Positions 1 through 64,000 of a DNA stretch of 64,000 nt are shown here, piece by piece. The notes under the pieces are model-generated. The model was not told where the DNA came from. It worked only from the letters and a program-made list of their open reading frames with translations, and ran no database searches. Source of the stretch: Antedon bifida (taxonomy: Eukaryota; Echinodermata; Crinoidea; Comatulida; Antedonidae); contig OY727097.1 of NCBI GenBank assembly GCA_963402885.1, forward strand, positions 992,001 to 1,056,000. Reading direction: 5' to 3'. Within the stretch, counting starts at the first letter, position 1. Every line of letters begins with the position of its first letter. Made by a program: the position numbers and the translations under genes.

Positions 1-893
1 CCGTCCCAATGACATAAATAAACATCGAAATATTGACTTCTGATATATAACATTGTACATAATTTTGTTAACATATTTTGAAATTTGCTTTGTGCAAATA
101 AATAAATAAATAAATAAATTAATTAATTAATTAAACACTGTTATTTCAAAGTTTGGAACGTCCGTAATTACTACGGAAATTTAGCCCAATATTCCACATA
201 AGATGAAGATAAATAGGGTACTACGGAAATGCTTAAATGATGGGGAATCTCCGGCAAAATGCAATAATTATGGACAAATAAACGACCCATATGACGGGGG
301 TTTCCACGAACACAGTGTGTAGTGGCCTTTCGTACCTTCTCATGACGCACACAAGCAATCCAAACAGTCAGAAATTCATTCTGAGCATGTTCAGCAATAT
401 ATCCACACAAAAAAATACGCTGACAGCCGGCGATAAATTATGCGCGGTATTGTAATGCTGGTTAATTTTTGGCTGCAATCTGTCAATGTACATATAGGCT
501 CTTCCAAAACTGGACTTCTATAACGTTAATTGTTATTATATATGATAAAATGGGATCTAAATTTTAATTTAGTGACAGAAAAAAACATTTAGCATGAGAT
601 TAAGGGTGTTGCCCGGGCAACTGGGGCAACCCCACTGCGTCCGCCCCTGCCATGATATGCAATGGAATCTGAGTTCTATTCACATCATATTTATAGCCAG
701 ATGTTCAGTTAGCTGGGCACTCATGAGTTTAGTAGCAAAATGAGGCCATCGGCATGAAAATGGGATCGGGGGATAGAGGGAGCGTGGGGAAAAAGGCCAA
801 CCTAAAGACCTCCTTAAACAATGAAATATATGCCTAATGAATAATTATCATATGTCTAATACTTACTACTCTTCTTTTTAATATTTCTTACAG
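1..893. other. no gene recognised; simple repeat at 96-134
   Basis: No exon with a recognisable domain was found. A run of AAAT then TTAA units lies at about 96-134. Upstream exons of the adhesion GPCR, including its signal peptide, could lie here or outside the window. The short open frames are low complexity or unlike known families. Confidence 0.5.
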
Positions 894-3800
894 TAAATAA
901 AATATCTGGAACCAGAGATACAATCCAGGCTCGACCGGACTGGCAGGTAAACAAAATGAAACTACTTAGCTCAGAGTTGACTAGTATAATATTAATAGTT
1001 ATTATTTCTCCCACTGACGCAGACTTTTGTGAATTATCTACTAGTGATCATTTTGTATATAGATAGGCCTGTTATATGCCATAGTGTGATACGTGCAGAC
1101 CCCTATGATGGATGTGCATTTTGACATATGTTGACAAATATTAATTCAGGTTTCTAAACGATACAAACGTAAAGATATAATGTGTCCCCTGAAATTTATT
1201 TCTTTTTTTAAAATATGCCATTTAGAAATGGTATTCAGAGAAGAGTCCGGAAGAATTTTCAAACCGTAATACTACGTCTATTAGTTCGGTTTAATAATAA
1301 AAAATAATTTAGCTCGTTTCTCAGCAAATAATTCGATCGACGTAAAATGACCTCCCACTCCGTTTTCGTCGAATACACCATCCCCTTCCTTTTCAGCGTT
1401 GTTTGGTTTAGCTGGTGCTTCGCCATCATTATAATCTCCATTGATGTAAGACCTTGAGACTGGTGTGTTTCACCAACGTCGCTGGTGCTATAATAACGAT
1501 CGTGTCGTTTATAGGCCTATATCTTTATATTCGTTGCCAATCATCTCTCTTACATTTATCCATCAACTACAAGGCGTTGATTGGTTAAAAACGTTGTAAG
1601 TAATCAGCCAATTGGAAATCGTTAAATAATGCTATAGATATAATTATTTTCTTGATTTCAGTAAATCGAGTTTATAGACAGGAAGGTAGCAGAACAGAAT
1701 GCGCAACATATTGTTTAGTCTTTTTCTCTCTTTCAATGCAAGTACTATTATTTATCAAAGCTCAAATAGACAAGGATGAGATCATTATTTAGCGATTGTA
1801 AATGGTCACATTCTAAAACCTCTATAGATTATTAGAAATGATTCTACTTTAAAACCCATAGTTGTTCGGCACCAATTGCTATCACGTACCGAAGTAAACC
1901 TTCAATAAAGTAAGCCCTATTATTTCATTTCATTGTTTTGCTTTCTTACAGGTTGTTGTCATTGTTGAATCATCTTCCTATGGAAATTGCCCGGCTGACC
2001 CGACTGAAATAGGATGTTCTGATGGTATATTATTTTATTATAATGATTAAGGGTCTGTCATACCTGTTCCGGTAGGGTTCCGGTCCAGCGCCGGCAAATC
2101 TAATCTCACGTCAATGTGTTTCGTTGCTCCACGCGGCTATGCGCCAATCGATATGCGCGTAGCACATTGGCGTCCGAATAGATTTTCCGGCGCCGAACCG
2201 GAACCGTGCCTGAGCAGGACGTGTGAAAGACGCTTTACAGAAGGGTCCTAATTAATGAGTATAAACATTATATTTATGGTGCAAAATTATTTTTAAAAGA
2301 AACCAAAATCTAAACTAATAATCAGTGTTACGATATTACTTTTAGAAACATTTTCAATTATCAATTTTGTTTGTTTTATCAGATAAATGGATTCTGACTG
2401 ATCACTACATTGTACCTGGAACCGTTAACGTGTTAACTCACAGAAACTACCCTGATAAGTACCGGAACTGCGAATTTAGAGGATGGAATGTAACTACTGC
2501 ACCAGGCTATGTAATGACCGTTGCTTTCGAGATAGTTGACTACGAATTGGGTAGAGATTTCTTGTATTTTGTTTACGGGGATTCTGGTACCAATATAAAG
2601 GATGTATCTAGTCGAAATGTTGAAGTACTACTTGATCTACAGTATATGTATTTTGAGTCCTGGCAACTCTACATGTGTACAGATGGATATAATAGGAAAT
2701 ATGGATTTCTAACCTATATAACACCTCAGCTTTGTAAGTTACCAGAATCTGTTACATTATTTGCAAAAAAATTAGATAGATAGATAGATATGAATCATAC
2801 CACACGTCCATTTTGAAATGTGTCTAAAGCTCTGTCTACACTATCAAAATTTATGTGACAACAAAATGTGATGTGCCCATATATGGACATGATGTCGTCA
2901 TATCACTACCGTATTTGGACATATCACTACCATGTCTAGGCACATCACATTTTCAACTAGGTTGATAGTGTAGACAGAGCTTACGAAAATGGTATATATC
3001 TTACACAACCAGTACCGTTTTGCAAATCGTTAGCAGTACAATTATCGTAAACGATAAGAATAATCGGTTCGATTTCATTCGTAATTTTGTTGACTAAATT
3101 TCGGGTCTTTTCCGCAGCTTCATATTAAAATTCCGCAGCTCTGTATTATAGTTCCGCCGCTCTATAGTTCCGCCGCTCTATAGTTCCGCCGCTCTATAGT
3201 TCCGCAGCTCTATAGTTCCGCCGCTCTATAGTTCCGCCGCTCTATAGTTCCGCCGCTTCAATATATTAATACAAGTATTGGCAATAAGCAGAATGTATTG
3301 TTTCCACCTCACGCATTTTTAACACTAAGAATTGTATTAGGACTAAATACTCTATTAATCATTCTAGCTTCAACAAGCGATATTAACCTACTAACCACAG
3401 AAGAAGAAGAAAGTACCACCACTAGTACAGGTTGGTTTTATCAATTACATTACATTGGTGAATAACTATAATGATTTATTTATGATGACATTTGGAGAAA
3501 ATAAATATTGAAATGAATTTGTCCTGTTACGCAAAATCCAATCAATTTGTTTTAGAAAGTAATATAGCTACAGCAATTACTAGTTTTATTGGAGCATTCG
3601 ACACCGGAACTTTACATCCAATCACCAACCCTACTACAACGTCACCGTCTGATGCAACGTCATCGTTGAGTGCAACATCATCGTTTGATGCAACGTTATC
3701 GTTGGGTGCAACGTCATCGTTTGATGCAACGTCATCGTGGGATTCAACGTCATCGTCTGATACAACGTCATATGCAACGTTATCGTCGGATTCAACGTCA

Positions 3801-6800
3801 TCGTTTGATGCAACGTCATCGTTTGATGCAACGTCATCGTTTGATGCAACGTTATCGTTTGGTGCAACGTCATTGTTGGGTGTAACGTCATCGTCGGATT
3901 CAACGTCATCGTTTGGTGCAACGTCATATGCAACGTCATCATCGGATTCGATGTCATCGTTTGGTGCAACGTCATCATCTGACTCAACGTCATCGTTGGG
4001 TGCAACTTCATACTCAATTACAACTACATCGTTGCCGAAATGGCTTAGTTCCACGTCGGCTTCTGTTAGCATTTCTTATCAGGTATAGAATTAATATTTT
4101 ACTCCAGATTATAATGCATGGCAAGGCAAACTTCATATTACTTTATTTAACCAAAGTCCGTCATACTAATTTGCATTTTATTTCTATAATATTGTTCTAA
4201 TTACCATGGACCTAGATCCACGCTATATTTCGTTATGTACGCCTGGTCGACTATTATATTGTCTTAAAATGAAAGAATCTTAATTATTTGGTGTAGTTAA
4301 TTGTTTCCACAGATCGAGCAACTTTTGGATTACTCAGAATCACGTGACTCTTTGAGTGAATCGGAGGCTATGCGTATCCTACAGTCCACTAAGAATATTA
4401 CGTCAGACGATAGCAACTATTTGGACGTAAATGACATATTGAATGTAATCAGACTGTTAGAGGTTGTTGCCGATTCAGCAACGTCATCACAATCATCTGT
4501 TGAGGTATAAAGCGTGGTTCCCACTAGAGACGCAACGCAAGGACGTACGCGCAACGCAAGCAAGTTGACCAATGACAAGCCACTGTTCGAATAATCTATC
4601 GCTTGTGATTAGTCAAATCACTTACGTTGCGTTACGTCCTTGCGTTGCGTCGCTAGTGAGAACAAGCTTAAGAGGGAACTTGTTTTTATGATTGATTGAT
4701 TGTTTACACGTTATGTAATTATGATGTGCCATGAGGAGGGGAGACAGTGACGGACTTATTTGAGTCTCTATGTAGTCCCTTGACCGAATGATAACTTTGT
4801 TGTTTCTTTTTTGTATACATGTTGATTTTGTTCGAAATAATAATGATGAAAAATTCTTTTACTGACAGTTGTACCTGTCGGTGTATGATGACATATTACA
4901 GGAATGTAACATGGATAAACTCGCATCATCAAATGAAAGTGAGGTAAGTATACATGTATCTAGTGAATCTTGAAGCAGCAGCAGTAGTAACGGATTATGC
5001 CGACATTTGTTTTGTCTGTTTGTAAGTTCTCTAGACTGGCCTGTTGAATGTGCAAGGTTTAGAGCACAAACTATCAGTGCCATCCATCAAATCTCTGTCT
5101 ACACTATCAAACTAGTTTGAAAAAAAAAATGTGATGTGCCCAAATATGGTGGTGATATGCTTAAATATGGTAGTGATATGAAATTATCATGTTCATGTGG
5201 ACACATCACATTTTTTTGTCAAATAAAGTTTGATAATGTAGACAGAGCTTTACTGTATAATGAATAAACTTTAGATCCTAGCTTGTCTATTTTCCATTAC
5301 TTTTATAGGGTGTTGCTAGTGACATCATGTCAATGCTAGATACATACACGGCCGCCGTTTCTGCTAACTTGGTCTTCGCAAACGAATCGTCGGTCCTCAG
5401 TTATGCAAATGAGAACATTGGTGAGGAAAATAAATATTTGTATTAAGCAGAATAATATAATTATCGACAGAACATTCTTTCATTTATTCATATCTAATTT
5501 CGCAGTCGTGGAGATGGAATCTGTTCCAAGCAGTGACGTCACTCTGTTGGTTGATAGAATAGAGATCTATGCTAGTGAGGATTCATTCCACGTCAGCTTA
5601 CCCATGGTCAACTTGAAGGGCAAGTCAGGTAAGTGGCTCACACAGGACGTACGCGCAACGCCAGTAATTTGACCAATCACAAGTGATGGTTTGGATCATC
5701 TGTCGCTTATGATTGCATTGTGCACACCGTTCTTGCGTTGCGTCAAAACGACGGCAACGAAAAAAACGAGAATAAGGATAAGTGATAAAATAAGGGCAAT
5801 TTAAAAATGACACGGTTTAGTAATAATAATATTTCTCCAAATGTTTCAGTGAAAGTAATCACAATCGTCTATAAGACTTTGCATGTGATGTTGCCAACCG
5901 TACTTGAGGGAGACCAAAGTGGACACTCCACAAGGATAGGATCATTTACAGTATCAATTACTGTAACGGCAAATGACGTAGTGTTCAACCATTTTGATGG
6001 CAATGATCCACTTTACATAACTATTGATCACGTGGTTGTAAGTACCAATTAAAATCATTTGAAACCAAATTTTCGTTTATAGTGAAGGACAAAACTACGT
6101 TAAACTTACCCAACGTTTCATGCGTTCTCATCGCACTTTTTCAAGGTAGTGATGTCAGCTTGATTTGCCGACACTGATCATGGCATAGTCACGTGGTGTT
6201 GGATAAGTTCAACGTAAATTTGTCCTTCACTATAAACGAAAATTTGGTTTCAAATAATATTGTTGAAAGGAGATGAATTTTTTCAATTTTAATCATGTTA
6301 AGCTTGATTCCCACTAGGACGCGACGCAAGAAGGACGTAGACAGCACATATCGACCAAAATGCCGTTAGAACCGTCTTGTGTGGGAACCGTCGACGTAAT
6401 CACGGTGTCGTAGACGTATTTCAATACCGAATTCTTTTTTTCTAGTGGGAACCAAGCTTTTTGCACAGATTAACTAATTAAATACAAGAGGAAAGAAAAT
6501 ATATAATTAAGTTAAGACGTAGATATAACGATCATACAACACATGAATATTTAAAAGTGTTTTTATATTTCAGCAATTAAAAGAAAATGAAGAGTCGGTG
6601 TGTTCATTTTGGAAGTTTACTGACGATAAGTAAGTTGTTTAGTCTGTAATGTTCTATTTAGATAATTATTTATACTGTCCAAATATGATAGGAGGAAACA
6701 TTAATTTTTTTTAAATGTTGTGAAATTGAAACTACGTAATTATTGTAATTTGTGTAGTATTGATGGTGGTGTATGGTCAGAGGACGGGTGTTTAGTTTCT

Positions 6801-9800
6801 TCATCAACATCAAACCAATCTGTCTTTAGCTGTGATCATTTGACAAATTTTGCAATACTTATGAAAGTTCCAGGCCCGTTTCAGGTTAGAATAGTGCTTT
6901 GACCTTTGACCTTTGCTTTGACCTTTGTAAAGGCGCTGAAGAAATGAAAATGTTACTGTTAAAACATAATAATATATGCTAAAACATCATTATACTATCT
7001 TTAAAATGTAACCTTCGTTTAGGTAACCAAATAAATTAAAATCAAATAAAACTTGCTGCTCGTTTCAAACAATCCTTTTGTTTTTCCTTCGCCAGCATTT
7101 CTTGAGATTAGTTGACAAAAGGCAAAGGAAGGTGTATTTCAATAATTAATTGGTTATTTATTTTATTCACCATTGCAGCTGATTTTGTTGTGGTCCTTAA
7201 TAAACCAAGACAACAAACAACGAAAAAGAAGCATAATGTAAAACTAATAATATATAGAAAGATGTACAATTAAAACGTTATAAAAGCAATTTTTTAAACA
7301 AAGTCTTTCACTTTATCCTTTAGGTGATTTCAAAAGGAGATACATTTGCATTAGATGTTCTAACATACTTCTTAACGGTTCTCTCAATCGTCTGTCTCGT
7401 TTTGACTGTTTGCACGTACATTTGGCTTCGGTAAGTTTTTATATTTTATTTTAGGCTTACTTGATTTGTTCTTCTCGGTGGCCTATATCTAAAGCCTGTT
7501 TTCCAACATGCGAATTTGTTCGCGCGGGCGAATCCAACGTTTCGCAGAGAAAAACAAATCGCGCTACCCTTTCCACTACAAGAGCAAATAGCTGTTAATT
7601 TCGCTGAAGAAGCGAAAACCTCAAGGAACTAGAACTCGTCGCAGAGGCCTTTGGAAGATGAAAACAACTGCTCTCTTGCCGCACCCGCCGCGTCCCATTT
7701 TGCCTTAAAGTATAGAATCTAAATGATTTATTTTCTTCGTTTTACGTTTTACTTTTTTAATCCTAAAGAGCATGGCACCTAAGAAGAAACATCATCCACA
7801 TAAACTTAGCCATATCTCTTGCATTGGCTCAATTACTGTACATAGGCTTTGTCAATGCCACTGCTAATAAGGTAACAATATATGATACTCATAATGTATA
7901 GGTATATCGTTCCAATGTCAAAAGAAATTATCAAAGTAGGAGGATTGTATTGTTAACTCTAAGCGTATTGCATTATCTGATTATAATCCGAATAGACTAT
8001 AATGTATTTTATAACCGTATTTTGTAGATACATCACTTTGTATAATGCCTTACAATTAATATCGTACAATACTCTGATTTTGTCACGTTATTTAATCAAT
8101 ATCTGCCCTTGAAGGGTATTACTTAAAAGCTTCAACACTTTGAAAATCATATTTTTGCATTATATGACCTTCGTTGTAATAGACCTATTTAAAATGCAAT
8201 GCTGTTACAACTGTCTGTGCTTTTCAGAGCGTTAATTGGTTGATTGTGTCGTGACGTAATTAGCTACACGATCACACGTAAAAGGGGAGGCCAATTTATA
8301 ATATTTTCAATGGTGATGTCTGCGCCTTCCAAAATTTTAAAGTAAAATAATAATAACATTTAAATTATCCAAAATATAACGTCTCCTGAGTTACAAAAAT
8401 AATTCAATGTTGCACTTTTTTAGCATGTGTGCACGTTGGTGGCCGTTCTTCTGCAATACATGTTTACCGTCAGTTTTAACTGGATGTTATTAGAGGCCGT
8501 TCATCTTTTGATGATGTCCAACATTAACCTTCATCAAAAGAACCCGAAAAGTTATGTTTACGTTATATCCGGTTGGGGTAAGTTCAACTTTCTCTGGGGA
8601 TACTTAGATGTACCAGATAGGTTAATTAAATCTACCTCACTTTTGTTCGAACATTTGTTTCTATTTTCAGTGCCACCTCTTGGAATTGTGCTGATCTCAT
8701 TTTCATCTAAACCATCGGGTTATGGAACTCAACAATTGTAAGTCTCAATTTTACAGTATTTGTCTACAGTATGAAACTTTATGTGACAAAAAATGTGATG
8801 TTCCCATGGACATGATGATGACATATCACTACCATGTTTGGGCACAATTTGTCAAACTAGTTTGATAGTGTAGACAGAACTTAACGTCATAAAATGTTAA
8901 ATCCTGATCGTCTTTTTCCTCCGTAGTTGTTGGCTTGACACATCAACGCCTATTATTTGGGCATTTGTCGTACCGATCCTCGTGGTGATTGCTGTAAGTA
9001 CAAGTTATTGATTGAGCACAGTGATGACGTTGTAGCTGACGCGTAACAATAAATGACGTGGTAGTTGGCGCGTAGTAATACAAATGACGTGGTAGTTGGC
9101 GCTTGGTAACACAAATGACATTGTAGTTGGCGCTTGGTAACACAAATGGCGTGGTAGTTGGCGCGTAGTAACACAAATGACATTATAGTTGGCGCGTAGT
9201 AACACAAATTACGTGGTAGTTGGCGCGTAGTAACACAAATGACGTGGTAGTTGGCGCGTAGTAACACAAATGACGTGGTAGTTGGCGCGTAGTAACACAA
9301 ATGACATGGTAGTTGGCGCGTAGTAACACAAATGACGTGGTAGTTGGCGCGTAGTAACACAAATGACGTGGTAGTTGGCGCGTAGTAACAAAATGACATG
9401 GTAGTTGGCGCGTGGTAACACAAATGACGTAGTAATTGTGCGTAAGGTGATGGCAATGACGCAGTTTTTTCCAAGTAAAAGGCAAAATACCCATCCAATA
9501 ATTTTCCTTGCAGGGGAACACGTTTATTCTGCTCGCAGTTATCAGACGATTTATAAATTTAAAAGTAAATGCAACTAAAAGGAAGAAAGAACGAATGAGG
9601 TAAGACAAGAAAATTGTTATTTTAGTTGTAGTAGGGGTATGACGTAAAAACAAATGTAGGTACACGTTTACTGCTGTTTCGATGTGGAGATGTTCATCTG
9701 TTCAAATGATGATGTAATGAATGTGAGAACTATAAGCTGGCTACTTTCCATTTTATTCATATTTGTACAGAACCAGTATTCGTGCAGTGTTGTTGATGCT

Positions 9801-10771
9801 ACCCTTGATGGGACTCACCTGGATATTTGGCTTGGTGGCGTCTTTTGATGATACACATTTCTTTGCATACGTATTCGTCATCTTTAACTCGTCACAAGTA
9901 AGCCTTACCCTGACCCCAAAATAAAATATTAATAACCGAGTATGACATTTTTACTTGCATTTTGTCTTTTGCGGTTTTTTTTCACAAACACAATAAATAA
10001 ATAAAACTGTATTCACAATTTTTATTTTATAGGGAGTATTCATTTTTTGCCAACTTATTCTGCTGAATGACGAGGTTTGTAGTTTTTATACGATTATGAA
10101 TAAATACTATCTATGAAGACAATAATTGAGAAAAATTGAATTTATTAACTTTATATATTATTTTATCATTTTGTTTTCACAATTTCAGATCCGAAGAATG
10201 TTTAATCAGAGATACACGAGGCGAAACATAACGAGCACGTCACGATTGAGCAAAAGTAAACGAAAACACGTCAATCACGTGCGTGCGGCTATATACAAAA
10301 TTATTTTAAACCATTACGATTAATACTGAGTATTAAGCTCTGTCTACACTATCAAAATGTATTTGACAAAAACATTTGTGCCCATAATATGGACATGATG
10401 ATGTCATATCACTACCACTTTTAAGCATATCACTGCCATATTTGGGCACATCACACTTTTTTGTCAAACTAGTTTGATAATGATGTGTAGACAGAGCTTT
10501 ATATACTGACTTGCCATCAAATAATTGACATTTACTAATTTCTTCTTTCAGATTTGTTTGAAGAAACAGTTAAATGAAGGTAGGCTTCGCATGTCCTTAA
10601 AACCTGATTCCCACTAGGACGTACGCGCAGCGCAAGTAATTTGACTAAGCACAAGCGATGGATTATTCGAACAGTGGCTTGTAATTGGTCAACTAGCTTG
10701 CGTTGCACTTTCAAAGTGAGAATTAACCTGGCTTTATTCTTCATATAGGTAATCTACAAGAGGCGTGGTAA
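894..10771 (+). CDS. adhesion G-protein-coupled receptor with CUB domain, mucin-like stalk, GAIN/GPS and 7TM (5' end possibly outside window)
   Basis: Surface receptor of class B2. Exons, joined with consistent phase: 894-946, 1952-2024, 2383-2733, 3368-3430, 3556-4082, 4313-4504, 4869-4943, 5309-5420, 5506-5628, 5850-6037, 6574-6629, 6758-6884, 7324-7430, 7769-7871, 8424-8577, 8671-8737, 8927-8993, 9514-9599, 9771-9897, 10033-10074, 10189-10278, 10552-10579, 10749-10771 (TAA). About 943 residues are visible. Exon 3 is a CUB domain (NCEFRGWNV, FVYGDSG). Exon 5 is a roughly 175-residue Ser/Thr stalk. Exons 6-12 form a GAIN domain ending in a GPS (GGVWSEDGC, then CDHLTNFAILM), so cleavage HL|T would expose the tethered agonist TNFAILM. 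Exon 13 is TM1, exon 14 TM2 (IIHINLAISLALAQLL), exon 15 TM3 (FNWMLLEAVHL), exons 15-16 TM4, exons 17-18 TM5, exon 19 TM6 (LMGLTWIFGL), exons 19-20 TM7. The tail is short and basic. CUB plus GAIN recalls ADGRG6 but no pentraxin domain is seen; orthology is not claimed. Confidence 0.9.
2049..2233. mobile_element. GC-rich inverted-repeat MITE (family C)
   Basis: Left end has cctgttccggtagggttccg and right end has the complement-like cggaaccgtgcctgagcagg, with ccagcgccgg facing ccggcgccga inside. It starts about 25 bp after a GPCR 5' splice site. Only one copy in the window. Confidence 0.7.
2827..2982. mobile_element. palindromic MITE, family A copy 1
   Basis: Terminal inverted repeats agctctgtctacactatc and gatagtgtagacagagct; core has gatgtgcccatatatgg and the mirrored half. 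In the GPCR intron after the CUB exon. Confidence 0.9.
3109..3260. repeat. 16-bp minisatellite (agttccgccgctctat)
   Basis: About nine copies of a 16-bp unit, with ccg/cag variants, in the adhesion GPCR intron between the CUB exon and the next small exon. The first two copies are degenerate. Confidence 0.9.
3600..4020 (+). repeat. 18-bp coding minisatellite in the GPCR stalk
   Basis: Variants of gcaacgtcatcgtttgat are repeated across exon 5, giving a T-S-S-F-D-A style Ser/Thr-rich stalk likely to be O-glycosylated. The unit is a multiple of three, so copy-number change keeps the frame. Other frames are open only because of this periodicity. Confidence 0.85.
4511..4672. mobile_element. palindromic MITE, family B copy 1
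   Basis: Ends read ggttcccactag and ctagtgagaacaagctt; inside are gcaacgcaaggacgtacgcg and its inverted partner with gacaagccactg. It begins 6 bp beyond the 5' splice site at 4505. Confidence 0.85.
5092..5251. mobile_element. palindromic MITE, family A copy 2
   Basis: Left tctctgtctacactatc, right gataatgtagacagagctt; GPCR intron between two GAIN exons. Confidence 0.88.
5636..5760. mobile_element. palindromic MITE, family B copy 2 (eroded)
   Basis: Contains acgtacgcgcaacgcc, ttgaccaatcacaagtgatgg and the inverted cttgcgttgcgtc, but has lost clear termini. It begins within 10 bp of the 5' splice site at 5629. Confidence 0.7.
6056..6255. mobile_element. inverted-repeat MITE (family D)
   Basis: Arms of about 55 bp: ttgaaaccaaattttcgttt at the left and aaacgaaaatttggtttcaa at the right, both continuing into an internal palindrome. 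It lies in a GPCR intron starting 18 bp after the 5' splice site. Confidence 0.85.
6300..6462. mobile_element. palindromic MITE, family B copy 3 (diverged)
   Basis: Ends aagcttgattcccactagg and ctagtgggaaccaagctt are inverted; the centre is diverged. Same GPCR intron as the family D element. Confidence 0.8.
8758..8882. mobile_element. palindromic MITE, family A copy 3 (eroded left end)
   Basis: Left tttgtctacagtatgaaac, right gatagtgtagacagaactt. It fills about two thirds of the short intron 8738-8926 between TM4 and TM5. Confidence 0.8.
9024..9450. repeat. 31-bp intronic minisatellite (about 14 copies)
   Basis: Unit gacgtggtagttggcgcgtag plus taacacaaat; 12 clear copies flanked by degenerate ones. 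It starts about 30 bp after the 5' splice site at 8994 (TM5 exon) but does not include it. Confidence 0.92.
10334..10501. mobile_element. palindromic MITE, family A copy 4
   Basis: Left agctctgtctacactatc, right gatgtgtagacagagcttt; GPCR C-tail intron. Confidence 0.9.
10601..10736. mobile_element. palindromic MITE, family B copy 4, filling most of the last GPCR intron
   Basis: Left end gattcccactaggacgtac, inverted partner gcttgcgttgcac. The intron is 10580-10748, so the element takes up about 80 percent of it and ends 12 bp before the 3' splice site. Confidence 0.8.
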
Positions 10772-10924
10772 AGGTTTCAGATATGGACATTGGATAATCT
10801 TTTGCTGTGACTGTCACCGATCATTTGTCCACCACGTGACATGAATAAAAGTGTTGTGTTCTATATTAGAATCCTGTAATGTGAAATGTATGTGGAGATG
10901 AATTTAACAGAAGTTTAGTTATTA

Positions 10925-11088
10925 TTAAAACCTACGCAACGTAAAAAATGCCCTTTCAATAATTGCGTTTGCCCCACCTGCGTGAAATCTAACCTGCGAT
11001 GTCGTCGGTTCCCACTTGTGATTACGCAATACAGCACTTGCGTCAATACGTCGTTGCGTTGCGTCATTAGTGGAAACCAAGCTTTAAT
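10925..11088. mobile_element. palindromic MITE, family B copy 5, in the GPCR 3' UTR
   Basis: Right end gttgcgttgcgtcattagtgg then aaaccaagctt matches the family; the left half is diverged. It lies between the GPCR stop codon and the polyadenylation signal, so it should be transcribed. Confidence 0.7.
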
Positions 11089-11127
11089 GTTTTAGTAATA
11101 TTAGTAATTATGTGTGTAAGAAATAGA

Positions 11128-11133
11128 ATGAAT
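11128..11133 (+). terminator. polyadenylation signal of the adhesion GPCR
   Basis: AATAAA in agaatgaataaagttcc, about 360 bp after the stop codon, followed by a T-rich stretch. Confidence 0.6.
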
Positions 11134-11197
11134 AAAGTTCCATTGTATTCACTGTATACTGTTGATTTGTTTATTTTGAAAATGATAGTAGTGTATT

Positions 11198-11363
11198 AAG
11201 CCTTGTCTACAATATCAAACTTTATGTGACAAAAAAATGTGATGTGCCCATATTATGGACATGATGATGTCATATCACTACCATATTTGGGCATATTACT
11301 ACCATATTTGGGCACTTCACACTTTTTTTGTCAAACTAGTTTGATAGTGTAGACAGAGCTTTA
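11198..11363. mobile_element. palindromic MITE, family A copy 5
   Basis: Left agccttgtctacaatatc, right gatagtgtagacagagctt; between the convergent GPCR and SUCLA2 3' ends. Confidence 0.88.
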
Positions 11364-11795
11364 GATTGTCACTCTTTCAACATATTCATACTAAAACCAT
11401 TGTGGTGTATTCATGTTTACAAGCAGCCACTATGGGTTGTCCTGTCATTGTATCTGTGAGACACTACACATTTATTATAAAAGAAACAATTTTTTATGAT
11501 ATAATTCTTTTTTATTATCACTGTGTAATTATATTGATGAAAATACAAACAAGTTACATTCTCATTAAATTAATTTAACATTAGGTAATGTACACATAAA
11601 TATACCAAACTATGTCTACATTAACACCAACAAATATCTATTTGTTTCTACTGTTGAGAGCTAGGTTTGTACAAATGCATGGATAAAAGAAAATTGTCTT
11701 TTTTAATTACCTATATACACATTTCAAAACTAAAACAACTTTCCGTATCTTTTGCGATAATTTGTGCATTTATAATTTCATATAATTATGTTGAA

Positions 11796-14700
11796 TTACA
11801 ACGGTAATTCAAACTGAACGTCTACAGCGGCTTCTTTTGCTAACTCAACAATTGCTGACAACTTGACGACCTACACAAAACATAATAACAAGATCAATTT
11901 ATTCACAAACAGAAATTATTATAAACATGACATACACTATGTTTAGCCATCTGGAGAGGCCAAATAAGCCTCAAAGAGATTTGAGACTGGTTCCGCCACA
12001 GAGAAAAAGAAAGTCTGAAGTTTAGATTGAGCTTTATAGACAGAAACATACAGGAGTTAAAGACAATAGATATAATACACAGAGATAAAGTACACAATAC
12101 ATACAATATTACAATTTGTATGCAGTATTATTCTAAATAACATTGTTTTAAATTGTTTAACACGCCTAACCAAGTTTCTCTTCAATTAAGTTTATCCTCA
12201 TGGTTGATCTTCTCTGTGCCTTCGACAACCATGAGTGGTTTCTTTTACTAAAGCTCTGTCTACACACTAAACTTTATGTGACAAAACAAATGTGATGTGC
12301 CCATATATGGATATGATGATGTCATGTCACTACCATATTTAAGCATAGCACTACCAAATTTGGGCACATCACACTTTTTTTTGTCAAACTAGTGTTGATA
12401 GTGTAGACAGAGCTTGATTCAAGTGCAAGATGTCTAGGCCTTATGTAACTCACCATTTTAGCTGCCTCATCAAGATCATTACAGGCAATAATTCTCATAT
12501 CACTTGCTGCTATTAGTGCTTTAGCATCTTCAACCTGTGTTCCTATATAAATACAATAAACACACTTAAAAGTAGCACCGAACAAAAGTATTAGCTAGCG
12601 CCAAACAGAATGGCTTTCAAGAAGATACATAGACCCCAACAGCAGGCTAAGGGAAATTTATCCCATCTATGTAATTACAGTACCACAAGGGAAATTCTTA
12701 AATATTATATTGATTTCAGTATATCATCTTCTAAATGATATCTCGTTTAGTATTCAAATTGTGTTTTTTTTTTTAAATGTTCTATTGGTTTATTAAATGT
12801 TACCAAATCAAGATAGTGTTATATTAATGAATAATTAAGTAAATGACTTACTTACCTTGTAACCTACATACAATTGGTATTTTAAGACTAAGATCACTGG
12901 CAGCTGCTATGATACCTTGAGCAATCACATCACATCGCATAATGCCACCAAATATGTTAACCAATATTGCATTCACCTTCAAAAGAAACTCATTTAATAA
13001 ATATGGTAGTTCTATAACATTATCATGTCCATATAAGGGCACATCACATTTTTTTTCACATAAAATTTGATAGTGAACATGCAAACAAGGCAAGCTGTAC
13101 ATGAGAACATATTCTAGCTCATCATTTTGTTTTTTACAAGGTATTTTGGCTAACAATAAATATAGTCATGGTGATAGATCGTGCCTTACATTTGGATCTG
13201 ATGTGATGAGTTTAAAAGCCTCTTTTACTTGGTCTTTAGTTGCACCTCCTCCAACATCTAAGAAGTTAGCCGGTGAACCTTTGTTAAGTTTTATAATATC
13301 CATAGTAGACATAGCCAAACCAGCACCATTCACTGAAAATAGGCAGTTCATACTTAGTTAGGCAGATGTTGAGGAGTTTAGTCTATTAACCAGGGGAGGA
13401 ATTATTTTAAGTTTTAGCTTGCATCCATCCATTCATCTTTTTATTTCTGAATACTATGATCACATAATAAACCCATAGCAAATCTTAAAGCTTAATTTAA
13501 GAAATCATTGTTCAGATAAAAAAAAAAAAAGTTGAAATTGTACAATATTACAGAAAAAATGTATATAGTAAAAACAAGAAGGCATTCCGCTGTATATGCA
13601 TTTTGAACACAATATAAATGAGACATTTTAGCCGACACTTACCTAGACAACCTATTGTTCCATCAAGTTGAATATAGTTCAGATTTGATTTTGATGCTTC
13701 TACTTCACGTGGGTCTTCTTGAGTGTTGTCTCTCAATTTATGAATATCTTTTTGTCTGTATGACGCATTGTCATCAAAGTTGATTTTACAGTCCATGCAT
13801 ATAACTGAAAAAAAAAAAACATTTTTCAATTTATAATCAAATTAGATCATATCAGAAAAGAGATCATACATTCATACTATACAGAAACAATGCTTAGTAA
13901 AACAAATATGGGAATCTTGTGGTCAGTGGGACCAATTGTAATTATTTTATAATATGTACAGTAGTAATTCAATTGAAACCTACCTTTGCCTGTATTATCC
14001 TCGGCAAGTGGGTTAATCTCCAACATTGTTGCATCATATTTTATGAGAAGATTATACAGCTTAATAAAGGTATCAGCAGCCTGCAAACAAATCAGGTGTT
14101 ATTTCACAATCCCAAAATACAATTTCATAGCAGTGTAAAGCTCTGTTCACACTATCAAACTAGTTTGACAAACAAAGTGTGATGTGCCCAAATATGATAG
14201 TGATATACCCAAATATAGTAGTGATATGATATCATCATGTCCATGGGCACAATTTTTAATAAAGTATGATAGTGTAAACAGAGCTTTTTAGTATGTTTTA
14301 AGTATTTTATCAATTGTAAGAAAAGTTTTAGAACAACTGCTGAATTTCAGTCCAATAATAACATTTATACATTACAACAACATACTTACATCTTCAATAC
14401 ATGCTCCTGAAAAACCTATTCTTTTTGCTACATCTATTGCTACTTCTTTTGATAAACCTAGGAATAATACAAGAATGCCAAGTGTTACATTCTACCTTAC
14501 AATTCCATTGGAATGACTCTAATCTCAAATCATTTACTAAATCAGCAGAATTCAGAGAGGGATGAAAACATAGCTTAATATCTGATTGAATGCATTAGTA
14601 AATAGATGTAACAGCCTACCTTCATTGATATCAATTCCTTGTTTAACAATAGAATCTGGACTTTCTTGAGCTATTTCTTCAATATTAACTCCTCCCTCTG

Positions 14701-17700
14701 AACTTGCAATAATTACGGGACCCTGCAATATCAATAGATATACTAACATGTTAACACAATTTTTATTTTTTTTTTATTTTTATTACAGTTACAGCTAGAA
14801 TATTAAATGCAGATTCACATTTATTAGAAAATAGAAGATCTTGAAAACATATTTATAAATAGATAGGAATAATGTTCTGTAATAATATGTATGAATGTAG
14901 TCTGTATACAATCAAACATAGGAACTCAACATTTACAACTCAAACTTACCATATATGACATACCTAATGTTAATAGGTGTGAATGTAGTCTTAGTTTGTA
15001 CATACTTACCATATATGACCTATCTAATGTTAGTAGGTGTGAATGTAGTCTTAGTTTGTACATACTTACCATATATGACATACCTAATGTTAATAGGTGT
15101 GAATGTAGTCTTAGTTTGTACATACTTACCATATATGACATACCTAATGTTAGTAGGTGTGAATGTAGTCTTAGTTTGTACATACTTACCATATATGACC
15201 TATCTAATGTTAGTAGGTGTGAATGTAGTCTTAGTTTGTACATACTTACCATATATGACATACCTAATGTTAGTAGGTGTGAATGTAGTCTTAGTTTGTA
15301 CATACCTACCATATATGACATACCTAATGTTAGTAGGTGTGAATGTAGTCTTAGTTTGTACATACTTACCATATATGACCTATCTAATGTTAATAGGTGT
15401 GAATGTAGTCTTAGTTTGTACATACTTACCATATATGACCTATCTAATGTTAGTAGGTGTGAATGTAGTCTTAGTTTGTACATACTTACCATATATGACC
15501 TATCTAATGTTAGTAGGTGTGAATGTAGTCTTAGTTTGTACATACTTACCATATATGACATACCTAATGTTAATAGGTGTGAATGTAGTCTTAGTTTGTA
15601 CATACTTACCATATATGACATACCTAATGTTAGTAGGTGTGAATGTAGTCTTAGTTTGTACATACTTACCATATATGACCTATCTAATGTTAGTAGGTGT
15701 GAATGTAGTCTTAGTTTGTACATACTTACCATATATGACATACCTAATGTTAGTAGGTGTGAATGTAGTCTTAGTTTGTACATACCTACCATATATGACA
15801 TACCTAATGTTAGTAGGTGTGAATGTAGTCTTAGTTTGTACATACTTACCATATATGACCTATCTAATGTTAATAGGTGTGAATGTAGTCTTAGTTTGTA
15901 CATACTTACCATATATGACCTATCTAATGTTAGTAGGTGTGAATGTAGTCTTAGTTTGTACATACTTACCATATATGACCTATCTAATGTTAGTAGGTGT
16001 GAATGTAGTCTTAGTTTGTACATACTTACCATATATGACCTATCTAATGTTAGTAGGTGTGAATGTAGTCTTAGTTTGTACATACTTACCATATATGACC
16101 TATCTAATGTTAGTAGGTGTGAATGTAGTCTTAGTTTGTACATACTTACCATATATGACCTATCTAATGTTAGTAGGTGTGAATGTAGTCTTAGTTTGTA
16201 CATACTTACCATATATGACCTATCTAATGTTATTGCAAAGTAATATTCACGTCTTGAATACATTCGTTCACACACTAAAACCTGAAATAACAAATAAACT
16301 CATATTAGCTAGTATCACTGTAGATGAATTATTTAGATACAGAAATTATACAGAGATTTACTACTTATTAAGCTTTTTAATAACTTACAGAATTACATGG
16401 TCTGCCAATAGCTCCGGTTTGCTTTGTTATTAACTTGTTTCCAATCATCTGAGATGCTAATTCACGTACTTCTGTTGGTCTACACAAAGATTATTTAATA
16501 ATAATATTTAACAATAACATCTTCAAAATATTTCTTAAAACTTTATTACAGTTGGGAAATATAAATCCCTATTGGAGTTAATTTTGTATTTCCAGAAATA
16601 CAAAATGATTCATTGTTGTAGTATTGATTAATAAAATGTTGTATAGGTATTATGATCAAAAACACATACGAGAAAGCCAATTTAACACCTCCTTTAAGAC
16701 CACTCTCAAAGTAACCTTTGCCCCTTCCACCAGCCAGTACTTGTGCTTTGACCACTACATCATTCCCTCCTGTCAAAAATATTTTTAAAAATGTATACAT
16801 AAAGTAGCAGGTATCTTAAATAATGTTACAGTTATATATTTATACATTATCATTTATACCTATGCCCCTCCTTAAGATCTGTCTAACACTATCAAACTAG
16901 TTTGCAAAAAAAGTGTGATAAAGTTTGATAGACCTTTAGTAGAGTATCTCTGAAATTGAACATTTATCTTTATCAACATGATTTTGAGACCAAACATCGC
17001 AAACCTTCTTACCAAGATCTGATGCTGCTTGAAATGCCTCATCTGGTGTCATAGCAACTTTTGCCCCAGGAATTGAGACACCTGCTTCTTGCAGTAGATT
17101 GAAACTTAGGTACTCATGAAGAGATAAATGTCTACGTTGTTGTTGTCCACACAGAAACCCATTACCAATGGCTGCAGCGACCTAAACCCAAGCAAAATAT
17201 ACAAACGATATAAATTAAATTTCAATTGAATGATTACTCAACAAGAATATGTTTGGTCTATCCCTAGTCTGCTTTCTAATATTATTATTAAAATTAATTT
17301 TAAATAATTGCACTTTTTTTTGTTATTAATATATAATAATAATAATAATTAATATTATTTAATATAATAAATAAATTATTATAATTAAATAAAAATATAA
17401 AATAGATATAGGCCAATTTGTGCACTCTCGTATCATCACTATTTCAATAAATAGAATTTGAGTCTACCTAATACTGGCTGGTTGTTGCGGGTCCAATGTG
17501 CACTTTCTTATGTCATATGACAGGCTAGGCCTAGGCCTCCCGGCCTCCCTACACACTTTCTACTTCTCGCGACCGGGCCGAATCCCGTTGTCAGCGAGCT
17601 ACGATTTGCGGTCATATTAATTTAGGCTAGTAGGACTAGGCCTAGACACAATTTTCACTAAATTTTGTAAAAATAAAATGCAAAAACATTTCCAAAATAA

Positions 17701-17800
17701 TCCTATAACCAGTAAACCATAATCCTACCTTTGTATGATGCTGTAATCCTTGTTTTGCAGCAATCAATCTGCTCCCGAGTCGACATATTGAAGAAGCCAT
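11796..17800 (-). CDS. SUCLA2: succinyl-CoA synthetase, ADP-forming, beta subunit, mitochondrial
   Basis: TCA-cycle enzyme of the mitochondrial matrix: succinyl-CoA + ADP + Pi to succinate + ATP, as a dimer with SUCLG1. Exons (5' to 3'): 17800-17729, 17181-17013, 16769-16670, 16479-16389, 16281-16210, 14722-14620, 14457-14390, 14080-13984, 13804-13643, 13332-13190, 12976-12856, 12542-12454, 11870-11796; 1362 nt, 453 residues, close to human SUCLA2 at about 463. All phases agree. The N-terminus ([16 protein letters not shown]) looks like a mitochondrial presequence. Family hallmarks: [39 protein letters not shown] (ATP-grasp), [22 protein letters not shown] (metal site), [25 protein letters not shown] (CoA-ligase domain). 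It matches SUCLA2 better than the GTP-specific SUCLG2. Exon 5 ends in a 22-copy array that repeats its own splice donor. Minor change: Asn-Ser precedes VLVCER where human has Asn-Gln. Confidence 0.97.
12250..12416. mobile_element. palindromic MITE, family A copy 6
   Basis: Left agctctgtctacacac, right gatagtgtagacagagctt; last intron of SUCLA2. Confidence 0.88.
12998..13078. mobile_element. family A MITE remnant
   Basis: Only the half with catgtccatataagggcac and cataaaatttgatagtg remains; SUCLA2 intron. Confidence 0.6.
14136..14287. mobile_element. palindromic MITE, family A copy 8
   Basis: Left agctctgttcacactatc, right gatagtgtaaacagagctt; SUCLA2 intron. Confidence 0.88.
14944..16233. 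repeat. 60-bp minisatellite, 22 copies, containing SUCLA2 exon 5 end and its 5' splice site
   Basis: Period exactly 60 bp. On the minus strand each unit holds the last 21 exon bases (ending TCATATATG) and the donor GTAAGTATG plus 30 more intron bases. All 22 copies keep a canonical GT: 20 read GTAAGT and two (near 15301 and 15781) read GTAGGT. Unit variants: LDRSYM type versus LGMSYM type at the exon part, plus an a/g change. The unit is a multiple of three and stop-free in the SUCLA2 frame and in others, which explains the very long open frames on both strands here. Confidence 0.97.
15061..16020. repeat. 480-bp higher-order duplication inside the 60-bp array
   Basis: The order of unit variants in 15061-15540 (eight units) recurs identically in 15541-16020, including the rare cctacc unit at the fifth place. 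Three or more identical units follow. This indicates a recent segmental duplication of eight units. Confidence 0.9.
16875..16938. mobile_element. family A MITE, internally deleted
   Basis: Left agatctgtctaacactatc followed almost directly by aaagtttgatagacctt; the core is missing. SUCLA2 intron. Confidence 0.65.
17270..17410. repeat. AT-only low-complexity stretch in SUCLA2 intron 1
   Basis: Runs of attatt, taataa and aaataaa with almost no G or C; no coding or structural signal. Confidence 0.7.
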
Positions 17801-18926
17801 TTTGAATGTTAAGAATGTTTTATCCTGATTCTATAACTTTTACAATTTTAACAGTTTATTTCAGCTAATAAAAAAAGATAATACTGTAGCTATATAAAAA
17901 TAAATCTATTAACATTTTCAAGTTTAATGAGTTGTGTAATCAATATTAGAAATACAATTCAGAACAATAAATAATTTATAATTTTAAAGCTAGTTTAAAC
18001 TTTCAACTCTATGTTTATTTCCGGTCGCCAATTACAAATTCCAGGTACCGAAATTAATTGTCTTCGACTTCTTTTTGTCATGTAAATAAGCAGATTTCAT
18101 CGGTATTCTTAGTTGTATGAGGTAGATAGGTATTCTATTAAAAACTATGAATTTTAAGATTTAAAAAATAATGTGTCTGTGAAATTTGGGCCTATTTTTA
18201 GGTTGAGGCCCACGTTGACAATTTTGTTGTTGACTGTCACATCAGCTCTCAGCTCAGACATTCTCTGTAGACTGTCAAAAATGATGAATTGATGTAGGCC
18301 TAGGCCTAGTAGGCTAGACCAGCAGGGGAGGGCTAATATATTTAGGCCTACTTGTAGCCAGGAAGACAATAGTCGACCTATTGGTTTTGAAAATATGAAA
18401 ATTATAAATACTGATATGATTTATGAAAATTAAATAAAAATAAATTTCATTTTAATGATTTTTAAATAATTCAATCCATTACACTACAGTTACAGTATTA
18501 GTAAGTATTATAGGCTATATTAAGGCCTCTTCCTATATATTTATCATGCCATGGCAATACTCATTCATTGGGTTCATTTTTTTTAAATTTTCATCTTTTT
18601 AAAAATTTCCAATGCCTTGCCATGGCCCATGTTCTTTATAAATAGGCTCATTCTGTTGATATGAAATCCAGTTACTGAGAATGTTCTTATACTGTATTGG
18701 CAATATGTAAATATAATAATACTAATTTCTCTAATGATTATTTAATTTATTGATTATTTATGATGCTTTTCTATTGTTTCCTTTTAAGGAAGTGTACTTG
18801 TTATCTACCATTGTAAACATATTGTTGAATCAGTATTGTAATACAAACACATTTTTTTTTTTCAGATGATTGCCAGAAATTGGTTTTAATCTTGTGTTTT
18901 TCAATCATGAGGTAGAAACAAAAACC
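17801..18926. promoter_or_regulatory. divergent SUCLA2 / PPP2R3A intergenic region
   Basis: The two genes start back to back about 1.1 kb apart. At 18017-18026 atttccggtc reads GACCGGAAAT on the minus strand, an ETS/GABP-like core, beside a CCAAT at 18028-18032. Both fit a housekeeping promoter for SUCLA2. The SUCLA2 start is in AAAATGGCTTC, similar to a YY1 site. The PPP2R3A 5' UTR exon was not located: an acceptor (tttttttttcag) ends at 18864, so an upstream exon exists here or an alternative longer first exon is used. Confidence 0.5.
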
Positions 18927-21900
18927 ATGGGAAAATTAAAACCACATCTACGTCTAAAAATCGATGAACTATTTCTAAGGTGGTTGAGTGAAACAGACAC
19001 GCAAGAAATCTTGCGTGAAAACTTATCACTCATCAAAAAGGGAGAAAACATAGACTACACTCCGTCGTCAGCATTCCAGTATAAAAGCCATGGTAGCCCT
19101 GCATCACCCTTGCTCAGGGTCTCATCACCAACAACTCCTCCTTGTTCACCAATTCCAAACAGTACTCCAAGTCCTCGAAGCCCTCGGAGACGAAGCACTA
19201 ACAAACTGTCAACATCATTATCCAAGTCACTGACTGCTAAGGTAAACTACACATTGTATTACTATTAATTCTAGTACAGTAATAGCCTAACATGATGTTG
19301 AAACTAATACTTATTTTATGTATTTGAAAAATAATTGTACTGTTTACATCCAATCTTGTGATCTCCACTAAGATTACTAGCTGCATTATGGGAGTATGTT
19401 TCCATATGTGATGCAAAAATGACCGGGGTAATAGTGTTCAGACGCGCTTAGACTGAGGTTTCACAACATTAGGCGCTATATAAATCCAGGATATTATTAT
19501 TATTAATAAGACAAAATAAAATGAGTTCACCATAGAAAATATTAAAACAGTAGTTTTTGACTTTTAAGTGTTATAATTTTAAATTGGATAGCAGGAAATT
19601 ATAGCAGAAGAATTGTAACCCCTAACATAATGATAGAACAATCCAAAATGTTTGACCAATCATCAGACAGTATTCAATGACTTCATTCAGTACAACTAAT
19701 GTAATACTAATATAGTAATAGCTCATTTTATTTAATCATATTTAAATACACAGGAATTTATATTAATTATTACTTCAACCATTGATAGTTTATTTGCCAC
19801 TATAGATGTTGCATATTCTGGTATTCTGGTAAAGTACAAAAAAACAATGGAATTCTCTAAGCTTCTTAATTAAGCTTAAGTTAACTTAAGCATCTAATGA
19901 TTGTTGAGTTACTTGCATTCGTTGATATAAATAAGATATTAAGTTTCGTGCTAAGTGCTAAGATTAAACTTGCTTCATCTTTTCAGGCTTGACCCTAAAG
20001 AGTTTGATATTGCTCTTTAATTGGTATGATAGGAATTTTACTAGCTTGCAGGCATGTTCTAATCTAGCTCAAATTCCTCAGGCAGCGGTCTTACTTTAAA
20101 ACAGTTTATATTTATCACCTGCCACAATATTAAACACATAAACAACGAGTAAATCATTTATTATAAAAGATGTTCTGTTTATGCTTTCTGTTTAAATAAA
20201 AGATATTTTACATTTTTAGGATTTCAAGAGAAGTGATATTTGATAATGTAATCCCATGCTCCATACCCTACAAATTTAATTAATGCTAAATTTTGACTCA
20301 AAATCCATTAATAATGCAATCTGAGTATAATCCCACCACTTAATTATTTTCTCTAAATTTGATACTCAGGTCTCCCTCTGGTCCCCCTACTTGATCATAT
20401 GGAATTTTTTTTTTCTTTTCAATAGATTATTTTTAATAAACTAAATAGAACAATTGTTTGCAGTTACTGGAAAAAACAGTCACTGCAACAGTTTGTTTGT
20501 TCTCACATAAATAGTTAAATAAACTTTCAAATATGTTGTTTCCTGTTTCTATGGAGACAACTTTCAATTACAGTATTTGTCATGTGACCCAAAAAGTTGA
20601 TTGAAGTCAAAGTGATTAACATTCTTACTTATTTACCCCATACTGTACTGCCCTGATTTACGAAAGGGCATTATCTCAATTTTTTTCAAAATTGAGATTT
20701 TTGTCTTACATGACTTTTGAGGGTATAATCTATCATTTAAACTTAACAGCTACTAAAAATGTTTTCTATAAATATTAAAAATATTTAAAAAATTAAAATC
20801 AGCTTGGGCATTATCTTTATTCATACCTACAAAAAATAAAAGCATTATCTTAAAAAAACAATACACAACAGGAAATGATCGCTTGACTGCACACTGAAGC
20901 AGTAACAATTATCCAATCAGAGGTTGACTTTATGCATGCTAATTACCACGCTCAAACTATGTTTGTAGATGTTAACTAAAATAAATTGAATCTTTTAATC
21001 AAAATATTGTATTTGACAACACTAACATAAATTTATGTGGATACCAAACTAAAATGGAAAAACATGACTACAAAGAACATTTTCAAGTGCCTATTGAATG
21101 AGTAAGCCTAAGTTTATTACTTTTTATTACTTATGTCTTCGTTATTATCCTTGAAAATGTTGAAAATGTAAAAAAAAGTCCAATGGTCATTTGTAGTGTT
21201 TTCCAATTGATATTTAAATCAATGTCAAGCAACTTTTGTTATAAAACAATGGCATTGGGAAATTTGTATTTTAGTCTTTTGAATTACATTTTGATTGAAT
21301 AGAGCTTTTTGGGTGTGGCTGTAAGCAAGCGTAGTCATTACATTGAATTCCATTTAAAGAAGTACTATTTTAAAAAGTTGAAACAAAATTAAACCGGAAA
21401 TGTGAATATATGGATACCAGTTATATGTCTAGAGAGTTTTTAAAGAAAAACAGGAATTCCACAAATTAAAAAAGACAACATAATAAAGAAATTGATTCCA
21501 CAAACAGAAAACTTTTGGAAAAATCGACCAACTTCAAACGTACGCAATCTGTTAGAAAACGAATAAATATATCAAATACAAAACTTGTAAATATAATGCA
21601 TAAAGCAATAATCTGTATCAAGAGAGAAAATGCGATAAAATCACTGTACATCGAGTTTTTATAAATGGTTTTTTTATTTTTTTGTCATCAAATTTCATGA
21701 AATCCTTCCAAAGCGAGTACCACAATCCCGCCCCCCTAAACCCATCCCCACCCCAACAAACACCCTCCCCACCCCTCGCCCAACGGCCACATGTTACTCA
21801 CTCTCCTTAACTTTAACCTATCCCTAATGCAACATATTTGTCTTGTGCTATTAGATGTTTTGTAGTGTACATTCTATGTAAATATAGAGATAATGCCTTT

Positions 21901-24900
21901 TGTTAAATTATCTATTGTTATTAGTTAGTATGAATAATTTACAAGAAGGAATTATCTCAATTTTGACCCCCTAAAAAATAAATTATTAAAATAAAATTCA
22001 TGTTACATATTTTCTATATATGTACTAATACCTATTATAACTGAAAAACCATTAATTTGTCTAGATTTTTAAAGATAAACTCAAACACGTTTTGCTTATT
22101 TACTCAAAACTACATTTTTTGAGATAATGCCCTTTCGTAAATCAGGGCAGTGTACTGGTCATCATCTACACTCAATTAGCCTCAAATAGTAATAATATTA
22201 ATCACTGAACATTACTAATAAGTAATATTGACCCTTTTTATTACAATTTATTAAAATAAATTAACACATTTCCAATTCTGTCTAATTTATTTTCCATTCA
22301 TTTAGTACTTAAATTCTTTTGATCAAAATATTGTTAAGCAGAATTTCTGGTGATAATTTAATGACATAATAAAGATAATAACAATAATTTGATATCATGT
22401 GATATTAGATAATTGACTGTCTGTCACTGTTATTATTTGATAAATTAGGCTACCACATGCGGAGACAACTGTTAGTTAAAATCTATTAATGACCCGATTT
22501 TAAATAGACTATGAAATGAAAGATGATGATGTTACAAATCGTAACCAGATCTAATCACCGACTTCTGTCATAGGCCTCTCATCAGGCTTGCTTCCTTATA
22601 AGGGCATGCCATCTAGGCCTATACTGTAGCTTCAGCAAGCAGAGTGGATCAGTCCAAATGGTAGATGGAAGGCCATTCAGATCTTATGAATCAAGTGAAA
22701 CAGCTGGTACATGGGGCCTACGAAGAGGCATACTGTAGTATTACAGGGAGGACATACTTCAATCATTGATAGTTTTTGTTTTTTTTATTGTTGTTGAATC
22801 AAAGGCGAACTTTGCATTATATTGATGGTGACTATTGGGTATTGCATATCAATTAACTGTTAGCAACAATGTTTCTAATTTTCAAGAGAAGCGGCGACGA
22901 TTTTGTTGATGGTCAAATTTTTCTGCAATAGAAAGCTTTTTAATTGATTTGATGTCATCCGTAATGATTGATGTTTTTATTTGTGGTTTTGTACCATGTT
23001 GGACTCCAATCCAGGATGTGATTTGTCATGTATGTAAGGTGATGAAATGATTGACACGTGGTGTGACTGTTTAGAGGCTAAGGAATCAGCAATCAATGTT
23101 GCAAACACTGTTTATTAGTTGCATGAACTCTTCCAATACAAACACTAAATGTAGCTGTTACTCAAAGAACTTTAAATATTGTTTGCAGGCATTTTGTGTC
23201 AAAAACTAAAGCCCACGTTGTGTTTTATGTTTCAATTTAGTCTTACACATCGTTATTGCATTTAAACTAAATGTACCAACGTCATTATGCATTTTAATAC
23301 CCTACAAACATGTTATCAACTACATTGCTGATATTCTTATGGAATTTTAAAGTTTTTGAATTTGTTTTGTCAGTAAAATTGTTTCAATTTCTTAATTGTG
23401 GTTTTTGCTGCAACTGGACTATTAGTTATTGAACAATAAATCATTGTTTTCAACGCGTAATTGTGGTGTTTTGTAAATGCCAGCCATTCTTAATATGCAG
23501 ACATGTCCTCCTCAACCAGCACCGTATCACCTTGTATATTCATCCCGCAACATTAACGAGAGTTTCTTCATCGATCAACGACCGGTTCGTATTGTACACC
23601 ATTTTCATAAGATTTGTCCGTTCCAGAAGCAAGACGCGTCAGGCAAGCCGTGCGACGCCGTTCATTTCGGATTCTGTTCTGATGTTTTTACTTCCAAAGA
23701 TTTAATTCTGGATGTTAATCAAAATTGTATCATTAGTAAATCTAATAACAATATCAAGGTAGGCATTTATCAAGTTTATGATCATGACAGCTTGGATGTA
23801 GCTAGAGAAATTTAGGGGTGGGTGCCACAATTTAAAATATAAATAAATAAGCTTTCAGTAAGACTTTGAATAGGTCTCCACCCACACAGTAGTTACATAC
23901 TTACATGAGTTTAAATTAGTTTATTTTTTTCTATTAATTATTAAAGCACAGTGTACTCTTTATTTGGCAAAATATATATAGTACTTGCTTTGTTTGTTTG
24001 TTAGCACGATAGCGCCTACAATGTTATCATTCTATATAAATAGGTATACAGTACTTACAGAACATGCCTATTGAAATTCAAGAAAAACGGTTCAACAATA
24101 ACTTCACAAATCACAAAAAGAAAAGTTTGTATTATTTTACAGTAACATGGCCCAAAATATGGCAATATACTGTAATTACTTACTGTATACAATTCACTCA
24201 GTTTCTGTTCAATTATAAAAGTTTTTCAAAGCAAACTACTTCATTAATGTATCATCACATGTTTTGATGCGATGAGTAATGTTATGAAATTGTCATGTAT
24301 GTAAGAAGCCTTACAACAGACAAGTTCTAACTCATTAAATATTTATCAAAGAATTCCTCGTGTGATTTGGAATGTTGCTCTCCTCAACATCACAAAGTAT
24401 GATAGTTAAGTTGTGATAAAAATTACTACATTTTAGAACATTTTTGTTTTTCTTGATTTGTTTTTAAACATTTTGATTATCATTAATATTATTAATAGGT
24501 AATTGATTAAAAAATTGACATGAATTTTTGTATATGGTTTTTGTCTTCTCTTGTATTTGTAATTAAATCTTAATATAAAAAAGATGGTTATAATAATTAT
24601 GTCTTTGTATGTATGATAAAAACGTGGTAAGTCACCAGGCATTACTTTGTGTACATGAACTAATGTTGTATTTTATAAGTTGAAACTTTAAAAAAGATGG
24701 TATAATTAGTTCCATGTAGTGACTTAATGGATGATTACAAGGTAAGCCACCAGGGCTGACTTATGTGTACATGTGGGATTTGGAGGTCAACAAACTTTAC
24801 AAGGGTTTTATTCCCAGTGGGATCCTATCTGGTGCAATAAGTACCATCCTTCAAAACTTTCAAGAAAGTTAGTGGACAATTAAATGTTCTATCCAAATTC

Positions 24901-27900
24901 GTTGATCTGTCATTGTATTTTTTGCTAGTAGTAAAACCTTAAATTTATAACCAGTGTGTCTTTGTTTACCTAATTTGAATATGGACATATCTAAAGCTCT
25001 GTCTACACTATCAAATTGTATGTCACAAAAAAATGTGCTGTGCCCAAATATGGTAGTGATATACCCAAATACGGTAGTGATATGACATCATCATGTCTAT
25101 ATATGTGCACATCACATTTTTTTGTCACATAAAGTTTGATAGTGTAGACAGAGCTTAAGATTTGAGTTTGCTAGAAACCCTTTAAATAAACAATAGGAAG
25201 GGATTTGTTAGATATGTACAAATAAGGAGTGAAATTGCCTAAGCTCAGTCTACAAATCCATACAGCTTAATTCATTTCCTGACAGACACTGTTTTAACTC
25301 TGAGACACACATGGCACCTATTCACTAAATCCCAACACAATCGGCGTCATCTGTTGTGATTTTAGACATTTAAAAAAAACTTTGATATAAATTTTTTCTG
25401 GGGTTTGAATGTGGCAAAAGTTAATTTGCTAATGCTCTGTATACTGTATTTGTACTAATGAGTAAATTGTATTGTATTGAATTAGTAATGTTTATTACAT
25501 GAAAGAAAAGGCTAACAATTAGATTAAATGCATATCTAATTAATATTTCTCATATATATCACACAACATAACCTGCAATTAAACTATAATTAGTTGTGCG
25601 AGTTCAAAGTGAGCCAAAAATTCTCAAATATTATTATTTATTTTAATCATTGGATATGAATATTCTCATTCATCCAGTTAGTACTAAGTCCAGTGGATAG
25701 ATTAGATTGATATCTTTCAAAACAAAATCTCATCTCATCTATTTTTTTTTAGCTTTTTGAAGATCGTAAAGCAGCTGAGAGTAACCGGCAACCAGTAAAC
25801 GTTCCACAGTTTTACTTTCCGTATGGCCGACCGGTTGACGCAGGGGTAAATGAAAAGGTTTTAGAAAAAGTTTCAGAGGTTTTTAGATCTTTACAAGTTA
25901 TTAGAAAACATGAAATGGATGAGCTAACATTGGTATGTTTATTTAATAATAATTTTTTTTTTTTTTCACAAACTCGACAATTACAGGATGGATAAACTAT
26001 TTTTACAATTATCATGCTTATAAACTAAGTCTCATTTGAGGCTTAGGGAGTGGAGTTGAAAGAGTTGTGAATTACAACCCTGGCACTAGGTCAGGATTGA
26101 ACCCCGGACCTTGGAATGCAAGCAGATTAACCACAAAGCTACAGTTCCACTACAATTATGCCAAATTCTAAAATTTTAGACAGTGGATTTTGTGGATACA
26201 TGCATTCGGTCTGCTCCATTGTTTTGAAATATGTTTTGTTGCATCGTGCAAATAAAAAATATACAAATACTGAATGCTGTTTTCAAGATTTTATCACCAA
26301 AGTCATTGACCTCATATTTACTACAACAGTATTATTCATTGCAGGCTTGTGGCTGTCCTAAATATTGGAGGATGGCTCTCTTTCACGCAGCTGGAGGAAA
26401 AGATGATGTACCCCTTACAGAAGAAATGTTTGTAACAATGTGGCAGAGGTTTGTAATACATCCTCTTTATTTCATTATTTATTTCAACCAATTTTAGATT
26501 CTTTCCATTGCATAGTTAAACACAATTTTAAAAACTTTAATTGTCAAAAAAAAAAAAAAAATTATCAATCAACATCATCTTATTTCTGCACTTAAAAGTG
26601 TACCTCCAATTGACATTCTTAGGATCTGAACCATCTTTATTAAGTCTGAACTTATATTTCTTTTTCTCACTTGTGCATTTAATATTTGACCTCCACTTGA
26701 CCTTATCAGTATCTGAGCTATCTATTTATTTCCTTTGAGTCTGAATTTAAAATTAATAATTATTTTTTTATTTCTCTTACAGAGTGATTTCTGAATGCCA
26801 TGACGACAGTTCAAGATTATTTCGCCTTTTAGTGAAACCCAAGTGCAATTACATATCAGCTGAGGACTGGTACCCAATGATTCAGGTAAAGAACACCCCT
26901 TGATACCAGTCTCAATTACATATCAGCTGAGGACTGGTACCCAATGATTCAGGTAAAGAACACCCCTTGATACCAGTCTCAATTACATATCAGCTGAGGA
27001 CTGGTACCCAATGATTCAGGTAAAGAACACCCCTTGATACCAGTCTCAATTACATATCAGCTGAGGACTGGTACCCAATGATTCAGGTAAAGAACACCCC
27101 TTGATACCAGTCTCAATTACATATCAGCTGAGGACTGGTACCCAATGATTCAAGTAAAGAACACCCCTTGATACCAGTCTCAATTACATATCAGCTGAGG
27201 ACTGGTACCCAATGATTCAGGTAAAGAACACCCCTTGATACCAGTCTTAATTACATATCAGCTGAGGACTGGTACCCAATGATTCAGGTAAAGAACACCC
27301 CTTGATACCAGTCTCATTACATATCAGCTGAGGACTGGTACCCAATGATTCAGGTAAAGAACACCCTTGATACCAGTCTCAATTACATATCAGCTGAGGA
27401 CTGGTACCCAATGATTCAGGTAAAGAACACCCTTGATACCAGTCTCATTACATATCAGCTGAGGACTGGTACCCAATGATTCAGGTAAAGAACACCCTTG
27501 ATACCAGTCTCAATTACATATCAGCTGAGGACTGGTACCCAATCATTCAGGTAAATATTTAAGAACACCCCTTGATACCGGTCTCATTTCATCACCCCAC
27601 CAATAAAGGATTCCTTCCACCAGTTTGTTTGAACCGAACTTTGACCAAAGTTGTTTTAGTGGTCTGGGAGGGAGACATCATAATTTGTGTCACAGAGGTC
27701 TGAATGTGGTTTTAGTTTAAATGTCATTTAATGTCACTTAAGTGACCAATGTAAATTAATTATCATTGTCATCGTTTATTTCTTTTTCGTAAACTTAAAA
27801 GAATCAATAGTACATAAGTGTAGAATAATTAAATTACTACTGTATATCCTCTGGTGTAATCCCACCTTCTCATCCTCTTTCCTAACATAAAATTATATCA

Positions 27901-30900
27901 ACTTTGTGGGCTGGGACTATACCTGTGGAAAGCCTGGTTCAGGAAAAAAAGTATTGGTAAGCATTTCTTGTAAAAACTCATCTGAACTGGCTAGTGAGAG
28001 GCCTACATCCAGACCAAAATACTCGGGACTATATGCCTGTTTGTGTAATAAGACATAAAATAGGGGGTAGGATTATACCTGAGGATATACGATATTAGCC
28101 AATCATTTGCTTCGTTTCGCAGGATGTGGTAAATTCTCATCCTGGACTGTCATTCCTGCAGGATGCTCCGGAATTCCATTCTCGTTATATCCACACGGTA
28201 AGTCAAACATTTTTGTTCCCAATTATTCAAATCAGCGTAATTTTTGCAAAGTAGGCCTATATATTTGCATAATTAGGTTATATGCATGATATGCATATAA
28301 CCTCTTGATTCTGTCAGGATCTTTATTTATTTATTTATTTATTCTTTCCTTAGCACTATTTTGTCCGTGAATTATCTTGGCATCAGTTTCATCTAGCTAA
28401 GTCAATTTTTCAGAGTATATTCCTTATGGCCAGGAATCGATGTGGTCATGTTTTCACGGTGCGCAATCATAAATTACGCGGTCTACGCGCGATTTAATGA
28501 AATCACGTTTGTAATCATATCTTCACAAGCATGAATCACTTTTAAACAAAATTTGGTACTCATAAATTTCAGGTCATATTTCATCATATGGCAATATAAT
28601 TACGTGCGTAGCGCATATAACGCATGCGTACGCGCGCTTAAAAGTTTTAAAATTGTCAAAATTTATTTTCGATGAAATTAGAGTACGTTTCAGGCAATTT
28701 TAAGCGTTTAAAAAATTGCCACGAGTGCGCAGAATTTTGCGTTAATTAATTAAACGTTAATGCGCACTCTTTTTGCCCGATTTCTGTTTTACAATCTTTC
28801 TTTAATAATATCATCATATTTGATTCACTTTTCAACTCGAAATTGCGTTATACAAGCACGTCAAAAGTGACAGGCTACGCACGTATAAGTTAACAAAATA
28901 GTGAAAATATGCTAAATTTTAAAATTAATATATATCGTCAGAATGCTGGGGAACACCTATTTTTTATTTCATTTTCTTGAAGTGTATGTATCATATGTAT
29001 GATTTATTATCAAATTAAGAGAACAAAAGTTGATTAAGTCATCATTAATTGCATATTGAATTAAAAAAAATTAATTTCGACAATCAAACAAATTTTGACA
29101 TTTTCTTAGGCCGAAATAACAAACTTAACATTAACTTTCTTTCTTAAGAATTTCATATATTAAAGTTAAAAGTATATAGTTTGACAGTGCATCATTTTTT
29201 TAAATTTTTAAAGATGTCATCATAGTAATAAATTATAATTCATTGCGGTATGTAATAATCTATCTGCACCAAAGTGGCTACTGAATAGTAAATACACGGA
29301 GGAATCATTCTACATGTTTTAGTTAGTTGCGTATGGCTCGGTGGTCTGTGCTCGTGTCTATAGCATTCAAGGTACCGAGATCGAGCCTCACTTTGGGTAA
29401 TGAAACGAAATAAGATTTTTTTTTATTATTTGTATTGTTTGTTCAATTTTATTTCTTAGTGTATAGATTATACACATGATTTATAATGAAATCTAGATAA
29501 AAAGAAACTTATGTCAAGATTCAAGATTCAAGAAATTTTATTTGTCCATAAAAATGGAAATTCACTTTGCTTGGTAGATTAAAACAACAATATTGCAAAC
29601 AATTTAAAACGTGCAGTATTATAACAGATTAAAAAACTTATGTCTTTATTATTATGTAACAAATGTGGTTTATGACATTATACGCAGAGGGATCTTTGAT
29701 CGGATTGCGATACCGGCTATTGTATTTGCGTTAGTAAGATCCTAGCATATATTATAAATAATTAAAGATTCTGAGAAAATCAATCAATCAATATATCTTT
29801 TACAAATCAATTATCTTTATTTTAATCAATGCATATAACCTATAATTCGTCATAGTGACGAATTAAATCTAGTTAATAATTATAATACATTTTAAAATAA
29901 AACAAGCAGTGATTGTGACAATCAGTAGCGACATCAATATATTGATGATGGTTTTGATTTTTTTTTAACATATACAGAATTTAAATAAGGACAAAGATGA
30001 CAACAAACATAGTGGATAACCAAGGCTAACTAACAATGATTTTAATGCATCTAAGTGTTACTGTACAATCCCCATACCCGATCGACTAGCTGCAGGCACA
30101 AACAATGCATCCCTGATATTGTACACAATAGTTATTCCCATTCTAATTTTGTTTAACAATATTAATTGTAAAATCTCATATAGCATAATTTATTGATTGC
30201 TCCAAACGTCCAGCACCATGGATTCCCCTCCCCAACCTTCCACATCTATCCCATTCCCACTCTTCACCCGCCCTCCCAGCAATGGCTTATCAAAACGAAG
30301 GCTAGTATCCGTTGTTTTATCCTTGTCAAAACCAACCACTATATCAGTGATACTGAAGAAAAAAAACATGTTTTACGCCCTACACCGCAATGGGGTACAG
30401 CATGCTTAATTTTACAGATATTTAATAATAGTGCGCTTGTTCAACATTTAGTGCACATTATGTTTAAACATGCACTACCATTTCTGTAAAATCCTTCATA
30501 CTCCCATGTTTCAGAATACGAAAGTACACATACATACCGCAGAGACAGTGTCCAACGCAATACAAGAAAACCATAGATGTTTTTTAAATACAAGCTCGAT
30601 ATGTTAATTGAAAAAACCAGTGTCATTATTTGTATATATTTAAATTCTATATTAAAAACTGTGAGTAGGCCTAAATGTATATGCTATGAGAGAGATATAC
30701 ATGAATAGTTTAGGTCTACTTATTCTCCGTATTTCCAATAAGCATAAATTCCAAAGATAATTTTTAAAAAGCAACATATAAATATTCATGATATTATGTC
30801 GCGTGTGTCGCATACAAATAATGTAATCTAAAAGTATATTCATCAGACATCCTCAGCCAACCCAGTTATCACAAAGATAGTATCTTTTGTTATAGAGTCA

Positions 30901-33900
30901 TAGAGCGTGATCACACATGTTTACAGAGGCTCTGAGATTTAGACAGATTTAATTGCCATTGTCATTGTTTTTTACTGAAAATGTATGTAACTAATTTAAT
31001 GTAGTAATAATAACAATTTTATGAGGCTTATTAATTAAATTTGGAAATCATATTTGTATGTCTGTATATTTTTTATAACAGAATAAGCATAATTAAACCT
31101 ATATAGTCTATGTTATAAAAAAAGCCTATTTCCGTCCTTCCAGATTTGCTGGGTTTTCTTTTTGTCTCAATCACTCTCAATCCTTTATTCAATTTTTATT
31201 TTAATTTCAATGCGATTACGATACAAATTAAAAACATAAAAAACAACAAAATAAGCAATATAATGTTCACAAACGTTTATTCAGTTTTGAAAGAATATAC
31301 AATTGAATTCTTTGGAAGATATCATTTATACAGGTAACAAATGTGACAAAATACTAAAAATGCTTGCTGCCCTCTATCACAACTAATAAATAATTTGGAG
31401 GAAATAAATCAGAACATCTACTTGGCAGACATTGTCAAGTTTCGTTTATTTACTTTTTTATTTTAAATTTTTATTATATAACTCTTGAAAAACGTAAGAA
31501 AATTAGATTATATAAATAAATTGTTAAATACAAAAACTCATCCAGCCAAAGGATTGTTTAATAATTTATATTTTAGAGTAAGTTTTTAAGTTTTTTTATA
31601 GAGATATCTTGGTCTTTTTGAGTAAAGGTACAAATTAATTCAGACAAAATCAAATGTTATCAAGTAACAAGACCGTTTTTGACATTTGAAACATTATTAG
31701 TGCTTGATGTTAAAATATGATGTACATTACTATTACCTTTAATATTACTATTAATTTGTTATAAATTTACTTTTTTTTTGTTTTGATTAATTAAAATAAA
31801 TATTAAGAAGAATTTAGTGCCAAATTGATCGGTTAGTACAGTAGTAATACATATGATTTACATATTGCATTTTATCAATGTTACTTGGAAAAGATTCATC
31901 ATTTTAAAGTGTTTAAACTTTGACCTTTCCTCCGTTGTTTCCACCCTCATGGACATCAGTCTCCTCTGCTGGTTTGTCATCTTCAGGCTGAACAGTCTCT
32001 GTTGGCAAGTCTGTTGAAAGCTCAATGATCACTTCAACTACATCTTCTTCAGCGATTTCTTCTTCGGTTTGTTCCACTACCTCCTCAACGATCTCTTCTA
32101 CGACTTCTTCAACGATTTCTTCAACCATTCCTTCAAGTGCTTCCTCCACTGCCGCTTCAACAGCTTCTTTGACTTGGTCAACGACCTCATCAACGATTCT
32201 TTCTTCGATCTCTTCTACAATTGTTGTTGCATCAGTACTTGAGATTGCAATTTCTTCAGTTTCTTCTGTAGTGGATACCTTGTCAGTCTCTACCTCCTCT
32301 TCCAATTGTGTAGCTGTTTCTGGTTCTGTTTCTTCACTGTCTGATGTACTTAATACCAAAGATGTGCGAGGGCGTAAAATGTTGACTTCCTGCTCTTCCT
32401 CAGATGATGACTCTGAGCTAGATTCTGGTGATGCGATTGTAACTGTCGCATCTTCTGTGTCAACCTCTTCCGATGATGATGACTCTGAGCTAGATTCTGT
32501 TGATGCAATTGTAGCTGCTGTAGCATCCTTTGTTTCAATATCCTCCGATTCTTCCTCTGAGCTAGATTCTGTTGATGCAATTGTAGCTGCTGTAGCATCC
32601 TTTGTTTCAATATCCTCCGATTCTTCCTCTGAGCTAGATTCTGTTGATGCAATTGTAGCTGCTGTAGCATCCTTTGTTTCAATATCCTCCGATTCTTCCT
32701 CTGAGCTACATTCTGTTGATGCAATTGTAGCTGCTGTAGCATCCTTTGTTTCAATATCCTCCGATTCTTCCTCTGAGCTAGATTCTGTTGATGCAATTGT
32801 AGCTGCTGTAGCATCCTTTGTTTCAATCTCCTCCGATTCTTCCTCTGAGCTAGATTCTGTTGATGCAATTGTAGCTGCTGTAGCATCCTTTGTTTCAATC
32901 TCCTCCGATTCTTCCTCTGAGCTTGATTCTGTTGATGCAATTGTAGCTGCTGTAGCATCCTTTGTTTCAATCTCCTCCGATTCTTCCTCTGAGCTAGATT
33001 CTGTTGATGTGATTGTAGCTGTAGCTTCCTTTGTGTCAATCTCCTCCACCTCCTCCTCTGAGCTTGATTCCATTGGTGCATTTGTTGAGTCTTCTACCTC
33101 TAGGACCACAGTGACCATTTCTTCCACTTCAGTCATTGTCACAACTTGTTCATTGTGTTCAATTTCAAGCTCGTCGCCTTGTCCTTCCACTATTGCTAGC
33201 GTTTCATCTTCGTCTGCAACTAATGTTTCACCAGTGGGTACAGGTAAGGCTCTTGCCACAAACAGGCAGCTACTGACGACTATTAACCAAAATGTATTCA
33301 TGTTTACAAATCTGCAAAAAAAACAAATCAAAAATTACTTCATTTATGCTAAAATTGACACAAAGTATTTGGAACATTTTGTAAATAATATTTTAAAGAA
33401 ATAAATAATTTCTAAGATTCATGAATCAAAAGCTCTGTCTATACTATCAAACTTTATGTGACAAAAATGTGATGTGCCCATATATGGACATGATATAACT
33501 ACCATATTTATGCATACCACTACCATATTTAGACACATCACACTTATTTTGTCAAACTAGTTTGATAGTGTAGACAGAGCTTTAAGTGTATTTTAATACT
33601 GCCCTCTATAGTTTGTCTTATGGAAACTTATTATTATGATTGGGAACTTGTTTGTGTTAAAAAAAAAATCTATTGAAACTTTGAATTTAAACATGCTCAG
33701 GTGATTAGGTCAAATAGAAGTCAACAAAGGTCAGAAAATTGAACTGCCTGCCAAACCAATAAACTGAGTTGTTAATTACATGGCTGCACCTTTCATTTTA
33801 TTGACCCAATTACAAGTTGACTTCCTTGGAAAAACAATTAAAAGGCAGGTGTTAATAGATGTAAATTAATGTCAACAGGTGTTAATAGATGTAAATTAAG

Positions 33901-36900
33901 CTGTCTCAGTGTCAGGATGTTGAAATAGTGAGTAGGAGGTTTGGTTTGAACAGAAAACAAAGTTCTGAATTATGAATTTTCTTAATTTGTAAAATTTCAT
34001 ATATATATATTTTGTTATTTCATACGCATCCAACAGCAAATAACTCGCCAATTACAGGATGGATAAACTATTTATAATTTATCATGCTTTTAAAGTCTCA
34101 TTTGATACCAAAAGATTTACTATTTAGATTTTGTTATTGTTATTATTATTCCACCTTCTGTTGCTAAGCTCATATTTGTTATAGGCTCCTCAAGACTAAG
34201 GCTGTGCCTTTGAAATATTGAATACAAAATTTGAGGCTTAGGGAGTGGAGTTGAAAGAGTCGAGAGTTACAACCCTGGCACTACGGTCAGGACCTGGGAT
34301 TGGAAGGCAAGCACATTAACCACCAAACTATGTTGTAAATGTTAAATACAGTATGATACCAGAGGTCAAACATGATACCTAAAGGTCAACATTAATGTGT
34401 CAAATGAACTGATGAAAGGATTTAATCAATTATAGAAAGTGTTGATGCATCATGTTTCAAATTAGCATGATCAGCTGGTAAAGCCATGTACTATGGTGAT
34501 AATTAGACCACCTAAGGACCAAGCTAAACCTATCTAAATAAACACATGTAGTTAATACTCAAGAATTGACATATCAATGTCTATTCCTACATACATGATC
34601 ATGTATCATTAGCAGTAGAATAAAAACAATGCTCATATATTTATTGATTTTTTTGTTAATTCTTTAACCTGTTTTAGTTATTTAGCAAGCATTTTTTTAA
34701 TATACACTGTGTACATACAGTGGCGTAACGGCTATGAGCACTTACTGGCTAAACCCAGAGGCCCCAGAGTTTATGGGGGCCCCTGAGCAGTGCCCATAGG
34801 AAAAACAGGCATTAAAATATGCCAAAAAAGGCTAAAAAATTGTATTATGGGGAAAACATAACAAAATCATGTGTCATGATTAAACTATTTAAAAGCTTCA
34901 AATTATTAACTTGAGTGTTGATAAATAGGTAAATGTTAAATCAATCAAGAGACCCAATGGTTTTAGTCATCCTCCAAATGGGTGTAGACCTGCCTTTAGG
35001 CTTCTGTATTAGGTTACCTTTAAACAGTGGCTACTGTATACCTACATCTTACAGTATTTATTTACAGTAATTCAAATACCAGGATATCCCTTGAATGATA
35101 TCAGATAAAATAAGGGTAACTCCAAATTAAGAGTTGGATGAAATTTTGACTAATTGAAGAAAAATTTAGAAATTTAGATCTACTTTCAAACTCATCAGAT
35201 TCCAGAAAGTGAGTGAAGTGATTGAAACTTTAAATTCTTGATATGTGTTCTGTCTAATAGTTGTATACCCTTTTATTTTTTTAATTGCTGCGAAAAGATT
35301 TTTTTAGATGCTACACCTTCCCTTGACAACTTAATGATTGGATTTAATACTAAAGAAACCAACACTAGTGGTATGTTATTAGACATTTGTGGTTGTAGTA
35401 GGGAATTGGTTGCATTGGATGATTAATTGGATAAAAAAATATTTAAAAAAAAAACATCCTTATTTTTTAGTTTGTTCAAAAGTTTGAGAGTACTGTATAT
35501 TAATGTTTTTTTTTTTTCAAGCAAAGTCATTAAAAAAATATATTAATACAAAAAATATAAAATACAGCATTTAAATAAATATCTTATAATTTACTACTAC
35601 TTACTATAAATATCTTATTAAAAATACTAATTTTTTTAGGTACAGAATTTTAAAAAGTAATAAAAGATGAATATAAATACTGTAATGTTAATACATGTCT
35701 TATATAATATACAATATTATTACATGTCATAAATAATAGTGTATTCCTTACCTGTGATAAATGTGAGAGCCAACAGTTGGAAGAACTGGAACAGTTAAGA
35801 ATGAAGTCAAGTACTAACAGATGAATGAATTGAGAATGAGTGACAAACAGAGAACAAACAGCCATCTTTATAGCTTACCTTAGACCGTCCCAAGGGCAAT
35901 GAAAACCAATCAGATCACATTTTTAGCTTTCTCTTCCAAATCTACTAATTAGATACTTTCTTTGAGTTTACTAAAAAGTTAATGTTAACCTAATCCCACC
36001 CATTGAGTTCATCAACCAATCAGACGCTGTGCTTAATACTTAGTAAGTGACTTTTAACCAATCAGATGCATTTAGTTGGATTGTGTTACCTGATTTAAAT
36101 TATGATACCATACTGATAATTATTTATTATTTAAGATAAGATATATTTGACAACAATGTTTTTTTGATAAAATTTAATCTTTATTTTGCCTCATAAGTTG
36201 AATATCTTTATGTGAATTTGCATTGTATATTGTTTCATAATTTTATTATGTGATAGAATTTCAGGGTGGACTTTATCAATAGACATAATACTAGTACTGA
36301 TATGGTTTTATATTTTGTATATTTTACCATTTTTTCATGACAAAATGCACGTAGTGTAGTTGTTACACTTTCTTATTTCTTGTGATAAATGATAGTGTGT
36401 CCTTCAGAAAAGAAACTATACTGTATATTATCAGACAGCCTAAATTATGTCCGATTCATTATCAATATCAGTGACCTAAAAATTGTGAAATGAAGTTCTG
36501 CTGAACTTGGGACTTTTGCATTGTAATTTTTTTTTTTCAATTTGAGGGTGTCCCCTGCCCCTTTTTTAAGGCAAAGAGAGTGGTTTTTAAACAATTTGGT
36601 CTTTATTTGGAGTCCATTATTTTTCCTTACTTTGTTGTTGTAAGTAAGTAAGTGCTTATATGCCCCTCTAGATGTTCCTTCCCACATTTTTAAGGCAAAG
36701 AAAGTTGTTTCTGAACACTCTGGTTTTATTTGGAGTTCCCTTTTTAAGGAATAGAAAGTGGTTTCTAGACACTATGGTCTTCAACTGGAGTCGTTTTGAA
36801 AAGTGTGTCTTTTACAAGAATACAGTACTGTATATCTGTATGTGATTTGTTGCTGATACTGATCTGTCTAAAGCCTTTTAGGAAGATAACAAACAAGTAG

Positions 36901-39900
36901 CCATTGTATATTCTTGTCTTCAGAGGTACGGTTTGTTTCTTCCTCTCACTAGAACCATTCTGTAACTAATTCTTCAACGTTTAAAGGGTTTACTTGTATA
37001 CTGCCTCAGGTGTCTCTTAGGGATTTTAACAAACGAAACAGAATGCTTAATAAAGTTAGCATCGAGTTCAGATGGTATTATGATGAGAAAAGCGCTTAGA
37101 ATTGAATTTTAAATAATGATACAATCTGGGTTGTTGTCATTTCTGTTGTTTAAATGTTCTAAGGCGTTTGATCCGTTGATATAGTTCCTTCCGACCGATT
37201 CATGTTCACATTAAATCAGATTATACGCTAATATCCAAAGCTATCTTCGATTATCTTGATAGATTAACAAGTTGAGTGCGTCACAGAATACAGGACCTGT
37301 CCCAGAAACTGAATCATGTCAAAAGTAACATTTATTTCTCTTCTAACTTCATAAATTACTTAGGAAATTGTTTTTATTTTTATATGATTTGGGAAAAAAT
37401 CTTGTCAAAATCCCACTCACTATTATCGCCTACTCAAACTCATTTGTAAGTACTTAATAGTACAATGACCAACAGTGTATTCTAATAGTGTCTGTCAGTC
37501 ACACATTTGGAGTGATGTCTTTCTGTAACTTATTTACTAAGCAATAGCAGTTGTTGTAGTTAATAGAGAAAGCACCCAACACTCACTCAATCATGTGGGA
37601 AAATGACGACGTCAACCATAAGGAGAATTGATGATCGTTTCCGACCTACGTATGTCGAGTTGTTGCCCTAGCTATTTAAAAAAAATGAATCCCCAAACAA
37701 AATTTTCTTAAACTCTGTCTACATCATCAAACTAGACAAAAAAGTGTGATGTGCCCAAATGGTAGTGATGACATCATCATGTCCATATATAGACACATCA
37801 CATTTTGTTATCACAAAAAGTTTGATAGTGTAGACAGAGCTTTAAATTGTGTTGAAATAGCTTTCCTACTTTTATATAATTTAGATAGAACACCTGGCCT
37901 AAGGTGGTGACAGAATTATAGTAATTGTACTCTATTTTTAAATTAGTTTTTCTAAAAATTGGCTTTTCTAAATTATATTCTTATAAAATCATCAAAATCA
38001 ATCAAAAACGTTTGCCCAGCCTCCCGTACAATTTTCTTCCTATTTGTTCCAAATTATTCATGTTCTTATAAATGTTTTCTTAAACTTAAACAAACCTGTA
38101 AAACAAATTCAACAGGTTTGAATGTATAAAACCAAGCATTCAGTTCCACCACTCCCACTTTAAGGTACTAACGTGAGTAGTATAACAGGTATTTTTCTGT
38201 AAAACCCATTCAATAAACATTAGTTAAACGCCCACCTCATCCCAAACAGGTTTTCCCATTGTATCAATGTCACTATAAAATCTTTATTATATTAGGAGAG
38301 AATACCTGCAGGGTATAGTCATGTGTGTTCCTTTCAAATTGCATTTAAACCAACCTTGTAGAATTGGTATAATAGTGACATGCATCTTTAGATAACATTA
38401 AACACACATGAAGGAATATCTGAATAAGCCAAATATGATACTTTTTTAGCAGACTTTAATTTAAGTATACTTTTCTTAAATGTATTCAAATTTTTCTGCA
38501 AAATGAAAAACAAACAGAAGACAATGAAAGCAAACAGGTACTAAACACTATATGTTAGTTTAAAAAAAAATGTAATATGTGTGTTATGTGTTTAAATAAT
38601 AATTAGATAGTTTAGGCTCTGTCTACACTATCAAACTAGTTTGACACAAAAAATGTGATGTGTCTATATATGGACATGAAGATGACATATCATTACCATA
38701 TTTAAGCATATCACTACCATATTTGGTACATAATACTTTTTTGTCAAACTAGTTTGATAGTGTAGACAGAGCTTTAGCTACAGATGGTCATACATTTTTA
38801 CATGTAACATTACATGCTATGAAGAAAGTATGTATGTTTAGTACAGTAATATATTAACTATAGTAATGTTAGTTTGATCATACCATACAAAAGGTGAATG
38901 CTATTGTATGTATGACATCTTACAATGTTTTGTTTCATAACATAAGAGATAACATAACCTTCAAAGTATCAATGGGAGTCATTCAAAGTTTACTTGATAA
39001 GTTATCTATTCAGCATTTCAGTGAAATTGTAATATTTTCTTTTTTTCTGAATGATCAGGAATGAATGTAACACTTAAATTTGTGTGCCATCAATAATCAT
39101 TTCTCAATAAATTGATTGATTGAAATTGATTTTGAAAACAAATTTCATTTTTTTTCCTATCACTGAAAACTATCTAATGTCCCATTTGTATTTTATTAAC
39201 TAAAAAGAAATATGACACTATATAAATCTTATCAATATAACTGGTCAGCTAAATATTATTAGCTGAACATTCTGTTAGAACTTAGAAGTCTGTACAAATC
39301 CAAGTTTGCCAAACTGGTCATTATAATTTGATTCTACCAGGAAAAAATGTATTTAAAAATTACTACCTCATCGCTCTTCTTAGACTTGTCCTGTATTTAT
39401 TGTCTTTTTTTATGCTAGTACTGCACCAGTCGACGTTTCAAGTTTGGTCTAAAAAGCTCAAGTAGCATGCGTATAAAACGCCATATGTGCCAAAATATTT
39501 ATCTTTTACTAATATTAAGTCAAAACTCTGTCTGGAACCCAGACTTCTGAAAATTGAAAATGTATAAATTAACCAGTTACAATAGTTCAAGGTATTCTGT
39601 TGTAGATTCTAGAAAAATCAGTTTAAAGGTCCCCTGTGTGTTAGCACTATATTAGTACAGTAGGCCTACTGACACCATTGACCATATACCTCACACCATT
39701 GACCATATACCTCACATTGGTCATTGGAGAGCTTCCTAGTGACCGCCACCAATAATGTTATTATTGAGTGTGGCTAGGTGATGACACAACACCCTGTGGT
39801 GATGGAGAAGATTAATATACAATGTTAACTACACCCAAAGTTCACCAGAGGTCATTGACCGCAGGAATTCAATTACTACAGATCATTTCTGATCAAAATG

Positions 39901-42900
39901 TCATTAAATATTAAATTAATGTTAGTGCATATCAAATATTTCTAGAATTGAACTGATGATTTTAATTTGATGATTTCATAACGTTTATAATAGAACCATA
40001 TCAGAGGTGAATCCTTTCTTTCTCATATTTATACTGTACTTACTTGTTCATGTATAAAACTAAATTGACTACTGTATATGAATTATAGTCAAAAAAAGAA
40101 AAAAAAAGCCTACAATTGTAGATTACCGAGATTACTTAATTCATATATTTCCTTTGACTCCACTATTAATATTTTCTGTAATTGTTTATATTTATTTAAA
40201 TCCCAAATTAAGAATTGTTTGTAATTGATTCTTGTAGACCTTGTCAATGTTTTTTGTCTTTTTATATATTCCAGTCTGTAAGTGGCGAGCTCTCCGCTGT
40301 TGATTGCAAATTGAAATAAAATAAAATAAAAAAATTACTGTATTTAATAGCAGCAATAGGATTTGAGGGATTGATCTGAACTAGTCCAATGTTTTGATCT
40401 ATTGACTCAATAGGCTTCACCACATAATCCCCTTACACAGCATCCTAGTGTATGTGGATCAACTATAACCTAATGCTATAATATTATCCTAAATCCAATA
40501 AAGGCCATGTTTAAACAAATTATTTGTTTAGTGTTCTCCAGAAACAGCCCAACATGATTATTTTTTTAGTTTTTTCATACATTAATTTAGTTGGTACAAA
40601 CAACATGTTAATGTGTTATAGTAGTTTTTACACTATAGTTTTATTTTAAAATATTGTGTAAAAGTTTGTGAATAGATTGGCTTAAGTTAACATGTGTACT
40701 TACTTCACAGTAAGTCCTTGACTTGTTTTAACAGACGCAAGTAAAACAGAAACTTTCAGATTTGCAATTATTAAATATCTTGAATGTTTCTATCATGATG
40801 TATTCATTGTAGAACGTTTTTAAGATATTAATTACAGTATATTTTAAAAAATAAATGGCAGTAAAAATTCATAAAGCAGCCAAAGTCTAAAGTTCTGTCT
40901 ATACTATCAAACTTTATGTGACATAAAAATGTGATGTGCTCATATACGGACATGATGATGTCATATCACTACCATATTTAAGCATATCACTACCATATTT
41001 GGGCACATCACACTTTTTTTTAACATGTTTTCATACACTCATATTATCTGAACCTTGTGAAAAGCATAGTTGCGTGCTGCTATTTGATTACTATGATTGG
41101 TCAGTTTGATACTAGAGCAATACATGCATGTACTGTAACATCTCAAAACATTCATACAAAAGTTTAGGTATTAAATAAAGACAGTATTCTTCAAAAAACA
41201 TGCAAGTACATGCATAAAGCAGCCAAACTCTAAGACATTCTGCATAGAATTTACTCAACTTTTGCAAATTTCAACAACATTTTTCACTGAGAATATATAT
41301 TTTCCTTTATTACCTTTTGCTTCTTTTTCTCTATAGAGAAATAAAAATAAATTTTTTATTTCTTTACCTTAGGTTATAGCAAGAATTATTTATGTTGTTA
41401 ACCGATCTTGGACGGGAAAGATAACATTACCAGAGTTCCGTCGTTCTAACATTTTGTCTGTGAGTATAATCAACATAAATGTTTACACTTGCCTTAAGGT
41501 GTCTGTCCTCTGGTAAAAGCTATATATAGCGGTAGTTTCACACGCTGATGATATTGTTGTGTTTGCTGGACCGTATGTGGATGCTGTATGCAGATGGTTA
41601 AGACATAATGCTCACACTTTTGAATGACAACTTTCTGACCATTTGAAAACTATTGCGACTTTTCTCATCTTTATTGTTTCAATTTTATTAATTAATGAAA
41701 TATCTCAATTTCAGTTTAGTATACCACCGAGCGGTTTAGAATTAATATTCTGTGTATTGTGTTTATATATTTATATAATATACTGTAAATATAATTTATA
41801 TGTTTCTGAACTGTAGTTGATGAAACAATACCTGGCCTTTAGACGACCTCATTGTCAAAATCATCTCTCACTTAATTTAAAATTACCCAATAACTATACC
41901 CTAATGTATTTCATACTAAAAATACACATTTTGAATGCATGATGAGTTGACCCGGTCATGTTTAGCTTACTACCAAAACTAAATATTGAGCAAGCAAGTA
42001 ATTAAGTATGAAAAGATTATCAAGATTGATTAGCCAAAACAAAGGAACAGTTTTTGATATATTTAGTATTCGGCCAAAGCTGAATTATTCAAATGGTTTT
42101 GCTACAACTTTTATAGTCAGTATAATTTTAAGTTATCTGAAGTTTGTGCTTTTAAATTGCATGTGTTCTCTGAGAAAAATATAAATATGAATACTGTATC
42201 TGTATTAAATATATAAAATTTATATGTGGTATGCAAATGATAAGCCCAGTTCTCCTATAACATTAATTTATTTTTGTTTTATTTTTTATTTATAAACCAA
42301 AAACAACAGCAGAAACAAATCCGCCACTTACAGCTTGGTTAATCCTTTTTTTTTTGTTGGGTTTTTTTTTTTCGATACTCTTTGAATTTAACTCCTATAT
42401 ATTATGACAAATATTTATTTTTTTATTTTTTTGGATAGGTACTACAATTACTTGAGGAAGAAGATGATATCAACCAAATCACAGATTTTTTTTCTTATGA
42501 ACATTTTTATGTAATTTATTGCAAATTTTGGGAGCTAGATTCCAATCATGATCTATTTATTGACAAGAAGGATTTGAGCAGACACAATGAACATGGTAAG
42601 TTAACACAATGAACAGGAAAGGTAACACAATGAACATGGTGGGTTAACACAATGAACATGCTAGGTTAACACAATGAACATGGTAGGTTAACACAATGAA
42701 CATGGCAGGTTAACACAATGAACATGGTAGGTAACACAATGAACATGGTAGGTTAACAACATGATGGATCATCCGTACTGTCGTCTGTGATTGCCCTTGC
42801 GCTTAGATCCTTGCATTGTGTCCTAGTGTGTACCAAGCTTAAGACAGCCATTTAGACGAAATTCTGATATAAACTTAAATATAAATGGTATATCAAAGAA

Positions 42901-45900
42901 GCTAGGTTTGCACGATCTTTTGTCTTTCGGATTTAAATTGCGGTCTGTCACAGTTACATTTTGGTTTAACTTAATGGTTCTGCATTTATCGGATTGAAAC
43001 ATATCGGATAAATTGGAGTTATATCAGTGTTAACGAAACAGAGGTATAACCAAGGCCATAGCAAGAGGTTAAAAACACACGAGGTAAAGATGGTTTAATA
43101 TAAGTCAGTGTGCATAGGACGAAGTTAACTGTAGTGCATGTAAACATAGCTGTTTTACAGACTGTATGGTCACTCTATAGTCACTTCATCTCATTTATTT
43201 ACTTGAATCAAACAAAGTAAACAATAGTATAAGCATGGTCAAGGGCAATTAAACAATCCAATCACTAAACTAAAAATGTTCAGCTGCCCTTTGAGGATGA
43301 TAAAGCAATCAGCGGTCAGTGGTCAGTTTTATAGCTGTATTTTCATTCCATAGGTATGTAGCATCTTAACATGAACATCATAGTATAAAAAACATCATAG
43401 TATAAAAAACATCAATATAAAAACAACTGTAACAGTAATATCATCACGAATGCTGAATGTCATGCGACATAGCGCAATTAACAAAACTTCTCCAATCAGA
43501 GTGATTATTGGACAAAGTGTGCATTTCTTTTTCTTTTCGTATTATTTTCTTACATTTTTATCCATTAATATATCAATAAAAAAAACAGATAAAAAGGGCG
43601 GGAGTATGAATTCAAAAGGGATGCACAGCATAACACATAAAGTCGTTTAAAATAAGACAACTTAATTCCATTGTGGTCCCTAGTAAAGTTTGTATACATT
43701 ATTCACAAAATACAGAATGACCACACTTTCAACACCATTTTTTTAGATCACACATGTTGATAGATCAACCTATACCCTGTAGTGTACCCCTAGGGGGACA
43801 ACAACAAGACAAAACAAGTCAACATTATTAATATTTTATCCAAGAAACAGCTGTGAGAAATATAGGATCGATCTAGAAATTGTGTTTTATATATAGCTAT
43901 ATAATAAGTATATCAGCAACATCTTAATTAATATCACAACATTATCATCATCACAACATTATCAAAATCATCATTATTATTATCATCATTATCATCATCA
44001 TCATTGACATCATCATTATCATCATCATTGACATCATCATTATCATCATCATCATCATTATCATCATCATCTTTATCATCATCATTGACATCATTATTAT
44101 CATCATCATCCTCATCATTATCATCATTGACATCATCAACATCATTATCATCATCATTATTATCATCATCATCATCATCATCCTCATCATTATCATCATC
44201 ATCATTGACATCATTATCATCATCAACATCATTATCATCATCATCATTATCATTATCATCATCATTGACATCATTATTATCATCATCATTATCATCATCA
44301 TTGACATCATTATTATCATCATCATCATCCTCATCATTATCATCATCATCATCAACATCATTATCGTCATTATTTTAATGTTAGGACTAATCATCTCTAG
44401 TATTCTATAGCTAATACTAAATAGTATTCTCTCAAGGCTGTATTTTGAATACGACCAGATACATTATTACTACCAAAAATTTTGCTTTATTTAATAATAA
44501 TGCAATTCATGCAATAAAATTGTAAATTCACTTGAGAAAAAAATTGGCACAATAAAAAATACCATAAGATGACATTGGTTAGAGTACATAATGATATCAT
44601 TAAATATCTGTAATGTTTGAATACAATATGATTACAATATCATTCATACAAGTAAACCCTTGTTCATAGCAAAAGTGAAAGATTCCATTGTTAACAGCTA
44701 AGATAATATTTCACTTTGTTCAAGATATTTAGTGCATGCTGTGTGCATGTAGTAAGTGCATTGAATTATAAAACGTTTTTTCATAGAAATTTAGCACTAT
44801 TTAGTTTATTAAAGATGTATTGTATTGTCCCCAAAAACATTTAAAAAAATGAAGATTAATAAAATCAGACTTTAAATAGGCAATTTTGTAGTTTTAATAA
44901 AGTTGATCACTTCTCTAAAAAATTTGAGTATTTTTTGCTTTAAATTAAATTTTATTCAGGTAAATCATTTTTTTTTTAGATCCAGTTTTGGGTCAAAGTG
45001 AATAACTATTACGACAATAAAATGACATATTCAACAACAAAATTATTTTCAGGGAGACAATATATCTTTAACTAAAATGTTGAAATGGTTCCCCTGCCAC
45101 AGATTGCTATACTGTGAAATTGTTAATATATTTTTTAATTTATTATTTTCCCATACCTCTTTAAAGTTATATTGTTTCTCTAAAGCCTTGTTTACATTAC
45201 ATTTGAAAATGGTCAATTTAACCATGATAACTCTACCCAAAGCCATGTTCACACTAGGATTCAGATGGTTAATTTGTTTTTTAATAAACAGTGTCATTAA
45301 ACTTAAAATTAACAACTAAAAATTCAGCATTGGTGTTGGTTAATTTAACCCTATTAAGGCCTTGTTCACACTGAAGCATGATAGCTCTACCCAACAAAGC
45401 CATTGCTGCAAGAATTAGCCAGCATTCAGATTGTACTTTTGTTCAATTTTGCTGACTCATTTCTTTTACTGTTTGTTTTGTTCATTTCACAGCTCTGTCA
45501 TCCAGGATCATAGATAGTATATTTTCACATGGATCAGTACTAAGGTAAACATATCATTCTCAACCCTAATTGTATTTCATTTCCACAATTTGCACTTGAC
45601 CAATATATTATATTTTTTTTTTATAATTTAAAAACAATTTTTTTTAAATTTCATATGCATCCAACAGCGAGTAACTTGCCAACTACAGGATGGATAAACT
45701 ATTTTATAATTTATTGTGCTTATAAACTAAGTCTCATTTGAGGCTTAGGGAGTGGAGTAGAAAGAGTCGTCGAGTTACTTAGAACCCTGGCACTAGATCA
45801 GGATTGAACACTGGACCTTGGGATTGGAAGGAAAACTCCACTACAAAAAATATTTATATATTTTATTTTAATCTTTTCAGTTCAAATTCTGTTCAGGAAG

Positions 45901-47919
45901 GTTTGATGAGTTACACAGAATTTGTCTGGTTCTTATTATCTGAAGAAGATAAAAAGACACCAATGAGGTATTTTTTTGTGTCCATTTTATTTTAATTGAT
46001 GGTCTCAAAATCCCAAATGACCCCAACCTTGTCAATGCTATGTATGATGTTACATAAGGGTAAAATTAATTAACACCCAGTTAATTAACTGTATATATGA
46101 TTGTATGTGGCCAAGTGGTAGTTCAGAGGTGCTGCATGATTGTACAGTAGTGGCATGGTAGCTTTACTTGCCTCTCCATCCCAAGCACCTGGAATGAAAT
46201 AATGGATTATTATATCATTTCTTGGCAGCATTGAATACTGGTTCCGTTGCATGGACCTTGATGGCGATGGATATTTATCAATGTACGAGTTGCAGTATTT
46301 TTATGAAGAGCAACTTGCCAAAATGGAAGGACTCGGAATTGAAACTCTTCCTTTTGAGGATTGCTTATGCCAAGTAAGTTTGAAGAGAGCTGTTCATCCC
46401 AGTGGGATTCAAAATGGATATTACAAATTAATGACAAAAAAGTGTGACGTGTCCAAATATGGTAGTGGTATGCCCAAAGATGGTAGTTATATGACATCAT
46501 CATGTCCATATATGGGCACATCACATAAAGTTTGATAGTGTAGACAGAGCTTTTGGACAGTAGTTGTGTCATAAAACAGTAGCACCTTAATAATGCCTTT
46601 GTATTCATTGAATACTACTCCCCATTCAACTCATAACCATTCATTTTTTAATAATGATCTGGCATTAATCTAAAGATATTATTTTCTTGTAGATGTTGGA
46701 TCTTGTAAAGCCTCTAGAGGGCGACAGAATAAGTCTACGTGATCTGAAAGCTTGTAAATTAGCTTACATTTTCTTTGATACATTCTTCAATTTGGAGAAG
46801 TATTTAGACCATGAACAACGAGATCCTTTTGCAAACATGAGGGTAACAACATTTTTATTTTATTTTACACAAAAAAAATCAGTAATTTTTTCTTTTTCTA
46901 TAACAAGAAATAGAGGAAGACACTGTGTACAGTATATAGTATAATTAATATATTGTAATTTTTGTATGTTTAACTGTTCCCACTCGTCAGTGATTTAGTT
47001 CGCTTTTATTTTTCCTGTCTCATGTTTCTCTGTTATTTTATTGTTGTACCTTTCTACTGTCCTAAATGAAATTAATTATACTTTAGTTAATGAACTACTT
47101 GTGTTATTACAAAAACTGTTTACATGACAGAATGAAGAGACCGATCTAGCTGAGCCATCAGATTGGGAGAAGTATGCAGCAGAGGAATATGAACTGTTAG
47201 TAGCTGAGGAGGCAGGCCAAGAGCAGTCTGCTCTAGATGCTACTGATGTGTAAGTCAACATTTTACCTACATATAATAACTGTAGACCTATAATATATTG
47301 TAGCAGTAGATGTATATATATCAATCATGGAAAGAATTCTGTTCTTCATGATATAATGTAGTCTATTAAAATTCCAAATAAAGAAGAATAAGACACAGTG
47401 GATTTAAGCTGAACTATTTATTTATTTAATAATATATTTATACAGGATAAGCTTATCATACATAGATGTAGCTCCTGTGTTACATGTGGTCCTGTTTGGA
47501 GAAATCCCTCTATTTTTCGAACTACACTAGTCTAGGTTCTAGACTGTAAAAGATATTTTGGCACTTATGGCATTTCATACGTATAATACTTGAGCTCACT
47601 TCAGACAAAAATCGAAATGCCGACTGGTGGACTAACACAAAGACAATAACTACAGGTCTATCATGAGATACAGGTAGGTATCTCATGAAATAGACTACCA
47701 ACACCACTGTTGGTTTGTGTAACTTGAGGCAAATATATTTATGAATGTTAACATTTTGTTTATCTTCTATTTTGTAGAGAATACCAAGATGATTTTGAGC
47801 TTGATGATGAGGATGATGAGGCTATCATGTCAATTGATGAAGCAATGAAGAAATTAGCAGCCTCTGAGCCCCCAGAAAGCAGAACATGGAACCACAATAA
47901 CAACACTACAATCAGTTGA
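18927..47919 (+). CDS. PPP2R3A: PP2A B'' regulatory subunit (PPP2R3A-like, PR72/PR130 family)
   Basis: Calcium-binding B'' subunit that targets the PP2A core enzyme. Exons: 18927-19241, 23501-23758, 25753-25932, 26345-26448, 26783-26885, 28123-28197, 41373-41459, 42439-42595, 45493-45544, 45881-45967, 46229-46373, 46693-46842, 47131-47249, 47778-47919; 1974 nt, about 657 residues, all phases consistent. Diagnostic blocks: [107 protein letters not shown]-hand loops: D408-D419 (DSNHD) and D482-E493 ([12 protein letters not shown], canonical). The first exon has a Ser/Pro-rich stretch. Exon 2 (86 residues) is not familiar to me and is the least certain. Start chosen as the first ATG after an acceptor; longer isoforms are possible. 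Exons 5 and 8 each end in an array that repeats their own 5' splice site. Confidence 0.93.
19435..19510 (+). mobile_element. 3' tail of an L2-type retroposon
   Basis: tttcacaacattaggcgc then tatataaatccagg, ending in an attatt microsatellite, the typical 3' end of L2-clade LINEs and the SINEs that borrow it. No reverse transcriptase is present. Confidence 0.5.
20648..22150. mobile_element. 1.5-kb non-autonomous DNA transposon with terminal inverted repeats
   Basis: Left end CTGCCCTGATTTACGAAAGG continues to gggcattatctcaattt; the right end is its inverse, ending cgtaaatcagggcag at 22150. The flanks give a candidate 4-bp target duplication TGTA on each side. Interior copies of the subterminal motif occur near 20810 and 21945. 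No open frame longer than about 60 codons, so no transposase. Confidence 0.8.
24993..25157. mobile_element. palindromic MITE, family A copy 10
   Basis: Left agctctgtctacactatc, right gatagtgtagacagagctt; PPP2R3A intron 2. Confidence 0.9.
25950..26155 (-). mobile_element. tRNA-derived SINE, copy 1
   Basis: On the minus strand: gtagctttgtggttaatctg (A-box-like), a B-box-like ggggttcaatcc, then a body shared with the copies at 33995 and 45640. It lies in PPP2R3A intron 3, just after exon 3. Confidence 0.7.
26847..27587. repeat. 67-bp minisatellite, 11 copies, containing PPP2R3A exon 5 end and its 5' splice site
   Basis: Each unit has the last 39 bases of exon 5 (aattacatatcagctgagg to ccaatgattcag) and 28 intron bases beginning GTAAAGAACACC. 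Later copies have 1-2 base deletions. The eleventh copy differs (ccaatcattcag and GTAAATATTTAAG). All copies keep CAG|GTAAA. The unit is not a multiple of three and read-through meets TGA six codons past the first donor, so only the first donor (26886) gives a full-length product. Confidence 0.97.
28276..29873. mobile_element. candidate insertion block with Helitron-like 3' end
   Basis: Starts with a 13-bp palindrome (aggttatatgcat, inverted copy at 28292-28304). The same atgcatataacct motif recurs at about 29828. The right end has a 9-bp-arm hairpin (aattcgtca/tgacgaatt, 29844-29864), four bases, then CTAG and T, as in Helitron ends. The first part (28440-28900) is CpG-rich compared with its surroundings. 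No Rep or helicase frame. Boundaries are uncertain. Confidence 0.35.
29331..29420 (+). mobile_element. tRNA-like SINE head
   Basis: gtatggctcggtggtctgtg resembles an A box and accgagatcgagcctc a B box, followed by a T-rich end. It cannot be a functional tRNA, as no acceptor stem closes. Confidence 0.45.
31913..33301 (-). CDS. secreted acidic Ser/Glu repeat protein (candidate matrix or biomineralisation protein)
   Basis: 462 residues, one coding exon, nested antisense in PPP2R3A intron 6. Start is MNTFWLIVV, just after an acceptor (ttttttttgcag). Residues 1-18 form a signal peptide (probable cut ARA|LPVP). About residues 85-320 hold ten 24-residue repeats of the type [20 protein letters not shown], seven near-identical. 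SSSEEE runs fit the S-x-E motif phosphorylated by Golgi FAM20C-type kinases in secretory phosphoproteins. The C-terminal part is Glu/Val-rich and likely a long amphipathic helix ([19 protein letters not shown]), ending [10 protein letters not shown]. No transmembrane segment; one Cys in the repeats. Extreme acidity and repeats recall matrix proteins such as starmaker or SIBLINGs by composition only. The opposite-strand frame is a shadow of the repeats. Confidence 0.8.
   Translation of the reverse strand: MNTFWLIVVSSCLFVARALPVPTGETLVADEDETLAIVEGQGDELEIEHNEQVVTMTEVEEMVTVVLEVEDSTNAPMESSSEEEVEEIDTKEATATITSTESSSEEESEEIETKDATAATIASTESSSEEESEEIETKDATAATIASTESSSEEESEEIETKDATAATIASTESSSEEESEDIETKDATAATIASTECSSEEESEDIETKDATAATIASTESSSEEESEDIETKDATAATIASTESSSEEESEDIETKDATAATIASTESSSESSSSEEVDTEDATVTIASPESSSESSSEEEQEVNILRPRTSLVLSTSDSEETEPETATQLEEEVETDKVSTTEETEEIAISSTDATTIVEEIEERIVDEVVDQVKEAVEAAVEEALEGMVEEIVEEVVEEIVEEVVEQTEEEIAEEDVVEVIIELSTDLPTETVQPEDDKPAEETDVHEGGNNGGKVKV
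32400..33065. repeat. 72-bp coding minisatellite in the acidic-protein gene
   Basis: Seven close and about three diverged copies of a 72-bp unit, 24 codons. Variants cluster (ESEEI type next to ESEDI type), showing recent local duplication. Confidence 0.93.
33430..33584. mobile_element. palindromic MITE, family A copy 11
   Basis: Left agctctgtctatactatc, right gatagtgtagacagagctt; in the 5' UTR intron of the nested acidic-protein gene. Confidence 0.9.
33995..34330 (-). mobile_element. tRNA-derived SINE, copy 2 (with extra insert)
   Basis: Same body (gaggcttagggagtggag, accctggcacta) and same 3' tail (ccaattacaggatggataaa) as the other copies; about 100 bp of extra sequence splits it. Confidence 0.65.
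35755..35880 (-). promoter_or_regulatory. TATA box and probable 5' UTR exon of the nested acidic-protein gene
   Basis: On the minus strand ctataaagatgg (TATA at about 35868-35874) is followed by about 85-115 bases ending in ttatcacag|gtaagg, a good 5' splice site at about 35755. It would splice to the acceptor just before 33301. The ATG at the TATA box leads to an unrelated short frame and is likely upstream of the transcript start. Confidence 0.5.
37710..37844. mobile_element. palindromic MITE, family A copy 12
   Basis: Left aactctgtctacatcatc, right gatagtgtagacagagctt; slightly shortened core. PPP2R3A intron 6. Confidence 0.87.
38612..38776. mobile_element. palindromic MITE, family A copy 13
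   Basis: Left ggctctgtctacactatc, right gatagtgtagacagagctt; PPP2R3A intron 6. Confidence 0.9.
40270..40335 (+). mobile_element. retroposon 3' tail related to the SINE family
   Basis: cagtctgtaagtggcgag then ctctccgctgttg and an A-rich end with aaataaaataaaat. This is the plus-oriented form of the tail in the SINE copies; a minus-oriented fragment lies near 42305-42340. Confidence 0.5.
40889..41022. mobile_element. family A MITE, truncated right end
   Basis: Left agttctgtctatactatc and full core to gggcacatcacac, then the right terminal repeat is absent. PPP2R3A intron 6. Confidence 0.8.
42583..42755. repeat. 22-bp minisatellite, 8 copies, containing PPP2R3A exon 8 end and its 5' splice site
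   Basis: Unit ttaacacaatgaacatggtagg. Copy 1 is the exon end gacacaatgaacatg followed by GTAAGT. Later copies carry GTGGGT, CTAGGT, GTAGGT or GCAGGT at the equivalent place, so most keep a usable or GC donor, weaker than the first. Read-through meets a TGA within the second copy. Confidence 0.93.
42775..42842. mobile_element. family B MITE remnant (right half)
   Basis: Only the right half is recognisable: ctgtgattgcccttgcgc, ccttgcattgtgtcctagtg, accaagctt. It sits directly after the 22-bp exon-boundary array in PPP2R3A. Confidence 0.55.
43940..44372. repeat. TCA/TTA microsatellite
   Basis: About 430 bp of tcatcatcattatcatca with interspersed ttgacatca, in PPP2R3A intron 8. It opens all frames, producing spurious Ser/Leu and Met/Ile frames. 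Confidence 0.97.
45640..45835 (-). mobile_element. tRNA-derived SINE, copy 3
   Basis: Shares catccaacagcgagtaac, actacaggatggataaac and gaggcttagggagtggag with the other copies. It sits in the intron before PPP2R3A exon 10. Confidence 0.7.
46415..46554. mobile_element. family A MITE with degraded left end
   Basis: Core gtgtgacgtgtccaaatatgg and right gatagtgtagacagagctt; left terminal repeat not recognisable. It begins about 40 bp after the 5' splice site of PPP2R3A exon 11. Confidence 0.75.
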
Positions 47920-49900
47920 TGACTAATTAGGTGTTACTGTGAGAAACAAAATCACAAGGCTTTTGTTGGGAAATCTGAACTACTGTGAAAATTAGTTCCA
48001 TTGATGTGAGGACAGTGGACAAGTGTTTGGACTTGAGGTCCATACGTACATCATATGCAAGACTCCAAGTGTGTACATCTTACACCATCAGCCACAGAAT
48101 CAAATAAATGGTAGACTAAAAAGCCTGTTTTGTAAATGATAAAGAATAAATCAATTGAAACACTTTATCTAAAATTTAGGGTGACAATTACAAAGAAGAA
48201 AGCTGGCAAAGTCAAAATCATGGAGATTTAGCTCGGAAAGATTCACATTCCCCATATCATGACAAGCCTATGCCTTCTTTAAAGCTCTGTCTACACTCTA
48301 AAACTTTATATGACAAAAAAAGTGATGTGTCCATATATGGACATGATGATGTCATATCACTACCATATTTGGGCACATCACACTTTTTTTGTCAAACTAG
48401 TTTGATAGTGTAGACAGAGCTTTAGATTTGGTTTGATGCATTCCTGCTGCTGATGAATGGTTGTACATCATATCCCTATATCATGGTTATGTCAATGTAA
48501 TGTTTTCTAAAACAGAACACATTGTATCTTATAATCAAATGCTATTCCTGATTCAATTCGTATTGATATTGATCAAATCATCTCATTTTAACAATGTAGG
48601 ATTAATTTTTTTGTAATATGAATTTTATTAGATACAGGTTTATTCTTTGATTTGTAAACTTTGTTTTTATTTGTTAGTTTGGTCCACAACAAGTTGTCTT
48701 GAATGAATGTCTGTAAGGTTCTAACAGGATAACATTTATTTTATGTCTAATAATCTTGTATTTGTATAGTTCAATCAATCAATAATAAATTTATTTCTCA
48801 AATAAAAACAAAGTACAGATAACATTTTCTAAAATAATAGATAATAAAATGAGAAAAGGAGTACCCCACTGGAAGCTTAGGCTTTAACATGTGGGGTCCA
48901 GTTGCATTTACTGCAGTAAATAGTTGTAGTTAGTTTTACTGCAGTAATCAGCCTGACATCATTGACCACTTTCATTATTTGTTTTTTTTTATACATTCAT
49001 TTTTAATTTTGTTTATAAAATGAAATATACATTATTTATAATTACTTAATTAATATTATTCGTTAAATGTAAATGAGAATTTATTCCAATAAATAGAAGT
49101 AATTCCAAAATGCCCATTTGATTACGGTACTTTTTAATACATTTTTGTCTATTTAGTTTTCATTCCAAGAACTGCCTTCAAAAAATAATTGTTTTTAAAA
49201 AAATTCGCAAGCTTATCGAAAACTCGGATCGGCTCCCTTTATCCATTGAGAAGAACATCATTTTCAAAACTGCAAGAATTGCAGTGTCTATACATACAGT
49301 GACTTTCGCATAAGACTGTATATATTCAAAATGATAATTTTCCTTTATATCTAGCTGCCTTGATTTCTATTTTTCGCAAGTTAAGCTATCAGAAAAATCA
49401 CGAAGCCGATGTCTGATAAAAATCATTTTTCGACGTTCAGGAGCATGTTTGTCTAGCTTCCGCAATTCTCTGTTATAACTTTGAGCAATGCTTTGTGTCG
49501 TCGGTTGAACCGAAAATATTGACTCAGATCATGCATGCTTGTTGGTTTGGCTATTCTGCTGTACTTATCGACTTCATTGTTTGTTTGTGTAGATTTTGTT
49601 AAAGAAATATGAACTTAAACATGCACTTAAACGGATTCAGACTTAAATGTATAAACGTGTGTTTGATTCTTTTTTATCCGCTAATAGTTGCATAACTATT
49701 CTCAGATGTAATTTCTATAAACAAATTAATAATTATCAACTTCGAAACTGAATGTTGATCTGAATTAGTAAACCTTCAAGTGGCTATTAGCTATAGAATA
49801 GACATAGCCAATTACAGACCTAATGGATTCCAATTGAAATCAAATCAATTAAGTTTTGGTTTGCAAATTAAAGAAATTACTCGTTGATGACAATTGGACT
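47920..49900. other. intergenic, PPP2R3A 3' end to class A GPCR
   Basis: Two possible AATAAA signals for PPP2R3A lie near 48104 and 48145. One family A MITE is at 48281-48423. A 12-bp palindrome ttactgcagtaa occurs twice near 48905-48950. No gene seen. Confidence 0.5.
48281..48423. mobile_element. palindromic MITE, family A copy 16
   Basis: Left agctctgtctacactcta, right gatagtgtagacagagctt; downstream of PPP2R3A. Confidence 0.88.
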
Positions 49901-50062
49901 AAAGCCCGTCAGTTCTTAAACGTAACGCAATGACGTCAGTGGACCCCATTAATTTGACCAATCACAATTCGCAATGCTAACCTGTTCGCTTTTATGTGAT
50001 CGGTCGACGTTGCGCGTACGCCATTATTGCGTTGCGTACAACAAGTGAGAAAACAAAGCTTA
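49901..50062. mobile_element. palindromic MITE, family B copy in the leader of the class A GPCR
   Basis: Begins aaagcccgtcagttctt and ends acaagtgagaaaacaaagctt, with internal ttgaccaatcacaattcgc and gttgcgcgtacgcc. It ends 12 bp before the receptor start codon at 50075, so it must form part of the promoter or 5' UTR. Confidence 0.8.
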
Positions 50063-50074
50063 ACAGTTGTCAAG

Positions 50075-51905
50075 ATGAATAACAAAACTGAATGGATCTT
50101 TTGCCAACTTCCAGTAGTGTTCGTTCTGTCGCATTTTATAATCTCAATTTTAGTGTTACTTGCGAATGGTATCACTATTGCTACTGTTTTATCAGTAAAA
50201 GAACTGCAAAAACCTAATTTTATCATTTTGACTAGCGTTGCGATCGTTGATTTTTCCACGGCTTGCTGGATGCTTATAGGACTTGCCAAATGGACTCAAA
50301 CCGGCCAGTTCTACTACACTGAAGATTACCTAGGAAGTCTAGCATTCAATGTGACAACGTTTCACGTTTTATTCTCTTACATCCACCACATATATTTGGT
50401 ATCCGAGAGGTATTTAGCGATTTTCTATCCTTACTTCTACGTGGCAGCAAAGATAGACAACAAATCGGTTATAATAGCATTGGTTATCTCGTGGGCTGTG
50501 TGGATTGCACTTGCAGTATCCGTGACTCTAGAATATTCCATTGAGGAATTCTTCCCGATTATTTTGATATTTCTAGGATTGACTTGCTTTCCTATGTATG
50601 GTTTCCATACTCGAATATACCTCGAAGCTGGAAAGGTGTTCCGCGAAATTACGTCAATGAGTATCAGCAACAATCCAGCTGGCAACCATCACCAAAGACA
50701 GACAAGAACACAAAAGCAACCATCACCAAAGACAGACAAGAACACAAAAGCAACCATCACCAAAGACAGACAAGAACACAAAAGCAACCATCACCAAAGA
50801 CAGACAAGAACACAAAAGCAACCATCACCAAAGACAGACAAGAACACAAAAGCAACCATCACCAAAGACAGACAAGAACACAAAAGCAACCATCACCAAA
50901 GACAGACAAGAACACAAAAGCAACCATCACCAAAGACAGACAAGAACACAAAAGCAACCATCACCAAAGACAGACAAGAACACAAAAGCAACCATCACCA
51001 AAGACAGACAAGAACACAAAAGCAACCATCACCAAAGACAGACAAGAACACAAAAGCAACCATCACCAAAGACAGACAAGAACACAAAAGCAACCATCAC
51101 CAAAGACAGACAAGAACACAAAAGCAACCATCACCAAAGACAGACAAGAACACAAAAGCAACCATCACCAAAGACAGACAAGAACACAAAAGCAACCATC
51201 ACCAAAGACAGACAAGAACACAAAAGCAACCATCACCAAAGACAGACAAGAACACAAAAGCAACCATCACCAAAGACAGACAAGAACACAAAAGCAACCA
51301 TCACCAAAGACAGACAAGAACACAAAAGCAACCATCACCAAAGACAGACAAGAACACAAAAGCAACCATCACCAAAGACAGACAAGAACACAAAAGCAAC
51401 CATCACCAAAGACAGACAAGAACACAAAAGCAACCATCACCAAAGACAGACAAGAACACAAAAGCAACCATCACCAAAGACAGACAAGAACACAAAAGCA
51501 ACCATCACCAAAGACAGACAAGAACACAAAAGCAACCATCACCAAAGACAGACAAGAACACAAAAGCAACCATCACCAAAGACAGACAAGAACACAAAAG
51601 CAACCATCACCAAAGACAGACAAGAACACAAAAGCAACCATCACCAAAGACAGACAAGAACACAAAACTTCAAAGCGACCAGAACTACCGCCATAATTCT
51701 CGGAGCTTTTAGTATTTCAATGATACCGTATTTTCTTGAAGTAGTCTATGAGATAATTACTGGTAAAATAACCGAAAGAGTTTGCAATATTGGCTTTTAT
51801 CTTTCATCTTCATCTGTGTATTTGAATTGTGTTATGAATCCGATCATTTACTATGTAACAAACACAAAATTCCGTAATTTTAACAAAAAAATAATGTGCA
51901 AATAA
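50075..51905 (+). CDS. class A (rhodopsin-like) GPCR, single exon, frame interrupted by a minisatellite in the third intracellular loop
   Basis: Starts MNNKTEWIF with an N-glycosylation site (NKT). TM1 has LLANG (N31), TM2 VAIVDF (D59), TM3 ends SERYLAI (E111-R112-Y113, the DRY equivalent), TM4 has W140, TM5 follows residue 159. Residues from 203 on are encoded by 29 copies of a 34-bp repeat. In the starting frame the product ends at 51712 without TM6-7. TM6 (AIILGAFSISMIPYF) and TM7 with NPIIY (51837-51851) lie directly downstream in the frame shifted by one, stopping at 51905. The usual Cys at the top of TM3 and in extracellular loop 2 are absent. Ligand and subfamily not recognisable. It could be a copy-number allele, an assembly error in the array, or a young pseudogene. 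Confidence 0.85.
50682..51667. repeat. 34-bp coding minisatellite, exactly 29 copies
   Basis: Unit gcaaccatcaccaaagacag plus acaagaacacaaaa; 986 bp, virtually identical copies. Since 34 is not a multiple of three, the array reads as a 34-residue super-repeat cycling through all three frames, none with a stop. The frame of the flanking coding sequence is kept only when copies = 1 modulo 3; 29 is 2 modulo 3. Confidence 0.97.
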
Positions 51906-52729
51906 ACCTAATGTTTCATCTTGTTCACGTCTCAATTGGTGTTTCTCGAAGCATGACACAAAAATAACGTTGACGCGCAAAAACACAACTGGTATAATAT
52001 ACGCAAAGTGGGGCGGGGGAGGCAAACACAATTATACATATAGGTTGCGTAGTCGCTAGTAGTGGGCACCACGATTTAACCATATTATTGATTAATATTG
52101 ATTGATAACCATCTGATTATCATTAAAGATTGAAACTAGATAGAACAGCTGTATTGTTAAAAAAAAAAGTTCTAGACGAAGTTTTTAAATTAAATTTAAT
52201 TTACATATTTTGTTGAAGAATTTAATCTATCGTGTACACTTGAAAATGTTTTTATTAAATCCAAATTGAATTTTACAAGGTGGTTTATCAATAAGCCTTC
52301 AGTAATTGCGGTTCTCGACGACACACACATTTAATGACTTAAGACTTCATTTTTAAAATGATTTCATTCGATTTGCGATTAGATTAGTTAAAGGTCATAA
52401 AGAAATACGATTGCCTTTATGTTAAGTTAATCAAGTACAATTTCTATAAATTAAGTATTTAAACCTTTTACCATTTTAACACATTCTTATTAATGGTGTC
52501 AACTAATATTTGTAAGAAGTAAAAAAAAAGAGTTGAAATAATAAAGGTGGGTTGTTCCCACAAAAGACAAAAAAAAAAAGTTAATCAAGTGATTTGGGAG
52601 TGTTAATTGACAATATCAATGTTATCCAATTAAGTTATTACTATTGTTAAATCCAAATTAGAGATTATAGAAAATGTATTATTTCATCAGTTTGTGGATT
52701 GCGATATTATCAATTAATGAATGCCTATT

Positions 52730-52900
52730 GCTGGTTCCAACGCAACACAATGACGTAGCAAGCGAGTTGACCAATAATAAGAACGATAGTTCCAATTGTC
52801 GCTTGTGATTGGTCAAAATAATCACTTGCGTTGTCAAGTAATTTGGCGAATCATGGACTGCGCGATCAATGAGCATTCCATCGCGTCATCATTGGTAAAA
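52730..52900. mobile_element. family B MITE copy next to a family A copy
   Basis: Contains ctggttccaacgcaacac, gagttgaccaataataag, cttgtgattggtcaaaat and a degraded right end. A family A element starts a few bases later at about 52905. Confidence 0.7.
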
Positions 52901-52904
52901 TGTT

Positions 52905-53041
52905 TAAAGCTCTGTCTACACTATCAAACTTCATGAAAAAATTAATGTGATGTGCCCATATATGGACATGATGATGTCATATCCTCACCAAATTTGGGCA
53001 CATCACACTTTTGACTAGTTTGTTAGGGTAGACAGAGCTTA
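52905..53041. mobile_element. palindromic MITE, family A copy 17
   Basis: Left agctctgtctacactatc, right gttagggtagacagagctt; between the class A GPCR and MSL2. Confidence 0.88.
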
Positions 53042-53324
53042 TAATTCCAACGCTTTTAATTGAAAGTAATGAGAACTTGGATAGGGTCGATGTGGAGATT
53101 AAATTCTACAATAGGTATACTACAGCATTAATACGTATCATAAACTCGTACAATAAAATAACACAAGATGCTTAATAGGTTATTTTTATACATTTAATTG
53201 TTACAGTACCATCATTACATCGCTAAACATATTACAATATATACAAAACACAACGGTCATTCCATAAACATCAATTAATTGTATTGTGTGTGACTCGGAT
53301 ACATAAGATTATGATTTAAGACTT

Positions 53325-53466
53325 ATGCTCTGTCTACACTATCAAACTATTTTGACCAAAAATAAGTGTGATGTGCCCAAATATGGTAGTTATATGACAT
53401 CGTGTCCGTATATGGGCACATCACATTTTTTGTCATATAAAGTTTGATAGTGTAGACAGAGCTTTA
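53325..53466. mobile_element. palindromic MITE, family A copy 18
   Basis: Left tgctctgtctacactatc, right gatagtgtagacagagctt; downstream of MSL2. Confidence 0.9.
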
Positions 53467-53741
53467 GAGTCATCTAGACATGAGGATGAGATATATTTCA
53501 TTTAACATTTTTTGAAATATAATCTTAAAACTAAATGGACACGAATACAAAACGCATACTATTTCAAATCAATAACATCATAGCCGCACACTCGATAACA
53601 ACTTATCATTACCAGGAAAAGAGAACTTTATTTGCAACAAATGGATAATATAAAAATACATCATTTACACACTATAATTCTAACCATTATATAATTCAGG
53701 ACATTCTTCTGTCTATTGCCACTTTTATTGATTGAAACTGA

Positions 53742-54983
53742 CTATTGTGAATTGCTACGGCTCCGACTACTACAAGTTTGCCCGCTTGCACTCGAGTCAC
53801 CGATTTCACTATTGTCTTTGGAGCTGTCGTCTTTGGGTTTACTTATGTTTAATGGGTTGCTACAGCCTCTACATTTACAGTCATCACATCCTGCTTCTGC
53901 CATAAAGCACGGACATCGACGTCCCTGGCAAGTACTTGACGTCCCCCCTCCCGGTGACCAGGTCCCACAACGGCAACCTTGATGAATAACCAATTTTCTT
54001 CCTTCTCTCAATAGTTTAGCCCGTCGACCAGATATGATTAATTTCTTCTGCAGGTTTCTATTCGTTTTGGCGTAATTAATGGCAGCTGATCTCATTGTTT
54101 TATTATCCGTGATAGCCGATTCACTTTTCGTTCTGTATCCTCGAAAGTTTCTCAGTCGCCTCCCACGACCCCGTTCTTTCCTGTTCATGAATTTGAGCGA
54201 CCCTGCAGGAGCCGAGTGCCGTTTATATTTATTTTTACGAAATGATAAACCGTTTTGTTTGTTATCAGGTGATGAAAGTTGAGATTTATCAACGTCTTCA
54301 CTACTGCACTTATCATCTGACGTTGACAATTGGTTCTCTGGTGTTGTGACGTCTTCTTGTGCCTTTGGCGAAGTGTCACAGTCATTCACAACTGCTGTAG
54401 AACTCTGTTCTGTTTGTTTATTTGTATTCGCAGTCTCTGAGTTTAATTTCACCTTTTTCTTTCGTCCTCTTTTCTTTGGAGTTAAAGTTGAAACACAATT
54501 TGAGTTTGAGGATTGTAACAGAGCGATTATGTCGAAATAAGACGCATTGCCAGAGTCCTCTGACCCATTGACATTGATAGCCATTCCCTCGTACAGAAGC
54601 GCAAGGACGTTACTGGTTCCTCCGTTTGTGCCAACAAGATTTCTAGAGATGGGCGTGTCTGCAATATATTCGCACATCTTTTTATAGCATGAGAGAAGAA
54701 TTCGTAACTGTTTCTTTTCAACAAATTGCGAGTAATCTGTACACCATCCACAGGCTGGTCGAAGTCTCTTTTTGCCTCCAATACAACCTTGACATACGTG
54801 ATGTTGACATGTTGGATTCGAAGGTCCCATTGGTCCATTCAGTAGTTTTGTACAAACACAACACGACAAAGACTGACGTAAATACGGAAGCAAACGATAC
54901 AGGTCGCCACCAGAATTTTCATTATTCAAGTCCGCATTTAAAATATAGCGACATGTTGTGATGTACAAACTTGTAGCGTCCAT
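53742..54983 (-). CDS. MSL2: MSL2, E3 ubiquitin ligase of the MSL histone acetylation complex
   Basis: Nuclear RING-type ligase; in other animals it scaffolds the MSL complex (MSL1, MSL3, MOF) that acetylates H4K16, and ubiquitinates histone H2B. 413 residues in one uninterrupted exon. The N-terminus (ATSLYITTCRYIL, RLLPYLRQSLSCCVC) matches MSL2. RING: C41-x2-C44, C59-x-H61-x2-C64-x2-C67, C78-x2-C81. Residues about 337-374 are the Cys-rich CXC domain (CRCGTWSPGGG, CPCFMAEAGC, CKCRGC) that binds DNA. The middle has Ser/Thr-rich linker and a basic patch (KKRGRKKKVK on reading PKKRGRKKK) fitting a nuclear signal. Shorter than human MSL2 (about 577), mostly in the linker. It is head to head with PCCB. 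Confidence 0.97.
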   Translation of the reverse strand: MDATSLYITTCRYILNADLNNENSGGDLYRLLPYLRQSLSCCVCTKLLNGPMGPSNPTCQHHVCQGCIGGKKRLRPACGWCTDYSQFVEKKQLRILLSCYKKMCEYIADTPISRNLVGTNGGTSNVLALLYEGMAINVNGSEDSGNASYFDIIALLQSSNSNCVSTLTPKKRGRKKKVKLNSETANTNKQTEQSSTAVVNDCDTSPKAQEDVTTPENQLSTSDDKCSSEDVDKSQLSSPDNKQNGLSFRKNKYKRHSAPAGSLKFMNRKERGRGRRLRNFRGYRTKSESAITDNKTMRSAAINYAKTNRNLQKKLIISGRRAKLLREGRKLVIHQGCRCGTWSPGGGTSSTCQGRRCPCFMAEAGCDDCKCRGCSNPLNISKPKDDSSKDNSEIGDSSASGQTCSSRSRSNSQ

Positions 54984-55355
54984 GGCAATAACTGTTATTA
55001 TATAGTTGAAGTCATAAAAATATGTAAATTGTGTTAATTTGACATTTTCCCCTGCATTCTGTGTCGTGTAAGTACGTCTTCGTAACTAACCGGAAGTTGG
55101 ACTAATTTTTTCACTGACTAGCGCCCTCTCTTACGAAAAGTTCATGTTGACATCATACTAGTCTTTAACAGAGTCGTAAATTGTATTTTTAACAATGGTT
55201 TATTATGCTTTTAGTAATATCTAACAAACTGGACATACTCAAACTTAACTAATTGATTAAAATCAATTAATCAGATTGCATTTAGACATTTTCATTTTAG
55301 CTTCATTAAGTACCACGAGTTCTAATTTAATTTGACGGCTGGACACAATTTCAAG
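54984..55355. promoter_or_regulatory. bidirectional MSL2-PCCB promoter region
   Basis: Only about 370 bp separate the two start codons, so the promoter must be shared. At 55089-55097 accggaagt is a consensus ETS/GABP site. The PCCB start lies in caagatggc, a YY1-like motif overlapping the ATG. Both are common in bidirectional housekeeping promoters. Confidence 0.6.
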
Positions 55356-58300
55356 ATGGCTTCCATCATGTGGAGAGTTTCTCGGAGAGCTCTTACCCAA
55401 ACAAATTTATTAAATAAAAATGTCATTAATTTGTCTGCACGGTCATGTAGTCATCAGCTTTTGCAAGATGTAAAATCAAAGATCGAAAGAAAGAGGCAAC
55501 TTGCAAATGAAGGAGGAGGCCAGCACCGAATTGATTCACAGCACAAAAAGGTAGGCCACACGGGAATTCTGTTTCAATTCACAGGCTCTCAGTCAGGACG
55601 CACAGACCGAGAAGAGAGTGTGGGAGTTGTGGTGGTAGACAGTACATGGGATCTCCTAGTAGTGTGGGCCTAGTTAAAGGTGCATGACATTGCAGGGGAG
55701 GGGTGACAGCTACAAACAATTGATTATTTAAATTATTGCATTGATTATTTTTATTTTTTAAATAAATTATTCTTATTACTTAATAATCTTGGTAATTAAA
55801 ACTAAAAAAAGATTTTTATTTTAATTAAATAAATAATTGAAAACTAAATAAATACTCAGACCTAGTTTACTTTTATCGAAAATGCACTGTTTGGAAATGC
55901 TGTCACTACAATACAATTATTATTTAAATTAAGTGTTCAATTTGTAATTTAAATTTCACAGGGTAAGCTGACAGCGAGAGAACGAGTGAATTTGCTGATG
56001 GACCCTGGCAGCTTCGTTGAGTTTGATACATTTGTGGAACATCGGTGCACCGACTTTGGAATGGCTGACCCAAAAAACACAGCAAGTATCCAACAACCTT
56101 AATAATATTAATCAAAGAAATAATAATCGTTGCATATTATTTCTTCTGCTCAAAGCAATCATAACAATTTACAAAACACAACATTTTTCCATATTTTGTT
56201 CTCATACTACAAGAGAGTTTAAAAGTTGAATTTTAAACTAAACTATTTTTAACTAATCTAAAAGTTTATTGTTTATTTTTCAGTTTCCAGGCGATGGTGT
56301 TGTGACTGGGCATGGACATATCAATGGAAGAATTGCATTTGTCTTTAGCCAGGTAAAGTGCAACCCAATCCAAGAGAGTATTTTTCTTTCCCATCCATCC
56401 ATCCATAAGACAAACAGTTCCATAAGAATCAATTAAATAACTAATAAACAAAATGAAAGTAACAAACAAAAATTGTTGAGGTGAGAAAAACATTCAAGCT
56501 TCAGACATGATATAAAATCGGAAGGAGTCACCATTAAGATTTTGAATAACATTCTAGAAACTATAACAAAATGTTCCTTGTTTACAAAAGGATTTTACCG
56601 TTCATGGTGGTAGCCTGTCTAGCGCTAATGCCCAGAAGATTTGCAAAATAATGGACCAAGCAATGATGGTAGGGGCACCTGTTATTGGTCTGAATGATTC
56701 AGGGGGTGCAAGAATACAAGAGGGTGTAGAATCACTAGCTGGCTATGCTGATATTTTCCAAGTAAGTTGAGAGAGAGACTTTTAGTAGATTATCTCAATA
56801 AGTATTCTGTATGGTAGCAAAAAAAAGTTGATTGTTTGGTGTCTTTTTTTTCCCCTAGAGAAATGTGCTGAGTTCTGGAGTAATACCACAGATTTCACTT
56901 ATAATGGGCCCATGTGCAGGTAATATATTTATATACAAAATATAGTAATTACTACAAACCAACAGGCCACAATATCCTTTCTTGTTTCCCAAACTCTAGA
57001 TCCCTTCTTAGTCCCCTTCCTATATAATAATTACTCAATATTCTATCATCCATAACATGTTTTACAAATATAATAATTGATATAAGTCGATTTTAGGTAG
57101 GAATAAATTATATTGTTTAAACTTTCATTTCAGGAGGAGCAGTGTACTCGCCAGCAATAACAGATTTTGTTTTTATGGTTCAGGTAAATTAAGACAAATA
57201 TTTTATATCATAAAAAATGGTGGAAAGGATTGAATATAATTTGTATATTTCTCTTATCGCATCATTTTTACATTTAGACTTTTCTCTTTTATGTTTTGTA
57301 GGATACCTCATACTTATTCATAACAGGACCAGATGTCGTAAAGGTATTATATTTTGTTTGCTTTATTTATAATGTTGACTGTTTTATTTAATTTTGCATT
57401 ATAATTTAGTTTAACACAATATGAAGTTTGTTATAATAATATACAGTAGTAAAGTTTCCATTATCAACCATGTGTAGTACAGTAATTAAACTTTAATCTT
57501 ACGTTTGTTATTCCCTATCAAAGGCTGTGAACAATGAAGATGTGACATTTGAAGATTTAGGTGGAGCCACAGCACATACAAAAAAATCTGGTAGTTTTTC
57601 ACTTATAAATAAATCTTGCAGTTAAAAAACTAAATTACAATAATAGTTACTTACAATATTTTTAAAAGAAAAATTGAGTAAATGGTATAATAAAAATATT
57701 AAAATTACACTAAATTAGATATTATTATTATTGCATATTGTTATATTATAAAATTAAATTATGAATAATACCACCAAACTTACGAGTTAGGATGACTATA
57801 GCGAGGCATTTAATAAAAAGGCAAACTGCCTTAAAATGTAAACGTGACATGTTTCGAGAAACTACTCTAATCATCAGAACAGTAAACAACGCCTAGAGTG
57901 CTTATATACCAATAGGACATGTTGTATGTAAATAAGTAAGTAATTAGCATAATAAAACAACAAGGAACGTAGGCAACAAACAATCATATGCTAATTACTT
58001 ACTTATTTACATACAACATGTCCTATTGGTATATAAGCACTCTAGGCGTTGTTTACTGTTCTGATGATGAGAATAGTTTTTCGAAACATGCCACGTTTAC
58101 ATTTTAAGGCAGTTTGCTTTTTTATTAAATGCCTCGCTATAGTCATCCTAACTCATAAAATTAAATTGTTTTAAATTTAAATGATTGTTGCTACAGGTTG
58201 TGCACATGGTGCTTTTGATAATGACATAGAGGCATTACAACAATTAAGAGACTTCTTTAACTATCTACCTCTGAGTAATAAAGATGAAGCACCTATACAG

Positions 58301-60330
58301 CAATCTGATGATTCTCCGTAAGTAATGTATATTAGTCGTTAATTTCAAGATATTTATTAGATATATATTAGATTAGTTCATTGAGATTGTCTACATTATC
58401 AAACTAGTTTGACAAAAGTGTGATGTTCTCAAATATGGTAGTGATATGACATCATCATGTCCATGTATGGGCACATCACATTTTGTTGTCGTCACATAAA
58501 GTTTGATAGTGTAGACAGAGCTTTAGTTTGTTCCCAGCAAAATTGTGCTTGAAATACCAAATAAATAGCATTATTAACTTACAATAAATGTATTATTTAT
58601 TAGTGCTATGTTTACACAGGATTCTTTTTTTATTTTTAATTTCAAGATATTTAGATTCAATGATTGGTTGTTTTTCTTTACACATTTGTGAAATTTTGAT
58701 TACTTCTTCACAATTTAATATCTTAATTTTTTTACTATTTTTTAAAGAGATCGCTTAATACCAGTATTAAACACATTAGTACCGTTGGAGTCAAACAAGC
58801 CATATGACATAATGGATGTTGTCCTTGCAGTAAGTAGACTTCAAAAGTTGTGCCTATAAAATGACTATAAACATTTAATTGTTTTTCCAACCAAATTATC
58901 AAGTCTCTTTTATAATTAGAATATCTACTGAAAAACATAACTTTACGTAGTTTTACAACATTTTTTCTAGACTGTAGACGATCGCAAGTTCTTCCAGATT
59001 ATGCCGGATTACGCAAAAAATATTGTAGTTGGATTTGCAAGAATGAACGGAAGAACAGTAGGCATTGTGGGTAATCAACCTAAAGTTGCATCAGGTGATT
59101 ATTGGATTGAATAATTATCATTTACAAGGCGGAATTACAAATATGATTTGGAATTTTGCCTCAAAGTATTGTGTTGTCAGCTAGCTGTAATAGAGTATCT
59201 ATAGCGTAAACTTTACACATCTTCTATATTACATATTGAAATTATGGTTGTTCCTGTTAACCATTTTAGTGACTAACTATAGTTTCTTGTCTCTAGGTTG
59301 TCTTGACATAAGTGCATCTGTGAAAGGTGCAAGATTTGTTCGTTTTTGTGATTCATTCAATATCCCCATCATCACATTTGTAGATGTACCTGGATTTTTA
59401 CCAGGTAAGTTTTAATTTTGAGTAAAATGTTATTGTTATACTATACAGTTCCCAAATATTTTTGACTAAATTTCGCTTTACAATACCTTTGAGCAAATGA
59501 TAGCTCAACTTACTGTATCCACTTTTCTGTTCCATAAGGTACAAGCCAGGAACATGGTGGTATAATCCGTCATGGAGCCAAGTTACTCTATGCCTATGCC
59601 GAGGCTACTGTACCCAAGCTGACTGTGATTACCAGGAAAGCATATGGAGGAGCCTATGACGTCATGAGCTCAAAACATTTACGAGGGGACATAAATTACG
59701 CATGGCCTACTGCTGAGGTAGCAGTCATGGGGGCTCAGGCAAGTCTTGCACGTAAAGGCATACATGAACGTGGCTAAAAAAGTTGTTCTAAAAATCATAA
59801 CACTCTGTATAATGAGGCTAAAGAGAAGATGAACAAATTTATATTGAAAATATTTTTATTTTCAGGGTGCTGTTAAAATTATCTTTAGAGGGGATAATAA
59901 TGTTGCAGAGGCTGAACAAGAATATATAGAGAAATTTGCAAATCCTTTCCCTGCAGCTTCTAAAGGTAAGTTCATGTGGTGCTGGTGCAGTTGAGTCTAT
60001 TGAATAGAAAAATATAGAGGAGGGAAACAAGCGTTTGGGCTTAAAGGGTTATCCCCAACTTTCCATGTTTAATTTCTCAAGTTTAATGTTTGTATATTTC
60101 TATGTATTTGTTTTCATTCATATTTTATTCTGTTTTATAAATTGTACTGTTCTTGGAAAGCAATATATACTACTTAACTAGGTGTTCATATTGTTTTTAT
60201 TTTTTCAGGTTTTGTTGATGATATTATTGAACCAAGTACGACCAGGAAACGACTTTGCCGAGACTTGGATTTACTTTCCACAAAACAACTTAGCAATCCA
60301 TGGAAAAAACATGGAAATATACCACTCTGA
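55356..60330 (+). CDS. PCCB: propionyl-CoA carboxylase beta subunit, mitochondrial
   Basis: Carboxyltransferase subunit of the matrix enzyme making methylmalonyl-CoA from propionyl-CoA, in an alpha6-beta6 complex with PCCA. Exons: 55356-55550, 55962-56081, 56284-56352, 56591-56761, 56859-56919, 57134-57183, 57302-57343, 57524-57590, 58197-58317, 58748-58829, 58971-59094, 59297-59404, 59539-59738, 59866-59965, 60209-60330; 1632 nt, 543 residues versus 539 in human. N-terminus ([15 protein letters not shown]) is a mitochondrial presequence. Hallmarks: [142 protein letters not shown]; oxyanion-hole Gly-Gly motifs intact. Introns 2 and 13 start with GC instead of GT. Start chosen at MASIM rather than the upstream in-frame ATG because of its context. 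Confidence 0.98.
57780..58158. mobile_element. large foldback element in PCCB intron 8
   Basis: Two arms of about 171 bp (57780-57950 and 57988-58158) are near-perfect inverses around a 37-bp spacer: gttaggatgactatagcg opposite cgctatagtcatcctaac. A flanking ataaaattaaatt on both sides (about 57749 and 58155) may be the target duplication. No coding capacity. Transcribed in the PCCB pre-mRNA, it would form a long hairpin. Confidence 0.9.
58384..58525. mobile_element. palindromic MITE, family A copy 19
   Basis: Left gattgtctacattatc, right gatagtgtagacagagctt; PCCB intron 9. Confidence 0.87.
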
Positions 60331-60399
60331 ATCAGTTACTATTATTTATTTATTTAAGATAAAACACATTATGGAACAGTGGTGCTGGTGTACAAAACA

Positions 60400-60440
60400 T
60401 CTGTATAATAAAATGTTGGTTTGCATCAAAAGTAAAAATA
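60400..60440 (+). terminator. PCCB polyadenylation signals
   Basis: ataataaaatg near 60405 and aaaaataaatc near 60435, 75-110 bp after the stop codon. Confidence 0.45.
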
Positions 60441-60569
60441 AATCTATAAATTATCTCATACTGAGACTTATTTGAAATTGTCAGGGAAATTGTAGTATAA
60501 TATTTGGGACTACCTTTTGATCTTACATCATCTTTTGATATAAAATATTAGTAATGTTCGTTTTCACAT

Positions 60570-60692
60570 TATGTCACGTAATTGTCTTACGCAAAACGGA
60601 GTTGACCAATCACAAGTGATAGTTTGGATGACCAATTGCGTCGTAATTGGTCAAATTACTTGCGTTGCATCCTAGTGGAAACCAAGCTTTAG
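60570..60692. mobile_element. family B MITE copy downstream of PCCB
   Basis: Contains gagttgaccaatcacaagtg, the inverted gtaattggtcaaattacttg, and the right end cctagtggaaaccaagctt. Confidence 0.75.
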
Positions 60693-60750
60693 CTGGCTTT
60701 TCTGGTTGTAATTGTATATTGTTTTAAATATGGGTAAAAAAATCTTGGAG

Positions 60751-60899
60751 TAAAGCTCGGTCTACACTATCATCAAACTAGTTTGACAAAAAAAGTGTGA
60801 TGTGCCCAAATATGGTAGTGATGTGCTGAAATATGGTAGTGCTATGACATCATCATGTCCATATATGGGCATCACATAAAGTTTAATGACAGAGCTTTA
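60751..60899. mobile_element. palindromic MITE, family A copy 20
   Basis: Left agctcggtctacactatc; right end shortened to aatgacagagctttag. Downstream of PCCB. Confidence 0.8.
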
Positions 60900-61018
60900 G
60901 ACATGTCTTGTATTTTGTTAAGTGAGTGACTGGAAATATTCAATCATCAACAAAATAGTAAAATAAAGATATATTGTTTATATAGAAAGTTGTGAAATGT
61001 AATTTATTGTATTATTAT

Positions 61019-61057
61019 GTAGGTACTTAGCCGTCCGAGGGACGGCTAAGTACCTAC
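61019..61057. repeat. perfect 18-bp-arm hairpin with 3-base loop
   Basis: gtaggtacttagccgtcc, loop gag, then the exact inverse ggacggctaagtacctac. No mismatches. It may be a transposon terminus or recombination product. Confidence 0.9.
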
Positions 61058-61136
61058 ACTGATCCCGGATTCGCTCCGATGCCTGAAGAAAATGTTAAAC
61101 GTTACGATTTTTTTGTAGGTCATCAGTACGTTTTGT

Positions 61137-61460
61137 AATGTGAACGGCTCTTAAACACATTTTTTCACGATATCTTATCTGGAATCTAGACTCCGTGTGA
61201 ACATATATTAAGCCTCTTATGTCACATGTTGATCTTTTGTACTGTATTAAATTGGGGTTTTTTTACATCCAATGACCGAGCAATTATAGCAATTGTAGTG
61301 TGAACGGCTCTTAACTACATTTTTTTTCACGATATTTCATCCGGAATCTAGACTCCGTGTGAACATATCTTAAGCCGCTTATGTCACGTCATGTTTTATC
61401 ATTTGTATTGTATATTATGTGGTACTGGTTTTTTTCTTCATCCAATGTCAGAGCAATTAC
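61137..61460. repeat. direct duplication of about 160 bp
   Basis: Segments 61137-61293 and 61299-61460 share gtgaacggctcttaa, tctagactccgtgtgaac, taagcc.cttatgtcac and catccaatg, with moderate divergence. Not protein-coding. Confidence 0.8.
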
Positions 61461-62016
61461 CAATGTGATTATTACAACATGTTTCAATCATTGCTATTGT
61501 TGACTGACGATAAGGATTACATCTTTGGTATTCGAAGGAACAAAATGGGTACAAATGCGATTATGACGTCATTATTGTCCATAATCGATTGGTATTGATT
61601 GGCCAAAGCGTCCTTGAAATGTAATTCATGTTTTAAATTTCAATCTATAATTGGACTACTGTACGTGATTGAATTTAGATTACTAAAGACTGTGTATTGA
61701 AGCTATTTCATGGCGATTGGAAACAGTTCCGTAATTGGTATTCTTAATAAAGGATTTCATCGTTACTTATTGCATCCATCCATCATTGACGATAACTTGA
61801 TTAAAGATTATTGGACGAGCTGTCTCATTAAAACACACATAGGCTTGTTGTATACAGTGCATGTCTGGCCGTCAAGACAACAGTTGATACCTTTGCGGAA
61901 TGTTTATTTAGACGCAATATAATTCATAGAATTCAATGATAATGTTTGTTTATCAAATAATAAGAATATCATCTGAAGTGCGTTTATAACGCAGTCTGTG
62001 TTTTGACTACACAGTC

Positions 62017-62048
62017 TATAAAAGTTACGTTTGTATTGAAGATTACAG
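62017..62048 (+). promoter_or_regulatory. TATA-like box and possible 5' UTR exon end of the 62187 gene
   Basis: tctataaaag at 62015-62024, then gattacag|gtagga at 62048. A transcript start 25-30 bp after the TATA would leave almost no exon before the donor, so one of the two calls may be wrong. Confidence 0.3.
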
Positions 62049-62186
62049 GTAGGAAAATTAATTATCTTTCTTCTGCTTTAATGTTCAATAATATTACGTA
62101 TTACAGTAAGAATATGCATTTGTGAATAACATTATTTTTCTAATTCACTTGTTTTGTGTTTTAAATCGCAGATAAAATATGTAGCA

Positions 62187-62888
62187 ATGGGCACACGAAA
62201 TAACTTGAAATTACCACCCTGGTACCAACAATATATCGAAGTCCGACGACGTGAGATAGAGTGTTTCCGCGCAGCGAAGACGCTTCGGGATCGGTTGATA
62301 TCCGATGAACAGCGGTTCCTTGATTATGCTTCGAACCGATACATGCAGCGCCGTATGGCAGGGCGATCGGTAGTTCAACCACAAGCTGAAACAATACGAA
62401 CAAACTTAAAGCAATTGACGTTGAAAGGAACAGATAAATTAAGAACAAGACGAGGCAGGTTGGTACAATCATACCCAATACAATCAAGGAATAAGAAGCT
62501 CACAGACAACGGTTTGAAGTATCCATCATTTTTATTTGAAGACATGATGTTGAAAAAAGATCGTTTGAAAGAACTCCCTCCTCTTGAGGACTGCGCACCA
62601 CCACCACCATGCACGATTCCGCAGACAGCAGCACAAACACCAACAACACGCGCGCACTCGTCTGCCGTCGTACCCGATTTGGTGGTGAACGTTCCAGCAC
62701 ATACGTGCGCACAAATAGATCCAGACATTACTGAGGTGCACGTGGTGAATCAAAACCCTTCCAAGACAGATTCCTTTACCAATGATGAAATGAATACTAA
62801 GAATTACGAAAAGCGAAGCAAACGAAAAGAAAAACTAAAGAAAACTCTAAAGAAAAAACACAAAGAGACAAATCTTGACAATATATAA
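62187..62888 (+). CDS. unrecognised basic protein, 233 residues
   Basis: Starts MGTRNNLKLPPWYQQYIEVR; the exon begins at an acceptor (aaatcgcag, 62171), 15 bases before this ATG. Residues 1-60 are Arg-rich and predicted helical (RRREIECFRAAKTLRDRLIS, DEQRFLDYASNRYMQRRM). Residues about 85-105 are basic. The middle (PPLEDCAPPPPCTIP) is Pro/Ala/Thr-rich and likely disordered. The C-terminus is strongly basic (KRSKRKEKLKKTLKKKHK), a possible nuclear or microtubule-binding signal. An AATAAA at 62901-62906, 12 bp after the stop, supports a real 3' end. No signal peptide or membrane segment. I do not recognise the family. Confidence 0.65.
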   Translation: MGTRNNLKLPPWYQQYIEVRRREIECFRAAKTLRDRLISDEQRFLDYASNRYMQRRMAGRSVVQPQAETIRTNLKQLTLKGTDKLRTRRGRLVQSYPIQSRNKKLTDNGLKYPSFLFEDMMLKKDRLKELPPLEDCAPPPPCTIPQTAAQTPTTRAHSSAVVPDLVVNVPAHTCAQIDPDITEVHVVNQNPSKTDSFTNDEMNTKNYEKRSKRKEKLKKTLKKKHKETNLDNI

Positions 62889-62900
62889 CGATAATTATGA

Positions 62901-62906
62901 AATAAA
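62901..62906 (+). terminator. polyadenylation signal of the 62187 gene
   Basis: AATAAA in atgaaataaagtacc, 12 bp after the TAA. Confidence 0.55.
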
Positions 62907-64000
62907 GTACCGCTGACAAACCGCCGACAATCATTAAATTAGAAATTGAAAAGTTGATTAATTTGGTCACTGGTCGGCCTAATACTATCAAGAAATGTGA
63001 CTTGATAAACATACAAATCAGGGGAAGATTCGCCTATTATTACCTATTGAACATTTCAGATGGAAAAAGAGGTTGCATATTTTCTGAATATGAACACCCA
63101 ACAAAAATTATTTCAAGAGCAACAAAGTCTATGGACACATTTTCTGACTGGTATTTATATTTTTATTTTCAAATTGTTTCCAAGCACTTTTGGAATGTTC
63201 AATGCGAAAGATGTATATGAAGAAGATAAGTTAAAAAGCTTGTTAGGGGTCATATTTGATCTACGGTATCAATGTAGTCTATTTACACCAACACTTGACT
63301 TCAGAGAGGTGGTGAGCGCATAGGTACAAAGTGGACACATATTGCAGACTTCGACGCAACGAGCTGCACAGATAATGTTGTAGGCCCACTATGGTATACA
63401 GGATGTTGAGTTAATCGTATTATTGTTCTGCACGACGCTATAACATCTTAAGTAAGTTTGTACTTCACATTTTGTTTAAACATTAACTTAAAACTTAAAC
63501 AATTAAAAATTGGAAGTTGATGGACTTTCTCAGGCTGTGAATTTTGCAAATTCCCTACCATTTATAGAAATTAATTTGCCTTTTTTGCCAATCGCAATGT
63601 GCTAGTTGCTACCGCATTAAATGAGATTCGTAGTTGAGTGATGGTCATTGGAAGTGTTACTGAAAATGTAACTGATCGGAGCCTAATTTTAGTAATTGAG
63701 CACTGTAGGCTCCTATATTCACGGATCGCTCAACATTATGTTAATTGTATTGCTATAGGCCTACTGAACTGTTATCAGTGAAAAAGCAATAATTCAATGA
63801 TATCATTAAACAGTTATCTCATATGCTCATATTAATATTTACTCGTAATATAGTCTTACCAGTCTATATACCTGTGTTACTATGTAATAAGATAAGAAAG
63901 GTCAAATAGGTCAACCATCGATTGACTGACACGGGGGTTTATAGGCCTATCAAACATATTTTATTTTTTTTAAAATTCCATTAGAAAGGTCAAGTCAACC
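62907..64000. other. no gene recognised at the window end
   Basis: Open frames at 62954-63323 are overlapping, lack a start context and show no domain. The rest is AT-rich. Confidence 0.45.

Follow-up and report, generated by a model that had tools for sequence, protein, structure and literature searches.

Exon 5 of SUCLA2 (succinate-CoA ligase ADP-forming subunit beta) in the crinoid Antedon bifida ends at the first of 22 near-identical splice donors, supplied by a 60-bp minisatellite, and the locus thus raises the question of whether this housekeeping gene uses only that first donor or several of the copies. We addressed it with a stretch of 64,000 nucleotides that contains the gene (hereafter the window), together with searches of the 315.6-Mb genome. 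In our judgement the array is probably a young minisatellite seeded at the exon-intron junction, of which the first donor is used while the others stay mostly silent, whose reading frame is open by coincidence and which is one of at least 11 such arrays in this genome.

The gene is complete. It lies on the reverse strand (11796..17800), and the gene model, with splicing at donor 1, joins 13 coding exons into a clean enzyme of 453 aa that carries both expected domains (ATP-grasp_2, Pfam E 2.6e-70; Ligase_CoA, E 1.3e-33) and aligns over its full length with animal SUCLA2. Its best match is SUCLA2 of Antedon mediterranea (P0001), with 451 of 453 residues identical (the changes being A to S and S to T). 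Exon 5 (16210..16281, reverse strand, 72 bp) ends with ...CATATATG at donor 1, the boundary reading ...GATAGGTCATATATG|GTAAGT, and exon 6 occupies 14620..14722 (reverse strand) behind an acceptor AG at 14724-14723. The exons of the gene are otherwise 68-169 bp long. Intron 4 has 107 bp and intron 5 has 1,487 bp, with introns other than intron 5 spanning 107-583 bp.

The minisatellite (14944..16232, reverse strand; 21.5 copies of 60 bp, 97% match and score 2403 in TRF) takes in 23 bp at the end of exon 5 and continues for 1.27 kb into intron 5. The unit table lists 22 copies of CATATATG|GTA at a spacing of exactly 60 bp, their first intronic bases running from 16209 down to 14949, and the donor word is ATG|GTAAGT in 20 of them and ATG|GTAGGT in the remaining two (units 8 and 16). 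According to the unit table and the donor scores, donor 1 (ATG|GTAAGT), which is the donor of the best gene model, lies at 16204..16209 and donors 2-22 (19 ATG|GTAAGT and two ATG|GTAGGT, in 60-bp steps) at 14944..16149, both on the reverse strand. The reading frame of SUCLA2 stays open across 21 full units and closes 7 codons past the last donor (VSLSCKC, stop). A first-pass annotation had named the gene, the end of exon 5, the 60-bp unit, the 22 near-identical donors and the open frame, and the gene model, TRF and the unit table bear it out on all of these. It had given the repeated part of the exon as 21 bases, which is in fact 23 bp (16232-16210), and had counted n x 20 extra residues for the nth donor, where the insertion would be (n-1) x 20 with a maximum of 420. 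Its series of 22 donors stands as an inventory, but it had missed nine further donors of the form TAG|GTATGT (14958..15803, reverse strand; units 8, 9, 11, 12, 16, 17, 19, 20 and 22), which brings the strong donors in the array to at least 31. In the scoring, 11 words of this second type are counted, but two of them are displaced words that arise from GTAGGT in units 8 and 16. ATG|GTAAGT scores 11.6 against 9.5 for TAG|GTATGT in a home-made matrix built from 17 donors (one from the stretch L007 described below and the other 16, including that of the array, from SUCLA2 and the gene next to it), and use of TAG|GTATGT would shift the frame (60n-14).

The order of the units records how the array changed. 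Their types read AAAAABACDAEDABACDAEDBF, with four variable positions among the 21 full units and F denoting a diverged last copy. The 8-unit block ABACDAED is present twice, which shows a past change of copy number, and the first units on the exon side are identical; together these features suggest slippage combined with unequal exchange. The intronic 39 bp of the unit have 21 matches in the window at up to 3 mismatches and none in 100 shuffles. A 120-bp piece of the array queried against the genome, in a search that skips very common words, gave nine matches, all inside the array (C10:1006971-1008232), so that no copy of the unit was found at another locus by this query, and comparison with phage records gave no match. 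It is conceivable that the copy number is an error of the assembly, the array having been collapsed or expanded, since near-identical 60-bp units are hard to assemble and the count comes from one assembly. The block structure with its interspersed variants speaks against this, as does the occurrence of the same anatomy, built from different units, at other loci; an artefact could alter the count but would hardly create a class, and we rate it as the remotest of the alternatives considered here.

As for the origin of the array, a stretch at 14870..14903 (reverse strand, alignment score 31), downstream of the last unit, resembles the intronic part of the unit and ends with AACATTA, which is also found in the exon; we propose it as a remnant of the seed. 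This remnant, AGACTACATTCATACATATTATTACAGAACATTA, resembles the AGACTACATTCACACCTACT-AACATTA of the unit, and the exon has AACATTAG at the matching place. Its score was reached by one of 500 shuffles when the donor was part of the query and by none of 1000 when it was left out (the largest being 30). The simplest origin would be a tandem duplication across the junction of exon 5 and intron 5, probably between the exonic and intronic AACATT(A), after which the array would have grown by slippage and by duplication of the 8-unit block. Each unit might also be read as a mini-intron, since CTACTAACATTAG stands immediately upstream of the exon end in each copy. This was rejected: the branch-like and AG letters are about 7 nt apart, an intron of 46 nt would fall below the size of every other one in SUCLA2, and the piece of 14 nt would shift the frame.

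Which donor is used can be approached from the layout of the gene. According to Carranza et al. 2022 (PMC9225289), exon-defined minigenes with two identical strong CAG/guaagu donors use the upstream one exclusively, and human pairs of donors of near-equal strength show a heightened preference for the upstream site where a short intron precedes the exon and a long one follows. Exon 5 of SUCLA2 has a short-then-long layout (107 then 1,487 bp), which would resemble that of the upstream-preferring pairs. If exon definition operates in A. bifida, exon 5 would be recognised across the exon, its first donor would be used, and the remaining 21 donors would be removed with the intron to leave the normal enzyme. 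Exclusive use of the first donor is thus the most likely course for SUCLA2 as far as sequence can tell, although later donors could still be used at a low or even a substantial level.

Several such donors in use would add between 1 and 21 blocks of 20 residues to a turn of the ATP-grasp region, as a ladder of isoforms. The donors are of equal strength and the frame is open through the array, as this reading needs, and the site could be a permissive one: in the AlphaFold2 model of P0001 (mean pLDDT 77.5; 10-residue means of 87-91 over residues 151 to 180), the junction M168|G169 is placed between predicted strands 156-164 and 169-175, where a small insert is conceivable. The peptide of exon 5, ended at donor 1 and joined to exon 6, aligns without gaps to PDB 6g4q chain B (human SUCLA2) and to 17 of 19 other aligned sequences. 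The two exceptions are the tunicate sequences P0097 and P0120, each with two additional residues at precisely this junction, for which reason an insert there is not obviously lethal. On the other hand, P0001 has no insert at the junction, although it comes from another assembly and its genome may lack the array. Furthermore, one search for the 20-residue repeat peptide among predicted and known proteins, limited to candidates of 0.55-1.75 times 457 aa that share 5-residue words, returned two word-sharing candidates and none at E<=0.001. The suggestion in the first-pass annotation that competing donors insert 20-residue blocks accordingly finds no support in these comparisons, nor in the arrays of other genes described below, nine of ten of which are unproductive beyond donor 1.

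The open frame itself calls for a comparison with chance. Among same-size stretches taken from other SUCLA2 introns, 1,162 of 2,441 (0.48) were open in the given frame; with a length divisible by 3 (1/3), the chance of a compatible array is about 0.16, which makes the open frame weak evidence for use. Across all 11 homology-supported arrays, two, SUCLA2 included, are compatible in the sense of being in frame and open, and 1.75 are expected by chance, so that the open frame of SUCLA2 needs no selective explanation. Coincidence is the best explanation that the sequence offers. With openness expected by chance and parallel arrays breaking the frame, a functional ladder of isoforms is unlikely.

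The same anatomy recurs twice in the neighbouring PP2A B''-like gene (forward strand), which was identified by tblastn with a human protein sequence and by a match to the Antedon protein P0121. SUCLA2 and this gene stand head to head with about 1.1 kb between them (17800-18936), and the promoter region is possibly common to both. One exon of the PP2A B''-like gene (26783..26885, forward strand, by gene match) ends with WYPMIQ | GTAAAG, the latter being donor 1 of array B, and P0121 continues with DVVNSHPGL. Array B (26846..27555, forward strand, TRF) consists of 10.7 copies of 67 bp in which the donor is copied, and translation continued past donor 1 reads VKNTP before it meets a stop; an intron remnant, GAACACCCCTTGATACCGGTCTCA, follows its last copy, similar to the case of SUCLA2. 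Another exon (42439..42595, forward strand, by gene match and P0121) ends with ...DLSRHNEH(G) | GTAAGTT at donor 1 of array C (42582..42758, forward strand, TRF; 8.1 copies of 22 bp), where read-through gives GKLTQ and a stop. In array C, GTAAGT is kept in the first copy and the GT is lost at the matching place in 3 of 7 later copies. Every later donor in both arrays lies beyond a stop, and P0121 reads as spliced at donor 1 in both (with SRHNEHALSTRII at one of them), with the reservation that its genome may lack the arrays.

To see boundary arrays beyond the window, we read four unselected 10-kb stretches of C1. One of them carries five copies of a 49-bp unit where an exon of the CP2 family ends (L007, 1522-1766; Pfam E 1.9e-6); this array falls within the first 40 kb of unselected sequence. 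Six other large arrays (in L006, L007, L009, two in L012 and one in L013), from these four stretches and four stretches beside the window, agree with a donor at no more than 6 of 9 letters, whereas 7 or 8 agree in SUCLA2, array B and the L007 array; they were judged by these letters. We then searched the genome for three GGTAAGT words at gaps of 38-68 bp. The pattern gave 391 rows against 575 for a reversed control word, these rows being overlapping matches rather than arrays, so distinct arrays were counted by eye, and at least 29 were found among the matches listed (to C10:1.13 Mb). Flanks were fetched for 27 arrays (28 stretches) and read together with those of DHX8 (L014) and SUCLA2; in L019, L030 and L044 the flank falls short of the array start. 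Of the 26 starts that could be read by eye, eight are at homology-supported exon ends, three at plausible ones (L031, L032 and L036, judged by appearance) and the other 15 beside nothing that reads convincingly as an exon. A search of Pfam with L031 and L032, which resemble exon ends, gave no match.

The supported ends are those of conserved exons. Matches among PDB sequences identify DHX8 (L014, E 1.1e-20), LRP2/4 (L017, E 9.5e-28), importin beta-1 (L021, E 3.2e-31) and a DEAH helicase (L042, E 2e-8), the LRP, importin and both helicase peptides having had no match in Pfam. Pfam identifies an EGF-domain exon (L027, E 1.4e-6), a PHO4 phosphate transporter (L035, E 2.2e-23) and a myotubularin-like phosphatase (L039, E 1.2e-4, below Pfam's cut-off). 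A second pattern, CAGGTAAGT three times at gaps of 5-35, had three matches against nine control rows; one is the DHX8 array, and the others were rejected as boundary arrays, L015 because by eye it looks like a coding repeat and L016 because no clear exon is present. With eight from the GGTAAGT pattern, the two arrays of the PP2A B''-like gene and the L007 array, the homology-supported boundary arrays number at least 11; their units range from 20 to 84 bp, and as many as 22 donors occur in one array. The genome probably holds many more.

In nine of the ten supported arrays other than SUCLA2, splicing at donor 2 would change the frame or come after a stop, and the later donors, too, are all preceded by a stop. 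These nine arrays can give an intact protein only through donor 1, whatever their unit. The tenth, at the EGF-domain exon, has an open unit of 63 bp, a length taken from the genome pattern since the fetched stretch is too short to include the second donor. This bears on the possibility that introns rather than exons are defined in A. bifida, in which case donor 22 or one of the last few would be used and the allele would yield either about 420 extra residues or no functional enzyme. Intron definition favours the donor nearest the acceptor according to PMC9225289, and the intron of 227 bp measured from the last donor would be ordinary for SUCLA2. The exon, however, would reach 1,332 nt, far above the others of the gene; applied to the other arrays, this rule would disrupt PP2A B'', importin-beta and DHX8, among others; and for a short intron before and a long one after the exon, that paper reports a preference for the upstream donor. 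We therefore consider this course very improbable. The preferred reading, with the first donor used throughout, also accounts for the survival of such arrays, because duplication downstream leaves the first donor in place.

Whether these arrays are attracted to donors or merely tolerated there is a separate matter. They might be selected or specially generated at 5' splice sites, either as U1-binding arrays that aid splicing or block early polyadenylation, or through a duplication hotspot. In keeping with this, three boundary arrays were seen in the window against a rough expectation of 0.2-0.5 (from eight large arrays and 40-100 assumed donors); leaving out SUCLA2, for which the window was chosen, the same test gives P 0.01-0.06. 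A mild bias to donors is thus possible, and the early appearance of the L007 array in unselected sequence points the same way. Genome-wide, by contrast, there is no excess of the donor word: C1, C7 and C8 hold 18 distinct GGTAAGT arrays against at least 33 of the reversed word, among the matches listed (the latter to C8:31.97 Mb), four of the 33 or more having one unit in common. The control word is itself odd, with 14 single occurrences against 20.5 expected and yet at least 33 arrays, which makes the comparison of array counts weak. By estimate, about 54% of the GGTAAGT words that occur singly are real donors, 24 having been seen where 11.1 were expected over 144 kb minus some 10 kb of masked sequence. 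The share of arrays at supported exon ends, 8 of 26, is below this (P 0.015), and when plausible ends are included, 11 of 26, it is not (P 0.165). A hotspot for duplication at donors is therefore unsupported by the word counts, weak as that comparison is; minisatellites seem to fall on donors no oftener than donor-like words occur, and neutral landing plus tolerance is taken as the default. Selection or special generation appears decidedly unlikely to us. For acceptors, TTTCAGG three times gave 313 rows against 24 for the control and eight distinct arrays on C1, C7 and C8, counted by eye among the matches listed. Few of the TTTCAGG words would be real acceptors, with 28 seen against 24.3 expected, too few for a comparison of acceptors with donors.

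Repeated splice donors supplied by a minisatellite are known from one human gene, IFI6, in which the repeat unit is shorter than 60 bp. The minisatellite of IFI6 (6-16, G1P3) was reportedly described by Turri, Cuin and Porter (1995, Nucleic Acids Res 23:1854). The SUCLA2 array resembles it in that a tandem array begins within an exon of a single gene and carries further copies of the 5' splice site of that exon, and by this anatomy the two belong together. The SUCLA2 array differs in its 60-bp unit with 23 bp of coding exon, in belonging to a housekeeping gene and in having further arrays in the same genome. Two downstream repeat units of IFI6 are said in PMC4526556 to act as donors, giving three mRNAs, which lends the isoform reading a precedent, whereas use of later donors in A. 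bifida SUCLA2 is probably rare. The minigenes of Carranza et al. are alike in placing identical strong donors with a GTAAGT core in series at one exon, and unlike in having two engineered sites in transfected cells where the crinoid SUCLA2 has 22 that are natural. Introns can also be gained when an exonic segment is duplicated in tandem, a process said in PMC4974935 to make a new intron and likewise involving tandem duplication of splice signals; in SUCLA2 the donor of an existing intron was multiplied and no new intron is needed.

In the literature searched, donor arrays were described neither as a class of their own in echinoderms nor as a common feature of any single genome. One human gene with a donor-repeating minisatellite was known, and here eleven homology-supported exon ends in one animal show the arrangement. 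They offer a natural replicate series for the choice of the spliceosome among identical 5' splice sites, they suggest that essential genes can tolerate duplication of a donor downstream, and gene-finders may misread such boundaries. A bolder reading would have crinoids carry hundreds of polymorphic donor arrays used at low real rates, the repeat number tuning the output or isoforms of core genes and SUCLA2 being a case in which slippage always keeps the frame and extends a tolerated hairpin loop; we hold it to be a long shot.

The window contains other repeats. At 50682-51667 (forward strand), 29 identical 34-bp repeats break into the open frame of a rhodopsin-type GPCR, which matches 7tm_1 on either side of them. 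This array is open in each of the three forward frames, and at 29 copies the halves of the receptor are in different frames; since 34 is not a multiple of 3, the copy number sets the frame, and this is possibly a phase-variable animal receptor or a copy-number error. A MITE-like dispersed repeat was recognised by eye at 2830-2980, 8800-8880, 12255-12440, 14175-14330 and other places, with inverted ends like AAGCTCTGTCTACACTATCAA and TTGATAGTGTAGACAGAGCTT around short CCCAAATATGGTAGTGATATG repeats of about 21 bp. At 9043-9438 (forward strand), an array of 12.8 copies of 31 bp begins about 50 bp past a likely donor, in what looks by eye like a small intron, and this donor lies outside the array. 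Two coding-type repeats have units that are multiples of 3, one of 72 bp (32411-33085, reverse strand), within an open frame of 473 aa that is rich in Ser and Glu, and one of 18 bp at 3637-4011.
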